Origin: Lathyrus oleraceus
Taxonomy: Eukaryota; Streptophyta; Magnoliopsida; Fabales; Fabaceae
Direction of reading: 5' to 3'
Assembly (NCBI RefSeq): GCF_024323335.1
Contig: NC_066583.1
Coordinates: 18,274,665-18,338,664, forward strand
Length of the DNA: 64,000 nt
A model generated the notes under the pieces. It was not told the DNA's origin. It ran no database searches and saw only the letters and a list, made by a program, of their open reading frames with translations. The position numbers and the translations under genes are program-made. Positions 1 to 64,000 of the stretch are shown in pieces. Position 1 is the first letter of the stretch. Every line of letters starts with the position of its first letter.

Positions 1-2
1 GC

Positions 3-853
3 AATAATTTGAGCTTTTGCAATGAAGAACTCCCTGAGGAGGGAAGAAATCACAATCTGGCTTTGCATATTTTAATGAATTGCAAAGAAGATACTTTGTC
101 AAACGTGCTAGTTGACACTGGGTCGTCACTCAATGTGCTTCCAAAGTCAGCATTGTCAAAGTTATCTTACCAAGGAGCTCCCATGAGGTATAGTGGAGTA
201 ATTGTCAAAGCCTTTGATGGCTCGCGCAAGACAGTCATTGGTGAAGTGGACCTTCCAGTCAAGATAGGTCCGAGTGATTTTCATATTACTTTCCAGGTAA
301 TGGATATTCACCCGGCCTATAGCTGTTTATTGGGAAGGCCATGGATTCATGAAGCAAAAGTTGTTACTTCCACTATGCATCAGAAGCTCAAATTTGTCAA
401 GAATGGCAACTTGGTGATTGTGGGAGGTGAGAAAGCATTGTTGGTCATCCATCTGTCATCTTTTTCCTATGTGGAAGCTGAGTATGTGGTTGGAAATCTG
501 TTCCAAGCCTTGTCTATTGCTGCTGAGAAGAGAGTTGGGGCACTTATGTCCTCTCTGAAAGATGCACAGAAGATCGTTGAAGAAGGTCATGTTGATCAGT
601 GGGGGCGTGTGGTAGAGGTCGCCGACAACAAGGGAAGAACTGGTTTGGGGTTCCAGAAGGGGTCGTCAACCGTTAGATCTGAAGAGATGCAACTCAATTT
701 CCGTAACGGAGGGTTCATTCATGGGAGTGAACAACACTTAGTTGTTGTGCTAGAGGACAATGAAGAGGAAGACTGCACCAACTTTGTGACGCATGGAAAG
801 ACATGCAACAATTGGACTGCTGTTGATATTCCTGTTATTCTGCATCGATCTAA
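3..853 (+). pseudogene. Element A gag-protease, 3' part of exon 1
   Basis: The 3' end of the gag-protease exon of element A; the start lies outside the window. The aspartic protease active site is visible as LVDTGSSLNVLP (about residues 35-46 of the visible part), and the flap region and the LLGRPWIH motif follow. It aligns along its length with residues about 827-1113 of element C's gag-protease at 41088. The frame is open until a TAA at 855-857, but that stop lies inside the intron that begins with GT at 854. In the spliced RNA the frame would continue into pol. The protease would cleave the polyprotein in the particle. The piece itself is open, but it belongs to a dead element, so I call it a pseudogene. 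Confidence 0.85.
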
Positions 854-1104
854 GTAATTGCTTTTATATTTTAAAATCTTTCTCCTATGCCTAAGGGAGA
901 AGTGAACATTGTTTGGGCATTTTAAATTGATCATCAATAAAATTAATTCTATTCATCCACATCTTTGATGTTTATTTTTACTTTTTGCTTTATTATGAAA
1001 ATGGTAATCACAACAAACATAAATAAACAATATAATTGTCCATCTGCATAATATTTGGTCACAAATTCACTTCTCTAAAATCAAAATATCAAATCATTAT
1101 GCAG
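854..1104 (+). other. Element A Ogre intron between protease and RT
   Basis: A 251-nt AT-rich interval starts with GTAATT directly after ...CTAA and ends with TTATGCAG at 1104. Joining base 853 to 1105 completes an AAG codon and continues in frame into the pol N-terminus, which matches element C. An intron at this place is established for Ogre elements. The exact splice sites here are inferred from the consensus, the frame and the agreement with element C. Confidence 0.8.
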
Positions 1105-4100
1105 GTTGGTTCCTAACCCCATTGAATATAATGATCCTCATTCTTCTCCAAATTTTGAATTCCCTATGTTTGAGGCCGAGGAGGAAAGTGATGTAGAAGT
1201 GAGTGATGAATTGTCTCGTCTTCTTGAGCAAGATAAGAAGATTATTCAGTCGTTTGAAGAGTAGATTGAGCTAGTCAACTTGGGTTCCGAAGATGATGTG
1301 AACGAAGTCAATATTGGGTCTCAACTGTGTCCAGATGCTAAGAAGGGGTTGATTGATCTTCTTCGAGAGTATTCAGATGTGTTTGCTTGGTCCTACCAAG
1401 ACATGCCTGGGTTGGACTCTGATATTGTGGAGCGTAGATTGTCGTTGAAGCCAGAATGCCCGTCAGTCAAGCAAAAGTTGAGAAGAACGCATCCTGATAT
1501 GGTTGTGAAGATCAAAGAGGAAGTGCAGAAGCAGATTGATGCCGGTTTCCTTGTGACTGCTAAGTATCCGTAATGGGTGGCCAATATCGTGCCAGTGCCA
1601 AAGAAAGATGGAAAAGTCTGCATGTGTGTTGACTATAGAGATTTGAATAAAGCCAGTCTGAAAGATGATTTCCCTCTGCCACACATTGATATGTTGGTAG
1701 ATAATACTGCTAAATTCAAAGTCTTTTCATTTATGGATGGATTTTCCGAATATAATCAAATTAAGATGGCACCCGAGGATATGGAGAAGACCACATTCAT
1801 TACACCCTGGGGAACATTCTATTATATAGTGATGCCTTTAGGTCTAAATAATGCTGGTGCAACTTACCAGAGAGCAATGACTACTCTTTTTCATGATATG
1901 ATGCATAAAGAGATAGAAGTATATGTCGATGACATGATTGCTAAATCAATTGATGAAGAGGAACATGTTGAGCATTTGTTGAAGTTATTCCAGCGTTTGA
2001 GGAAGTATAAACTCCACTTGAATCCCAATAAGTGTACTTTTGGTGTTCGTTCTGGTAAATTATTGGGCTTTATTGTCAGCGAGAAGGGTATTGAAGTTGA
2101 TCCTGCCAAGGTCAAAGCAATACAAGAGATGCCTGCGCCCAAAACTGAGAAGCAAGTCAGAGGTTTTCTTGGTCGCTTGAATTATATTTCCAGATTCATT
2201 TCCCACATGACTGCCACATGTGCGCCCATATTCAAGCTTCTTCAGAAAGACCAGTCTTGTGATTGGACCGAAGACTGCCAGAAAGCTTTTGACAGTATCA
2301 AGGAATATCTGCTTGAGCCTCCGATTTTGTCTCCGCCTGTTGAAGGAAGACCGTTGATCGTGTATTTGACTGTGCTAGAAGATAGTATGGGTTGTGTTCT
2401 TGGTCTGCAAGATTAGACTGGGAAGAAAGAATTTTAAATTTACTACCTCAGTAATAAATTCACTGACTATGAGACTTGGTATTCAATGCTTGAGAAGACT
2501 TGTTGCACATTGACTTCGGCTGCTAAGCGTCTGCGTCAATATATGTTAAATCATACCACTTGGTTGATATCCAAAATGGATCCAATCAAGTATATATTTG
2601 AGAAGCCTGCTTTAACTGGGAGAATTGCCCATTGGCAGATGTTGTTGTCAGAGTATGATATCGAATACCGATCTCAGAAAGCAATCAAGGGTAGTATCTT
2701 GGCTGACTATTTGGATCACCAACCAATTGAAGATTATCAGTCAGTGCAGTATGATTTTTCTGATGAAGAGATTTTGTACTTGAAAATGAAAGATTGTGAT
2801 GAACCATTGCTTGAAGAAGGGCCAGAACCTGGTTCCCGTTGGGGAATGGTATTTGATGGAGCTGTTAATCAATATGGAAATGGCATTGGGGCAGTGATTA
2901 TTACTCCTCAAGGCACGCATCTACCATTTACATCTAGATTGACTTTCAAATGTACAAACAACATGGCAGAATATGAAGCTTGCATTATGGGGCTTAAAGA
3001 GGCCATGAATCTCATAATCGAGTATTTGGATGTCTTAAGTGATTCGGCTTTGGTTGTGAATCAAATCAAAGGAGAATGGGAGACGAATCAACCCGGTTTA
3101 ATACCATATAGAGATTATGCGAGAATGGTTTCAACTTTCTTTACAAAGGTTGAGTTTCATCATATCCTCCGAGATGAAAACCGGATGACAGATGCTCTTG
3201 CAACGTTGGCGTCAATGATTGTAGTGAAGTATTGGAATGAAGTTCCCAATTTATTTGTGATGCGTCTTGATAGGCCAGCTCATGTGTTTGCTGTTGAAGA
3301 GATCAAAGATGAGAAGCCATGGTATTATGACATCAAATGTTTTCTCCAAAGTCAGATTTACCCGCCTAGGGCATCTTTGAAAGATAAGAAGACTTTGAGA
3401 AGATTAGCCGGTAATTTCTACTTGAATGGTGATGTACTATACAAGAGAAACTTCGACATGGTTTTGCTCAGATGCGTGCATAGACACGAAGCAGACTTGT
3501 TGATGACCGAAGTACATGAAGGTTCCTTTGGTACTCATTCCAATGGACATGCAATGGCGAAGAAGATGTTGCGAGTGGGTTACTATTGGTTGACAATGGA
3601 ATCTGACTGTTGCAAGTTTGTGAAGAAATGCCATAAGTGTCAAATTTATGCTTATAAGATTCATGTTCATCCGACACTATTGAATGTTATTTCTTCCCCA
3701 TGGCCCTTCTCCATGTGGGGAATTGATATGATTGGGATGATTGAGCCCAAAGCTTCGAATGGACATCGTTTCATTTTAATGGCAATTGAATACTTCACCA
3801 AATGGGTTGAAGCGGCATCGTATGCAAACGTAACCAAGCAAGTTATTGTAAGGTTTATCAAGAATCAGATCATATGTCGTTATGGTGTGCCAAGTAAGAT
3901 CATTACTAACAATGGATCGAACTTGAATAATAATATGGTGGAAGCTCTTTGCAAAGAATTCAAGATTGCACATCATAATTCTTCTCCCTATAGGCCAAGA
4001 TGAATGAGGTTGTTGAAGCTACGAACAATAATATCAAGAAGATTATCCAGAAGATGGTAGTCACGTATAAAGATTGGCATGAGATGCTCCCATTTGCTTT

Positions 4101-4302
4101 GCATGGGTATCGTACATCCGTCCGCACTTCAACATGGGCAACCCCTTTTTCTCTTGTTTATGATATGGAAGTAGTGCTCCCCGTAGAGGTTGAGATTCCT
4201 TCATTACGTGTGCTCATGGAAGCTAAGTTGACTGAAGCTGAATGGTGTCAGACCAGGTTTGACCAGTTGAATTTAATTGAAAGAAGAGATTGACTGCCAT
4301 GT

Positions 4303-4310
4303 GTCATGGT
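4303..4310. repeat. Left target-site duplication of hAT MITE
   Basis: The 8-bp GTCATGGT is repeated with one mismatch as GTCATAGT at 5217-5224. Removing the insert and one copy restores reading through CHGQLYQ, as in elements B and C. Confidence 0.85.
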
Positions 4311-5216
4311 TAGGGGTGTTCAAAACCAAACCAACCCAATAGAAAACCGCAAACCAAACCAAATCAAATCGAAACTGCAAAAAACCGCATTTGGTTCGGA
4401 TTCGTTTGGGTCGTTTTTTAATAAAACCACACGGTTTGGTTTGGTTTGCGGTTTGTATTTTGCAAACCGAACTAAACCAAACCAAACCGCATTATGTTAC
4501 AACCCAAAGTTCACTTATCCCACATCCAACCCAAATTTTAAATTTAGTATGCCTTAACCTTACAATTACAAACGATTTTCTCTTAATCACACTTAGGGTT
4601 TCAATTTCAACCTTCTTAAATCTCTCATAGTAGTATCACACATTCTTCTCATCTTCTTTTCCATGTAGGTCTCACCTATTCTACTCTAATAAGTCCTCTA
4701 TTATGTTCTTTCTTTTTTATCTTTTATGTTACTATTTTCTCTTTCAATTACGTTTTTATTGCACTTTTCTTCTCAATCTCGCATCTCTTATGTTCTTTTT
4801 TTCATCTTCTCTAATCTCTCATCTCATATGTTTTTTTTTATGTTTTATTATAATGTCTTTGATATCATTTTATGCTACTATTTATATTTGTCTTTTATTC
4901 CACTTTTGTCTAATCTAACTTTTTGTATATTGAATGAAACGTTTTTGTCTAAATATGATGAATGTTGATGTTATTTAGTAATGTATGAATGACTAAACAC
5001 AAAGTTATGTCGTTATTTACAGGAATATATATGGCTCAATAAAAATATTATAAAAAACCGAACCAACCAAACTAACTCAAACCGCATTGATTTGGTTTGG
5101 TTTGGTTTTATTTCTAAAAGTCAACCGAACCAAAACGAACCGCGTGCTTTTTTTCTCTTGCGGTTTGGGTGATTTTTATCGCAAAAACCGCTCAAACCGC
5201 ACCGCGAACACCCATA
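4311..5216. mobile_element. hAT-type MITE (906 bp), non-autonomous
   Basis: An insertion inside the integrase C-terminal coding region of element A. The ends are imperfect inverted repeats: TAGGGGTGTTCA at the left, and the complement of the right end reads TATGGGTGTTCG. It is flanked by an 8-bp duplication. Subterminal stretches are rich in ACCAAACC/GGTTTGG motifs that can fold back on each other, and the middle is T-rich with no transposase. The 8-bp duplication and the TA(G/T)GGGTGTTC ends are typical of plant hAT-derived MITEs. The superfamily call is inferred from the ends only. Confidence 0.85.
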
Positions 5217-5479
5217 GTCATAGTCAGTTATATCAGCAGAGAATGAAGAAAGCTTTTGATAAGAAGGTCAAACCTCGTGTGTTAAGAGAAGGTGACCTTG
5301 TGCTCAAGAAGATTTTATCGTTCAATCCAGATTCTAGAGGAAAATGGACTCTTGATTATGAAGGCACATATGTTGTCAAGAGAGCCTTTTTAGGCGGTGC
5401 ATTGATTCTTATAACTATGAATGGTGAAGAGTTCACTCGTCCTGTGAACGCAGATGCAGTCAAGAAATACTTCGCCTAA

Positions 5480-8400
5480 AAAATAATAAAAGAACAGCTC
5501 ACTAAGTTGAAAACCCGAAAGGGCGGCTTAGGCAAAAATGAGCGTCTCGGTGGATTGAAAACCCGAAAGGGCGATCTAGGCAAAAATTAGAGACATAAAA
5601 ACAGAAAAGGATTTCCCGATAAGTTGAGTACCCCACCTTAGGGCAACTTATGCAAAAGCTAGGGATTATGGCAAGTAACTGCATCCTGCTGATCTTCACT
5701 GATTTTGAAGACTTGTATGAGCATAAGGGTTAACGTTGGTTCATCTTCAGCAGCGGTCAAAAGCACAGTGGATATCAAGATTTGGTAGAAGGATTAAGGA
5801 TCATTTGTATTCAATGTACCCTTTTCCATGTAAATTACCATTTTCAACTTTGTAAAATCTATGAAGTCTTGTCATTTACAGACTACCATTCCATTAAATA
5901 AAGTTGAGCTTTTATCCAATTATTTCTACTCTTATTTACTTCAGCCAATAGTTTTAAATTTTATTATGATCATTTTGAAATTAAATTTTTAAAATCAAAA
6001 TCAAAATTTCTTAAATATATAAAAGCAAAAACCTTTCCAAAGTAAGTAACAGTAATATCAACAACATTTCAGTAAGAAGCAAGTTCTTAAGTGCGAAGCA
6101 TCTGAGGTTCCCCCAAGCAGTAACTCTTCGGGTATCTCTAGTCATCAATGTTGACTCATTTCCTCAGTAGAGTGTTGTTGTCCCCAGCTAGCGGATTCAG
6201 TCCCCTAGTGGAGTTTCTTTCTTTTTCCTTGCTGAGTTGGTTGATTCATATACTCTGTGGCGTATTGTTTTCCAGTGAAGTCGCCAAGACGTTTGTACGT
6301 CCCAGTGGAATTTCTTTCTCCATCCCCAACAGAGTTTCGGCCTTCCCAGCGGAGTTCGTTTTTTCCTCAGCAGGTAGATCATCATCAGAAGATGTTTGAT
6401 CTCTCCCCAGTAGATCGCTTTGGTGTCTCCACCAATCGTTGTATCTTCGCTCCCAGACAGAGTTTCCTCCTGGTTTCTAAGCAGCTTTTTGATTCTTCCC
6501 CAGTAGGGTTGTCTCCCATTTTATGGTGTTGACCTAAAATTCCCTACAGATTGGATTGTTTTTTCCTCAACAGATCTCTTTCCCCAACCAAGTTTGAGCC
6601 TTTGGGATGTAGACCTCTCTGTTCTCCAGCAGTTTGTCTCCATGATTTATGGGTTGCCCGAGGATTATACCGGTGGTTCAAATTCTTTGCGACACCTCTG
6701 TATCCTTCGTGATCGTTTTGTCAGCATAATCACCATATATACATACGCATAAACATTCATATAAATTCATGATTTGCATATACTTCATCTTCATATTTGA
6801 TTTGTTGGAGATTTTTATTCTCTGTTATGGTGGTACTTTATCCCCATACCAAACCTGGTGTTTGTCCTCTTTCAATCGTAGAGTGTCATCCCCTAAGCAG
6901 AAAAGACTTTAACCTTTCTCTCTTTCCCCACTGAGTTTGTTTCCTCGTGGATGATTGTTATTTCAGTTTCCTCTCCAACAAATTTTCTGGATGGAATTAC
7001 ATCCCTTGAGTTATGTCATCATTGGGTTGAGTCTTGATTGACTGTTTTCTTTCTAGATCTTACCTAGATAGATACTTTGGTACCCTAAGAGTCTATTACC
7101 CAATAACTGTTAATATTCTTCTTAGTTTGTGGTTTGTTACTTCTTGCCCAATACCCGACAAAAGTACCCTTTTTCTCCTCAGCAGTATCCCTAGTGGATT
7201 TTTTCCTCGAAAAGTATATCCTTGCTATGTTCATCCTAACCAGTGACGAATATCTTTTCTTCCCCCGTGGAGTCTATCCTTGACATGTTCACTTTAATTA
7301 GTGACGGATATTCTCACCTTTGGTATTCTACCCAGTAAAAAGGTAGTTGTAATCCCTATTTTGGTTCCTCAGAGAGTTAATCCTTGATATGTTCATCTTA
7401 ACCGATGACGGGTTTTCTTCTCCTTGTTGGTCTTCTACCCAGTAACCGGTAGTTGTAAATCCTATTGTTCCCCTGAGCGGAGTCTATCCTTGATATGTTC
7501 ACTTTAACCAGTGACATATTCTCTCTTCTTTGGTATTCTATCCAGTAACTGATAGATACAATCCCTATTGTTGTTCCCCTTTTCAGAGTCAATCCTTGAT
7601 ATGTTCATCTTAACCGATGACGGATTTTCTCTTTGATTGGTCTTATTCCCAGTAACCGGTAGTTGTAAATCCTACTTTGTCCCCTCGCAGAGTTAATCCT
7701 TGATATGTTCATCCTAACCGGTGACAGATTTTTCTCTCCGACGGTTTTTTATCCAGTTTTCGATAGATGTAATTCCTCCATTTGTTTGTTCAGTTGGTAT
7801 ATCCTCGATATGTTCATCTTAACAGATGACGAGTATCCTTCTTGACATTCCCAAGCAAGTCTATCCTTGATATGTTCATCCTAACCGGTGACGGATTTTC
7901 TTCCCTGTCGAGTTTATCCTTGATATGTTCATCCTAACCGATGACGGATACTCTCACCCTTGGTCTTCTGCCCAGTGACTGGTAGTTGTAAATCCTATTT
8001 TCCGCAGTTTTCCCCAACAAGGTTATTCTTACCCAGTAACCGATAATGAATACTCCCTCCTGACTTCTCCTCAGCGAGTCATCCTTGATATGTTCATCTT
8101 AACCGACGATGAATGTTCTCTCTGTCAGATCTTTATTATCTCCTTACCCAGTAACATGTATTAGATAATAGATTTCTGCTCCTCCCATGTTGAAGTTTAT
8201 TTCTCCCCAGTTGAGTTGAGTGTGCTTTTCCTTAGTGAAATCGTTGTTCCCCTGCATGAGTCGAATGCTTCAGTCTTTATTCTGATTTATTCGTATCCCC
8301 TGCAGATGTTATTTGTTTCCCCGACTGAGTCTTTCCATTTGTATGGAATTCCTCTAGTCCCCAGCAGTTTCAAGTCGTAGCCTGGCCTACACATAACTCC

Positions 8401-8660
8401 TTTTATTCCCCCAAAGTCTCTGTCTCCCCAGTGAGTTTTCCTTATGGAATGCATTATACTCCTGCGGACTTTCGGTCTCTCTGATTTCTTTTTCCTTTGT
8501 GGCAATATTTCCCCACAAAGCATTTGCTTTTGCATTCATATCATATGTATCATGAGGTCTCTTAGGGACCAAAATTTGTTTCTCTATGTTGTTATTTAAG
8601 CCCGTTCTACTGAGTCGAGCCGAAGATTTTAACCTTCACCTCCTCAGTTAGAATGTCCTT
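5480..8660 (+). other. Element A 3' untranslated spacer
   Basis: About 3.2 kb of non-coding sequence between pol and the PPT. It opens with a doubled motif (aaaacccgaaagggcg, near 5513 and 5559), which is also present after pol in elements B and C. It then has a cccag/ccccagcag-rich stretch (6100-7000) and an array of short hairpins at about 7090-8160, listed separately. No supported ORF. Confidence 0.85.
7090..8160 (+). repeat. Element A hairpin array (TTAACC and CAGTAACC loops)
   Basis: Two interleaved hairpin families recur at irregular spacing. Family 1 has arms TCATC/GATGA around TTAACC (e.g. 7393-7408 and 7605-7620) or arms TCACT/AGTGA around TTAATT or TTAACC (7289-7304, 7499-7514). 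It often has an outer stem ATCC/GGAT (7276-7309, 7591-7626). Family 2 has arms CTACC/GGTAG around CAGTAACC (7435-7452) or arms CTATC/GATAG around CAGTAACT (7538-7555). The arm changes are paired. Confidence 0.8.
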
Positions 8661-8673
8661 AAATAGGGGCAGC
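8661..8673 (+). other. Element A polypurine tract
   Basis: AAATAGGGGCAGC lies directly before the LTR start TGTAAGACC. The same AATAGGGGCAGC precedes the 3' LTRs of elements C and D. It is the plus-strand priming site in reverse transcription. Confidence 0.88.
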
Positions 8674-8873
8674 TGTAAGACCCTAATTTTGACCCTAATA
8701 TCCCTCATGTAATTCCATCATAAGCATAAACATTAGGATCATACCTTGGACTCCTCATTATCCCTCTTTCATTGGGTTTGTTTTGGGAGAGATCACCAAG
8801 CACTTTGTGATTATACCATACTTGTATATTATCATTTTACTAACCAAAATATCAAAAAATATGTCTTCGTATC
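8674..8873 (+). repeat. Element A 3' LTR, first 200 bp
   Basis: Starts with TG right after the PPT. It is cut at 8873 by element B and continues at 59392. Its first bases (TGTAAGACCCTAATTTTGA) resemble the LTR start of B and differ from those of C and D. Confidence 0.9.
8869..8873. repeat. Element B target-site duplication, left copy
   Basis: GTATC stands directly before the terminal TGTAGCGG of element B and again directly after its other end at 59387-59391. A 5-bp duplication is normal for Ty3/gypsy integration. Confidence 0.92.
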
Positions 8874-10563
8874 TGTAGCGGTGTATTCGTCACTTTATGA
8901 TTTATTGATTAAACCAAAAGCAAAGCATACAAGGAATTGAGTCGCCACCGCACTTTTATTTGTCCAAAGGAATGGCTAAAAAGCGAACAAAAGCCTAAGA
9001 AGTTTTACACATGGAAAACTAATGAAAAGATCAGAGATCTGGGTAAGGGGTTAATTACGCAATGGGAAGGTGTTAGGCACCCAAAACATCCTAGGTACTC
9101 CTAGGGAACCCTTTTCACAACTTGTTGTATGGAATGTTATTTGTTTATGAAATATTTACTGTGCAAACATGAGGGAAGAGATGAGAAAAGAATATACAAA
9201 TTATTATTTTTGTGTTTGAACGGATGAACCCGTTGCCTACGTACCTTCCCATGGAAGGTAAGGATCAAAACGCCGTAGTTCGGCTAAAAGATTTCCAAAA
9301 TATGAGTGAATTTATTTTAAAAACAAAAGCCCTAAGGTCTTTCGTTATCCACGGGAGAAAACTCAACCTTATACGAACAACAAGTCACCATGTGAGAAAA
9401 GCTTCAACTTGCTAGTGAGGGGTTAACCCTATAATAAGCAAGGAAGTCTTATAATTCAATCAATAAGGACAAAAGGTGAGATTAACATCAACCAACTAGG
9501 ATAAATCAAACCTATGGCTAATGTATGAAAACTTAATCAAGAAAGTGGACCAAGCCACAAAACAATTGAATGAGTGGAATTAATCAATTAAAATTTATTC
9601 ACAAAAGATGGTCAAAGTATGATTAGAATTCAATTCAAAAGAAGTATTGTGAAAATGAAGTTTGAAAATCAAAGGCTTAAGGCCTAGGTTTCTAATTTGA
9701 AAAGAAATGAAAATGTTTGCACAATATTTTTCAAGTTGGATTAGCATGCCAATGGATGTTTAAAGAAACAAAAGGATGGGAGGGTGAGGGAGTAAAACTT
9801 CTTAGATGTTCACCTCTTGAGATCATATGTAGATGATCCAAGTGATTCCTTTGGAATAGGCAACAAGCAAATAACAGATAAACAAAAATACCAGGCAAGG
9901 CCAACAAAGATGGATACCGGATGCCAATCAATGGACTTACACCAATCTCACTAAACCAAGAACAAACAGATGGATATCGGATGCCAATCACTGGACTTAT
10001 ACCAATCTCACAAAACAGAAAACAAATGATGGATACCGGATGCCAATCAACTGGACTTATACCAATCTCCAGGGAATGATCATAGGAAACAACTGCCAAT
10101 AAATGGACTTACAATTGACTCCTCACATACAACAAGCAAAACAAATGCAAAAAGCAAGTGGAAACAAGTTGCCAATAAATGGTCTTACACTCGACTCCAA
10201 GGAAATAGGATGCCAATCAATGGTCTTAGTCCCAACTCCTCCCAGATCATAGGAAACAACTGCCAATAAATGGACTTACAATTGACTCCTCAATGGACAA
10301 ACAAAGATGTCACAAAGATATGAACAATGATCAAGAAATGATATACAATTAATGATGATAAATGCACAGAGGCACACATAAGCAAATATGCACAGATGAA
10401 TTAAGTAAGCAAACAAGTCAATTAGCACACACTATATACAATCAATTAGGCTCAAGCCAGGTTGGGCTTTACAGCCAACTGGAATGGGGTATTTTGAGCT
10501 CTTAACCCTAACATTGAGAGTTAGGGTGAAGCAGATGAAATGGAGATGAGGGGTGTGCCTCAT

Positions 10564-10590
10564 AGCTCTTATCCCTGGCCTGGGAGAGCT
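10564..10590 (-). promoter_or_regulatory. Conserved 27-nt LTR stem-loop (B, 3' LTR copy)
   Basis: AGCTCT and AGAGCT arms enclose 15 nt that contain a second inverted repeat (CCCTGGCCTGGG on the + strand). The same 27-nt module occurs in B's other LTR (29133-29159), in D (24158-24184) and in both LTRs of C. Function unknown. Confidence 0.6.
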
Positions 10591-12932
10591 TTAAGCAATA
10601 GAAAGTGTGGGAGTTCAGAAAGTAGGAAACTCTTCTCCATAATTGTTTGACTCTATAAGATCTTGGGTTATTATCCACCATGCATCAACACATGGTGTGA
10701 GCAAGGTGAATGACACACTGAGTAGCAGGAGATGGATTACACATCTCTTTTATCTGCCAATTGCCTCATAAGAGGACTTTTCCTGCTTGGCACAAAAGAT
10801 AAACAAACAAAAACATGGCCTCTTAAGGAGGGCTTCAGACAGGTGCCCAGCAATACCAGTAGGTCTTCCAGACTACATGAAGAAGAGGGATTATACCTAA
10901 GTGGTTAAGCAACCAAGCAAAGCAAAGTTCAAAATGAACTTAAAGCAACTTATGTACCTGTGGAAACACTAAACAAATCAGTACAATGCTCAGACAAATA
11001 AATAACAGTCAATAAGCAACCAACAATCCCAATGTACAAAATGTGTAAGCCAAAAGTCAAACTCAAATGAGTTAACATCAACCTACAAAACACACAAAGA
11101 TTAGTAATCAAAGGCAAACATCAATGCTCAAGTGATGAAGCATCATTAACCATGGAACTTGGATGTTCAACCTGAAATCAAAGCTCAAAGATAAGCAACA
11201 AACCACTAGGTCAAAGTCTAGGGTCAAAGGTGAAGAAAAAATTCAAAACAGAAGCTGAAATTTAACATGAATCAACTTTAATCAAATCTTGAAACATTCC
11301 AAAAGGTCTCACATCAATATCATTCACCAAAAGCATTTCATGATCAATTGAAGTTCAAGGCAATTTTAAAGCTCAAATGTGACCAACCAGAATGAAAAAT
11401 CTCAATTAAATCAGAAATGATTCAAATAATTCCAAAAAAATTCAAGCACATTCAAGACATTTAACAAGATCATCATACAAAAAATCAGGGCAATTGGATA
11501 TCATTTAGCATAGAAATCACATGGCACAAGTTGGACAAGCAAAGGTGTGACACAAATTTTCACACCAACTTAGCACAATCATAAAACAGAATTTATAATT
11601 GATAAAAATACCAAATCAACATTAAAATGTCAAGCAATGTGTCTAGTTTCTTCATGCAAAATTTCACATTCATTGGATCAAAGATAAGCATTTCACAAAG
11701 GTGTAAGCAAGGCAAGGTCAAATAAGCATATGTACTCAATCATTCTAGCACAAAAAGTTATCCAGCCAAGCACAACTTGTAAAATCATGATGATAAAAAA
11801 ATTAGAGAGAATAAAGATCACAATGCAAAAAACCTGGTAATTTTCTGATCAATTTCCAAATTGATATGATTTTTACAAGATGAGAAAATAAAAAAAAACA
11901 AGTGAAGCAAAGCATGGAATATATGGAGGGAACATGGAAAAAGTGTGAAGGCATTTGAATTTCGCTGGCGCCAGGAATCGAAATCAGACCACATTTGAAT
12001 ATGCTGGCGCGCCAAGGTGCAACGCACCGTTTCATTTAAACAACGTGGCAAGGTCAGCGCTGATGTAGGCAAGTCAAAGCAACGTGAGCCAATTATAATG
12101 CAAGGTAAGCAAAACGTGGACCAATCGTGGACAAACCCTAGTACAGCTTGGCAAGGAAACAGAATAGCGTTGCTAACACATGAAAAGCGTGGCCTAAGGA
12201 TATTCGTAGCTAATTCTCAGATTCGTAGCAAAAACTGTAGCAATTCTGGAAAAATGAAGAACACTCAAAGGTTGAAGATGAAGATCATGAAGATCTTCAT
12301 CTGGATTTTCCAGAAAATCTCAAACATGTCCAGAAATCATCCAAAAGCATACCAATCGCTTCATCATGCAATGTACATCAAGAATCCATAATTATTTCAT
12401 GCAAAAACATCCAAACACGCACGGATCGAAGAAAATAAAGTTCATCATCAAAACTTCAATTAATCATATCTAGCTCAAAACATCACCAAATTGCACGATT
12501 CAAAGCTCAGAATCATCAACATGCTTAGATCTACAACATTATGGCAAGGAAATTCAAAAATAAGAGGTTCGAATTGTAACCTCTTGAAGAGCAGAACTGG
12601 ATTTGGCTTGATTCAAGGCTTGTGATAGCTCCAATGTTCCTTTATGGTGCTTGTATGGATGATTGAAGGAGAAATTGAAGCTTAATTGCACACGAATCCA
12701 ACAGATTTTTGAAATTCCGTGGATGCTTCAAGCTTTGTGTATGCTTCAATATGGCACTGTTTCTCTTGATTCCACGTCCAAACTTGCTCAACAACACCTC
12801 AGGATCAAGAATCAAGTAATGGAATGTGCTTTTGTTTGAAGAAATTGCAAAAAAGTTTGAGAGAAAAGTTTGAAGAATTTTGATCTAGATCTGAAAAATG
12901 AATGTTAACTCCTAAAAACAGTTAGGTTTTAC

Positions 12933-12940
12933 CTTATATA
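12933..12940 (-). promoter_or_regulatory. TATA-like box in element B LTR (3' LTR copy)
   Basis: TATATAAG on the minus strand, about 1.13 kb into the LTR. The following AAAACCTAACTG resembles AAACCCTAACTG, which follows the TATA-like box of element D. The other B LTR has the same box at 58249-58256. Probable U3 promoter; the transcription start is unknown. Confidence 0.5.
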
Positions 12941-14069
12941 TGCCATTCTAATTATTCTGTAATCATGTTTAAACCAAATGCTAAGTGAGATTAACCAAAA
13001 TGAGGTGTATGTGCAAAAATGGTTTTTCACCTCATGCATGGAATGCATGTGTGAACAGTGCACCAATTTGATTCATTTTCACTTAAAATCCAATTTTAAA
13101 ACCAATGGTGATGGCCAAAAGTTCAAACCATGCACCAAATTTGAATTTTATGATTTCCCTCCAAAAAGCTCATGGATTACCAAGTCATCATGTGATGGCA
13201 ATTCATGTAATGTGATGCATGATTTGGAAATTAGAGGTCAAGAGGAGAATAATGCAAAAAGAGCCACTCATTTTGGAGCTTTGGTTGGAAAGTTATGTCC
13301 ATTTGAAGTTCCATGCATAGTTTGCCATGATTTGATCATATCTCCTTAACCACACATGAGAAATTGATGATCTTGGACTTTTTGGAAATGGGAGAGAAAG
13401 ATCTACAACTTTAATGTTCAACAAAATTTCATTTGAAGCTTTCTTGATGATGTAATATGAAGTTGAAGTTGGTATAAAACCTTTCCATTTTTGGCAAATT
13501 CAAATTATAAGTCACTTTCTATTTTTGGAAAGTTTTGACTGGACCTCAAATTCTTCAATGTTGATGTTTGAAATGTCAAATGAGACTTGTTTGAACATGA
13601 ATGAAGTATTTCTAGTCACTTCCCACCTCCAAATCCACAGTTGACTTTGCAGTTGACTTTCTAGGTCTTCAGATGATCTGGCAATGTTCTGATGAAATTC
13701 AAGCCTCTACCACTTGGGATTTTGCTTCAAAATGACATCATAGCTCATATGAACTCTTGATAATGATTGAGGGGTCCAAATCTCAAGAACGACCACCATC
13801 TATTGCTCAATGAATGCCTTTAACTGCTTTGACATGTTGATGCTTCATCTGCAAGACAAAGGTTAGATGACATATTTTTGTACTTTTGGTTAGTGGTAAA
13901 AAGAAAAGCAATGATATACAAATGCAAAACATGCTTGGTAATCAGGAATCACTCTCAAAGAGATAACCCACCCATAGGGAAGGAAGCAAGGTGTCCAATG
14001 ATCCTTGAGGCAATGCAATGATATGATATGATGCCATGAGGGATCTTAGGGGCAAAATTGGGGTCTTAC

Positions 14070-17000
14070 TTCGGATGAAAATCCGAACTCGGACTGGGGA
14101 AAAGATTCACACTGAACCTCCCTCCGGGAAAAATGCATATATTGGGGAAAACACCAATACAACAACAGGGTAAAATCACAACGGGAACTCCACTGGGGAA
14201 GGTCTAACAAAGAGACTCTCCTAGGGAAGCAACAAAGAATGAGGTGTTACCGGTATAAGGGTAACAAACTCAAAGAGACATGTGATCTAAACACCGGTAT
14301 AAGGGTGAAATAATCAACAAGCTCAGGAAGAAAGAATATCTAAGACCGGTATAAGGGTGAGAGATATCAATCAACCAAACATCTGAGAAAGACCTACAAA
14401 AGGTACATCAACTCAGGAAAATCCGACTCCACAGGGGACCAAGGTCATAATAGGGAGCAGAAAGGAAGGAACACCAGGGATACCGGTTACTGGGTATATA
14501 ATAGGTGACCGACCAAAGCATGAATTGGTATATATGCCAAAACACTCATCATCCGAAATGAGGGCTTGAAAAAGCAAATCGACTTACAGGATGGACATTC
14601 GACTCCGCAACGGGAAAACGAATCTTACTCAGTTGGGGAAAAAAACCCAAAGAGCGCATGAGATATAATATCCATTACCGTCAGAACATGGATAGTATAC
14701 TCGCATGAGATATATTATCTATTACCGTCAGAACGTAGATAACACACTCGCATGGAAGGAAACACCAGGGATACCGGTTACTGGGTATATAATAGGTAAC
14801 CTACCGAAAAGAGAGACAATCGCTACTAACAACAACAGGGTAAACGAAAGATAACTCACAGGGGATAAATTGCAAGCATCCGGCAATTATCCAAAAACAA
14901 ACGAATATTCGATTCCGCAAAAGAACACGAATCTTACTCGACTGGGGAAACACAACAGGCTTCGACTGAAGAGTGCATGAGATATATTATCCATTACCGT
15001 CAGAACGTGGATAGTATACTCGCATGGAAGATTATCCACAACCGGTTACTGGGTTAATAAAGGATAAATCAACCGAAAAGAAAGGCATCGGGATACCAAA
15101 ACTAGGTATATAAAGATGACCGATCAACGGGAGCAACAATCATTACCAAGCAAACGGGTAAATGAAAGAGGACTCACTGGCGACTTCAATGGGATACAAT
15201 TGCAAGCATAGGGCAATTATCCATAAAAGACTTGCTGGGAAATACAAGTGCTTACTCAGAGCAATTACCCAGAAGCAAGGAGGGAATATCGACATCGAAT
15301 ACTGGATGAAGATAACCATAAAGAGTAACCACCATCGGTTAGGATGAACAACAAGGTTAACTCTGCAAAGGGGAGAAATTAGGATTTACAACTACCGAAT
15401 ACGAGGTAGAAGACCACAAACTCTGGCTGAGGATAAAATTGCTAGCATACGGCAATTATCCACAAGAAAGCCCAGACTCCGCTAGGGATATATCAACAGC
15501 ATAGGATTTACAACTACCGAATACTGGGTAGAAGACCACAAACTCCACCATTAACCAGAATGAACCACAAAGGTTACCTCTGCTAGGGGAAAAGAGATAG
15601 GACTTACAACTACCGAATACTGGGTAGTAGCCATCGACTCAGATGAGGATAAAAAATAGGGTTTACAACTACCGAATACTGGGTAGAAAACCAACAACAT
15701 CTTCGCGTGGGGAATGAAAGAATCACAACTCCGCACGGGAAACAAAATAGGGTTTATATCAAACCACAAACTGTTGGAGAGCAAGAAAATAGGATTTACG
15801 ACTACTGAATACTGGGTAGAAAACCAATCGACTCTTGCCGAGGAATAAAAGGTATATAACCATAAATTCCGCCAAGAGGAAAAAGGAACATAGGACTTAC
15901 AACTACCGGTTACTGGGTAGAGGCCCAAACTCCGCTGGGGATAAAAAGAATTATTGTCGGTTACTGGGCAATTCATTCATTTAATCCACAGGGAAGTATA
16001 AGAGACAGTTGAAAAATGCCAATTCGGGATCGATCCGAAAGGACAGACTGAATCAAGACTCGTCCTAAATGAGGATGTAACTCATCAGGAAGATCCATCC
16101 CAATATATGTGTTAGGGAGGAAACGGAAACAATCGTCATCCACGAGGAAAAATATCTCAGTGGGGAACTGCAAAAGGGAAGACAGACACTTTCTGCTTAC
16201 GGGGCTGACCCTATATTGAGATTAAACACCCGACATCTGCTTGGGGAGATCTATAAAGGAGATCCAAATCACCAATAGCAGCGAATAACAAACTAAAGAT
16301 ATATGGCAAGAAAATGCAACATGAATATCTGAATGCTTATGAGTATGCATGAATATGCGTGATTTATATTTGATGAATGCTGACAAAACAGACATTTCTA
16401 ACACAAACAGGTCCAGGAATCAAACGCCCGGTACTACAATTCCAGAGGAAAATCCAAGAAAACCAACTGGGAAGCAAATCTGCTGGAGATCTATATGCTA
16501 AAAAGCAAAGATCTGCTGGGAAGCAAAAATCAGAGATATCAAAGAAATCACAAAATCTCTGAGTAATGGATCAACAATCAACCCAACTAGAAAAACAGAA
16601 GTTCACAACAGGCAGAAACTGCCACAAAGACAAATCTGTTGGGGAAATGGAGAAATCCCGAGATTTCTGCAGGGGGATCCTCAGTATTAACTGGGAAACA
16701 AGAGTTCACTGCACAAGCAAGAACTGCTGAAGAGAACCGAACACATAAGTAGAATCTAGCCGCATAAACAACTCTACTGGGGATACTGCCAGCCACTCTA
16801 TTGGGGATAAACCCACTGAGGGAAAATAGATCACACAAGTAGATTCTGTCACAAGCCACTCTACTAGAGATCAAAAGCATCAGGAAATCAATCAAATCCA
16901 AGAAGGATATATCACCAACCAATCATCTCTGTTGAGAATACCAACTCTGGCGGGGGATGAATCTGAGGAAGAGAAGGAGACTGGGGATCAACCACCAAAT

Positions 17001-18011
17001 ACTGAACCCTCCAAGAGGACACCACCAACTGATGAGGAGGAAATAATCACTACTCTGCTGAAGGGATAAGAGGTGAAAACCTCAACAAGCACTCTGATGG
17101 GGAGATATAGCATAGATGCAGTATATCATATCAACAACTCTGCTAACGACTGTGCTGAGGAAACAGACAAAGTACCGGGATGTCAACCCATCAACCACTG
17201 AATCTTCCAAAGGAAAGCACCCATGCTGAAGAGAGAATACTGTTAGAGAAGACTGTGAAGTCTTAACAAACCTTCTGCTCAGGGAACAAAAAAATCAACA
17301 GAAGCTCTGCTTGGGGAACAACCCCAACGACAAATCTGGAGAAAGAGGATACAACCATGCCAGGAATATGAACAAATGTCTTACCCTGTTGGAAATCATG
17401 CCACCCTTGGGAGAGCACTGAGAAATTCTTGAGTATCCTTTCATCATTGTGAATATTCACTTTGTTTAAAACAAAAATTTGAAAATTTTTATTTGTTTAA
17501 AACAATGACATTTTATCAATTAAAACATGCAAAACATTTGTTGAATTGAAACAAATAAGAGTGCAAGTAATTGGATAAAAGCTCAAATTTATTTGATGGA
17601 ATGGTAGCCTGCAAATGGCAAGACTCCATAGATCTGTACAAATTTGAAATCAGTGATATATATTAGAAGAGGGCTACATTGAACATAATGATCCTTTCTC
17701 TACCAATTTGAATCTCGATGTATTCGAAGCTTCAGTTGGCGACGAATCGAGAATCTCTGACGAAATGACAGTTGCGGAACAGAAAGTCTTGCCAGGATGC
17801 AGTTACTTGCCAAATCCCTAATTTTTGCCTAGATTTCCCCAGGGTGAGGTACTCAATCTAACGGGATGCAAAGATTCTTTTTTATGTCTCTAATTTTTGC
17901 CTGGATCGCCCTTTCGGGTTCTCCACCGAGACGCTCATTTTTGCCTAAGCCGCCCTTTTGGGTTTTCAACTTAGCGAGCTATTCTGTTTTTATTTTATAT
18001 ACTCTTTTTTT
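14070..18011 (-). other. Element B 3' untranslated spacer
   Basis: About 3.9 kb between the integrase stop and the 3' LTR on the minus strand. It includes a doubled aaaacccgaaagggcg-like motif near 17890-17970, which matches the same place in A and C, a ctggggaa-rich middle, and a hairpin array at about 14470-15975. The last stretch before the LTR, with the PPT, is missing. No supported ORF. Confidence 0.85.
14470..15975 (-). repeat. Element B hairpin array
   Basis: Hairpins with recurring loops, given on the + strand. ATACC/GGTAT around GGTTACTG (14480-14497), CTACC/GGTAG around GAATACTG (15514-15531 and others), and AACC/GGTT around GGTTACTG (15040-15055). A second family is TATCCAT/ATGGATA (14669-14694), TTATCTA/TAGATAA (14715-14742) and TATCCA/TGGATA (14988-15013) around TTACCGTCAGAAC. 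A third, constant one is AATTGC/GCAATT (e.g. near 14870). On B's sense strand the first loop reads CAGTAACC, as in element A. Confidence 0.78.
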
Positions 18012-19637
18012 TTAGGCAAAGTATTTCTTGACTGCATCTGAATTCACAGGACGAGTGAAATCCTCCCCATCCATTGTTGTAAGCATCAAAACACCGCCTG
18101 AAAAGGCTCTCTTAACAACATATGGACCCTCGTAGTTTGGAGTCCACTTGCCCCTGGAATCGAGCGCGAAAGACAAGACTTTCTTGAGCACGAGGTCACC
18201 TTCTTGGAACACACGAGGCTTGACCTTCTTATAGAATGCTTTCTTCATTCTCTGCTGATATAACTGACCATGACACATGGCAGTCAATCGCTTCTCTTCA
18301 ATCAAATTCAACTGGTCATAACGACTCTGAATCCATTCAGCATCAGTCAACTTGGCTTCCATCAAGACTCTCATTGATGGGATCTCCATCTCTACTGGGA
18401 GCACAACCTCCATGCCATAAACAAGAGAGAAAGGGGTTGCCCCTGTTGAAGTACGTACAGATGTACGATATCCATGCAAAGCAAATGGCAGCATCTCATG
18501 CCAATCTTTGTACGTAATTGTCATCTTCTGGATAATCTTCTTGATATTCTTATTAGCAGCTTCAACAACCCCATTCATCTTTGGTCTGTAGGGAGAGGAA
18601 TTATGGTGTGCAATCTTGAACTCAGCGCACAACTAATCCATCATCTTATTAATCATATTAGATCCATTATCATTAATGATCTTATCTGGCACACCATAAC
18701 GGCAAATCAACTGGTTCTTGATAAACTTCACAACCACCTGCCTGGTCACATTCACATACGACGCCGCTTCTACCCATTTGGTGAAGTAGTCAATTGCTAC
18801 GAGAATAAACCTGTGTCCATTAGACGCTTTCAGTTCAATCATGCCAATCATGTCAATTCCCCACATGGAGAAAGGCCATGGTGATGAAATCACATTCAGA
18901 AGTGTCGGAGGAATATGAATCTTATCCGTATAAATCTGACACTTGTGGCATTTCTTCACATATTTGCAGTAGTCAGACTCCATTGTCAGCCAATAGTAGT
19001 CTGCTCTCAACATCCTTCTAGCCATGGCATGTCCATTGGAATGAGTACCAAATGAACCCTCATGGACCTCCGTCATCAACAGGTTTGCTTCGTGTCTATC
19101 CACGCATCTGAGCAAAACCATGTCAAAATTTCTCTTGTACAACACTTCACCACTGAGGTAGGAACTGCCTGACAACCTTCTCAAAGTTTTCCTAGCTTTC
19201 ACCGATGCCCTAGGCGGGTAGGCCTGGTTCTGAAGGAAATTCTTGATATCAAAATACCAAGGCTTGTCATCATTCACTTCTTCAACTGCAAATACATGAG
19301 CTGGTCTATCCAAGCGCATCACAGTGATATTGGGAACTTCATTCCAATACTTGACCACAATCATGGAAGCAAGCGTAGCAAGAGCGTCTGCCATCCGATT
19401 ATCTTCTCGAGGGATATGATGAAAGTCAACTTCTATAAAGAACGTCGAAATCCTCCTCGCATAATCTGTATACGGAACAAGACCTGGCTGATTCATCTCC
19501 CATTCGCCCTTGATCTGATTGATAACGAGGGCCGAATCACCATACACATCAAGATGCTTGATCCTCAAATCAATGCATTCTTCTAATCCCATAATGCAGG
19601 CTTCGTACTCAGCCATATTATTCGTGCATTTGAAAGT
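18012..19637 (-). pseudogene. Element B pol remnant: second RNase H end and integrase
   Basis: Read on the minus strand, it starts abruptly inside the second RNase H (TFKCTNNMAEYEACIMGLEE), continues with GDSALVINQI and ADALATLASM, the integrase zinc finger (HEGSFGTHS...CHKC), catalytic core (GIDMIG, NDNGSN, NGVVEA) and the C-terminal GPYVV and KKYFA. The RT and first RNase H are missing because homology stops at about 19637, where fragment D begins. An in-frame TAG at 18633-18635 splits the integrase between the second catalytic Asp and the Glu. Otherwise the frame is open to the normal stop at 18012. Confidence 0.92.
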
Positions 19638-19638
19638 T

Positions 19639-19902
19639 ACTTGTGGCACTCAGGCCAGTTACCGATTTTCAGATCGAAGAAGTTTCCGACGTTCAGGTCG
19701 AAGAACTTGTGGCACTCAGGCCAGTTTCCGATTTTCAGATCGAAGAAGTTTCCGACGTTCAGGTCGAAGAACTTGTGGCATTCCGGCCAGTTTCCGATTT
19801 TCAGATCGAAGAAGTTTCCAACAATCAGGTTGAAGAACTTGTGGCATTCAGGCCAATCTTCCGGTATCCAGACCAAAGTGGTATCCAGACCAAAGTGGCG
19901 TT
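19639..19902 (+). repeat. 66-bp tandem repeat in fragment D 3' UTR
   Basis: ACTTGTGGC recurs at 19639, 19705, 19771 and 19837, an exact 66-bp period for three units and then a decayed fourth. Each unit holds three hairpins about 22 bp apart, which suggests a 22-bp ancestral unit. Because 66 is a multiple of three, several frames stay open by accident. Confidence 0.92.
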
Positions 19903-20091
19903 CAGGCCAGGTTTCCGGTGTTCAGACCGATGTGGCGTTCAGGCCAATCTCTCGGTGATCAGACCGATATCAATACTCATATTCCGATGCTCAGTATTCA
20001 GACTGACGAGCGGCGTTCAGGCCATGGTTATTCCTGTGTTACCATTTATTTTGGTATCCAGGTCAACGTTCTATTTCGGTATTCAGGCCGA
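19644..20091 (+). repeat. Element D hairpin array (N(T)TCAG hexaloop)
   Basis: About sixteen hairpins with 4-5 bp arms and a six-base loop ending in CAG. The arms include TGGC/GCCA (19644-19657), CGAT/ATCG (19663-19676), CGAC/GTCG (19687-19700), CAAC/GTTG (19819-19832), TGGT/ACCA (19879-19892), CGGT/ACCG (19916-19929), TCGGT/ACCGA (19952-19967) and TCAGT/ACTGA (19991-20006). Confidence 0.85.
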
Positions 20092-20269
20092 CTTTCTCCG
20101 TACCAGATGGATTCTTCTTTTGAGATCGCTTCTTTGCCGTTTCTGACAGGCATGGTTAATTATTTCCCATCAGAGTGCAAATTGTTCGTCTGTTCTTGGT
20201 ATTCAATCACTCTTCACCCTGATCATTTGAAAGCCGAGGCTGTTCATATTGACAGGTTCATAATGGATT

Positions 20270-20282
20270 GAATAGGGGCAGC
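20270..20282 (+). other. Fragment D polypurine tract
   Basis: GAATAGGGGCAGC lies directly before the LTR start TGTAACACC. It is identical to the PPT of element C. Confidence 0.88.
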
Positions 20283-21509
20283 TGTAACACCTCAAAATTT
20301 GCCCTCCTCTTTTGGAACTAGCTTAGCATATTGCATTTCATTTTTAGGACATTAGTCATTGCATCTTTGCATATCATGTGGAAACAATGAGCAAGTCATC
20401 CTCCTAGGTCTTTATCAGAAGATGGAGAGGTTAAAAGATTCAAGCCTGAGGGTTTCATGGATTGATCACTAATCATCTGAGGTTTGTGCTTCAATTAGGG
20501 TTTTTTTTGTTCCTTAAGAAGGATGGGCATTATCTTGGTTGAAATGGTACACCATCATCATCATGGTTCATTATTCCTGATCAGACTCCTTGGGATTAGG
20601 GTTTTGACCTCTGGTCAACCCTAATCAGTTGCATTCTACCAGTCAGGGTTTTTCAAGGAGATGGGGTCTTTATTGAGATGGAGATCATCATGTGATTTTA
20701 TTGAGCTTGTATAAGCTAGGGTTTCATGTTGGAGTTATTTCATCAAGTGGTTGAGGCTCAGAATCATCAGTGCATGACCAAGTCATCTGTCAACCACAAA
20801 AGTCAACTGCAAAGTCAACTGTTGGATTTGGAGGTGGGAAGTGATTAGAAATACTTCATTCATGTTCAAACAAGTCTCATTTGACATTTCAAACATCAAC
20901 TTTGAAGAATTTAAAGTCAGGTCAAAACTTTCCAAAAATAGAAAGTGACCTGTAATTTGAATTTGCCAAAAATGGAAAGGTTTTCAACTCAAGATTACAT
21001 CATTAAGAAAGCTTCAAATGAAATTTTGTTAAACATGAAAGTTGTAGATCTTTCTCTCCCATTTCCAAAAAGTCCAAGATCATCAATTTCTCATGTGTGG
21101 TTAAGGAGATATGATCAAATCTTGACAAAGTGTACATGGAGCTTCAAATGGACATAACTTCTCAACCAAAACTCCAAATTGGATGGCTCTTTTGGCATTG
21201 CTCTTATTTTGATCTCTAGTTTCCAAATCTTGCATTACATGACATGCATTATCATCACATGAATATTTGGAAATTCACTTGATTTTTGGAGGGAAAATAT
21301 GGAATTTAAAATTTGTGCATTATTTGAACATTACACCATTTCCATTGGCTCCAAAACAGATTTTTAAGTGAAAATGAATCACAATTCGTGTACTGTTCAC
21401 ATGCATTTTCATGCATAAGGGTGAAAAACTCAATTTGCCAAAGCACCTCATTCTTGCTAATTACACTTTGCATTGAGTTAAACATGATTAAAGCTTGATT
21501 AGCATAGCA

Positions 21510-21517
21510 TATATAAA
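21510..21517 (+). promoter_or_regulatory. TATA-like box in D LTR
   Basis: TATATAAA about 1.2 kb into the LTR, followed by GAAACCCTAACTG. It corresponds in place and flank to the B box at 12933-12940. Probable U3 promoter. Confidence 0.5.
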
Positions 21518-22344
21518 TGAAACCCTAACTGTTTTTCACTAACCACAATCATTTTTTCAGATCTAGATCAAAAATTCACAAATTCTCTCTCAAAACTTTT
21601 TGAAATTTCTTCACATCTATTGCATTTCCTTTGCTTGATTCATCATCTGGAAGCATCATGGAGCAAGATTGAGCATAGATCCAAGAGAATTCGTGCCTGT
21701 TTGAAGCATATGCAAGCTTGGAAGCAACAATGGTGATGTCAAATTCTGTTGGATTCAAGAGCAGTTGAGCTTTGATCTCTCTTCCAAACACTTGTACAAG
21801 CATTGTAGAAGAACTGTTGAGCATCACAAGGCCTTGGATCCATCGAATTCCAGTTCTGCACTTCAGAGAGGTTACAAATCGATCTCCCTAATTCTTGAAA
21901 TTATTATGCTATTGTTGTTGATCTTTTGATGCTGAGTATTCTGAGCTTTAAACCATTGGATTTCATGCACTATTGGCTGAGAAATGTTGATTTTAAGTTT
22001 CATGTGCAAATGTTCATGTGATCGATTCTCCTTGTGTATGTTGAATTAGCCTTAGCCATGCATATATCCGTGCTCTATGTTGAAAGATCTACACAATAGT
22101 ATGCTTGATTATGAATTCTGGAGAAATTGTTCTTGCTGCATATGTACTGTTCATGGTTCATGAGGAAGACGATGCTGTTCATGTTTAGGGAACGGTTTTG
22201 ATCTCTTTGGCAACAGAAATTCGTGGCTTGCATGTTTTAGTTAGGGTTAGCATATGATTGGTACACATACGCGCGTGCATGGCAAAGTGATTGGCTAGCA
22301 TTGTTTGACCGTGCGCTGACTGCTGACTGTACAGTCCAGTCATA

Positions 22345-22365
22345 AATGAAACGGCGCGTTTCATT
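22345..22365 (+). repeat. Strong 9-bp inverted repeat in D LTR
   Basis: Perfect arms AATGAAACG and CGTTTCATT around a GCG loop, about 2.06 kb from the LTR start. In B the homologous place (12016-12028) has a different hairpin, GGTGC/GCACC around AAC. Confidence 0.75.
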
Positions 22366-25356
22366 GAGCCAAGGCGCGCATTATTTGAATTTGGCTTGTG
22401 TTCGATTCCCATCTGCAGCGCTTATTTCAAATGCTTCATATATTTCCCATTTCCCTCCATTCATTCATATGCTATGCCTCATGCATTTTTTTATTTTTTC
22501 ATCATCTTTCATAATTCATAACTAATTGAATTTTGATCCAAAAAATATGAGGTTTTTTGCATTGTATTCCTTATTTTGTCTAGTATTTTTTGATGATTAA
22601 TTCCAAAATTGTGCTTGGCTGGATTTCTTTTTGTGCTAGGGTTTGTGAACATGTATCATATCTTGACCTTGCATTGCTATATCATTTGTGAAATGCTCAT
22701 TTTTAATCCAATGCTTCTGAAATTTTACATGTTGAAACTAGACTTATGGCTTGAAATTATGATGTTGATTTGGTATTTTTATCATGTGTCATTTCTGTTT
22801 TATGATCATGCTAAGGTAGGTGTGACAATTTGTGTCACACCTTTGCTTGTTCAACTTATGTGATGTGTTTGCCATGCCAAATGAATTCTAAATGTCCTGA
22901 TTTTTTTATGATGCATATTAAGGATGTTGTGAATGATCATGATTTTTGTTGGATTTTTTTGGATCATTTCTGATTTAATTGAGATTTTTCATTCTGGATG
23001 GTCACATTTGAGTTTTCAAAATGCCTTGAACTTCATTTGATTGTGAAATGCTTGTTCTTTATCCAATGAATGTGAAACTTTGCATACTATTTCTAGACAT
23101 GTTGAATGTTGTTTTGGACTTGGTTTGAGGTTTTTACCATGATCCGTTTCTGTTTTGTGCCTATGCTAAGTTGGTATAACAATTGGTGTCACACATGTGC
23201 TTATTGTGTTTGTCTTGACTTATGCTATGTGATTTCCATGTCTAATGATGTCCAATGCCTCTAATTTTTTGTGTGATGATCATGTTATATGTCCTGTTTA
23301 CTCATGAATTTTGCCAAGATTATTTGAATCATTTTTGATTTAATGTGCATTTATTGTTTCTGATGTCACAATGTGGTCACAGTTTGCATACCTTGCCATG
23401 TTTGGTTCATGAAATGGATTTGGTAATTGATATTGAGATGAGACCTTTTGGATTGTTTCAAGATGGGTTTGAAGTTGATTCATGTTAATTTTCAGCTTCT
23501 GTTTTAAATTTTTTCTCCATCTTTGACCCTAGGCTTTGACCTAGTGGTTGGTTGCTTATGTTTGAGCTTTGATTTCAGGTGGAGCATTCAAGTTCCATAG
23601 TTGTTGGTGCTCTATCACTTGAGCCTTTGATGTTTACTTTTGACTACTAACCTTGTGTGTTTTGTAGGGTTGTTAACTCATTTGAGTTTGACTTGTTGGC
23701 TTATGCCTTTGCTCATTGGGTTTGACTGTTTGATATTCATGATTGTCTGTTTGTCTGTATAGTTGTACTGATTTGTTTGATGTTTCCACAGGTACATAAG
23801 TTGCTTAAGTTCATTTTGAACTTGCTTTTGCTTGGTTGCTTAACCACTTAGGTATAACCTCTAATCTTCATGTAGTCTGAAAGACCTACTGTTATTGGTA
23901 GGCACCTGTCTGAAGCCCTCCTTAAGAGGCAATGCTTGTGTATGTTTATTTTTGTGCCAAGTAGGAAAAGTCCTTTGATAAGGCAATTGGCAGATAAAAG
24001 AGATGTGTAATCCATCTCCTGCTATTCAATGTGTCATCCACTTTGCTCACACACCATGTGTTGATGCATTGTGGATATTAACCCAAGATCCATGTTGTGT
24101 CAGTCTTGTGGAGAAGAGTTCCTACTTTATGAACTCCCACACCTTCTATTGTTTAAAAGCTCTCCCAGGCCAGGGATAAGAGCTATGAGGCACACCCCTC
24201 ATCTTCATTTCATCTGCTTCACCCTAACTCTCAATGTTAGGGTTAATGGCTAACATCACCCTGTTACAGTGGCTTGTTTGTCGAGGTTGACATGACCCCT
24301 TGACTAAAGCCTAACCTTGTGTGAGCCCATCTGTTTGTATATAGTGTGTGTGCTTGCTCTTGTGCTTGTGTGACTTTGCTTGTGCTGTTTAGGATAGCTT
24401 GCTGCCTGTGCAAGTTAGATAGAAACCTCAACCTAGGACCATTGTGGATTGCATGATAACTATTAGGCTCGAGTCAGTCTCCCTTCTAGTTTGTCATTTC
24501 CCAGTCTCTGGTTTAGAAGGAGTTTCTCCCCTGTTAAGGGGAACTACGTTGCCCTGATCCTCATACCAGATGAGGTACGTAGGCAGGAGATCGTGCGAGA
24601 TCTCTCCGGGCACCTTTTTTCCTTTTGTGTGTGTGTTTGCTTGACAGTTATTAGGCTTGAGTGCCAGACTCCCTATTAACTTGTCTGTTTGTTAACCTTC
24701 TTGTGTGTGTTAGGAGTTGGATGTAAGACTAGCGATTGGCATTCCGTATGCTATTGGTGTTTGTTTGTGTGGAGTCTGACGTAAGTCCAACGATTGGCAG
24801 TTGGTTTCCTGTGTGTGTTTGTTGGTTCGGAGTCTGATGTAAGTCCAGCAATTGGCATTTGGTTTCCATGTTTGCCTGTTTGTTTGGAGTCGGACGTAAG
24901 ACCAGCCATTGGCAGTCTGTTTCCATTTGCGTGTTTCTTTTGACGTCTCAGCGTCTATGCGTGTGTTTTGTTTCGGCGTGCGTGAGCCGAACGACGGTAG
25001 CTCTGATTCTCATTCCATATAAGATACGTAGGCATAGGATGCGATATCCTAGCGAGCCCGTTCCCCTCTTCTTCCATCTGTGTCTTATTTCAGCGTGTGT
25101 GCATTTCTTTGAGCAGTTTTGGCAACCTTATTCTATCTTTCTGAGCGTGGATCCCGTCGAGTACGACGGATGCGTAGGGGTGCTAATACCTTCCCTTCGC
25201 ATAACCGACTCCCGATCCCATCTCTCTTTGGTCACGAGACCATGTCTTTTCCAGGTTTACTTCGAGCGTTTCCTTTCCCTCTTTGGGATAAATAACGCAC
25301 GGTGGCGGCTCTGTTTGTTTTGTTTTGCCCGCCGGTTGTTTTTCGCGGATGCGACA

Positions 25357-26502
25357 GAGGGTTGAAGGCCCAGCCACAACCAACGGTGTAGGTCTCGGAT
25401 AGTCATATGGCATAAGATACTTTGATGCTCTCTGTCTGACCCAAGAAGTATACGGCTCCAAAGCAATGCAATTCTTCGGACCCAATTCAATTCTACCCTT
25501 CTTGTGAATACTGCGCCAAGCGCGGACCATCCTGGATTTCAGGCCTTGGGGATCTTTACCCTTCTGAAAGAACACACCTTCTAACAAAATGTTATGAGGT
25601 TTATCCTTTAGGGGGAACCCAAGCTGACGACGTGCTAAGATAGGATTGTAGCTGATCCCACCACATGTACCAAGAAGAGGCACATTAGGGAATTCACCAC
25701 AATAATCAATGATCTGAACTGTATCATACACGCGATCATACCAAGAGATATCATCATTAGTGAGAGACATGAGTCTCGTAGACCACCGTAGACATCCCTT
25801 GTTCTCCTTGAAAGCAACCTTCTGCAGTAAGTGAGAAATAAACCACTTATACAACAGAGGCAAACAACACACAATAGCTCCTCCACCCTTTGCATTCCTC
25901 AGATGCAAAGAGAAATAGGCATCACCCAACAGAGTCGGAACGGGATTAAGAACAGAGAAGATCCTAATGGCGTTCACATCCACAAATTTTTCGATGTTGG
26001 GGAACAATACCAACCCATAGATGAGCAGCACAAAGAAAGCCTCAAAGGCATCCTCACTCATGGCCTTCCCATAAATGGTAGCTTGAGTGATGAGGAACTC
26101 GGAAGGAAGACCCTGAATTCCACCTTTGGTAGTCATATGAGCTTTAATCAGGGATTCATCTATGTGCAACAAGTCTGCGATCTCTCGAGCAGTCGGAATA
26201 CTCTCTAAGCCACTGAACGGCACCTGATCCAGAATAGGAATACCCACAAGATGAGCATACTCCTCAAGCGTAGGCAATAGCTGAAAGTCTGGAAAAGAGA
26301 AGCAGTGATACAGAGGATCATAGAACTGCGCCAGAGTACTCATCAACCCTTCGTCAACCTGAGTAGTCAACAGAGGCAGAAGCTTCCCATAACGAGCTTT
26401 GAAACCCAAGGGATCTAATACATAAGATGTCAGATTCCTTAACTCTTTCACGTCGGGCTGTCTAAAGCTGTACTTCTTTGTATGCCTTTTCGGTCTTTCC
26501 AT
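25357..26502 (-). pseudogene. Element B ORF1 remnant (unknown function, PMD-like)
   Basis: About 382 residues starting at the minus-strand ATG at 26502 (MERPKRHTKKYSF), truncated at 25357 by the LTR end of fragment D. It is collinear with element C's ORF1: FYDPLYHCFSFPDFQLLPTL at about residues 55-75, a GLPSEFL motif, LIYGLVLFPN, NPVPTLLGDAY, CCLPLLYKWF, and a C-terminal YDYPRPTP region. ORF1 before gag is a hallmark of Ogre elements and its role is unknown. The FxxYDP...F.F.D.QL.PTLEEY pattern resembles the start of the plant mobile domain, but I could not test this. The open frame that continues past 25357 is LTR sequence, not protein-coding. Confidence 0.85.
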
Positions 26503-27499
26503 GTCTGAAAAATTTGCAAATAAACCCTTTAAGTTCCTTGAAAATTTTCTGATTTTTCTGATGACATGAATGCAGATGAATGCATGAATGCATGAATGCA
26601 TCAATCACACTCAAGGATCGAGCAAAACACACCAGACAAAGGTCATGGGAAAGCTCATAGTATCCTTAATATCAATCATCCATTTTGGTGGATTATGGTT
26701 TTCACCGTGTCGACACCCAAGTTCCATTGATATTAACGGTACATGAACCGGCTCAATCATCCTTAATATCAATCATCTGTTTTTGGTGGATTAGGATTTA
26801 CACCTTATCAACACCCAGGTTCCATTGATATTAGGGATGTCTGAACGACTCAACCATGAATCACGGGTTTGTTGAGAGTCACGAGCATGGAGTCTCGGTT
26901 AAGAACCACCCAAAGGGAGTGTACTAGGGTTTAAACCTGCCGAACATGTTCTACCAGAGGTTCCCATAGTCATTATCCCATCTTTTGAATATTATCGGAG
27001 GAACGAATACTCGTATTCCAAAAATATTCTCAAGAGAGACTTTTATGAGTGTAGTATCGCGTAACAATCGCATCAGATCTTACATCTGAACGACCTCCGC
27101 ACTACGTCCTAAAATAGTCCAAGATGGGCTTGGTAAACTAAGGTCCTTGGCTTCTAAGGCACATGATTGAAAGAATAATGCCTAACCACAAATGACTTGT
27201 GTGACATTATTAATTCAACATGACCTCCACCAAGTGAATGGACTCGCAAGTTAACTTGCTAAGGAATACTCCACACAAGTCGACAAGACTATGCCATTCT
27301 CCTATCCTAAGGTGCACTCGAGTTCGGGTATAGAACTCATCTCACAGAGATCACCAAGCAAACAACAATTGTATATCAAGCAATTCAAACATTACAATCA
27401 ATACAGTAATCCCAAATTGTACAAAAAATATGTCATATAACAAGTAAACAATATCACACAACAAGGGTGAAAAGTAGGCAAAACCACCAAGGAATTTAT
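26503..27499 (-). other. Element B leader (PBS to ORF1)
   Basis: About 1 kb of non-coding leader on the minus strand. It contains a short tandem repeat TGAATGCA (26576-26602) just before ORF1, and two copies of a hairpin module at 26666-26736 and 26763-26833. On the sense strand a TTTTTCAG stands two bases before the ORF1 ATG and looks like a 3' splice site. Confidence 0.75.
26666..26833 (-). repeat. Duplicated inverted-repeat module in element B leader
   Basis: Copy 1 has perfect 11-bp arms TTAATATCAAT (26666-26676) and ATTGATATTAA (26726-26736). Copy 2 has the same left arm (26763-26773) and ATTGATATTA (26824-26833). The loops are homologous, about 50 nt, with a shared ggtggatta and acaccca. 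The two copies lie 97 bp apart. Confidence 0.85.
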
Positions 27500-27517
27500 T
27501 CCCCAGCAGAGTCGCCA
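27500..27517 (-). other. Element B primer binding site
   Basis: On the minus strand this reads tggcgactctgctgggga, identical to C's PBS, six bases after the LTR end. Ogre elements are described as using a tRNA-Arg primer. I recognise the site by its place and by its identity with element C. Confidence 0.88.
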
Positions 27518-27523
27518 CTTTTC

Positions 27524-30500
27524 TGTAGCGGTGTATTCGTCACTTTATGATTTATTGATTAAACCAAAAGCAAAGCATACAAGGAATCGAGTCGCCACCG
27601 CACTTTTATTTGTCCAAAGGAATGGCTAAAAAGCGAACAAAAGCCTAAGAAGTTTTACACATGGAAAACTAATGAAAAGATCAAAGATCTGGGTAAGGGG
27701 TTAATTACGCAATGGGAAGGTGTTAGGCACCCAAAACGTGAGGGAAGAGATGAGAAAAGAATATACAAATTATTATTTTTGTGTTTGAACGGAAGAACCC
27801 GTTGCCTACGTACCTTTCCATGGAAGGTAAGGATCAAAACGCCGTAGTTCGGCTAAAAGATTTCCAAAATATGAGTGAATTTATTTTAAAAACAAAAGCC
27901 CTAAGGTCTTTCGTTATCCACGGGAGAAAACTCAACCTTATACGAACAACAAGTCACCATGTGAGAAAAGCTTCAACTTGCTAGTGAGGGGTTAACCCTA
28001 TAATAAGCAAGGAAGTCTTACAATTCAATCAATAAGGACAAAAGGTGAGATTAACATCAACCAACTAGGATAAATCAAACCTATGGCTAATGTATGAAAA
28101 CTTAATCAAGAAAGTGGACCAAGCCACAAAACAATTGAATGAGTGGAATTAATCAATTAGAATTTATTCACAAAAGATGGTTAAAGTATGATTAGAATTC
28201 AATTCAAAAGAAGTATTGTGAAAATGAAGTTTGAAAATCAAAGGCTTAAGGCCTAGGTTTCTAATTTGAAAAGAAATGAAAATGTTTGCACAATATTTTT
28301 CAAGTTAGATTAGCATGCCAAGGGATGTTTAAAGAAACAAAAGGATGGGAGGGTGAGGGAGTAAAACTTCTTAGATGTTCACCTCTTGAGATCATATGTA
28401 GATGATCCAAGTGATTCCTTTGGAATAGGCAACACGCAAATAACAGATAAACAAAAATACCAGGCAAGGCCAACAAAGATGGATACCGGATGCCAATCAA
28501 TGGACTTACACCAATCTCACTAAACCAAGAACAAACAGATGGATACCGAATGCCAATCACTGGACTTATACCAATCTCACAAAATAGAAAACAAATGATG
28601 GATACCGGATGCCAATCAACTGGACTTATACCAATCTCCAGGGAATGATCATAGGAAACAACTAACAATAAATGGACTTACAATTGACTCCTCACATACA
28701 ACAAGCAAAAAAAATGCAAAAAGCAAGTGGAAACAAGTTTCCAATAAATGGTCTTACACTCGACTCCAAGGAAATAGGATGCCAATCAATGGTCTTAGTC
28801 CCAACTCCTCCCAGATCATAGGAAACAACTGCCAATAAATGGACTTACAATTGACTCCTCAATGGACAAACAAAGATGTCACAAAGATATGAACAATGAT
28901 CAAGAAATGATATATAATTAATGATGATAAATGCACAGAGGCACACATAAGCAAATATACACAGATGAATTAAGTAAGCAAACAAGTCAATTAACACACA
29001 CTATATACAATCAATTAGGCTCAAGCAAGGTTGGGCTTTACAGCCAACTGGAATGGGGTATTTTGAGCTCTTAACCCTAACATTGAGAGTTAGGGTGAAG
29101 CAGATGAAATGGAGATGAGGGGTGTGCCTCATAGCTCTTATCCCTGGCCTGGGAGAGCTTTAAGCAATAGAAAGTGTGGGAGTTCAGAAAGTAGGAAACT
29201 CTTCTCCACAATTGTTTGACTTTATAAGATCTTGGGTTATTATCCACCATGCATCAACACATGGTGTGAGCAAGGTGAATGACACACTGAGTAGCAGGAG
29301 ATGGATTACATATCTCTTTTATCTGCCAATTGCCTCATAAGAGGACTTTTCCAACTTGGCACAAAAGATAAACAAACAAAAACATGGCCTCTTAAGGAGG
29401 GCTTCAGACAGGTGCCTACCAATAACAGTAGGTCTTCTAGACTACATGAAGAAGAGGGATTATACCTAAGTGGTTAAGCAACCAAGCAAAGCAAAGTTCA
29501 AAATGAACTTAAAGTAACTTATGTACCTGTGGAAACACTAAACAAATCAGTACAATGCTTAGACAAATAAATAACAGTCAATAAGCAACCAACAATCCCA
29601 ATGTACAAAATGTGTAAGCCAAAAGTCAAACTCAAATGAGTTAACATCAACCTACAAAACACACAAAGATTAGTAATCAAAGGCAAACATCAATGATCAA
29701 GTGATGAAGCATCATTAACCATGGAACTTGGATGTTCAACCTGAAATCAAAGCTCAAAGATAAGCAACAAACCACTAGGTCAAAGTCTAGGGTCAAAGGT
29801 GAAGAAAAAATTCAAAACAGAAGCTGAAATTTAACATGAATCAACTTTAATCACATCTTGAAACATTCCAAAAGGTCTCACATCAATATCATTCACCAAA
29901 AGCATTTCATGATCAATTGAAGTTCAAGGCAATTTTAAAGCTCAAATGTGACCAACCAGAATGAAAAATCTCAATTAAATCAGAAATGATTCAAATAATT
30001 CCAACAAAATTCAAGCACATTCAAGACATTTAACAAGATCATCATACAAAAAATCAGGGCAATTGGACATCATTTAGCATAGAAATCACATGGCACAAGT
30101 TGGACAAGCAAAGGTGTGACACAAATTTTCACACCAACTTAGCACAATCATAAAACAGAATTGATAATTGATAAAAATACCAAATCAACACCAAAATGTC
30201 AAGCAATGTGTCTAGTTTCATCATGCAAAATTTCACATTCATTGGATCAAAGATAAGCATTTCACAAAGGTGTAAGCAAGGCAAGGTCAAATAAGCATAT
30301 GTACTCAATCATTCTAGCACAAAAAAATATCCAGCCAAGCACAACTTGTAAAATCATGATGATAAAAAAATTAGAGAGAATAAAGATCACAATGCAAAAA
30401 ACCTGGTAATTTTCTGATCAATTTCCAAATTGATATGATTTTTACAAGATGAGAAAATAAAAAAAAACAAGTGAAGCAAAGCATGGAATATATGGAGGGA

Positions 30501-31039
30501 ACATGGAAAAAGTGTGAAGGCATTTGAATTTCGCTGGCGCCAGGAATCGAAATCAGACCACATTTGAATATGCTGGCGCGCCAAGGTGCAACGCACCGTT
30601 TCATTTAAACAACGTGGCAAGGTCAGCGCTGATGTAGGCAAGTCAAAGCAACGTGAGCCAATTATAATGCAAGGTAAGCAAAACGTGGACCAATCATGGA
30701 CAAACCCTAGTACAGCTTGGCAAGGAAACAGAATAGCGTTGCTAACACATGAAAAGCGTGGCCTAAGGATATTCGTAGCTAATTCTCAGATTCGTAGCAA
30801 AAACTGTAGCAATTCTGGAAAAATGAAGAACACTCAAAGGTTGAAGATGAAGATCATGAAGATCTTCATCTGGATTTTCCGGAAAATCTTAAACATGTCC
30901 AGAAATCATCCAAAAGCATACCAATCGCTTCATCATGCAATGTACATCAAGAATCCATAATTATTTCATGCAAAAACATCCAAACACGCACGGATCGAAG
31001 AAAATAAAGTTCATCATCAAAACTTCAATTAATCATATC
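27524..31039 (-). repeat. Element B 5' LTR, 3'-terminal part
   Basis: Matches 8874-12470 of the other LTR apart from scattered substitutions and an 81-bp deletion at 27737/27738. It is cut at 31039 by element C and resumes at 57787. Confidence 0.93.
31035..31039. repeat. Element C target-site duplication, left copy
   Basis: ATATC lies directly before C's TGTAGCACC and directly after its other end at 57782-57786. The unoccupied sister sequence in B's 3' LTR has a single ATATC followed by TAGCTC. Confidence 0.96.
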
Positions 31040-34000
31040 TGTAGCACCTCAAATTTGCACCTATCATTATACATACATTTTCATATTAGGTCATAGCATG
31101 TCATGATCCATTGCATAGCATTTGCATTGTCCCTCAGTTGTCTCAAGTGCAAGCAATCAGAATTAGGTCAAACTAATCTTCTGATCAGTCAACCAAGCAA
31201 GCAAAAGAATTTCTCATTGAATCAAGGCCCTAAGGTTTGTGCAACAAGTTCACATGACTTGGAGGTCTATTTGAAGTATTTTGGTCAAGGGTTAAGGGCT
31301 CAGAGGTCAGCAGTTCATGCCCAGACAGTCAAGAACCCTAAAAAAGTCAACTATCAGTCAAAGCAGTGGATGGTGGTCATTCTTGTGGAATTTAGGCACC
31401 ATGGTCAATAATCAAGAGTTCATACAACTTGGGACATCATTTGAAGTCAAGTCCTCAAGGAATCAGGGTTTGGAATTCATCAATCAATGCATAATCAGTC
31501 AGAAACCCTAAAAGTCAACTGTTGGTCAACTGTCCATTTAATCAGTGATTGGATGATTGGATTTGGTTTGTGAGAGTTCATTCATGTCCAAATAGTCATC
31601 ATACATCATGCCAAACACCATCATGGAAGAATTTGAAGCCAGATCATGAATTTCCCAAAATGGAAACTGGGCCTGTAACTGAAACCTGCCATAAATGGAA
31701 AGTCTTGATCCTCAAACTTACATTGTGATACAAGCCTCAAATGAATTTTTGCCCAACATGAAAGTTGAAGATCTTGTTCTCCCATTTCCAAAAAGTCCTA
31801 GAACTCTCAATTCCCATGTATGGTTGGCAAGTTATGATCGAATCGATTTTAGAAAATCTTGAACTTCAAAGGGCCATATCTCCCAAACCGTTTGGCCAAA
31901 TTTGGTGGGGTTTTTTCCTACAAACCACATTTTTCATCCTCTTTCCAAAAATATAAATTTCATGACCCAAAACTTCACCAATCAAAATGGCAAATTTTGA
32001 CCTTTTTCATTTAAATGTAAGTTTGACCAAGAGTTGACTTTTTGACTCAAACATTTTTTCAGCATTTGGCCAATTGTAAAAGCTCATAAATGTCATTTAG
32101 AGTGTGTTTGCAAAGTCAAATTATGCAGCACATGTGAATCTTGCTTGGTTGCTTGAATTGTAAGAAAGGTACAAATGCACCATACTTGTCCATGCCTTGC
32201 CTTGTACCTCAAGAGGACAGCAATTATGCAGCATTCTTGATCATTCTTCTGTCACTTTTGAGGCCTTGTAGTGCAGCCATACTCCAATAGTACATATGGC
32301 CATGTTTGTTTACTTGAATTTTGGAAAATGAGTACAAAGCAACCATTCATCCATGTTTCCACACCTTAATTTGTACTATCCAACAGCAGGGCATGGCATG
32401 ATTTTCTGTCACTGATAGCAGCATTGGAAGCAAGGAGCAAAGGAACCAATCTTTCATTCACCTTGCCCTCACCCTGCTATGGGCATCTCACCCTTTCTGC
32501 CAAAAGAAAAATGACATAGATCTGGCCCTCACCTTGTTTCTTCGGTCAAGAACAAAAAACACCTAAGCCAAAGCCTTTGCCCTTTCTTTTGCATCATTTT
32601 CTGTCATACACACACACATAGAACAAACAACCCTGCCACAAAAATAACTAAATCTCCAAACCAGCAAAAAAGGCACCACACCCCTGTCATGAAAAGATCC
32701 TGCATCATTTTTCCTGCCCTTGGTAGACAACAGCAACCTGGTTCATAAAAAATAAACTCACTTGCATTATGCCAAACCTTGCCTTGCATTGTCTAAAAAA
32801 AAACTGCACCATTTCCCTGCCATAACAAGACCATTAGCAGACAAAAACAAACTGACTGAGGCCAAAATCTTGATTTCCCTCTCATTTGGCACTGTTGGAA
32901 AACTGTCAAAAACTCCATCTTTCATGGCTATGCTTGGTACTGCAGAGACCAATCTTGTTCATTTTTCTGCCACACCACAAAATCCTAGCAGCAGACCAAC
33001 CAAAGGTTCTTGGACCTGGCCTTGCATTTTCTAAAAATTGTCCAAACACAAGAGTGCCAAAACCTTGCCAACAAACTTGCTAGCAGCATACCACCATACA
33101 GCAGCCACAGACCAAAACATCCATTCTCCTCTCATCTTGCATTTTTTGCACAAAGGGAGTTCTGAGCAAAACATCAAAAAACCCTTGAACCACCTTCATT
33201 ATTTCTTCATCTGGACTCCATTTGGAAGTGATTTGCTGCATCAGACATCCTCTGCATAGCCATCTTCATGTCCTGTTTTCTCAAAGCTCAACAAATGGCA
33301 AATCGAGCTGTGAGATTTTCCAAGCATTCTTGAGCTTGTCTACACCAAGTATCCTTCATTGCCAAGCACAAGGAAGGACTGTTCGAGCACAACAACTTCA
33401 AAACACCACTGCATCACCATTGTGCTTCAAATTTGGTAATATTTCGAACTTCATCATTCATTAAGCCATGCCATGTTTCATGTAGGTCTTACTTAGTAGG
33501 ATGATTTAAGCTTTGAATCACATTAAATGGATGACTATGCTGTGAGATATCTTGATTTTCATTTTGGTGAACAAATGCATTTTTCATCGATTTAGCTTGG
33601 TTATAATGATTTGGTGAAAAGTGGTGCCATGTTTGTGATACTGAATGTTTGATGATGCTATTGGTGCAATTAATTTTGGGATCTGAGCATTTTGATTTTC
33701 CTGCTTACATGAAAATGATGATCATGCTGTTACCTTAAAACCCTAATTCTGTCCAGAGTTTCTCACTGTTAATGCTTGTTTGGTGGATGGTTGATGTTGC
33801 TTGATGGTCACTATGCCATGACATTGTGTGTTTGTGTTTGAAACTTGTTGGATGTTGATGAATCATAAACATGAAATTGGTGTTGCTTACCCTGCTAAGT
33901 GATTTTTGTTTTCTTTGATGTTGATTAAGCATGAGATGAGTTTATGCAGGCTGCTGTTTAAACCCTAGTCTTCCAGAAGCCTACATGAATTTAGTGGCTT

Positions 34001-34921
34001 ACTATTGTTCTAGTTGTGTGAGAGCCAATACTATGCTATGCCCTGCTGTTGTTATTAGTATTTGCATGATCATTTGTTACTGCTATGCTGAAAATGATGT
34101 GTACCCCTGCTGTTTTGCTGCCTTAAGCTGCCAAGGAAATCTCATGAATATGATGTATGCTGTTGTTCATGATTGGTGGTTTGAATGATGATTAGTGATG
34201 AATACATGTTACCATGCTGCTAAACCCTGCCATGATAAATCCTGTGATTTTTCCAGAAAACTAGATCATGTATGTTGGCTGATGTTTGTCTGTTGGTGTT
34301 AGAAGTTTGTTTTGATGTTGGTAACTACACAATGAACCATGCCTAGAAAATCCATGTGAATCATGTTTGAATGCTGTTTGATTGGTTGTTTATTTGTTGG
34401 AATTTCAATTGATTACTTGATGCTGTCAATGCCCTGCTGTTTGAAAAAACCTCTTAACTTGCTTGTAAAATCCACATGATTGATGTTTGGTTGTGTTGGT
34501 CGTGGATGCTTGACTTATGTATTGTTACATGTTGCTGTTCATTTTTGTTGTTTCTGGTTGATTGATCAAGCTGAATGATGAGCCATTGCTGTTGTTTGTT
34601 TTGTTTTGGATCGATACCATGAGCTTGATGCATTGCCCTGCTGTTTTGAGTTTGTTTGTTGGACTTCATTTTGATTAATTGCATGAAGTTACATGAGTGA
34701 GAATGCCAAGCCATGCTGCTAAAACCCTGTTGCTGTCTTGAACTTAGCCCAGAAATCCATATGTTTTGTGTTACCATGCTGTTGATTGCTTGCTGAATAA
34801 ATGCTGTTGTATGCTAGTCAAGTTTTTGTGTTGCTGTTGATTGCCATATGCCATGTATGCTGTAAAACCCTAAGGGTTTATGAGAAAAACCAGAAATTTG
34901 GGCTCCTTTGGCCAATACACT

Positions 34922-34949
34922 GTTCCATTGGCTGAGAGCCAATGGGAAC
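34922..34949 (+). promoter_or_regulatory. CCAAT-box hairpin in C 5' LTR
   Basis: GTTCCATTGGCT and AGCCAATGGGAAC pair over 12 bp with one bulged G and a three-base GAG loop. Each arm carries a CCAAT box on opposite strands. The copy in the 3' LTR is 54607-54634. Regulatory role inferred only. Confidence 0.6.
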
Positions 34950-36743
34950 ATTTCATTTCTTTCCCCAAAACGCAGTAGTTTAGATTAGTGAGTCCCAAAT
35001 TACGCTTATGCCATCGTTGACTCTTATGTTGACCAATTGCCATGCCATGTTCTTCATGTTTCCATTCAAATGTTCATCAACTTCCATAATTCATTTTAAA
35101 TTCATTTTAACTCCAAAAATTATGAAATTTTTTGCATGATGATCACAAATGAGTCTAGTATTTTATTGTGAATTTTAATTAATTTTTCAGTGGCTGGATT
35201 TTAAATGATAATTGTTTTCCCAACATGTATGCCAAAACGACACCCTTTACCATTTAAATTGTGAAATACTCATGACATATCCATTGCCTTTGAAATTTTT
35301 TGTGATGAAACTAGACATGTTCACCTTCATTTTGATATAAAGTTTGTGGATTTCCCATTTGTGGTTTGCTGGATATGATTTTTTGAAGTTATGTGTCACA
35401 TTTGGTGTCATACCATGATCATGCATTTTCCCTAATTTTGTTCACATGCTTCCTTGCATCCAATTGACCCCATTTTTTGCATGAATGATCCTTTGTATGT
35501 CTATTTCATGTATGAATTTTCTTGGAATTAATCTTGCTGTTTTCCATTTGATTGTGAATTTTCTTCCATGCTTGGTCATTTGTTGACTTTTTGTGCTATA
35601 CATTGCCAAATCTTTTGGGAAATTCTCATAACATATCACATGATCATGCAATTTCATATGTGATAACTAGACATCTCAAGCTTTGCATTGGTGTTAATCT
35701 CATTCATTTCTCATCTGTTTTCAATTTGATATGATTTTTTGAAGTTGACACATGCTTGTTGACTTTCTTTGTACATGCTTGAACTTGGTTTGACTTCATG
35801 ATTTTAGTTGACTGCCTTCCTCTCATCCAAATGCCATGAAATTTTACATGTCTACCATGTTGGATGTTAGGATTGAGTGTGATTTATTTGATGATTTTTG
35901 AGATTGTTTAGGTTGACTTTTGATGCAAGGCATTCTGTTGACTTTTGTATGCTTTCCTTTGCCTTACTTTGATTTCAAATGTTCATGAAATGATAATGAT
36001 GCATGATATGATTGTGGGCCCAATTGCGATTGCTTTCTAATTGGTTGACTTTGACTTTGAGTTGACTTTTCCTTGCTGCCTTGACTTTTTCTTTCATCTT
36101 TGACCCTAGGCTAGCCCTAGTGGTCCTTTGGACTTATGTTGAGTTCATCTGTTTCAGGTTGAGCATAGTGCTTCCAAGATCATACCAATTTGATTGATGT
36201 TTGTTTGTCTATATTGTGCTAACCTTTTGTTTTGTAGGTGACTCATGTGTTTGAGTCTTACTTTGCACAGTTGACCTTCTGTGGTTGACTGTTTATCCAT
36301 TCCTTTTGGTTTTAACTTTGAAACCGTTTACTGATTGGTTTGACTTTTTCAGGTACCTTAGTTGCTTAAGTTCTCTGAACTTGCTTTGCTTTTCTTTTTA
36401 GCAACTTGCTTGAGGTATAATCTCTTTTACTCCATGTAGTCTGGAAGACCTGGCCTGTTACTTGGCCAGGCAACTGTCTGAAGTCCTCCTTAAGAGGCAA
36501 TGTTTGTGGATGTTTACTTTTGTCCCTGCATAGAGTCAAAGTCCTCCTAAGTGAAGAGGCAATTGGTGGAAGGTAGGGATATGCAATCTATCCCCCACTA
36601 TTCAGTGTGTCATCTGCCTTGCTCACACCACTGTGTTGATGCATTGCAGATACAAACCCAAGATCTTGTACAACTGTACAGTTGAGTCAGTTTTAAATGT
36701 GTAGAAGGGTTCCCACTTTCTGAACCCACACATTCTTGTCTTG

Positions 36744-36770
36744 AGCTCTCCCAGGCCTGGGATAAGAGCT
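36744..36770 (+). promoter_or_regulatory. Conserved 27-nt LTR stem-loop (C 5' LTR)
   Basis: Arms AGCTCT/AGAGCT enclose the perfect palindrome CCCAGGCCTGGG. The 3' LTR copy is 56429-56455. The same module is in B and D. Confidence 0.65.
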
Positions 36771-36933
36771 GTGAGGTCTCATCCTCACTTCATCCTTTCA
36801 TCTGCTTCACCTTAGTCTCTCAATGGCAAGGTTAAGAGCACCTTTTACCCTATTCCAGTTGGCCCTAGTGCCTAACCCTTGTTTGAGCCTCTTGCTTGTG
36901 TATAGTGTGTGCTATCTGTGCTTGTAGGATTTG

Positions 36934-37105
36934 TTTGACTTGCTTCCTGTGCAAGATAGGATAGTTTGACTTGCTTCCTGTGCAAGATAGGATTGTTTGA
37001 CTTGCTTCCTGTGCAAGTTAGGATTAGTTTAGACTTGCTTCCTGTGCAAGTTAGGTTTTGCTTGGCTTGCTTCCTGTGCAAGTTAAGTGTGTGTGGCTTG
37101 CTTCC
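36934..37105 (+). repeat. Roughly 30-bp tandem repeat in C 5' LTR
   Basis: GACTTGCTTCCTGTGCAAG or a close variant recurs six times. Each unit has small complementary arms CTTGC/GCAAG. The 3' LTR copy lies at 56619-56790 with the same number of units. Confidence 0.9.
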
Positions 37106-38098
37106 TGTGTGAGCCATACTTAGGATAGGTTGGCCCTTGTGCCATTCAGCTAGAAACCATAACTTAGGGTTGCTTTTGCATGACAACATCTAGGCTCGAG
37201 TCGTAGTCTCCCTAGAGTTGTGTCTCCCTCTGTTATCTGGTTAGGCTAGAACCTTTATCCCTGCGTAGGGGAACTACATCGCCCTGATCTTCATACCAGA
37301 TGAAGTATGTAGGCAGGAGATTGAGCTGATCTCTCCGGGCGCCCTTTTTCTTTGTGTTTGTGTTGTTTGACCTTTGCTAGGCTCGAGTCCCCGTACTCCT
37401 TAGCATTTGCTGTTTGTTTGTGTTGTTTGACAGTTATAGGCTGAGTCCCCGACTCCCTATCTATCTGTTGTGTTGTTTTGGTTCGGATGCTGATGTAAGC
37501 CCAGTGATTGGCATTCAGGCTCCATGTTTGCCTTCTTGTGTGTGTTTTAGGTTCGGATGCTGACATAAGTCCAGCGATCGGCAGTCGGGCTCCATGTTTG
37601 CCTGTGCTTTGTTTGTTTGTGTGCGTGTCAGCCGAGCTACGAATGCTCTGATTCTTCTCTCGTCCGAGAAGATACGTATGCATAGGATGCGATATCCTAG
37701 CGAGCATGTGTCGTTTCCCCAGTCCGAACTACTTCGACTCTGATGTCTATGCCTGATAGACTAAGTAGGCCCAGGATGCGACATCCTGCCGAGTCCAGTT
37801 TCAGTCAGTCTCTTTCGTTTCTTTCAGCCAGTGTGTGTAGATGTTTATGAGCAGTGTTTTAGCAACCAATATTCCTTCCTTTTGTGCGTGGATCCCGTAG
37901 AGTACTACGGATGCGTAGGGGTGCTAATACCTTCCCTTCGCATAACCGACTCCCGAACCCATACTCTTTGGTCGCGAGACCATGTTCTTTCCCAGGTTTA
38001 CTCTGAGCGTTTCCTTTCCCTCTTTTGGGATAAATAACGCACGGTGGCGGCTCTGTTGTTCTTTCTTTTCCCGCCGGTTTTTCGCGCGATGCGACAGC

Positions 38099-38116
38099 TG
38101 GCGACTCTGCTGGGGA
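38099..38116 (+). other. Element C primer binding site
   Basis: tggcgactctgctgggga begins two bases after the LTR end. It is identical to B's PBS and is the minus-strand priming site (tRNA-Arg in described Ogre elements). Confidence 0.9.
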
Positions 38117-38923
38117 TATAGAGAAGTTGACCTGTGCTGGTCCGTCTTCCCTAAGCGAGTCTCTCCTAGCGCTCTCTAGGTTAGGGTTTTGGTTGCTTTG
38201 TGCTGTGTTTATTTATTGCATTCATTATTTACTGTTTGCATTCATTGTCTGTTGTTTGCATTTATGTTTGTAATTATGTTTGCATTCATATTCATCTGTT
38301 CACCTGGCTGGTTGTCTGTTTCTCTCTGTTGGGGTGGGAGTTCTATGAGGTAAAAGGCCCAATACCCAGGCTATGAGTGAAATCTAGGAAACCTAGGAAT
38401 AGAGTGATTCATGGGAAGCGGGTGGTGTACGCCACTTAGCGGAACATTGATATCACGAGCAGTTCAGACTCTGATGGGGTATTATCGGTGCATACATCGG
38501 GTGTGCACAGGATGATATTCTTGAAAGGGTTGTTTATCCTGCGTTTCTCTTGACCTTACCCTGGCCTAGACTACACCCGTGAGTGGGGAAGGGTTCATCA
38601 TTACAGGTACTGTTGGTGACTTATGGTTCTGTTGGTAACTTTGGGTTCAGACAACAGTATATTCAGTTGACCTTGGGTTTTCAAGTTGGATTTGGGTTCT
38701 GAGTTTAGACCGAAGCTTCGACTTTGTGATCAGAGATGCACCGCCAGCCAGTTGTGTCTGCATCATGTGCATCATAGCATATTTATTTTCAAAAAGAAAC
38801 GCAAAAAAAAAAAATGAAAAAAAAAGAAAAAAAAAAGAAAAAAAAGAAAAAAAAAGAAAAAAAACTAATCCCTGCATGCATATCATTTCTCAGGTACATT
38901 CCAGAGCTTGTTCACTGATAGAG
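38117..38923 (+). other. Element C leader with A-rich tract
   Basis: About 0.8 kb of non-coding leader. An A-rich low-complexity tract occupies 38791-38864 (runs of A broken by G). It is followed by a pyrimidine stretch ending TTTCTCAG at 38893, which resembles a 3' splice site 30 nt before the ORF1 ATG. Confidence 0.8.
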
Positions 38924-40240
38924 ATGGCAACAGTCCCAGAGTTGAAGCGGAAGACCTGTATCTACGTTTTTCACCGGGAGCCTTTAACGCCTCTGATTAA
39001 GTTGGGCAGTCTTGTGACCAGTGATCGTCTAGGGGGGTTCGTGAACCAGTATGGGGATATCCTGACAGTGTTGAAGACAGTAGTTGACCCGGTGCCGTTG
39101 CAGACACTTCTTCAGTTCTATGACCCGGAGCTTAGATGTTTCACGTTCCAAGATTACCAGTTAGCACCTACTCTCGAGGAGTATTCTATATTGTTGAGCA
39201 TCCCGATTCAGCATCAGGTTCCTTTCTTGGACGTACCAAAGGAGGTTGACTTTAAGGTTGTTGCCAGAGCTCTCCGGTTGAGTGTTAAGGAAGTTTGTGA
39301 TAATTGGAAGCCCAGTGGGGGAGTTGTGGGTCTGCCATTGAAGTTTCTTCTGAGAATAGCCAGAGATGAAGCAGAAAAGGGGAATTGGGAAGTTTTTCAC
39401 GCACAGCTAGCTGCCATGATCTATGGGATCATCCTATTTCCCAGTATGCCAAATTTCATTGACTTCACTGCTATCAGCATTTTCATCAGAGGGAATCCAA
39501 TCCCTACTCTTCTAGCTGATACTTACTATGCCATCCACAGTAGGCATGGTAGGGGTGGAGCCATCAGGTGCTGTCTACCTCTCCTGTTCAAATGGTTCAT
39601 GTCTCTTCTGCCAGCCAGTGGACCGTTTGTGGATACCCAGAGCACTCTGAAGTGGACTCAGAGGATCATGTCGCTCACATCTTATGACATCAGATGGCAA
39701 TCTTACCGGATGAATGTGAAGAATGTTATTATGAGCTGTGGAGAATTCCGGAGTGTGCCACTCGTGGGGACCAAGGGTTGTATAAATTATAATCCAGTTC
39801 TTTCTCTTCGCCAGTTAGGTTTTGTTATGAGTAGAAGACCACGTGAAGCTGAGATAGCCGAGAGTGTGTACTTTGAGAAGAAGGATGACCCTGTTAGGTT
39901 GGAGCAGATTGGGAGAGCTTGGAAGTCCATTGGTGTCAGAGATGGATCCGTCTTAGGGAAGAAGTTTGCCATAGCCATGCCCGATTACACTGATTGGGTC
40001 AAGAAGAGAGTGGAAACTTTGTTGTTACCCTATGATAGGATGGAGCCGTTGCAGGAGCAACCACCTTTGATCCTTGCTGATAGTGTGTCTGCTGAACACT
40101 ATAAGCAAGCCCTAATGGAGAGTCGTCGTCTGAGAGAGAAGGAGCAAGACACTCAATGGAGTTGTATAAAGCTCAGGCTGATAGGTTGCACATGGCCCAT
40201 CAACTCAGGGAAGTACAAGGAGAAGATGCTAGCAGAGTAA
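38924..40240 (+). CDS. Element C ORF1 (unknown function, PMD-like), frameshifted at the 3' end
   Basis: 438 residues from the ATG at 38924, chosen because it corresponds to the start of element B's ORF1 and follows the A-rich leader; the frame is open further upstream only through that tract. The N-terminal 370 residues align with B's ORF1: FYDPELRCFTFQDYQLAPTL (about 65-84), IYGIILFPS, NPIPTLLADTYY, CCLPLLFKWF, GCINYNPVLSLRQLGF, and a PYDRMEP region. From about 40155 the sensible frame moves to the one running to 40563, and the last 27 or so residues here look like out-of-frame sequence. This is the extra ORF1 typical of Ogre elements. Its function is unknown, and a plant mobile domain relationship is a guess from the motif pattern. 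Confidence 0.85.
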   Translation: MATVPELKRKTCIYVFHREPLTPLIKLGSLVTSDRLGGFVNQYGDILTVLKTVVDPVPLQTLLQFYDPELRCFTFQDYQLAPTLEEYSILLSIPIQHQVPFLDVPKEVDFKVVARALRLSVKEVCDNWKPSGGVVGLPLKFLLRIARDEAEKGNWEVFHAQLAAMIYGIILFPSMPNFIDFTAISIFIRGNPIPTLLADTYYAIHSRHGRGGAIRCCLPLLFKWFMSLLPASGPFVDTQSTLKWTQRIMSLTSYDIRWQSYRMNVKNVIMSCGEFRSVPLVGTKGCINYNPVLSLRQLGFVMSRRPREAEIAESVYFEKKDDPVRLEQIGRAWKSIGVRDGSVLGKKFAIAMPDYTDWVKKRVETLLLPYDRMEPLQEQPPLILADSVSAEHYKQALMESRRLREKEQDTQWSCIKLRLIGCTWPINSGKYKEKMLAE

Positions 40241-40563
40241 GGAGCAAGAAGAGATCCTATGAGGAGATAGAGTCTATGTTAGATGCGGAGCATAGGGAAT
40301 GTCTGAGGCTGCAGAGAGCAGAAGCAAGTTATCAGAAGAAGATCAGAGACTTGGAGAAGCAACTCAGAGATAAAGATATCCAGTTGAAGAAGGAAGTAGA
40401 CTTGAGACAGGCATCAGAGAACCACCTTGGAGGAGAAGTGGTAGAGCTGAGAAGACAATTGAAGGAGAAGATTACCCCTCTACCAGAATGCTCAGAATGC
40501 TCACTGTTGATAGACCAGTGCCATTACCTGAAGACCCTCATTCCAGAAGACCGTCTGTCTTAG
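40156..40563 (+). pseudogene. Element C ORF1 C-terminal coiled-coil part, in shifted frame
   Basis: 135 residues, charged and heptad-like (RSKKRSYEEIESMLDAEHRE, then KKIRDLEKQLRDKDIQLKKE), so a coiled coil is likely. It overlaps the end of the upstream ORF1 frame in the -1 register. The frame is open from 40105. I read it as the natural C-terminus of ORF1 cut off by a single-base loss near 40155. An alternative is a separate small ORF starting at the ATG at 40156. I see no slippery heptamer that would argue for programmed frameshifting. Confidence 0.7.
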
Positions 40564-41087
40564 TTTGTATCTCTGATTGTATTTTGTTGAGAATCACCTC
40601 CAGGCTTGTTGGATGGGATTCATTTGCGTGTAAGCCATCTCTTGGATCTTTTGTTAAGAATCACCTCCAGGCTTGTTGGATGGGATTCATTTGCGTGTAA
40701 GCCATCTCTTGGATCTTTTGTTAAGAATCACCTCCAGGCTTGTTGGATGGGATTCTTTTTCTTTGTACGTTGTTTATTCAGATATTCTGTTGACATTGGT
40801 TGTATGCCTTTTTACCCTTATGTATATATAAGGATGTCAGCATTTCCTTGTATCTGTTTGTTCTCTTGTTGCTGCAGGTTGCCATCTTTTTCAGGATGGG
40901 TCAGGCTCTTTGAATGCCTGAGAAATGAGCATATCATGTGCATCATACGCATCATTAGCATCATACTCATATCATTTTGCATAACAGGTGTTCTTGATCG
41001 TGACTTCTCACTCTTGGTTCCTGTTCAGGCAGGATAGCTGATCAACGTCCGCACCGCTACTCAACAAGACTGAATCAACAGAGAAGT
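40564..41087 (+). other. Element C spacer between ORF1 and gag
   Basis: Non-coding. It contains a 67-bp tandem repeat (40591-40756), then CATCAT-rich sequence (about 40930-40990) ending in TTTTGCATAACAG, which resembles branch-point and acceptor sequence. Confidence 0.7.
40591..40756 (+). repeat. 67-bp tandem repeat, about 2.5 copies
   Basis: GAATCACCTCCAGGCTTG begins at 40591, 40658 and 40725. The first two units are identical by eye and the third stops after about 31 bp. Confidence 0.95.
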
Positions 41088-44000
41088 ATGGATCAATTTC
41101 AAGCTGAGTTGGCTGAGATGAAGGCAAGCATGGCCCAGTTTATGAATATGATGCAAGGGGTTGCGCAAGGTCAAGAAGAACTTCGAGCTATGGTTCAGAG
41201 ACAAGAGGCTGCAAATCCACCGATCAACCATGCTCCGCCAGAGGGAGGCCCGGTCAATGATAACAATATTGCTGCTGCTGTACCCGTCAACAACTATGCT
41301 GTAGGTGATGAGTTGGGGGGTATTCGAATCAACGGACAACCTATTGTTCCAGATGCCGCTAATGCCAGAGTAGTCCGTGCTCCGGCCCGTAATCCTGCTA
41401 CGATTGTTGACAGACAAGAGGATATGTTCTCTCTGCTCAGTGAAGACGAAGACATTCTAGGAAGGGTTAATGAGAGAGATCGTAAGGTTGAAGCTCTTGC
41501 TGAGAAGATCCGTGCTATGGAAAGTCAAAATTCCCTCGGTTTTGATGTTACTAATATGGGGTTGGTAGAAGGTTTGAGAATCCCTCACAAGTTCAAAGCA
41601 CCGTCATTCGACAAATACAACGGTACTTCTTGCCCTCGCACCCATGTGCAGGCTTACTACAGGAAAATCTCTGCGTATACCGATGATGAAAAGATGTGGA
41701 TGTATTTTTTCCAAGATAGTCTATCTGGGGCTTCTTTGGACTGGTACATGGAATTGAAGAGAGATTCGATCCGATGCTGGAGAGATCTGGGTGAGGCCTT
41801 CTTGAAGCAGTATAAACACAACATGGACATGGCACCGAGCCGGACTCAGCTGCAGAGTCTTTGTCAGAAATCCGGAGAAAGCTTCAAGGAGTATGCCCAG
41901 AGGTGGCGTGAGCTGGCCGCTAGAGTTCAACCCCCTATGCTGGAGAGGGAGCTGACAGACATGTTTATTGGTACTCTTCAAGGTGTGTTTATGGACCGGA
42001 TGGGGAGCTGCCCGTTCGGTAGTTTTTCTGATGTTGTCATTTGTGGAGAAAGGACTGAGAGTCTAATCAAAGCTGGTAGGATCCATGACGCTGGTTCCTC
42101 GTCTTCATTAAAGAAACCCTTCTCTGGAGCACCTCGCCGTAGAGAAGGAGAGACCAATGCTGTACAGCACAGAGGGGGTGTGTACAGAACAAATGCTAAC
42201 AGAGATCAATATCGTCCAGTGGCTGCAGTAACCATTCCGACACCTCAACCTCGTCAACAACAACAACCAAGAGTTCAACAACCGCAACAACAACAACAAC
42301 AGCAGCGTCCTTATCAGCCCAGACAGAAATTGCAGGCTGATAGAAGATTTGATCCTCTGCCTATGTCTTACGCAGAGCTACTACCCGAACTACTCCGGTT
42401 GGGGATGATTGAGTTGCGTACAATGGCTCCGCCTACAGTGCTGCCTCCTGGTTATGATGCAAACGCCCGTTGTGACTTTCACTCTGGGGCACCAGGCCAC
42501 CATACTGAGAAGTGTCGAGCTCTCCAGCACAAGGTTCAAGATTTGATCGATGCCAAGGCAATCAACTTCGCTCCAGTGCCTAATGTCGTAAACAACCCTA
42601 TGCCTCAGCATGGTGGGCATAGAGTGAACAATATTGAAGGGAAAGAAGCTGAAGATCTGGTTGTTAATGTTGATGATGTTCAGACTTCTCTGCTAGTTGT
42701 GAAGGGTCGTCTGCTGAATGGGGGTGTCTACCCGGGCTGTGACGAGAATTGTTTGGGCTGTGCAGAATCTGAGAATGGTTGCGACCAGTTAAGGGCCGGT
42801 ATCCAGGGTATGATGGATGAGGGTTGTTTGCAATTCAGTAGGGCTGTAAAAGATCGTGGAACAGCGTCAACTATCACCATTTACTTTAAACCGTCTGAAG
42901 AACGTGGACAAAGGGTCGTCAGTGCACCTGCAACAAATGGTACCCCAGTTACCATTCCTGTGCCTGTAACCATCAGTGTTCCAACTACTATCGTCGCGTC
43001 TGGAAGAAGGGCTGTTGAGAATAGTAGAGCCGTGCCATGGAAGTATGATAATGCTCATCGCAGTTACAGAAGGGCTGAAAGTCAGACAAGACCAGTGAAT
43101 CAAACTCCAGTGACAATTGGTTTACCGAATAGAGTTCCTGCAACTGTTGGTCCGGCTGTGGATAATGTAGGGGGTCCAGGAGGTTTTACCAGAAGCGGTC
43201 GTCTGTTCGCACCGCAACCTTTGAGGGACAATAATGCCGAGGCTCTCGCCAGAGCAAAGGGTAAGCAAGCTGTGGTTGAGGAAGAACCTGTCCAGAAGGG
43301 AGCACCCGAGGGGTCATTTGAGAAGGACGTGGAGGAGTTTATGAAGATAATCAAGAAAAGTGACTACAAGATTGTGGATCAGTTGAATCAGACTCCGTCC
43401 AAGATTTCTATACTTTCACTGTTGATGTGCTCTGAAGCACACCGTAATGCCTTGCTGAAGATGTTGAATCTGGCTTACGTGCCTCAGGAGATTTCTGTCA
43501 ATCAACTAGAAGGTGTGATGGCCAATGTGAGCACCAGACATGGTGTGGGTTTCACCAACCTGGACTTACCACCTGAAGGGCGAAACCATAACAAAGCCTT
43601 GCACATTACCATGGAGTGCAAGGGGGCAGTGTTGTCTCATGTATTGGTAGACACCGGGTCGTCGTTGAATGTGTTGCCTAAGCAGATTCTGAGGAAGATT
43701 GACGCGGAAGGGTTTGTGCTTAATCCCAGTGACCTGATCGTTCGTGCTTTCGACGGCTCCAAACGTTCTGTGTGTGGGGAGGTTACCTTGCCTGTGAAGA
43801 TAGGTCCTGAGGTATTCAATGTCATCTTCTATGTTATGGACATCCAGCCCGCCTATAGTTGTTTGTTGGGGCGTCCGTGGATTCATGCAGCAGGGGCAGT
43901 CTCGTCGACTCTCCATCAAAAGCTCAAATATGTCTGGAACGGTCAGATTGTGACTGTGTGCGGTGAAGAAGAGATTCTGGTGAGTCATCTATCCTCGTTC

Positions 44001-44425
44001 AAATATGTTGAGGTGGATGGCGAGATCCACGAAACCTTATGCCAGGCATTTGAGACTGTGGCTCTTGAGAAAGTGGCGTACGCTGAGCAGAGGAAGCCGG
44101 GTGTTTCAATTACTTCTTACAAACAGGCTAAGGAGGTCGTTGATTCTGGCAAGACTGAAGGCTGGGGCAAGATGGTGGATTTGCCGGTTAAAGAAGACAA
44201 ATTTGGTGTTGGTTATGAGCCTCTCCAAGCAGAGCAGAATGGTCAAGCGGGTCCGAGTACCTTTACCAGCGCTGGGCTGATGAATCATGGCGACGTCTCT
44301 GCAACCGGTAGTGAAGACTGTGACAGCGATTGTGGTTTGGACAACTGGGTTCGCCCGTGTGCACCAGGGGGGTCTATCAACAACTGGACGGCTGAAGAAG
44401 TGGTTCAAGTTACTCTTCTGACAGA
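41088..44425 (+). CDS. Element C gag-protease (exon 1 of gag-pro-pol)
   Basis: 1113 residues from the ATG at 41088. Order: N-terminal heptad-like region (MDQFQAELAEMKASMAQFMN), gag capsid core at about 165-300 (YNGTSCPRTHVQAYYRKI, SGASLDWYMEL, FLKQYKHN), a glutamine-rich stretch at about 385-410 encoded by CAA runs, a variant zinc knuckle at about 462-476 (CDFHSGAPGHHTEKC, i.e. C-x2-H-x5-H-x4-C), a long linker, and an aspartic protease with LVDTGSSLNVLP near 855 and LLGRPWIH downstream. It forms the particle core and matures the polyprotein. The TAA at 44427-44429 lies inside the intron, so spliced RNA continues into pol while unspliced RNA ends here. That would give a gag-pro to gag-pro-pol ratio set by splicing. 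The frame is fully open. Confidence 0.95.
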
Positions 44426-44681
44426 GTAATTTTCTGTTGTTTTGTCATTTTGCATGAAAATCCTACGTTCTGCCCAAGGCGTAGTGATTCATTTTTGTAG
44501 GGCCTCATCATGTTTTAATGATTATCATTAATGAAGGACATTTTTTGAACAAACTTTGTGATCCTTGTCTTTCTATTTTTTGTTTTCATTTTCCTTTTTC
44601 AAAAACAATAAAAATGGCAATGTTTTTTGTTTTTGTGACTTTATTGAACTCTTTTTCTAAAACAAAGCATCAAACATGCAG
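44426..44681 (+). other. Element C Ogre intron (256 nt)
   Basis: The donor GTAATT starts at 44426 and the acceptor AACATGCAG ends at 44681. Joining 44425 to 44682 forms a GAA codon and continues exactly in the frame of pol. The donor hexamer is the same as in element A and the stop codon TAA is part of the donor. A regulated intron here is established for Ogre. The precise sites are my inference from frame, consensus and conservation between A and C. Confidence 0.88.
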
Positions 44682-47600
44682 AAGCGATCTTATGGCATTC
44701 ACTATGAACAGTTCTGTTATGGCTCAGTATGATTTCGATAATCCCATTTACCAAGCTGAAGAGGAGAGTGAGGAAGACTGTGAACTCCCTGCAGAATTAG
44801 CCAGATTGCTGAAGCAGGAGGAAAGGGTCATCCAACCTCATCAGGAGGAGTTGGAAACTATTAATTTGGGTACTGAGGACGCCAAAAAGGAAATTAAGAT
44901 TGGGGCTGCTTTAGAAGACTCTGTCAAGAGGAGGCTGATTGAGATGCTGAGAGAATATGTGGAGATATTTGCCTGGTCATATCAAGATATGCCTGGATTG
45001 GATACAGATATTGTGATGCATCGATTACCTCTTAGAGAAGGATGTCCTTCGGTCAAGCAGAAGCTTCGTAGAACGAGTCCTGACATGGCAACTAAGATCA
45101 AGGAAGAGGTTCAGAAGCAGTGGGATGCAGGTTTTCTGGCTGTTACAAGTTATCCGCCGTGGGTGGCCAACATTGTTCCTGTGCCGAAGAAGGATGGAAA
45201 AGTCAGAATGTGTGTCGATTACCGGGATTTGAACAGAGCGAGTCCGAAAGATGATTTCCCATTACCTCACATTGACGTATTGGTTGATAATACGGCTCAA
45301 TCCTCGGTATTCTCTTTCATGGATGGTTTCTCCGGATACAATCAGATCAAGATGGCGCCAGAGGACATGGAAAAGACGACATTCATTACACCTTGGGGCA
45401 CGTTCTGCTATAAGGTGATGCCATTTGGGCTAAAGAATGCGGGTGCTACCTATCAGAGGGCAATGACGACTCTCTTTCATGACATGATGCACAAAGAAAT
45501 TGAAGTATACGTAGATGACATGATTGCAAAGTCGCAGACAGAAGAGGAGCACCTGGTTAATTTGCAGAAGCTGTTTGATCGGTTGAGAAAGTTCAAGCTG
45601 AGGTTGAATCCGAACAAGTGTACGTTTGGGGTGAGATCCGGGAAGCTCTTAGGCTTCATTGTCAGTGAGAAAGGGATTGAGGTTGATCCAGCGAAAGTCA
45701 AAGCTATTCAAGAGATGCCAGAACCGAAGACGGAAAAGCAAGTCCGTGGGTTTTTAGGAAGACTGAACTACATTGCAAGGTTCATATCTCATCTAACTGC
45801 TACATGTGAACCAATTTTCAAACTGCTTAGAAAGAATCAGGCGATCAAGTGGAATGATGACTGTCAGAAGGCTTTTGACAAGATAAAGGAGTATTTACAG
45901 AAACCTCCAATCCTTATACCTCCAGTTCCAGGGAGACCTCTGATAATGTACCTGTCAGTGACTGAGAACTCGATGGGGTGTGTATTGGGACAGCATGACG
46001 AGTCTGGTCGAAAAGAGCATGCCATATACTACCTTAGCAAAAAGTTTACCGACTGTGAAACAAGATATTCGCTGCTCGAGAAAACTTGCTGTGCTTTGGC
46101 CTGGGCTGCTCGCCGACTGAGACAGTATATGTTGAACCATACTACCTTATTGATTTCTAAGATGGACCCAGTGAAGTACATCTTTGAGAAGCCGGCTCTC
46201 ACCGGACGTGTTGCCCGTTGGCAGATGATTTTAACAGAATATGACATTCAGTACACGTCCCAGAAGGCCATCAAAGGTAGTATTCTGTCAGACTACCTCG
46301 CCGAGCAACCGATCGAAGATTATCAGCCTATGATGTTTGAATTTCCTGATGAAGACATCATGTATCTGAAGATGAAAGATTGCGAAGAGCCTCTTGTCGA
46401 GGAAGGACCGGACCCGGATGACAAATGGACACTGATGTTTGATGGGGCTGTGAATATGAATGGTAATGGTGTTGGGGCAGTATTGATCAATCCTAAAGGT
46501 GCTCATATACCTTTTTCTGCCAGATTGACGTTTGACGTCACCAACAACGAAGCTGAGTATGAGGCTTGTATCATGGGGATAGAAGAAGCCATTGATCTGA
46601 GGATCAAAACTCTTGATATATTTGGAGATTCCGCTCTAGTGGTCAATCAAGTCAATGGAGATTGGAATACGAACCAGCCGCATTTGATTCCGTATAGAGA
46701 TTACACCAGGAGAATACTGACGTTCTTCAAGAAGGTGAAGTTGTATCATGTCCCCCGGGATGAGAATCAAATGGCTGATGCCTTGGCTACTTTGTCGTCT
46801 ATGATCAAAATTCATTGGTGGAATCATGTGCCACATGTTGCGGTGAATCGACTTGAGAGGCCTGCATATGTGTTCGCAGCCGAGTCTGTTGTGACTGATG
46901 AGAAGCCATGGTATTATGACATCAAGAATTTCCTCAAGACTCAAGAGTATCCTGAAGGTGCGTCGAAGAATGACAAGAAAACCCTGAGGAGGCTAGCTGG
47001 AAGCTTCTATTTGAATCAGGATGATGTGCTATACAAAAGGAACTTTGACATGGTCTTGCTCAGATGCGTGGATAGACACGAAGCGGACATGCTAATGCAA
47101 GAAGTTCATGAAGGTTCCTTCGGTACTCATGCCGGCGGTCATGCAATGTCGAAGAAATTGCTGAGAGCTGGTTATTACTGGATGACTATGGAATCCGATT
47201 GTTTCAAGTATGCTCGGAAGTGCCATAAGTGTCAAATCTATGCTGATAAGGTGCACGTACCACCAAGCCCTCTGAATGTCATGAATTCGCCTTGGCCGTT
47301 TGCCATGTGGGGCATTGATATGATTGGGAAGATTGAGCCTACTGCTTCGAATGGACATCGCTTCATCTTGGTAGCGATTGACTATTTCACCAAATGGGTG
47401 GAAGCAGCTTCCTATGCTAATGTTACCAAACAAGTGGTTGCTCGGTTCATCAAGAAAGAAATCATATGTCGTTACGGAGTTCCTGAGAGAATCATCACTG
47501 ACAATGGTTCGAATCTCAACAACAAGATGATGAAAGAGCTTTGTAAAGATTTCAAGATCGAACATCACAATTCTTCTCCTTACAGACCGAAGATGAATGG

Positions 47601-48159
47601 TGCTGTGGAAGCGGCGAACAAGAATATCAAGAAGATTGTGCAGAAGATGGTCGTTACGTACAAGGATTGGCATGAGATGCTGCCTTTCGCTTTGCATGGG
47701 TACCGTACCTCAGTACGTACGTCGACCAGGGCGACCCCTTACTCCCTTGTGTATGGTATGGAAGCTGTCCTACCTGTTGAAGTGGAGATTCCTTCTCTGA
47801 GAGTTTTATTGGATGTCAAGTTGGACGAAGCCGAGTGGATTCGAACAAGGTTTAACGAGTTGAGCCTTATTGAGGAGAGACGGTTAGCAGCTGTATGCCA
47901 TGGACAGTTGTATCAGAGAAGGATGAAGCGAGCCTTTGATCAGAAAGTGCGTCCTCGGACATTTCAGATCGGTGATTTAGTTTTGAAGAGGATCCTTCCT
48001 CCCGGTGCAGACAACAGGGGCAAGTGGACTCCTAACTATGAAGGTCCGTATGTTGTGAAGAAGGTCTTCTCCGGTGGAGCCTTGATGCTTACGACTATGG
48101 ATGGTGAAGATTTTCCGTCTCCTGTCAACTCAGATGTAGTCAAAAAATACTTCGCATAA
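44682..48159 (+). CDS. Element C pol: RT, dual RNase H, integrase (exon 2)
   Basis: About 1158 residues after splicing. Reverse transcriptase: VCVDYRDLN-like region, FMDGFSGYNQIKMA near 212, YVDD near 275. A connection RNase H follows (YLSKKFTDCETRYSLLEK), but its first catalytic Asp position reads YLSVTENSMGCVLGQ, so it looks inactive. A second RNase H follows (FDGAVNMNGNGVGAVL near 585, EAEYEACIMG, GDSALVVNQV, ADALATL). Integrase: zinc finger HEADM...HEGSFGTH...CRKCHKC-like near 800-850 (ending KCHKCQIY), catalytic Asp in GIDMIG near 879, Asp in TDNGSN near 940, and Glu in NGAVEA 36 positions later (the usual DD35E). A GPYVVKKVF motif precedes the KKYFA end. No chromodomain is visible. The dual RNase H is characteristic of the Tat/Ogre lineage. 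Confidence 0.96.
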
Positions 48160-50710
48160 ATTGACCCGCTGGACGAAAAGAATAAAAGAGTCCAGGCAAA
48201 AAAATGGGCATCCCGGCGAACCAAAAAACAGAAAGAAAAGGTTCGGGCAAAAATTAGGGATAAAAAAATAAAAAAAATTGTACACCCGGTAAGTCGAAAA
48301 CCCGCAAGGGCGACTTAGGCAAAAATGGGTATCCCGGTGGATTGAAAACCCGAAAGGGCGATCCAGGCAAAAGTTAGGGATTAAAGCGAAGACTACAGTC
48401 TGAGTTTGTCTGTACTTCATCAAGCTTTATCGTCTGCCATCTCGAAAGATGTGATCCGTCCAGTCATTCTTCTCAGAAAGCAAGGAGTTGGGAGGAAAAC
48501 TGATGATCTGTGAGTTATAACAGAATTGGGAAATAGTGGATGCCGTGTTCACATTGCCATTAGGATAGATTTTTTCCTTTTGTGCGCAATTACCTCTTTC
48601 TAGGAATTGCTTCCCAATGTATTTGCCTCTTCAGGCACATTTTCAATCAATAAAAGTCGTTATTCAGATAAATAGCTCTTTTGTTTTTATTTTTACTGTT
48701 TTGTTTGCAAAATGTCCGAATTTTTGATAAGCATTGCATATAAGAACATGGAGGCTACACAATAACGTGCAGAAAGGTAAAACATTTGAAAATCATTTTG
48801 AAGGTTGAGGACACTTGAGCGTATCTTGTCCATGTCTCCCCTGGGGGCATTTTGTTGTGTTGTTTTTCAGATCAGCATCTGTGAGGACGTTTCCTCAGCA
48901 GATTTTTTCCCCAAGCAAGTTCGGAAGCTATCAGAGTTATGTTTCCCTGCAGAGACGTCTGTGGATAGTGCCTTCTATTCCCCAACAGATCTAGGGATTG
49001 CCTATCCCCAGCAGGCCTGCATTTGCCGTTTTCCTCCCCGAGCGAGGCAGTTTCATTGAATTTATCTCCAGCATTTATCCTATCTGTGGACTGAAGGATA
49101 TCCCCGGCGGAGTTTACCCTTCCCCCAGCAGCAGTGCTATTCTCCAACATGAGTGTGAAGTCGCTTTACCATCCCTCAAGCAGAGTTCCCCGCAGAATAT
49201 TTCCCCAAGAGGAGTCTCCCCACAGAGTCAGAGTATCTGATTATTTCGGCTCCCTAGCCAGGGTTCATTTGCATTTTGCATGTAGTAATCATTGCATCCT
49301 CAAAAATTGCGTAGCATTCCCATTCAATATGGAGCGTTACGCCATAGAAAAATTCAAACATATGCATTCATGTGTCAACTTCACCAGACCGTATCCCCGG
49401 CAGAGGCGGATCATTTCATTCAACATCAGCACAGCAAGACTGCTACAGTTGCTCTTGACAGCATTCAGAATTGTTTATTCCCCACAGAGGTTTATTTCCT
49501 CACCCGATGGTGACAGAGGTTTATTTCCTCACCCGATGGTGACAGAAAGTTTGTTTCTCTCCAGTGAGACCCCCAGCAAGTGGTCAACCTTGCCTTGACA
49601 TATCTCAGATGTCGTTCTTGTGATACCAGTAAGTGTCATGTCAGCACCCGTGTGTGTTTCTTCTTTTGGTGTCGGTAAACACCATTGTTTCGGTGTCTGT
49701 AGACATCGAGTCTTCCTCCAGTCATCAGTAAATGTCTGGTCATCATTTTTGATGTCGGTAAACATCATATTTCGATGTCTGTAAACATCGAGTCTCACTC
49801 CAGTCATCGGTAAATGTCTGGTCATTTTTGATGTCGGTAAACATCATCTTTCGATGTCGGTAAACATCGAGTCTTTTCCTCAGTCATCGGTAAATGTCTG
49901 ATAATCCCCAACTAGAAATCCCCAGTAGAGTCATCTGTAAATGTCCTATCTGTTTTCCAGTTGCAAATATTTGTATCTCCCCAATTAATAATTTCTCATT
50001 TCCAGTCATCGGTAAATGTCTGGTCATTCTTTGATGTCGGTAAACATCATCTTTCGATGTCGGTAAACGTCGAGTCTCATCCCAGTCATCGGTAAATGTC
50101 TGGTCAATAAAATCAAAATCCCCAGAAGTCGTCGGTAAACGTCTTGTCTGGTATCACCACAAAGATTTTGTTTCTCCCCAAGTGGAGACGCCATCGGTAA
50201 ATGGCCCCGTTTTCTTCGATATCGGTAAATGTCGAATTCCCAGTTACAGTAGCCATCGGTAAATGGCCAGTTTGAAGTTGACATCGGTAAATGTCAAGTT
50301 TCTTTGAAGCCACCATCGGTAAATGGTCTTGCTTCCTTATTACATCAAATTTTGTTCCCAGCAGCCATCGGTAAATGGTCGTGCTGAAGTTGATATCGGT
50401 AAATATTAAGGTCCCAGTTTTTAACCATCGGTAAATGGTTTTGCTTTTCAGAAGTTTGTTTTTCCCAGCCGCCATCGGTAAATGGTCGTGCTGAAGTTGA
50501 TATCGGTAAATATCGAGTTTCCAGTTTCTAACCATCGGTAAATGGTTTTACTTTTCTGAAGCTGTCATGCAGTTTGTCATCGGTAAATGACGTGGTTCCT
50601 TTGTATTATATCCAGTCTGTGCAAATTCTACGGTTCCTTGGTATTCAATCCCTGTTTACCCTGAAAGTCTGACAGCCGTCGCTATCATCCATTCGGGTTC
50701 CCAGCTGATT
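48160..50710 (+). other. Element C 3' untranslated spacer
   Basis: About 2.55 kb between pol and the PPT. It starts with a doubled aaaacccg-aagggcg motif (48298-48365) shared with A and B, then ccccagcag-rich sequence (48840-49570), then the hairpin array (49668-50591). No supported ORF. Confidence 0.88.
49668..50591 (+). repeat. Element C hairpin array (CGGTAA hexaloop)
   Basis: About twenty or more hairpins in 0.9 kb share the loop CGGTAA closed by a T-A pair, while the arms differ. Examples: GGTGT/ACACC (49668-49683), GATGT/ACATC (49751-49766), GCCAT/ATGGC (50190-50205 and 50252-50267), TTGACAT/ATGTCAA (50278-50297), ACCAT/ATGGT (50312-50327), TTGATAT/ATATTAA with one G-U pair (50390-50409), AACCAT/ATGGTT (50423-50440 and 50530-50547), GATAT/ATATC (50499-50514) and GTCAT/ATGAC (50576-50591). 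CAGTCAT/ATGTCTG with one mismatch recurs several times. Confidence 0.92.
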
Positions 50711-50723
50711 GAATAGGGGCAGC
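50711..50723 (+). other. Element C polypurine tract
   Basis: GAATAGGGGCAGC lies directly before the 3' LTR start, identical to D's PPT. Confidence 0.92.
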
Positions 50724-53700
50724 TGTAGCACCTCAAATTTGCACCTATCATTATACATACATTTTCATATTAGGTCATAGCATGTCATGATCCATTGCAT
50801 AGCATTTGCATTGTCCCTCAGTTGTCTCAAGTGCAAGCAATCAGAATTAGGTCAAACTAATCTTCTGATCAGTCAACCAAGCAAGCAAAAGAATTTCTCA
50901 TTGAATCAAGGCCCTAAGGTTTGTGCAACAAGTTCACATGACTTGGAGGTCTATTTGAAGTATTTTGGTCAAGGGTTAAGGGCTCAGAGGTCAGCAGTTC
51001 ATGCCCAGACAGTCAAGAACCCTAAAAAAGTCAACTGTCAGTCAAAGCAGTGGATGGTGGTCATTCTTGTGGAATTTAGGCACCATGGTCAATAATCAAG
51101 AGTTCATACAACTTGGGACATCATTTGAAGTCAAGTCCTCAAGGAATCAGGGTTTGGAATTCATCAGTCAATGCATAATCAGTCAGAAACCCTAAAAGTC
51201 AACTGTTGGTCAACTGTCCATTTAATCAGTGATTGGATGATTGGATTTGGTTTGTGAGAGTTCATTCATGTCCAAATAGTCATCATACATCATGCCAAAC
51301 ACCATCATGGAAGAATTTGAAGCCAGATCATGAATTTCCCAAAATGGAAACTGGGCCTGTAACTGAAACCTGCCATAAATGGAAAGTCTTGATCCTCAAA
51401 CTTACATTGTGATACAAGCCTCAAATGAATTTTTGCCCAACATGAAAGTTGAAGATCTTGTTCTCCCATTTCCAAAAAGTCCTAGAACTCTCAATTCCCA
51501 TGTATGGTTGGCAAGTTATGATCGAATCGATTTTAGAAAATCTTGAACTTCAAAGGGCCATATCTCCCAAACCGTTTGGCCAAATTTGGTGGGGTTTTTT
51601 CCTACAAACCACATTTTTCATCCTCTTTCCAAAAATATAAATTTCATGACCCAAAACTTCACCAATCAAAATGGCAAATTTTGACCTTTTTCATTTAAAT
51701 GTAAGTTTGACCAAGAGTTGACTTTTTGACTCAAACATTTTTTCAGCATTTGGCCAATTGTAAAAGCTCATAAATGTCATTTAGAGTGTGTTTGCAAAGT
51801 CAAATTATGCAGCACATGTGAATCTTGCTTGGTTGCTTGAATTGTAAGAAAGGTACAAATGCACCATACTTGTCCATGCCTTGCCTTGTACCTCAAGAGG
51901 ACAGCAATTATGCAGCATTCTTGATCATTCTTCTGTCACTTTTGAGGCCTTGTAGTGCAGCCATACTCCAATAGTACATATGGCCATGTTTGTTTACTTG
52001 AATTTTGGAAAATGAGTACAAAGCAACCATTCATCCATGTTTCCACACCTTAATTTGTACTATCCAACAGCAGGGCATGGCATGATTTTCTGTCACTGAT
52101 AGCAGCATTGGAAGCAAGGAGCAAAGGAACCAATCTTTCATTCACCTTGCCCTCACCCTGCTATGGGCATCTCACCCTTTCTGCCAAAAGAAAAATGACA
52201 TAGATCTGGCCCTCACCTTGTTTCTTCGGTCAAGAACAAAAAACACCTAAGCCAAAGCCTTTGCCCTTTCTTTTGCATCATTTTCTGTCATACACACACA
52301 CATAGAACAAACAACCCTGCCACAAAAATAACTAAATCTCCAAACCAGCAAAAAAGGCACCACACCCCTGTCATGAAAAGATCCTGCATCATTTTTCCTG
52401 CCCTTGGTAGACAACAGCAACCTGGTTCATAAAAAATAAACTCACTTGCATTATGCCAAACCTTGCCTTGCATTGTCTAAAAAAAAACTGCACCATTTCC
52501 CTGCCATAACAAGACCATTAGCAGACAAAAACAAACTGACTGAGGCCAAAATCTTGATTTCCCTCTCATTTGGCACTGTTGGAAAACTGTCAAAAACTCC
52601 ATCTTTCATGGCTATGCTTGGTACTGCAGAGACCAATCTTGTTCATTTTTCTGCCACACCACAAAATCCTAGCAGCAGACCAACCAAAGGTTCTTGGACC
52701 TGGCCTTGCATTTTCTAAAAATTGTCCAAACACAAGAGTGCCAAAACCTTGCCAACAAACTTGCTAGCAGCATACCACCATACAGCAGCCACAGACCAAA
52801 ACATCCATTCTCCTCTCATCTTGCATTTTTTGCACAAAGGGAGTTCTGAGCAAAACATCAAAAAACCCTTGAACCACCTTCATTATTTCTTCATCTGGAC
52901 TCCATTTGGAAGTGATTTGCTGCATCAGACATCCTCTGCATAGCCATCTTCATGTCCTGTTTTCTCAAAGCTCAACAAATGGCAAATCGAGCTGTGAGAT
53001 TTTCCAAGCATTCTTGAGCTTGTCTACACCAAGTATCCTTCATTGCCAAGCACAAGGAAGGACTGTTCGAGCACAACAACTTCAAAACACCACTGCATCA
53101 CCATTGTGCTTCAAATTTGGTAATATTTCGAACTTCATCATTCATTAAGCCATGCCATGTTTCATGTAGGTCTTACTTAGTAGGATGATTTAAGCTTTGA
53201 ATCACATTAAATGGATGACTATGCTGTGAGATATCTTGATTTTCATTTTGGTGAACAAATGCATTTTTCATCGATTTAGCTTGGTTATAATGATTTGGTG
53301 AAAAGTGGTGCCATGTTTGTGATACTGAATGTTTGATGATGCTATTGGTGCAATTAATTTTGGGATCTGAGCATTTTGATTTTCCTGCTTACATGAAAAT
53401 GATGATCATGCTGTTACCTTAAAACCCTAATTCTGTCCAGAGTTTCTCACTGTTAATGCTTGTTTGGTGGATGGTTGATGTTGCTTGATGGTCACTATGC
53501 CATGACATTGTGTGTTTGTGTTTGAAACTTGTTGGATGTTGATGAATCATAAACATGAAATTGGTGTTGCTTACCCTGCTAAGTGATTTTTGTTTTCTTT
53601 GATGTTGATTAAGCATGAGATGAGTTTATGCAGGCTGCTGTTTAAACCCTAGTCTTCCAGAAGCCTACATGAATTTAGTGGCTTACTATTGTTCTAGTTG

Positions 53701-56700
53701 TGTGAGAGCCAATACTATGCTATGCCCTGCTGTTGTTATTAGTATTTGCATGATCATTTGTTACTGCTATGCTGAAAATGATGTGTACCCCTGCTGTTTT
53801 GCTGCCTTAAGCTGCCAAGGAAATCTCATGAATATGATGTATGCTGTTGTTCATGATTGGTGGTTTGAATGATGATTAGTGATGAATACATGTTACCATG
53901 CTGCTAAACCCTGCCATGATAAATCCTGTGATTTTTCCAGAAAACTAGATCATGTATGTTGGCTGATGTTTGTCTGTTGGTGTTAGAAGTTTGTTTTGAT
54001 GTTGGTAACTACACAATGAACCATGCCTAGAAAATCCATGTGAATCATGTTTGAATGCTGTTTGATTGGTTGTTTATTTGTTGGAATTTCAATTGATTAC
54101 TTGATGCTGTCAATGCCCTGCTGTTTGAAAAAACCTCTTAACTTGCTTGTAAAATCCACATGATTGATGTTTGGTTGTGTTGGTCGTGGATGCTTGACTT
54201 ATGTATTGTTACATGTTGCTGTTCATTTGTTGTTGTTTCTGGTTGATTGATCAAGCTGAATGATGAGCCATTGCTGTTGTTTGTTTTGTTTTGGATCGAT
54301 ACCATGAGCTTGATGCATTGCCCTGCTGTTTTGAGTTTGTTTGTTGGACTTCATTTTGATTAATTGCATGAAGTTACATGAGTGAGAATGCCAAGCCATG
54401 CTGCTAAAACCCTGTTGCTGTCTTGAACTTAGCCCAGAAATCCATATGTTTTGTGTTACCATGCTGTTGATTGCTTGCTGAATAAATGCTGTTGTATGCT
54501 AGTCAAGTTTTTGTGTTGCTGTTGATTGCCATATGCCATGTATGCTGTAAAACCCTAAGGGTTTATGAGAAAAACCAGAAATTTGGGCTCCTTTGGCCAA
54601 TACACTGTTCCATTGGCTGAGAGCCAATGGGAACATTTCATTTCTTTCCCCAAAACGCAGTAGTTTAGATTAGTGAGTCCCAAATTACGCTTATGCCATC
54701 GTTGACTCTTATGTTGACCAATTGCCATGCCATGTTCTTCATGTTTCCATTCAAATGTTCATCAACTTCCATAATTCATTTTAAATTCATTTTAACTCCA
54801 AAAATTATGAAATTTTTTGCATGATGATCACAAATGAGTCTAGTATTTTATTGTGAATTTTAATTAATTTTTCAGTGGCTGGATTTTAAATGATAATTGT
54901 TTTCCCAACATGTATGCCAAAACGACACCCTTTACCATTTCAATTGTGAAATACTCATGACATATCCATTGCCTTTGAAATTTTTTGTGATGAAACTAGA
55001 CATGTTCACCTTCATTTTGATATAAAGTTTGTGGATTTCCCATTTGTGGTTTGCTGGATATGATTTTTTGAAGTTATGTGTCACATTTGGTGTCATACCA
55101 TGATCATGCATTTTCCCTAATTTTGTTCACATGCTTCCTTGCATCCAATTGACCCCATTTTTTGCATGAATGATCCTTTGTATGTCTATTTCATGTATGA
55201 ATTTTCTTGGAATTAATCTTGCTGTTTTCCATTTGATTGTGAATTTTCTTCCATGCTTGGTCATTTGTTGACTTTTTGTGCTATACATTGCCAAATCTTT
55301 TGGGAAATTCTCATAACATATCACATGATCATGCAATTTCATATGTGATAACTAGACATCTCAAGCTTTGCATTGGTGTTAATCTCATTCATTTCTCATC
55401 TGTTTTCAATTTGATATGATTTTTTGAAGTTGACACATGCTTGTTGACTTTCTTTGTACATGCTTGAACTTGGTTTGACTTCATGATTTTAGTTGACTGC
55501 CTTCCTCTCATCCAAATGCCATGAAATTTTACATGTCTACCATGTTGGATGTTAGGATTGAGTGTGATTTATTTGATGATTTTTGAGATTGTTTAGGTTG
55601 ACTTTTGATGCAAGGAATTCTGTTGACTTTTGTATGCTTTCCTTTGCCTTACTTTGATTTCAAATGTTTATGAAATGATAATGATGCATGATATGATTGT
55701 GGGCCCAATTGCGATTGCTTTCTAATTGGTTGACTTTGACTTTGAGTTGACTTTTCCTTGCTGCCTTGACTTTTTCTTTCATCTTTGACCCTAGGCTAGC
55801 CCTAGTGGTCCTTTGGACTTATGTTGAGTTCATCTGTTTCAGGTTGAGCATAGTGCTTCCAAGATCATACCAATTTGATTGATGTTTGTTTGTCTATATT
55901 GTGCTAACCTTTTGTTTTGTAGGTGACTCATGTGTTTGAGTCTTACTTTGCACAGTTGACCTTCTGTGGTTGACTGTTTATCCATTCCTTTTGGTTTTAA
56001 CTTTGAAACCGTTTACTGATTGGTTTGACTTTTTCAGGTACCTTAGTTGCTTAAGTTCTCTGAACTTGCTTTGCTTTGCTTTTTAGCAACTTGCTTGAGG
56101 TATAATCTCTTTTACTCCATGTAGTCTGGAAGACCTGGCCTGTTACTTGGCCAGGCAACTGTCTGAAGTCCTCCTTAAGAGGCAATGTTTGTGGATGTTT
56201 ACTTTTGTCCCTGCATAGAGTCAAAGTCCTCCTAAGTGAAGAGGCAATTGGTGGAAGGTAGGGATATGCAATCTATCCCCCACTATTCAGTGTGTCATCT
56301 GCCTTGCTCACACCACTGTGTTGATGCATTGCAGATACAAACCCAAGATCTTGTACAACTGTACAGTTGAGTCAGTTTTAAATGTGTAGAAGGGTTCCCA
56401 CTTTCTGAACCCACACATTCTTGTCTTGAGCTCTCCCAGGCCTGGGATAAGAGCTGTGAGGTCTCATCCTCACTTCATCCTTTCATCTGCTTCACCTTAG
56501 TCTCTCAATGGCAAGGTTAAGAGCACCTTTTACCCTATTCCAGTTGGCCCTAGTGCCTAACCCTTGTTTGAGCCTCTTGCTTGTGTATAGTGTGTGCTAT
56601 CTGTGCTTGTAGGATTTGTTTGACTTGCTTCCTGTGCAAGATAGGATAGTTTGACTTGCTTCCTGTGCAAGATAGGATTGTTTGACTTGCTTCCTGTGCA

Positions 56701-57781
56701 AGTTAGGATTAGTTTAGACTTGCTTCCTGTGCAAGTTAGGTTTTGCTTGGCTTGCTTCCTGTGCAAGTTAAGTGTGTGTGGCTTGCTTCCTGTGTGAGCC
56801 ATACTTAGGATAGGTTGGCCCTTGTGCCATTCAGCTAGAAACCATAACTTAGGGTTGCTTTTGCATGACAACATCTAGGCTCGAGTCGTAGTCTCCCTAG
56901 AGTTGTGTCTCCCTCTGTTATCTGGTTAGGCTAGAACCTTTATCCCTGCGTAGGGGAACTACATCGCCCTGATCTTCATACCAGATGAAGTATGTAGGCA
57001 GGAGATTGAGCTGATCTCTCCGGGCGCCCTTTTTCTTTGTGTTTGTGTTGTTTGACCTTTGCTAGGCTCGAGTCCCCGTACTCCTTAGCATTTGCTGTTT
57101 GTTTGTGTTGTTTGACAGTTATAGGCTGAGTCCCCGACTCCCTATCTATCTGTTGTGTTGTTTTGGTTCGGATGCTGATGTAAGCCCAGTGATTGGCATT
57201 CAGGCTCCATGTTTGCCTTCTTGTGTGTGTTTTAGGTTCGGATGCTGACATAAGTCCAGCGATCGGCAGTCGGGCTCCATGTTTGCCTGTGCTTTGTTTG
57301 TTTGTGTGCGTGTCAGCCGAGCTACGAATGCTCTGATTCTTCTCTCGTCCGAGAAGATACGTATGCATAGGATGCGATATCCTAGCGAGCATGTGTCGTT
57401 TCCCCAGTCCGAACTACTTCGACTCTGATGTCTATGCCTGATAGACTAAGTAGGCCCAGGATGCGACATCCTGCCGAGTCCAGTTTCAGTCAGTCTCTTT
57501 CGTTTCTTTCAGCCAGTGTGTGTAGATGTTTATGAGCAGTGTTTTAGCAACCAATATTCCTTCCTTTTGTGCGTGGATCCCGTAGAGTACTACGGATGCG
57601 TAGGGGTGCTAATACCTTCCCTTCGCATAACCGACTCCCGAACCCATACTCTTTGGTCGCGAGACCATGTTCTTTCCCAGGTTTACTCTGAGCGTTTCCT
57701 TTCCCTCTTTTGGGATAAATAACGCACGGTGGCGGCTCTGTTGTTCTTTCTTTTCCCGCCGATTTTTCGCGCGATGCGACA
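50724..57781 (+). repeat. Element C 3' LTR (7058 bp)
   Basis: From TGTAGCACCTC to GCGACA. Internal landmarks repeat those of the 5' LTR: CCAAT hairpin 54607-54634, 27-nt stem-loop 56429-56455, 30-bp repeats 56619-56790. Differences from the 5' LTR seen by eye include an a/g near 51035, an indel near 54230, a/c near 54942, c/a near 55617 and g/a near 57761. Confidence 0.96.
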
Positions 57782-57786
57782 ATATC
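57782..57786. repeat. Element C target-site duplication, right copy
   Basis: ATATC, matching 31035-31039; element B's LTR sequence continues with TAGCTC. Confidence 0.96.
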
Positions 57787-59386
57787 TAGCTCAAAACATC
57801 ACCAAATTGCACGATTCAAAGCTCAGAATCATCAGCATGCTTAGATCTACAACATTATGGCAAGGAAATTCAAAAATAAGAGGTTCGAAATGTAACCTCT
57901 TGAAGAGCAGAACTGGATTATGCTTGATTCAAGGCTTGTGATAGCTCCAATGTTCCTTTATGGTGCTTGTATGGATGATTGAAGGAGAAATTGAAGCTTA
58001 ATTGCACACGAATCCAACAGATTTTTGAAATCCCATGGATGCTTCAAGCTTTGTGTATGCTTCAATATGGCATTGTTTCTCTTGGTTCCACGTCCAAACT
58101 TGCTCAACAACACCTCAGGATCAAGAATCAAGTAATGGAATGTACTTTTGTTTGAAGAAATTGCAAAAAAAATTGAGAGAAAAGTTTGAAGAATTTTGAT
58201 CTAGATCTAAAAAATGAATGCTAACTCCTGAAAACAGTTAGGTTTTACCTTATATATGCCATGCTAATTATTCTGTAATCATGTTTAAACCAAATGCTAA
58301 GTGAGATTAACCAAAATGAGGTGTATGTGCAAAAATGGTTTTTCACCTCATGCATGGAATGCATGTGTGAACAGTGCACCAATTTGATTCATTTTCACTT
58401 AAAATCCAATTTTAAAACCAATGGTGATGGCCAAAAGTTCAAACCATGCACCAAATTTGAATTTTATGATTTCCCTCCAAAAAGCTCATGGATTACCAAG
58501 TGATCATGTGATGACAATTCATGTAATGTGATGCATGATTTGGAAATTAGAGGTCAAGAGGAGAATAATGCAAAAAGAGCCACTCATTTTGGAGCTTTGG
58601 TTGGAAAGTTATGTCCATTTGAAGTTCCATGCATAGTTTGCCATGATTTGATCATATCTCCTTAACCACACATGAGAAATTGATGATCTTGGACTTTTTG
58701 GAAATGGGAGAGAAAGATCTACAACTTTAATGTTCAACAAAATTTCATTTGAAGCTTTCTTGATGATGTAATATGAAGTTGAAGTTGGTATAAAGCCTTT
58801 CCATTTTTGGCAAATTCAAATTATAAGTCACTTTCTATTTTTGGAAAGTTTTGACTGGACCTCAAATTCTTCAATGTTGATGTTTGAAATGTCAAATGAG
58901 ACTTGTTTGAACATGAATGAAGTATTTCTAGTCACTTCCCACCTCCAAATCCACAGTTGACTTTGCAGTTGACTTTCTAGGTCTTCAGATGATCTGGCAA
59001 TGTTCTGATGAAATTCAAGCCTCTACCACTTGGGATTTTGCTTCAAAATGACATCATAGCTCATATGAACTCTTGATAATGATTGAGGGGTCCAAATCTC
59101 AAGAATGACCACCATCTATTGCTCAATGAATGCCTTTAACTGCTTTGACCTGTTGATGCTTCATCTGCAAGACAAAGGTTAGATGACATATTTTTGTACT
59201 TTTGGTTAGTGGTAAAAAGAAAAGCAATGATATACAAATGCAAAACATGCTTGGTAATCAGGAATCACTCTCAAAAAGATAACCCACCCATAGGGAAGGA
59301 AGCAAGGTGTCCAATGATCCTTGAGGCAATGCAATGATATGATATGATGCCATGAGGGATCTTAGGGACAAAATTGGGGTCTTACA
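57787..59386 (-). repeat. Element B 5' LTR, 5'-terminal part
   Basis: Continues the LTR interrupted at 31039 and matches 12471-14069 of the sister LTR. On the minus strand its terminus is TGTAAGACCCC at 59386. It carries the TATA-like box at 58249-58256. Here the terminal T is intact, unlike at 14070. Confidence 0.93.
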
Positions 59387-59391
59387 GTATC
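59387..59391. repeat. Element B target-site duplication, right copy
   Basis: GTATC, matching 8869-8873. Confidence 0.92.
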
Positions 59392-60690
59392 TATCTAACT
59401 CTTTTGTAGGAAGGGCATGATATCCTTGATTCATTGATCACATCTAGGGTTTGAGACCCTTATGAACAAATAGCACAACCAAGAATTGATTAAAGAATGG
59501 TTATGAACATCATATATGAGTCCCACTGTTCTCTACATGTTATATTGATCAAGTTTGCTTCAAGAGTTTGAGGGTGATTTGCCTTGGAAACTCTAGTTTG
59601 ACTGGGTATCTTGAGTAACTTCTCCAATAAGCTATCTCACCAATTGATCAAATTTCTCAGGGGACACTTCAAATTTCATTATTTCATGCATATATGGTCT
59701 ACCATTAGCCAAGAAAGTCAAGAGAATTGGAAATTAGCAAGTTGGTTAATGGTGGTTGGCCAGATGAATTCATCTGATCAAAACTGGGTCTCCATAGACC
59801 CTATATCGTACAATTTTCACCATATGGAAATGATTACAAGAGAAAACTTACTCTAAATAACATTCCAAACAACTTTCATGTTGATACCTAGAGTTAGTTT
59901 TGCTTGGAAAATCATTTTCTATGTTGAAACATTATAGGTAATTTGAAAGTAAACTTCCCAAGGTCATAACTTGCTCAATTTTTAAGAGATGAAAGATTTC
60001 CAAGTTTCACAGTCAAATTTAATGTGTCTACTTCAACTTTTATGTTTGGAGTGGGAGCTAATTAAACTTTTTTGAGCATGTGATATGAGGTTACATTATA
60101 GGTCACTTTTGACCTATACTATTGATCAAGTGATTTTTCCAAACTTTAAAAAGGCATAACTCAATCATTTTAAATCCAAATGACATGAAATCGGTGACCA
60201 TTTTAAGGTATTTGAGATAGATACAACTTTGATGAAGACATGTTTCTCATTTGAAGCTCCCATAAAACGTTAAGCAAGGTGGAATATTGATATATATGGC
60301 TTGACACTTAGAAATATTTTGATATGTCAAATTTTTCCAAACTTCCACCTCAAAATTCTCCAAGTTACAAGCTCCAAATGAAAAAGTGTTCAACATCAAA
60401 CTTTTTCCTCTTGATCTGGCCTTTCTAAAGAGCTCAAATTCATTCATTTTGGATGAGAAATGCATAGGTTGCGTATGGCTTAAACAGGCTGATATCATTT
60501 GGCATGGATCCAACTTTAAGCATCAATGTTCAATTGCCTTGCATTCTAAGCTTACTTCAACACATCTGATCATTCATTTTGGACTTCAAGCTATCATTTC
60601 ATGGGCCTATGTGCGCCCATGCACCATGCTATCATAATTTGCCAAATTTGGAAGGTTGAAAAGAGTGTGCAAATATCACATGGATTTGGC

Positions 60691-60698
60691 TATAAATA
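60691..60698 (+). promoter_or_regulatory. TATA box in element A LTR
   Basis: TATAAATA about 1.5 kb into the LTR, followed by CAGCTGCATTTGCTCAG. A good plant TATA match and the likely promoter of element A. Transcription start not determined. Confidence 0.6.
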
Positions 60699-61224
60699 CA
60701 GCTGCATTTGCTCAGAAATCACACACACATTGCGCCAGCTTTGAATCCCCATTGAAAACCCTTCATTCTAAGAGGATAACCCTGATAAATTCATTTGAAT
60801 TTAAGCTTGAATCTCCATTGTTTTGGAATTCAATTCTCCAGGAGTCCATTGATTCTAAGCCTTTCCATTCCTCTCCTGCAAGCAATTGAAGTGAAGCTAA
60901 GCATGATTTAGATCAAGATCTAGCAAGCTCAGACCTCCATTGAAGGTAATTTGCAGAAATTTTAAACACTTCGAATCTTCTTGATTCTTACTCAATTCCA
61001 TTGATTTTTGAGTTGTCTGATGTCCTACCGATGTAGGCAAGAAGATTGAGTTACTTTGAGGCCAAATTGAAGCAACTCAGATCATGAACCTCATTTTTCA
61101 ATTCCACATATCTCTTAATATAGTTGGAATTGGATGAATTGGAGGTGATATTCGTGCTCAGTGATGTTTTCTCTTTAAAATCATGTCCCTGTTTGGAATT
61201 TTGGTGATGGTTCATGTTGACCAG

Positions 61225-61243
61225 TCCGGTGGAGCTCACCGGA
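61225..61243 (+). repeat. GC-rich hairpin in element A LTR
   Basis: Perfect 7-bp arms TCCGGTG/CACCGGA around GAGCT, about 2.03 kb from the LTR start. Further CTCCGG motifs follow within 40 bp. Confidence 0.65.
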
Positions 61244-63874
61244 GAAGACAACCGGAGCTCTGGCTCCGGTGATGATGTGTCTTGAGTCAGAGCCATAGGA
61301 TCCAACTTCCAAGTTTTAATCTTAGCCGCCCCTTGTGAATACCACGTTTGCAGTGCGTTTGACTGAGGTGTACATGGAACGCGCATTTTGGATCATCAGA
61401 TCTGCCACCTCAATTAATGAGGGAGATCTGATGGTCCACATATTTTTGGATTTTGTGAATTTTCTTTTAATTCCATTTTCTTCAATAAATCATAATAAAT
61501 TTAATATTGATTCAAAAAATATGAGACTTTCACCAAAAAAATTAAAATATTTTTCTCTTTGATGTTCTGAATTAAAATTATTTTTTGGATCATTATTAAT
61601 ATTTTTTAGGAAGTAATTGATTTTTCATTTGTTTTTTAATTGTTTAAAAATATTTTTAAGTGTCCAAAAATTATGAATTTTTTTCTCAAAGGTCCTTTGA
61701 CCTTGTTTGACCTATGATAAATCTCATAGCCATTTATTTGGTGTTTTAATGAGATTTTAGGATTTGGACAAAAACATATTTAAATTTAATGCATTATTTT
61801 ACTATTTTTAATTGAATAAATGTCATTTTAATTGTGTTGACCATTTGGATTGACTTATTTGAGTTTCTCATTTATTGTTGGACCTTGGTCAAGGTTGATT
61901 TGACTTTGTCAAGTTAATATTATTGGATTTAGGGGATTGATGGAATGTACATTCCATCTCCCGAAATGAATGAATAATATTAATTTGGTAAAAGTCCTCC
62001 TTTGACCAATTGGTGATCTCATCCATCCCTTTCCCTCTTCATCCAATTCCCCTTCTTCATCCATTCATTTCAATTGGCCAATGACATCTCAAAATCCTAA
62101 TGCTAGTTGATTGAAAGATTAACATGAGTATGCATGAGATTAGGCCACACCTTTTGCATATTTTTTGTGTGTGGTATGTTTAATGAGCATAGTTCATAAT
62201 ATTATGTCTCCAACATGCATTAACACCAAAAGTCTATTGCCCGACCTCAAATAGTTGTGACTTCTACATAGGTCCAATTACGATTGCTTAACATAGCGCT
62301 AAATTTGTGACACAAAAGGCACAAGCATTCTAGTTAGTGAGATTGTAAGTCTCCCCTCTTCCATGGTATTATGTGGAAACTTGGCCTTCTTTCCTTCCTT
62401 TGGAAGATGTTTTGGTTCAAGGATTCATGCTTGTGGCAAGTGGGTTGAGTGTTCTTCAAAGAATGTCTTGAAATCAAAAAGCAAAACAAAACTAACTACT
62501 AACTCACTAACCATTAACTTTTAATTTCAAGTCTTTACTTTTAATGCAATTTACTTTTAGCACTTTATATCATTTGCCATTATACATATCATTCTAATTG
62601 TTTATGTTAATGTAATTTTCCCTTTGTCCATTTGGACCATATTGTGTGATATTATTTTGTTTGTGTTACTTTGTTTGATTGTATGGTCTTTGACCATTAA
62701 TGCACATAATAATAACAAAAAAGAAACCTAAAAGACTTTTGAGTGGACTGTAGTTTTGATCTTGCTCAATGGGACCTAGAATTTAGGCAACATTCCTTTG
62801 CTAATGGACTTGGCCAAGGCCAATTTGTTGAAGAACCAAGTGCTTACAATTTGAATTCATCTGATACATCATTCAAGATCTCTCCAGTTCATCTGCAACA
62901 TTGATCATTGTTAAGCTGTTATGTTGAACCTATGACTTGTGGAATTCATCTGCTACATAGGTTATTTTGAAGAAGATCATGAAATGGATAAGTTTGGATG
63001 AGGCCATCTTTATTTGATGCCTTTGCTCTTCAAGATTGATATAATTATGCATTTATGTGTTGCTTGATTCTGGGTTTCTATTGACATACTTGTCTATTGG
63101 ATTGCTCCCATTTGGTCAGATATTTTCAACTTTAAACCTTTAAATTCTTGTGCATAGAGTAGTCTCTTCATCTTTTCCCCATTTCTTTAATTTCAAAATC
63201 TCTCCCTCCATTTTCAAAATCTTCTTTGTGTGAACTACTTTTGCTCTAAACTTAGACCACTTTTTGCAAAAAGATAGAAACTTTGGCCTTATGCCATTGC
63301 ATTTTCAAACTTATTTTCTTAAATCAAACTTGTAAATAAACTTAACTATACTTGACTTAAACTTTCAAAAAGCCAAAAAGAACTAACTCATTTAAACCAT
63401 TTTCAGGCCCTTGTGCCTTTCAAACTTAAATTTTGTTAAAACCAACACACCCATTTTTTAAATTTATAGCATGAACTACGAGGTTTTGATCCCTCATTCA
63501 TATGTTGGTACGTAGGCACCAGATCGAAGGTCTTGTCAAACACAAAAATATAATTAATGAATTCTTTTCTCAACCCCCATTCTATTTGTTTGTAAACATC
63601 ACTTTATACCAAGTACATATGCACACAAAAAGGGCTCCCTAGGAGTACCTATGACACTTTGGGTGCTAACACCTTCCCTCTGTGTAATCAACCCCCTTAC
63701 CTGTGATCTTTGATTTTTATTAGTTTTTATTTGAAAACTTCTTACTATTTGGGTTTTGTTCGTACTTTTCCCTTTTCCCTTGGAAATAATAAAAGTGCGG
63801 TGACGACTCTTGTTAATTGATCTCTAGCTTGTCAATAGCTTGATGATCATGAATTTCCCGCTATAGAAGTTACA

Positions 63875-64000
63875 CAAGATACCCAGATGAAGTAGGGCTT
63901 CCAACGCAAATAAGCTTCAAACTCTGGATGAATTCTTGATCAAAATGATATGTGAAGACCATGAGAATCAATATATGATGTCTAGAGTAAATTTGAACCA
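63875..64000. other. Right flank of element A
   Basis: Probably the sequence next to the LTR end of element A. I recognise nothing in these 126 bases. Confidence 0.4.

Follow-up and report, generated by a model that had tools for sequence, protein, structure and literature searches.

An apparently selected array of covarying micro-hairpins with a near-fixed loop in the 3′ UTR of an Ogre-type retrotransposon

Retroviral packaging signals consist of a small number of 5′-leader hairpins, whose exposed, conserved loops are bound by the zinc knuckles of Gag. The array described here shares with them the conserved-loop hairpin, but it is long and lies in a 3′ UTR. To our knowledge, no cis-acting RNA signal has been described for Ogre elements, and a hairpin array of this kind was not found among the titles and abstract openings searched, a search outside which most subscription papers lay. 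In the available portions of PMC7004042 and PMC9659126, which cite Macas et al. 2009, the 3′ UTRs of Ogre/Tat elements are described as carrying hypervariable tandem repeats; Ogre elements account for much of certain legume genomes, 45% in Lathyrus sativus, as stated in the same portion of PMC7004042. As far as these portions go, the repeats resemble our array in lineage, in lying between pol and the 3′ LTR and in consisting of tandem, variable units, but they are reported as repeats and sources of satellites, whereas the unit found here is a hairpin with constrained loop and pairing; the terms hairpin, secondary structure and palindrom are absent from the main text of PMC7004042. Cis-acting structured RNA on the unspliced genomic RNA of retroelements is exemplified by the CTE of Mason-Pfizer monkey virus and the murine RNA transport elements, which, in the available parts of PMC4829213 and PMC5767303, form one compact structure in animal elements, in contrast to the 26–41 tiny hairpins of the Ogre arrays considered below. 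Packaging of the RNA of Ty3, a Ty3/gypsy relative, relies on UTR or POL sequences, and these determinants are described in the accessible part of PMC4974528 without a hairpin array, unlike the case of element C.

The window, by which we mean the whole stretch of 64,000 nucleotides analysed, contains an element, here called C, with the following features.

31040–57781, + strand: element C, an Ogre-type Ty3/gypsy LTR retrotransposon (ends and ATATC duplication read from the sequence)
38639–40240, + strand: ORF1 of element C with a DUF7745 domain, upstream of gag (Pfam PF24924, E=2.4e-116)
41004–44429, + strand: gag-protease ORF of element C (Retrotrans_gag, 1.1e-13)
44488–48159, + strand: pol ORF of element C with RT, RNase H, RVT_3 (second RNase H-like) and integrase (Pfam, ORF table)
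48160–50709, + strand: 3′ UTR of element C, from the pol stop to the polypurine tract (PPT) and 3′ LTR
49620–49639, + strand: outlying hairpin TGATAC/GTGTCA (one G-U) with loop CAGTAA and a C-G closing pair (arm analysis)
49667–50593, + strand: 26 micro-hairpins with loop C-N-GTAA and covarying stems (motif count, arm permutation, covariation shuffles, folding)
50710–50723, + strand: PPT region abutting the 3′ LTR of element C (sequence reading)

Judged from its sequence, element C is a young Ogre-type LTR retrotransposon. Its LTRs (31039–38096 and 50723–57781, about 7.06 kb each, the first base of the match, 31039, being a chance identity) are 99.887% identical, and its flanks read as a 5-bp target-site duplication, ATATC. 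The insertion, with its ATATC duplication, split a minus-strand LTR of another element, B (27734–31040 plus 57782–59385), the other LTR of which lies at 9165–14069. In the pol of element C, RVT_3 (residues 651–768) sits between RT_RNaseH (481–585) and Integrase_H2C2 (861–918), that is, a second RNase H lies between RNase H and integrase, the arrangement that defines Ogre elements in the available part of PMC6317226; the domain layout given there agrees with the ORF content of element C, and the gag-pol intron of Ogre elements is described there as removed in just part of the transcripts. The gag-protease (41004–44429) and pol (44488–48159) ORFs of element C are in different frames. Two further Ogre/Tat features are present, namely an extra ORF 5′ of gag (the DUF7745 ORF) and tandem repeats in the 3′ UTR (four TRF rows, 49484–50561). 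The Asp_protease_2 match in the gag-protease ORF falls under the curated cut-off of the Pfam model, and inspection of the Gag translation by eye found one zinc-knuckle-like motif, C-x2-H...GH-x4-C. Directly 5′ of the hairpin array, at 49484–49546, lie two 29-bp repeats with small hairpins, GAGG/CCTC and CACC/GGTG.

The array itself contains 26 cores with at most one mismatch from TCGGTAAA on the + strand between 49667 and 50593. The original prediction, made from the sequence, had described more than a dozen hairpins on the loop CGGTAA, an observation that is confirmed: exact CGGTAA occurs 23 times on the + strand (spanning 49673–50586), and 13 hairpins, with 9 distinct stems, combine exactly this loop with a Watson-Crick stem of at least 5 pairs. 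All eight stems that it named were located, while its start of the array, 49668, has to be moved to 49667, or to 49620 if the outlying C-G-closed unit is counted. The loop was said to be a constant CGGTAA; its C and its GTAA are indeed kept, but position 2 varies, and among 1080 units from 34 copies, selected as having at most one mismatch from CGGTAA, 800 read CGGTAA, 123 CTGTAA and 119 CAGTAA. By its letters, the near-fixed GTAA (49673–50586) would be a GNRA-type sequence. The predicted closing T-A pair is present in the array but not in the unit at 49620–49639, whose C-G-closed inner stem type recurs in 19 of the 34 copies. Nor are the stem exceptions G-U pairs throughout, as 7 of 27 units carry a T·T mismatch at the fourth pair, mostly inside the longer stem CAG-CAT/ATG-CTG. 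Pairs 6 and 7 are frequently open, and some units are evident duplicates of one another.

Chance clustering of CGGTAA is ruled out by the motif counts, by a window scan (see below) and by arm permutation. The two strands of the window contain 34 occurrences of the motif against 7.85±2.92 by chance, and the array contains 23 hairpins (stem of at least 5, loop of 4–8) against 3.8±1.8 in 60 shuffles. When the arms of the 27 units lying within one mismatch of CGGTAA, anchored on the loop alone, were permuted, none of 20,000 permutations of the 5-bp arms matched the observed pairing; Watson-Crick pairing reaches 90% in the 14 distinct 5-bp arm pairs (97% including G·U), compared with 62% for re-dealt arms. 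The 26 units make up 20 distinct rows; 88.6% of cells are paired and 6 of 7 pairs vary on both sides, and sliding the partner column by 1–3 positions lowers the pairing to 20–42%. The covariation score is 0.642 against 0.284±0.036, with 0 of 500 shuffles as high, and both sides are changed in 38 cells against 12.9±2.8 in the same number of shuffles, these controls leaving the kinship among units in place. The number of pairs with any both-sided change (6 vs 5.2) and the number of pair types (14 vs 13.3) show no clear excess over shuffles. Covariation above both shuffled and slid controls agrees with the original claim that pairing and loop, rather than the sequence of the stems, are kept. In the folded 941-nt array, the second pair has a probability of at least 0.5 in 22 of the 26 hairpins, and the folding z-score is -5.8 (20 shuffles).

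The array was not assigned to a known RNA family, as Rfam covariance models gave no match up to E=1 in 48160–50722. Nor is it the outcome of a generally hairpin-rich element, given that hairpin counts in four other parts of element C show no clear excess over shuffles (LTR, 48 vs 42.1±6.3; ORF1, 5 vs 7.4; gag, 10 vs 15.1; pol, 20 vs 18.1). The part of its 3′ UTR lying 5′ of the array holds 15 hairpins against 7.1±2.8 in shuffles, and beyond element C, counts are raised in the LTR of element D (45 vs 28.4±6.4) and in the 3′ UTRs of elements A (22 vs 14.8±3.6) and B (31 vs 15.6±4.2).

An unbiased scan of the window for loops recurring on different stems, with one mismatch in the loop allowed, returned two outstanding loci, namely the array of element C and 19644–19991 (7 distinct stems, 15 units), while six dinucleotide shuffles peaked at 3–4 distinct stems. 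The second locus belongs to element D, a truncated + strand element of which 24389–25357 matches the LTR of element C at 71.6%; its array lies directly 5′ of the PPT region.

19644–20091, + strand: array of element D, 20 hairpins having 3 or more inner standard pairs, loop consensus NTTCAG and stems mostly of 4–5 bp (scan, permutation)
20268–25357, + strand: PPT region and LTR-like remainder of element D (sequence)

The stems of this array include TGGC/GCCA, CGAT/ATCG, CGAC/GTCG, CGGT/ACCG, TGGT/ACCA, CAAC/GTTG and TCAGT/ACTGA. In the window, where the 31 motif matches (20 distinct 4-bp arm pairs) include off-register ones, 59% of arm cells are Watson-Crick compared with 36% under permutation (0 of 20,000); the result is 0 of 20,000 for arms of 4–6 bp and 4 of 20,000 for 3 bp. 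The 103 units of five copies (29 distinct arm pairs), chosen by the loop motif alone, give 68% vs 47% (0 of 5000). Pair counts were made on 41 hand-picked units (39 distinct rows), from which common-form repeats and off-register or non-pairing matches were excluded: both-sided change affects 44 cells against 17.9±6.7 and involves all 5 pairs, the number of pair types is no higher than in shuffles (9 vs 10.1), and 28 of the 39 rows lack a closed outermost pair. Taken as a whole, the D array is no more stable than its shuffles (z 0.06), and it has no excess of stems of at least 5 pairs (3 vs 1.7±1.5).

Weaker candidates were found in the 3′ UTRs of elements A and B.

7236–8170, + strand: element A, candidate hairpins with a CAGTA-type octoloop or a TTAACC/CTAACC hexaloop (arm permutation)
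14480–15920, - strand: element B, candidate hairpins with the octoloop CAGTA(AC/TT)C and a 14-nt loop class (scan; permutation 9/5000)

The loop classes of A and B, chosen by eye, covary. For 5-bp arms in element A, the permutation gave 0 of 5000 for the octoloop and 135 of 5000 for the hexaloop. In element B, the octoloop sits on CTACC/GGTAG, ATACC/GGTAT and CATC/GATG, and the 14-nt class on TATCCA/TGGATA and TATCTA/TAGATA. At six loci with B-type hairpins, one of which (L013) has just one B-type unit, the unbiased scan peaked at 3–4 distinct stems, compared with 2–3 in three local mononucleotide shuffles each. Equally strong arrays in all Ogre 3′ UTRs are thus not upheld, and because the scan of the B-type loci is borderline, we claim the architecture firmly for elements C and D only. 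Around the 14-nt loop, 14655–15010 (- strand) and loci L009–L014 show the stems TATCCA/TGGATA, TATCTA/TAGATA and TATTCA/TGAATA, and inside this loop the sequence is either CGT-TCTG-ACG or CGG-TCTG-CCG, the two differing by a compensatory change. In L012 (3109–4339), a copy that has B-type hairpins, a loop CCAGY sits on CTCC/GGAG, TTCC/GGAA, ATCT/AGAT and ACTCT/AGAGT. The 3′ UTR of element A contains tandem repeats of ~106 and 210 bp at 7270–7830. These repeats occupy a place comparable to that of the published source of a pea satellite.

C-type arrays are abundant in the genome. In the 3.795 Gb searched, neighbouring TCGGTAAA cores 10–40 nt apart occur 49,760 times in forward and 51,908 times in reverse orientation (101,668 in all), whereas the same pattern read backwards occurs 182 + 198 = 380 times. 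From 5270 first-look candidates for the C array and 5327 for the D array, 40 each were scored. The PPT pattern was matched in 31 of the 34 C-type copies examined, and in 29 of these 31, the last core of the array lies 134–137 nt 5′ of it (~135 nt in the window copy), the other two having distances of 183 and 774 nt. The number of hairpin units is 27–41 in these 29 copies, and 26 and 5 in the two odd ones.

We aligned 30 C-type copies, which are the best-scoring and thus nearest to the window copy, and divided their alleles into private ones, taken as mostly post-insertion, and shared ones (in at least 2 copies), taken as having passed through active elements; because these copies are the best-scoring of 5270 candidates, this division is a proxy for changes after and before insertion. 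Loop positions 1 and 3–6 (135 sites) carry 13 private alleles and a single shared one, the stems (270 sites) 32 and 25, and the spacers (522 sites) 82 and 186, respectively. Private alleles per site thus differ little (loop, 0.10; stem, 0.12; spacer, 0.16, or 31/303 = 0.10 in strict spacer columns), whereas shared alleles fall from 0.356 in spacers to 0.093 in stems and 0.007 in loops. With loop position 2 left out, the private-to-shared ratio differs from that of the spacer for the loop (Fisher, 4e-6) and for the stem (4e-4), as it does without spacer columns near any gap (1.9e-6 and 4.3e-4), after 7 near-identical copies were dropped to leave 23 (3.9e-4 and 1.1e-3) and when the window copy is taken as the reference (3.2e-3 and 9.8e-4). 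Position 2 (27 sites, 9 private and 13 shared alleles) was set apart only after its variation had been seen; with it included, the loop-spacer difference is 5.8e-4 (2.5e-4 with strict columns, 4.4e-3 on 23 copies). Single changes at Watson-Crick pairs kept the pairing in 24 of 44 cases, a fraction of 0.328 being expected from the transition share in spacers (one-sided p=0.0024). Four double changes between aligned copies were seen, all Watson-Crick; the commonest (13 of 30 copies) co-occurs with a change in the adjoining unit and may have arisen by the swapping of a repeat segment instead of by two mutations.

Since loop and stem are depleted of shared alleles and to a far smaller degree of private ones, selection appears to maintain both the loop and the pairing, a pattern for which palindrome formation alone does not account. 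The original prediction had held that the structure is kept, and the contrast between shared and private alleles, the excess of pair-keeping changes (24/44) and the presence of a different loop in element D all support it; one outcome that it had named as speaking against it, palindrome formation with no retention bias, is at odds with the retention bias found in the aligned copies. We consider it very probable that the C array is a selected hairpin array. Plain tandem duplication of a single palindrome is ruled out, because the stems differ on both sides around a near-fixed loop, and both loop and stem are poor in shared alleles. A broader version of a purely mutational origin would let reverse transcription, by slippage or template switching, make and homogenise small palindromes that then spread in tandem without function. 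The variable unit number (27–41 in 29 copies), the clear duplicates among units and the possible segment exchange behind the commonest double change are what such a process would leave, yet it does not predict that loop positions 1 and 3–6 and the stems should be short of shared alleles while spacers vary and private alleles differ little; nor would it leave a single loop position free, and G·U stem types have persisted through large numbers of copies, one type in 33 of 34. We therefore regard it as decidedly unlikely.

As to the acting strand, an acting sense RNA should tolerate G·U but not A·C. Mismatches scored by alignment on the + strand show a modest excess of G·U over A·C (24 vs 11, p=0.041; 24 vs 10 on 23 copies, p=0.024), while spacer transitions are strand-symmetric (45/125 C, 29/80 G, 68/207 T and 32/110 A sites). 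Counted as unit types, G·U outnumbers A·C by 7 to 2 among types in at least five copies, 21 to 5 among those in two to four and 21 to 15 among private ones. In the inner four pairs of the D array, the counts are 18 and 5. Arm composition alone predicts a G·U:A·C ratio of 1.1–1.7, and private changes have a similar G·U excess (15 vs 7). The antisense of the C array equals or surpasses the sense strand in folding (z -6.6 vs -5.8 for sense, 20 shuffles each; mean per unit -4.6 vs -4.2 kcal/mol). Sense RNA is thus weakly favoured as the acting strand. Were single-stranded minus-strand cDNA to act instead, hairpins near the PPT could influence the priming of the plus strand, strand transfer or integration, which would suit both the near-fixed position beside the PPT and the antisense hairpins, at least as stable and with a four-base loop; the preference of the + strand for G·T over A·C mismatches (7 vs 2 for types in at least five copies, 24 vs 11 by alignment), small as these counts are, points the other way, and to this alternative we assign an equally small probability as to mutational origin.

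We propose that the C array is a cis-acting RNA element under selection, in which hairpins lined up along the full-length transcript all present almost one and the same loop, with unit duplication keeping the array multivalent. Its likeliest role would be that of a docking platform that works by avidity and labels the unspliced genomic RNA for a putative protein, with a use in packaging of the element's own RNA and/or nuclear export of the intron-retaining RNA. The zinc-knuckle-like motif in the Gag of element C, the partly spliced transcripts of Ogre elements (PMC6317226) and the reliance of Ty3 packaging on UTR or POL sequences (PMC4974528) would suit such a role, as would the better action of four copies of a viral export element over one (PMC4829213). 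Five near-fixed loop positions with one free, on a stem that need only be paired, have the look of a protein contact surface, and many hairpins in a row would suggest avidity. The reader would be encoded by the element (Gag via its zinc knuckle, or the protein made from ORF1) rather than be a host factor, a preference that stems from the fact that C and D differ in loop and share their architecture. The near-constant loop, the paired and covarying arms, allele patterns that point to selection, the position by the PPT, the high copy number and the recurrence with another loop are observations, whereas RNA as the acting molecule, a protein ligand and a role in packaging or export are inferred. 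As a whole, the reading of a docking array through which a protein of the element packages or exports the RNA is one that we hold with slightly less than even confidence.

A host factor would come into play if the hairpins worked as a constitutive-transport-like element, recruiting a host export factor for the intron-retaining genomic RNA. Ogre elements retain an intron (PMC6317226), simple retroviruses carry cis export elements, of which four copies outperform one (PMC4829213), and an LTR retrotransposon of Caenorhabditis elegans requires its own protein for export of its genomic RNA (PMC10309623), as far as the available parts of these sources go. A conserved host ligand should, however, hold one loop across families, contrary to the CNGTAA of C and the NTTCAG of D, and the absence of Rfam matches up to E=1 in 48160–50722 also counts against such an element, which makes recruitment of a host export factor rather unlikely. 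The two loops resemble splice signals as well, GGUAA of C being like a weak 5′ splice site and TTCAG of D like a 3′ splice site, so that the arrays could titrate or recruit splicing factors for splicing or poly(A) site use. This idea draws on sequence resemblance; the variable loop position 2 does away with the GG of 242 of the 1080 units, and C and D would imitate opposite sites, leaving splice-signal mimicry very improbable.

Returning to docking by an element-encoded protein, our results suggest that the "junk" repeats of elements C and D are docking sites on the element RNA. A more general and rather doubtful extension is that each Ogre family carries its own multivalent hairpin barcode in the 3′ UTR, in which a family-specific loop sits on drifting stems and is recognised by the Gag or ORF1 protein of that family, and that selection for many docking hairpins drives the hypervariable repeats that seed legume satellite DNA. 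If the arrays are docking platforms, they would provide a natural set of constant-loop hairpins with differing loops for studies of RNA-protein co-evolution, a reason for the continual generation of tandem repeats in Ogre 3′ UTRs and a signal by which ideas on the recognition and movement of their own RNA by giant plant retrotransposons can be tested.
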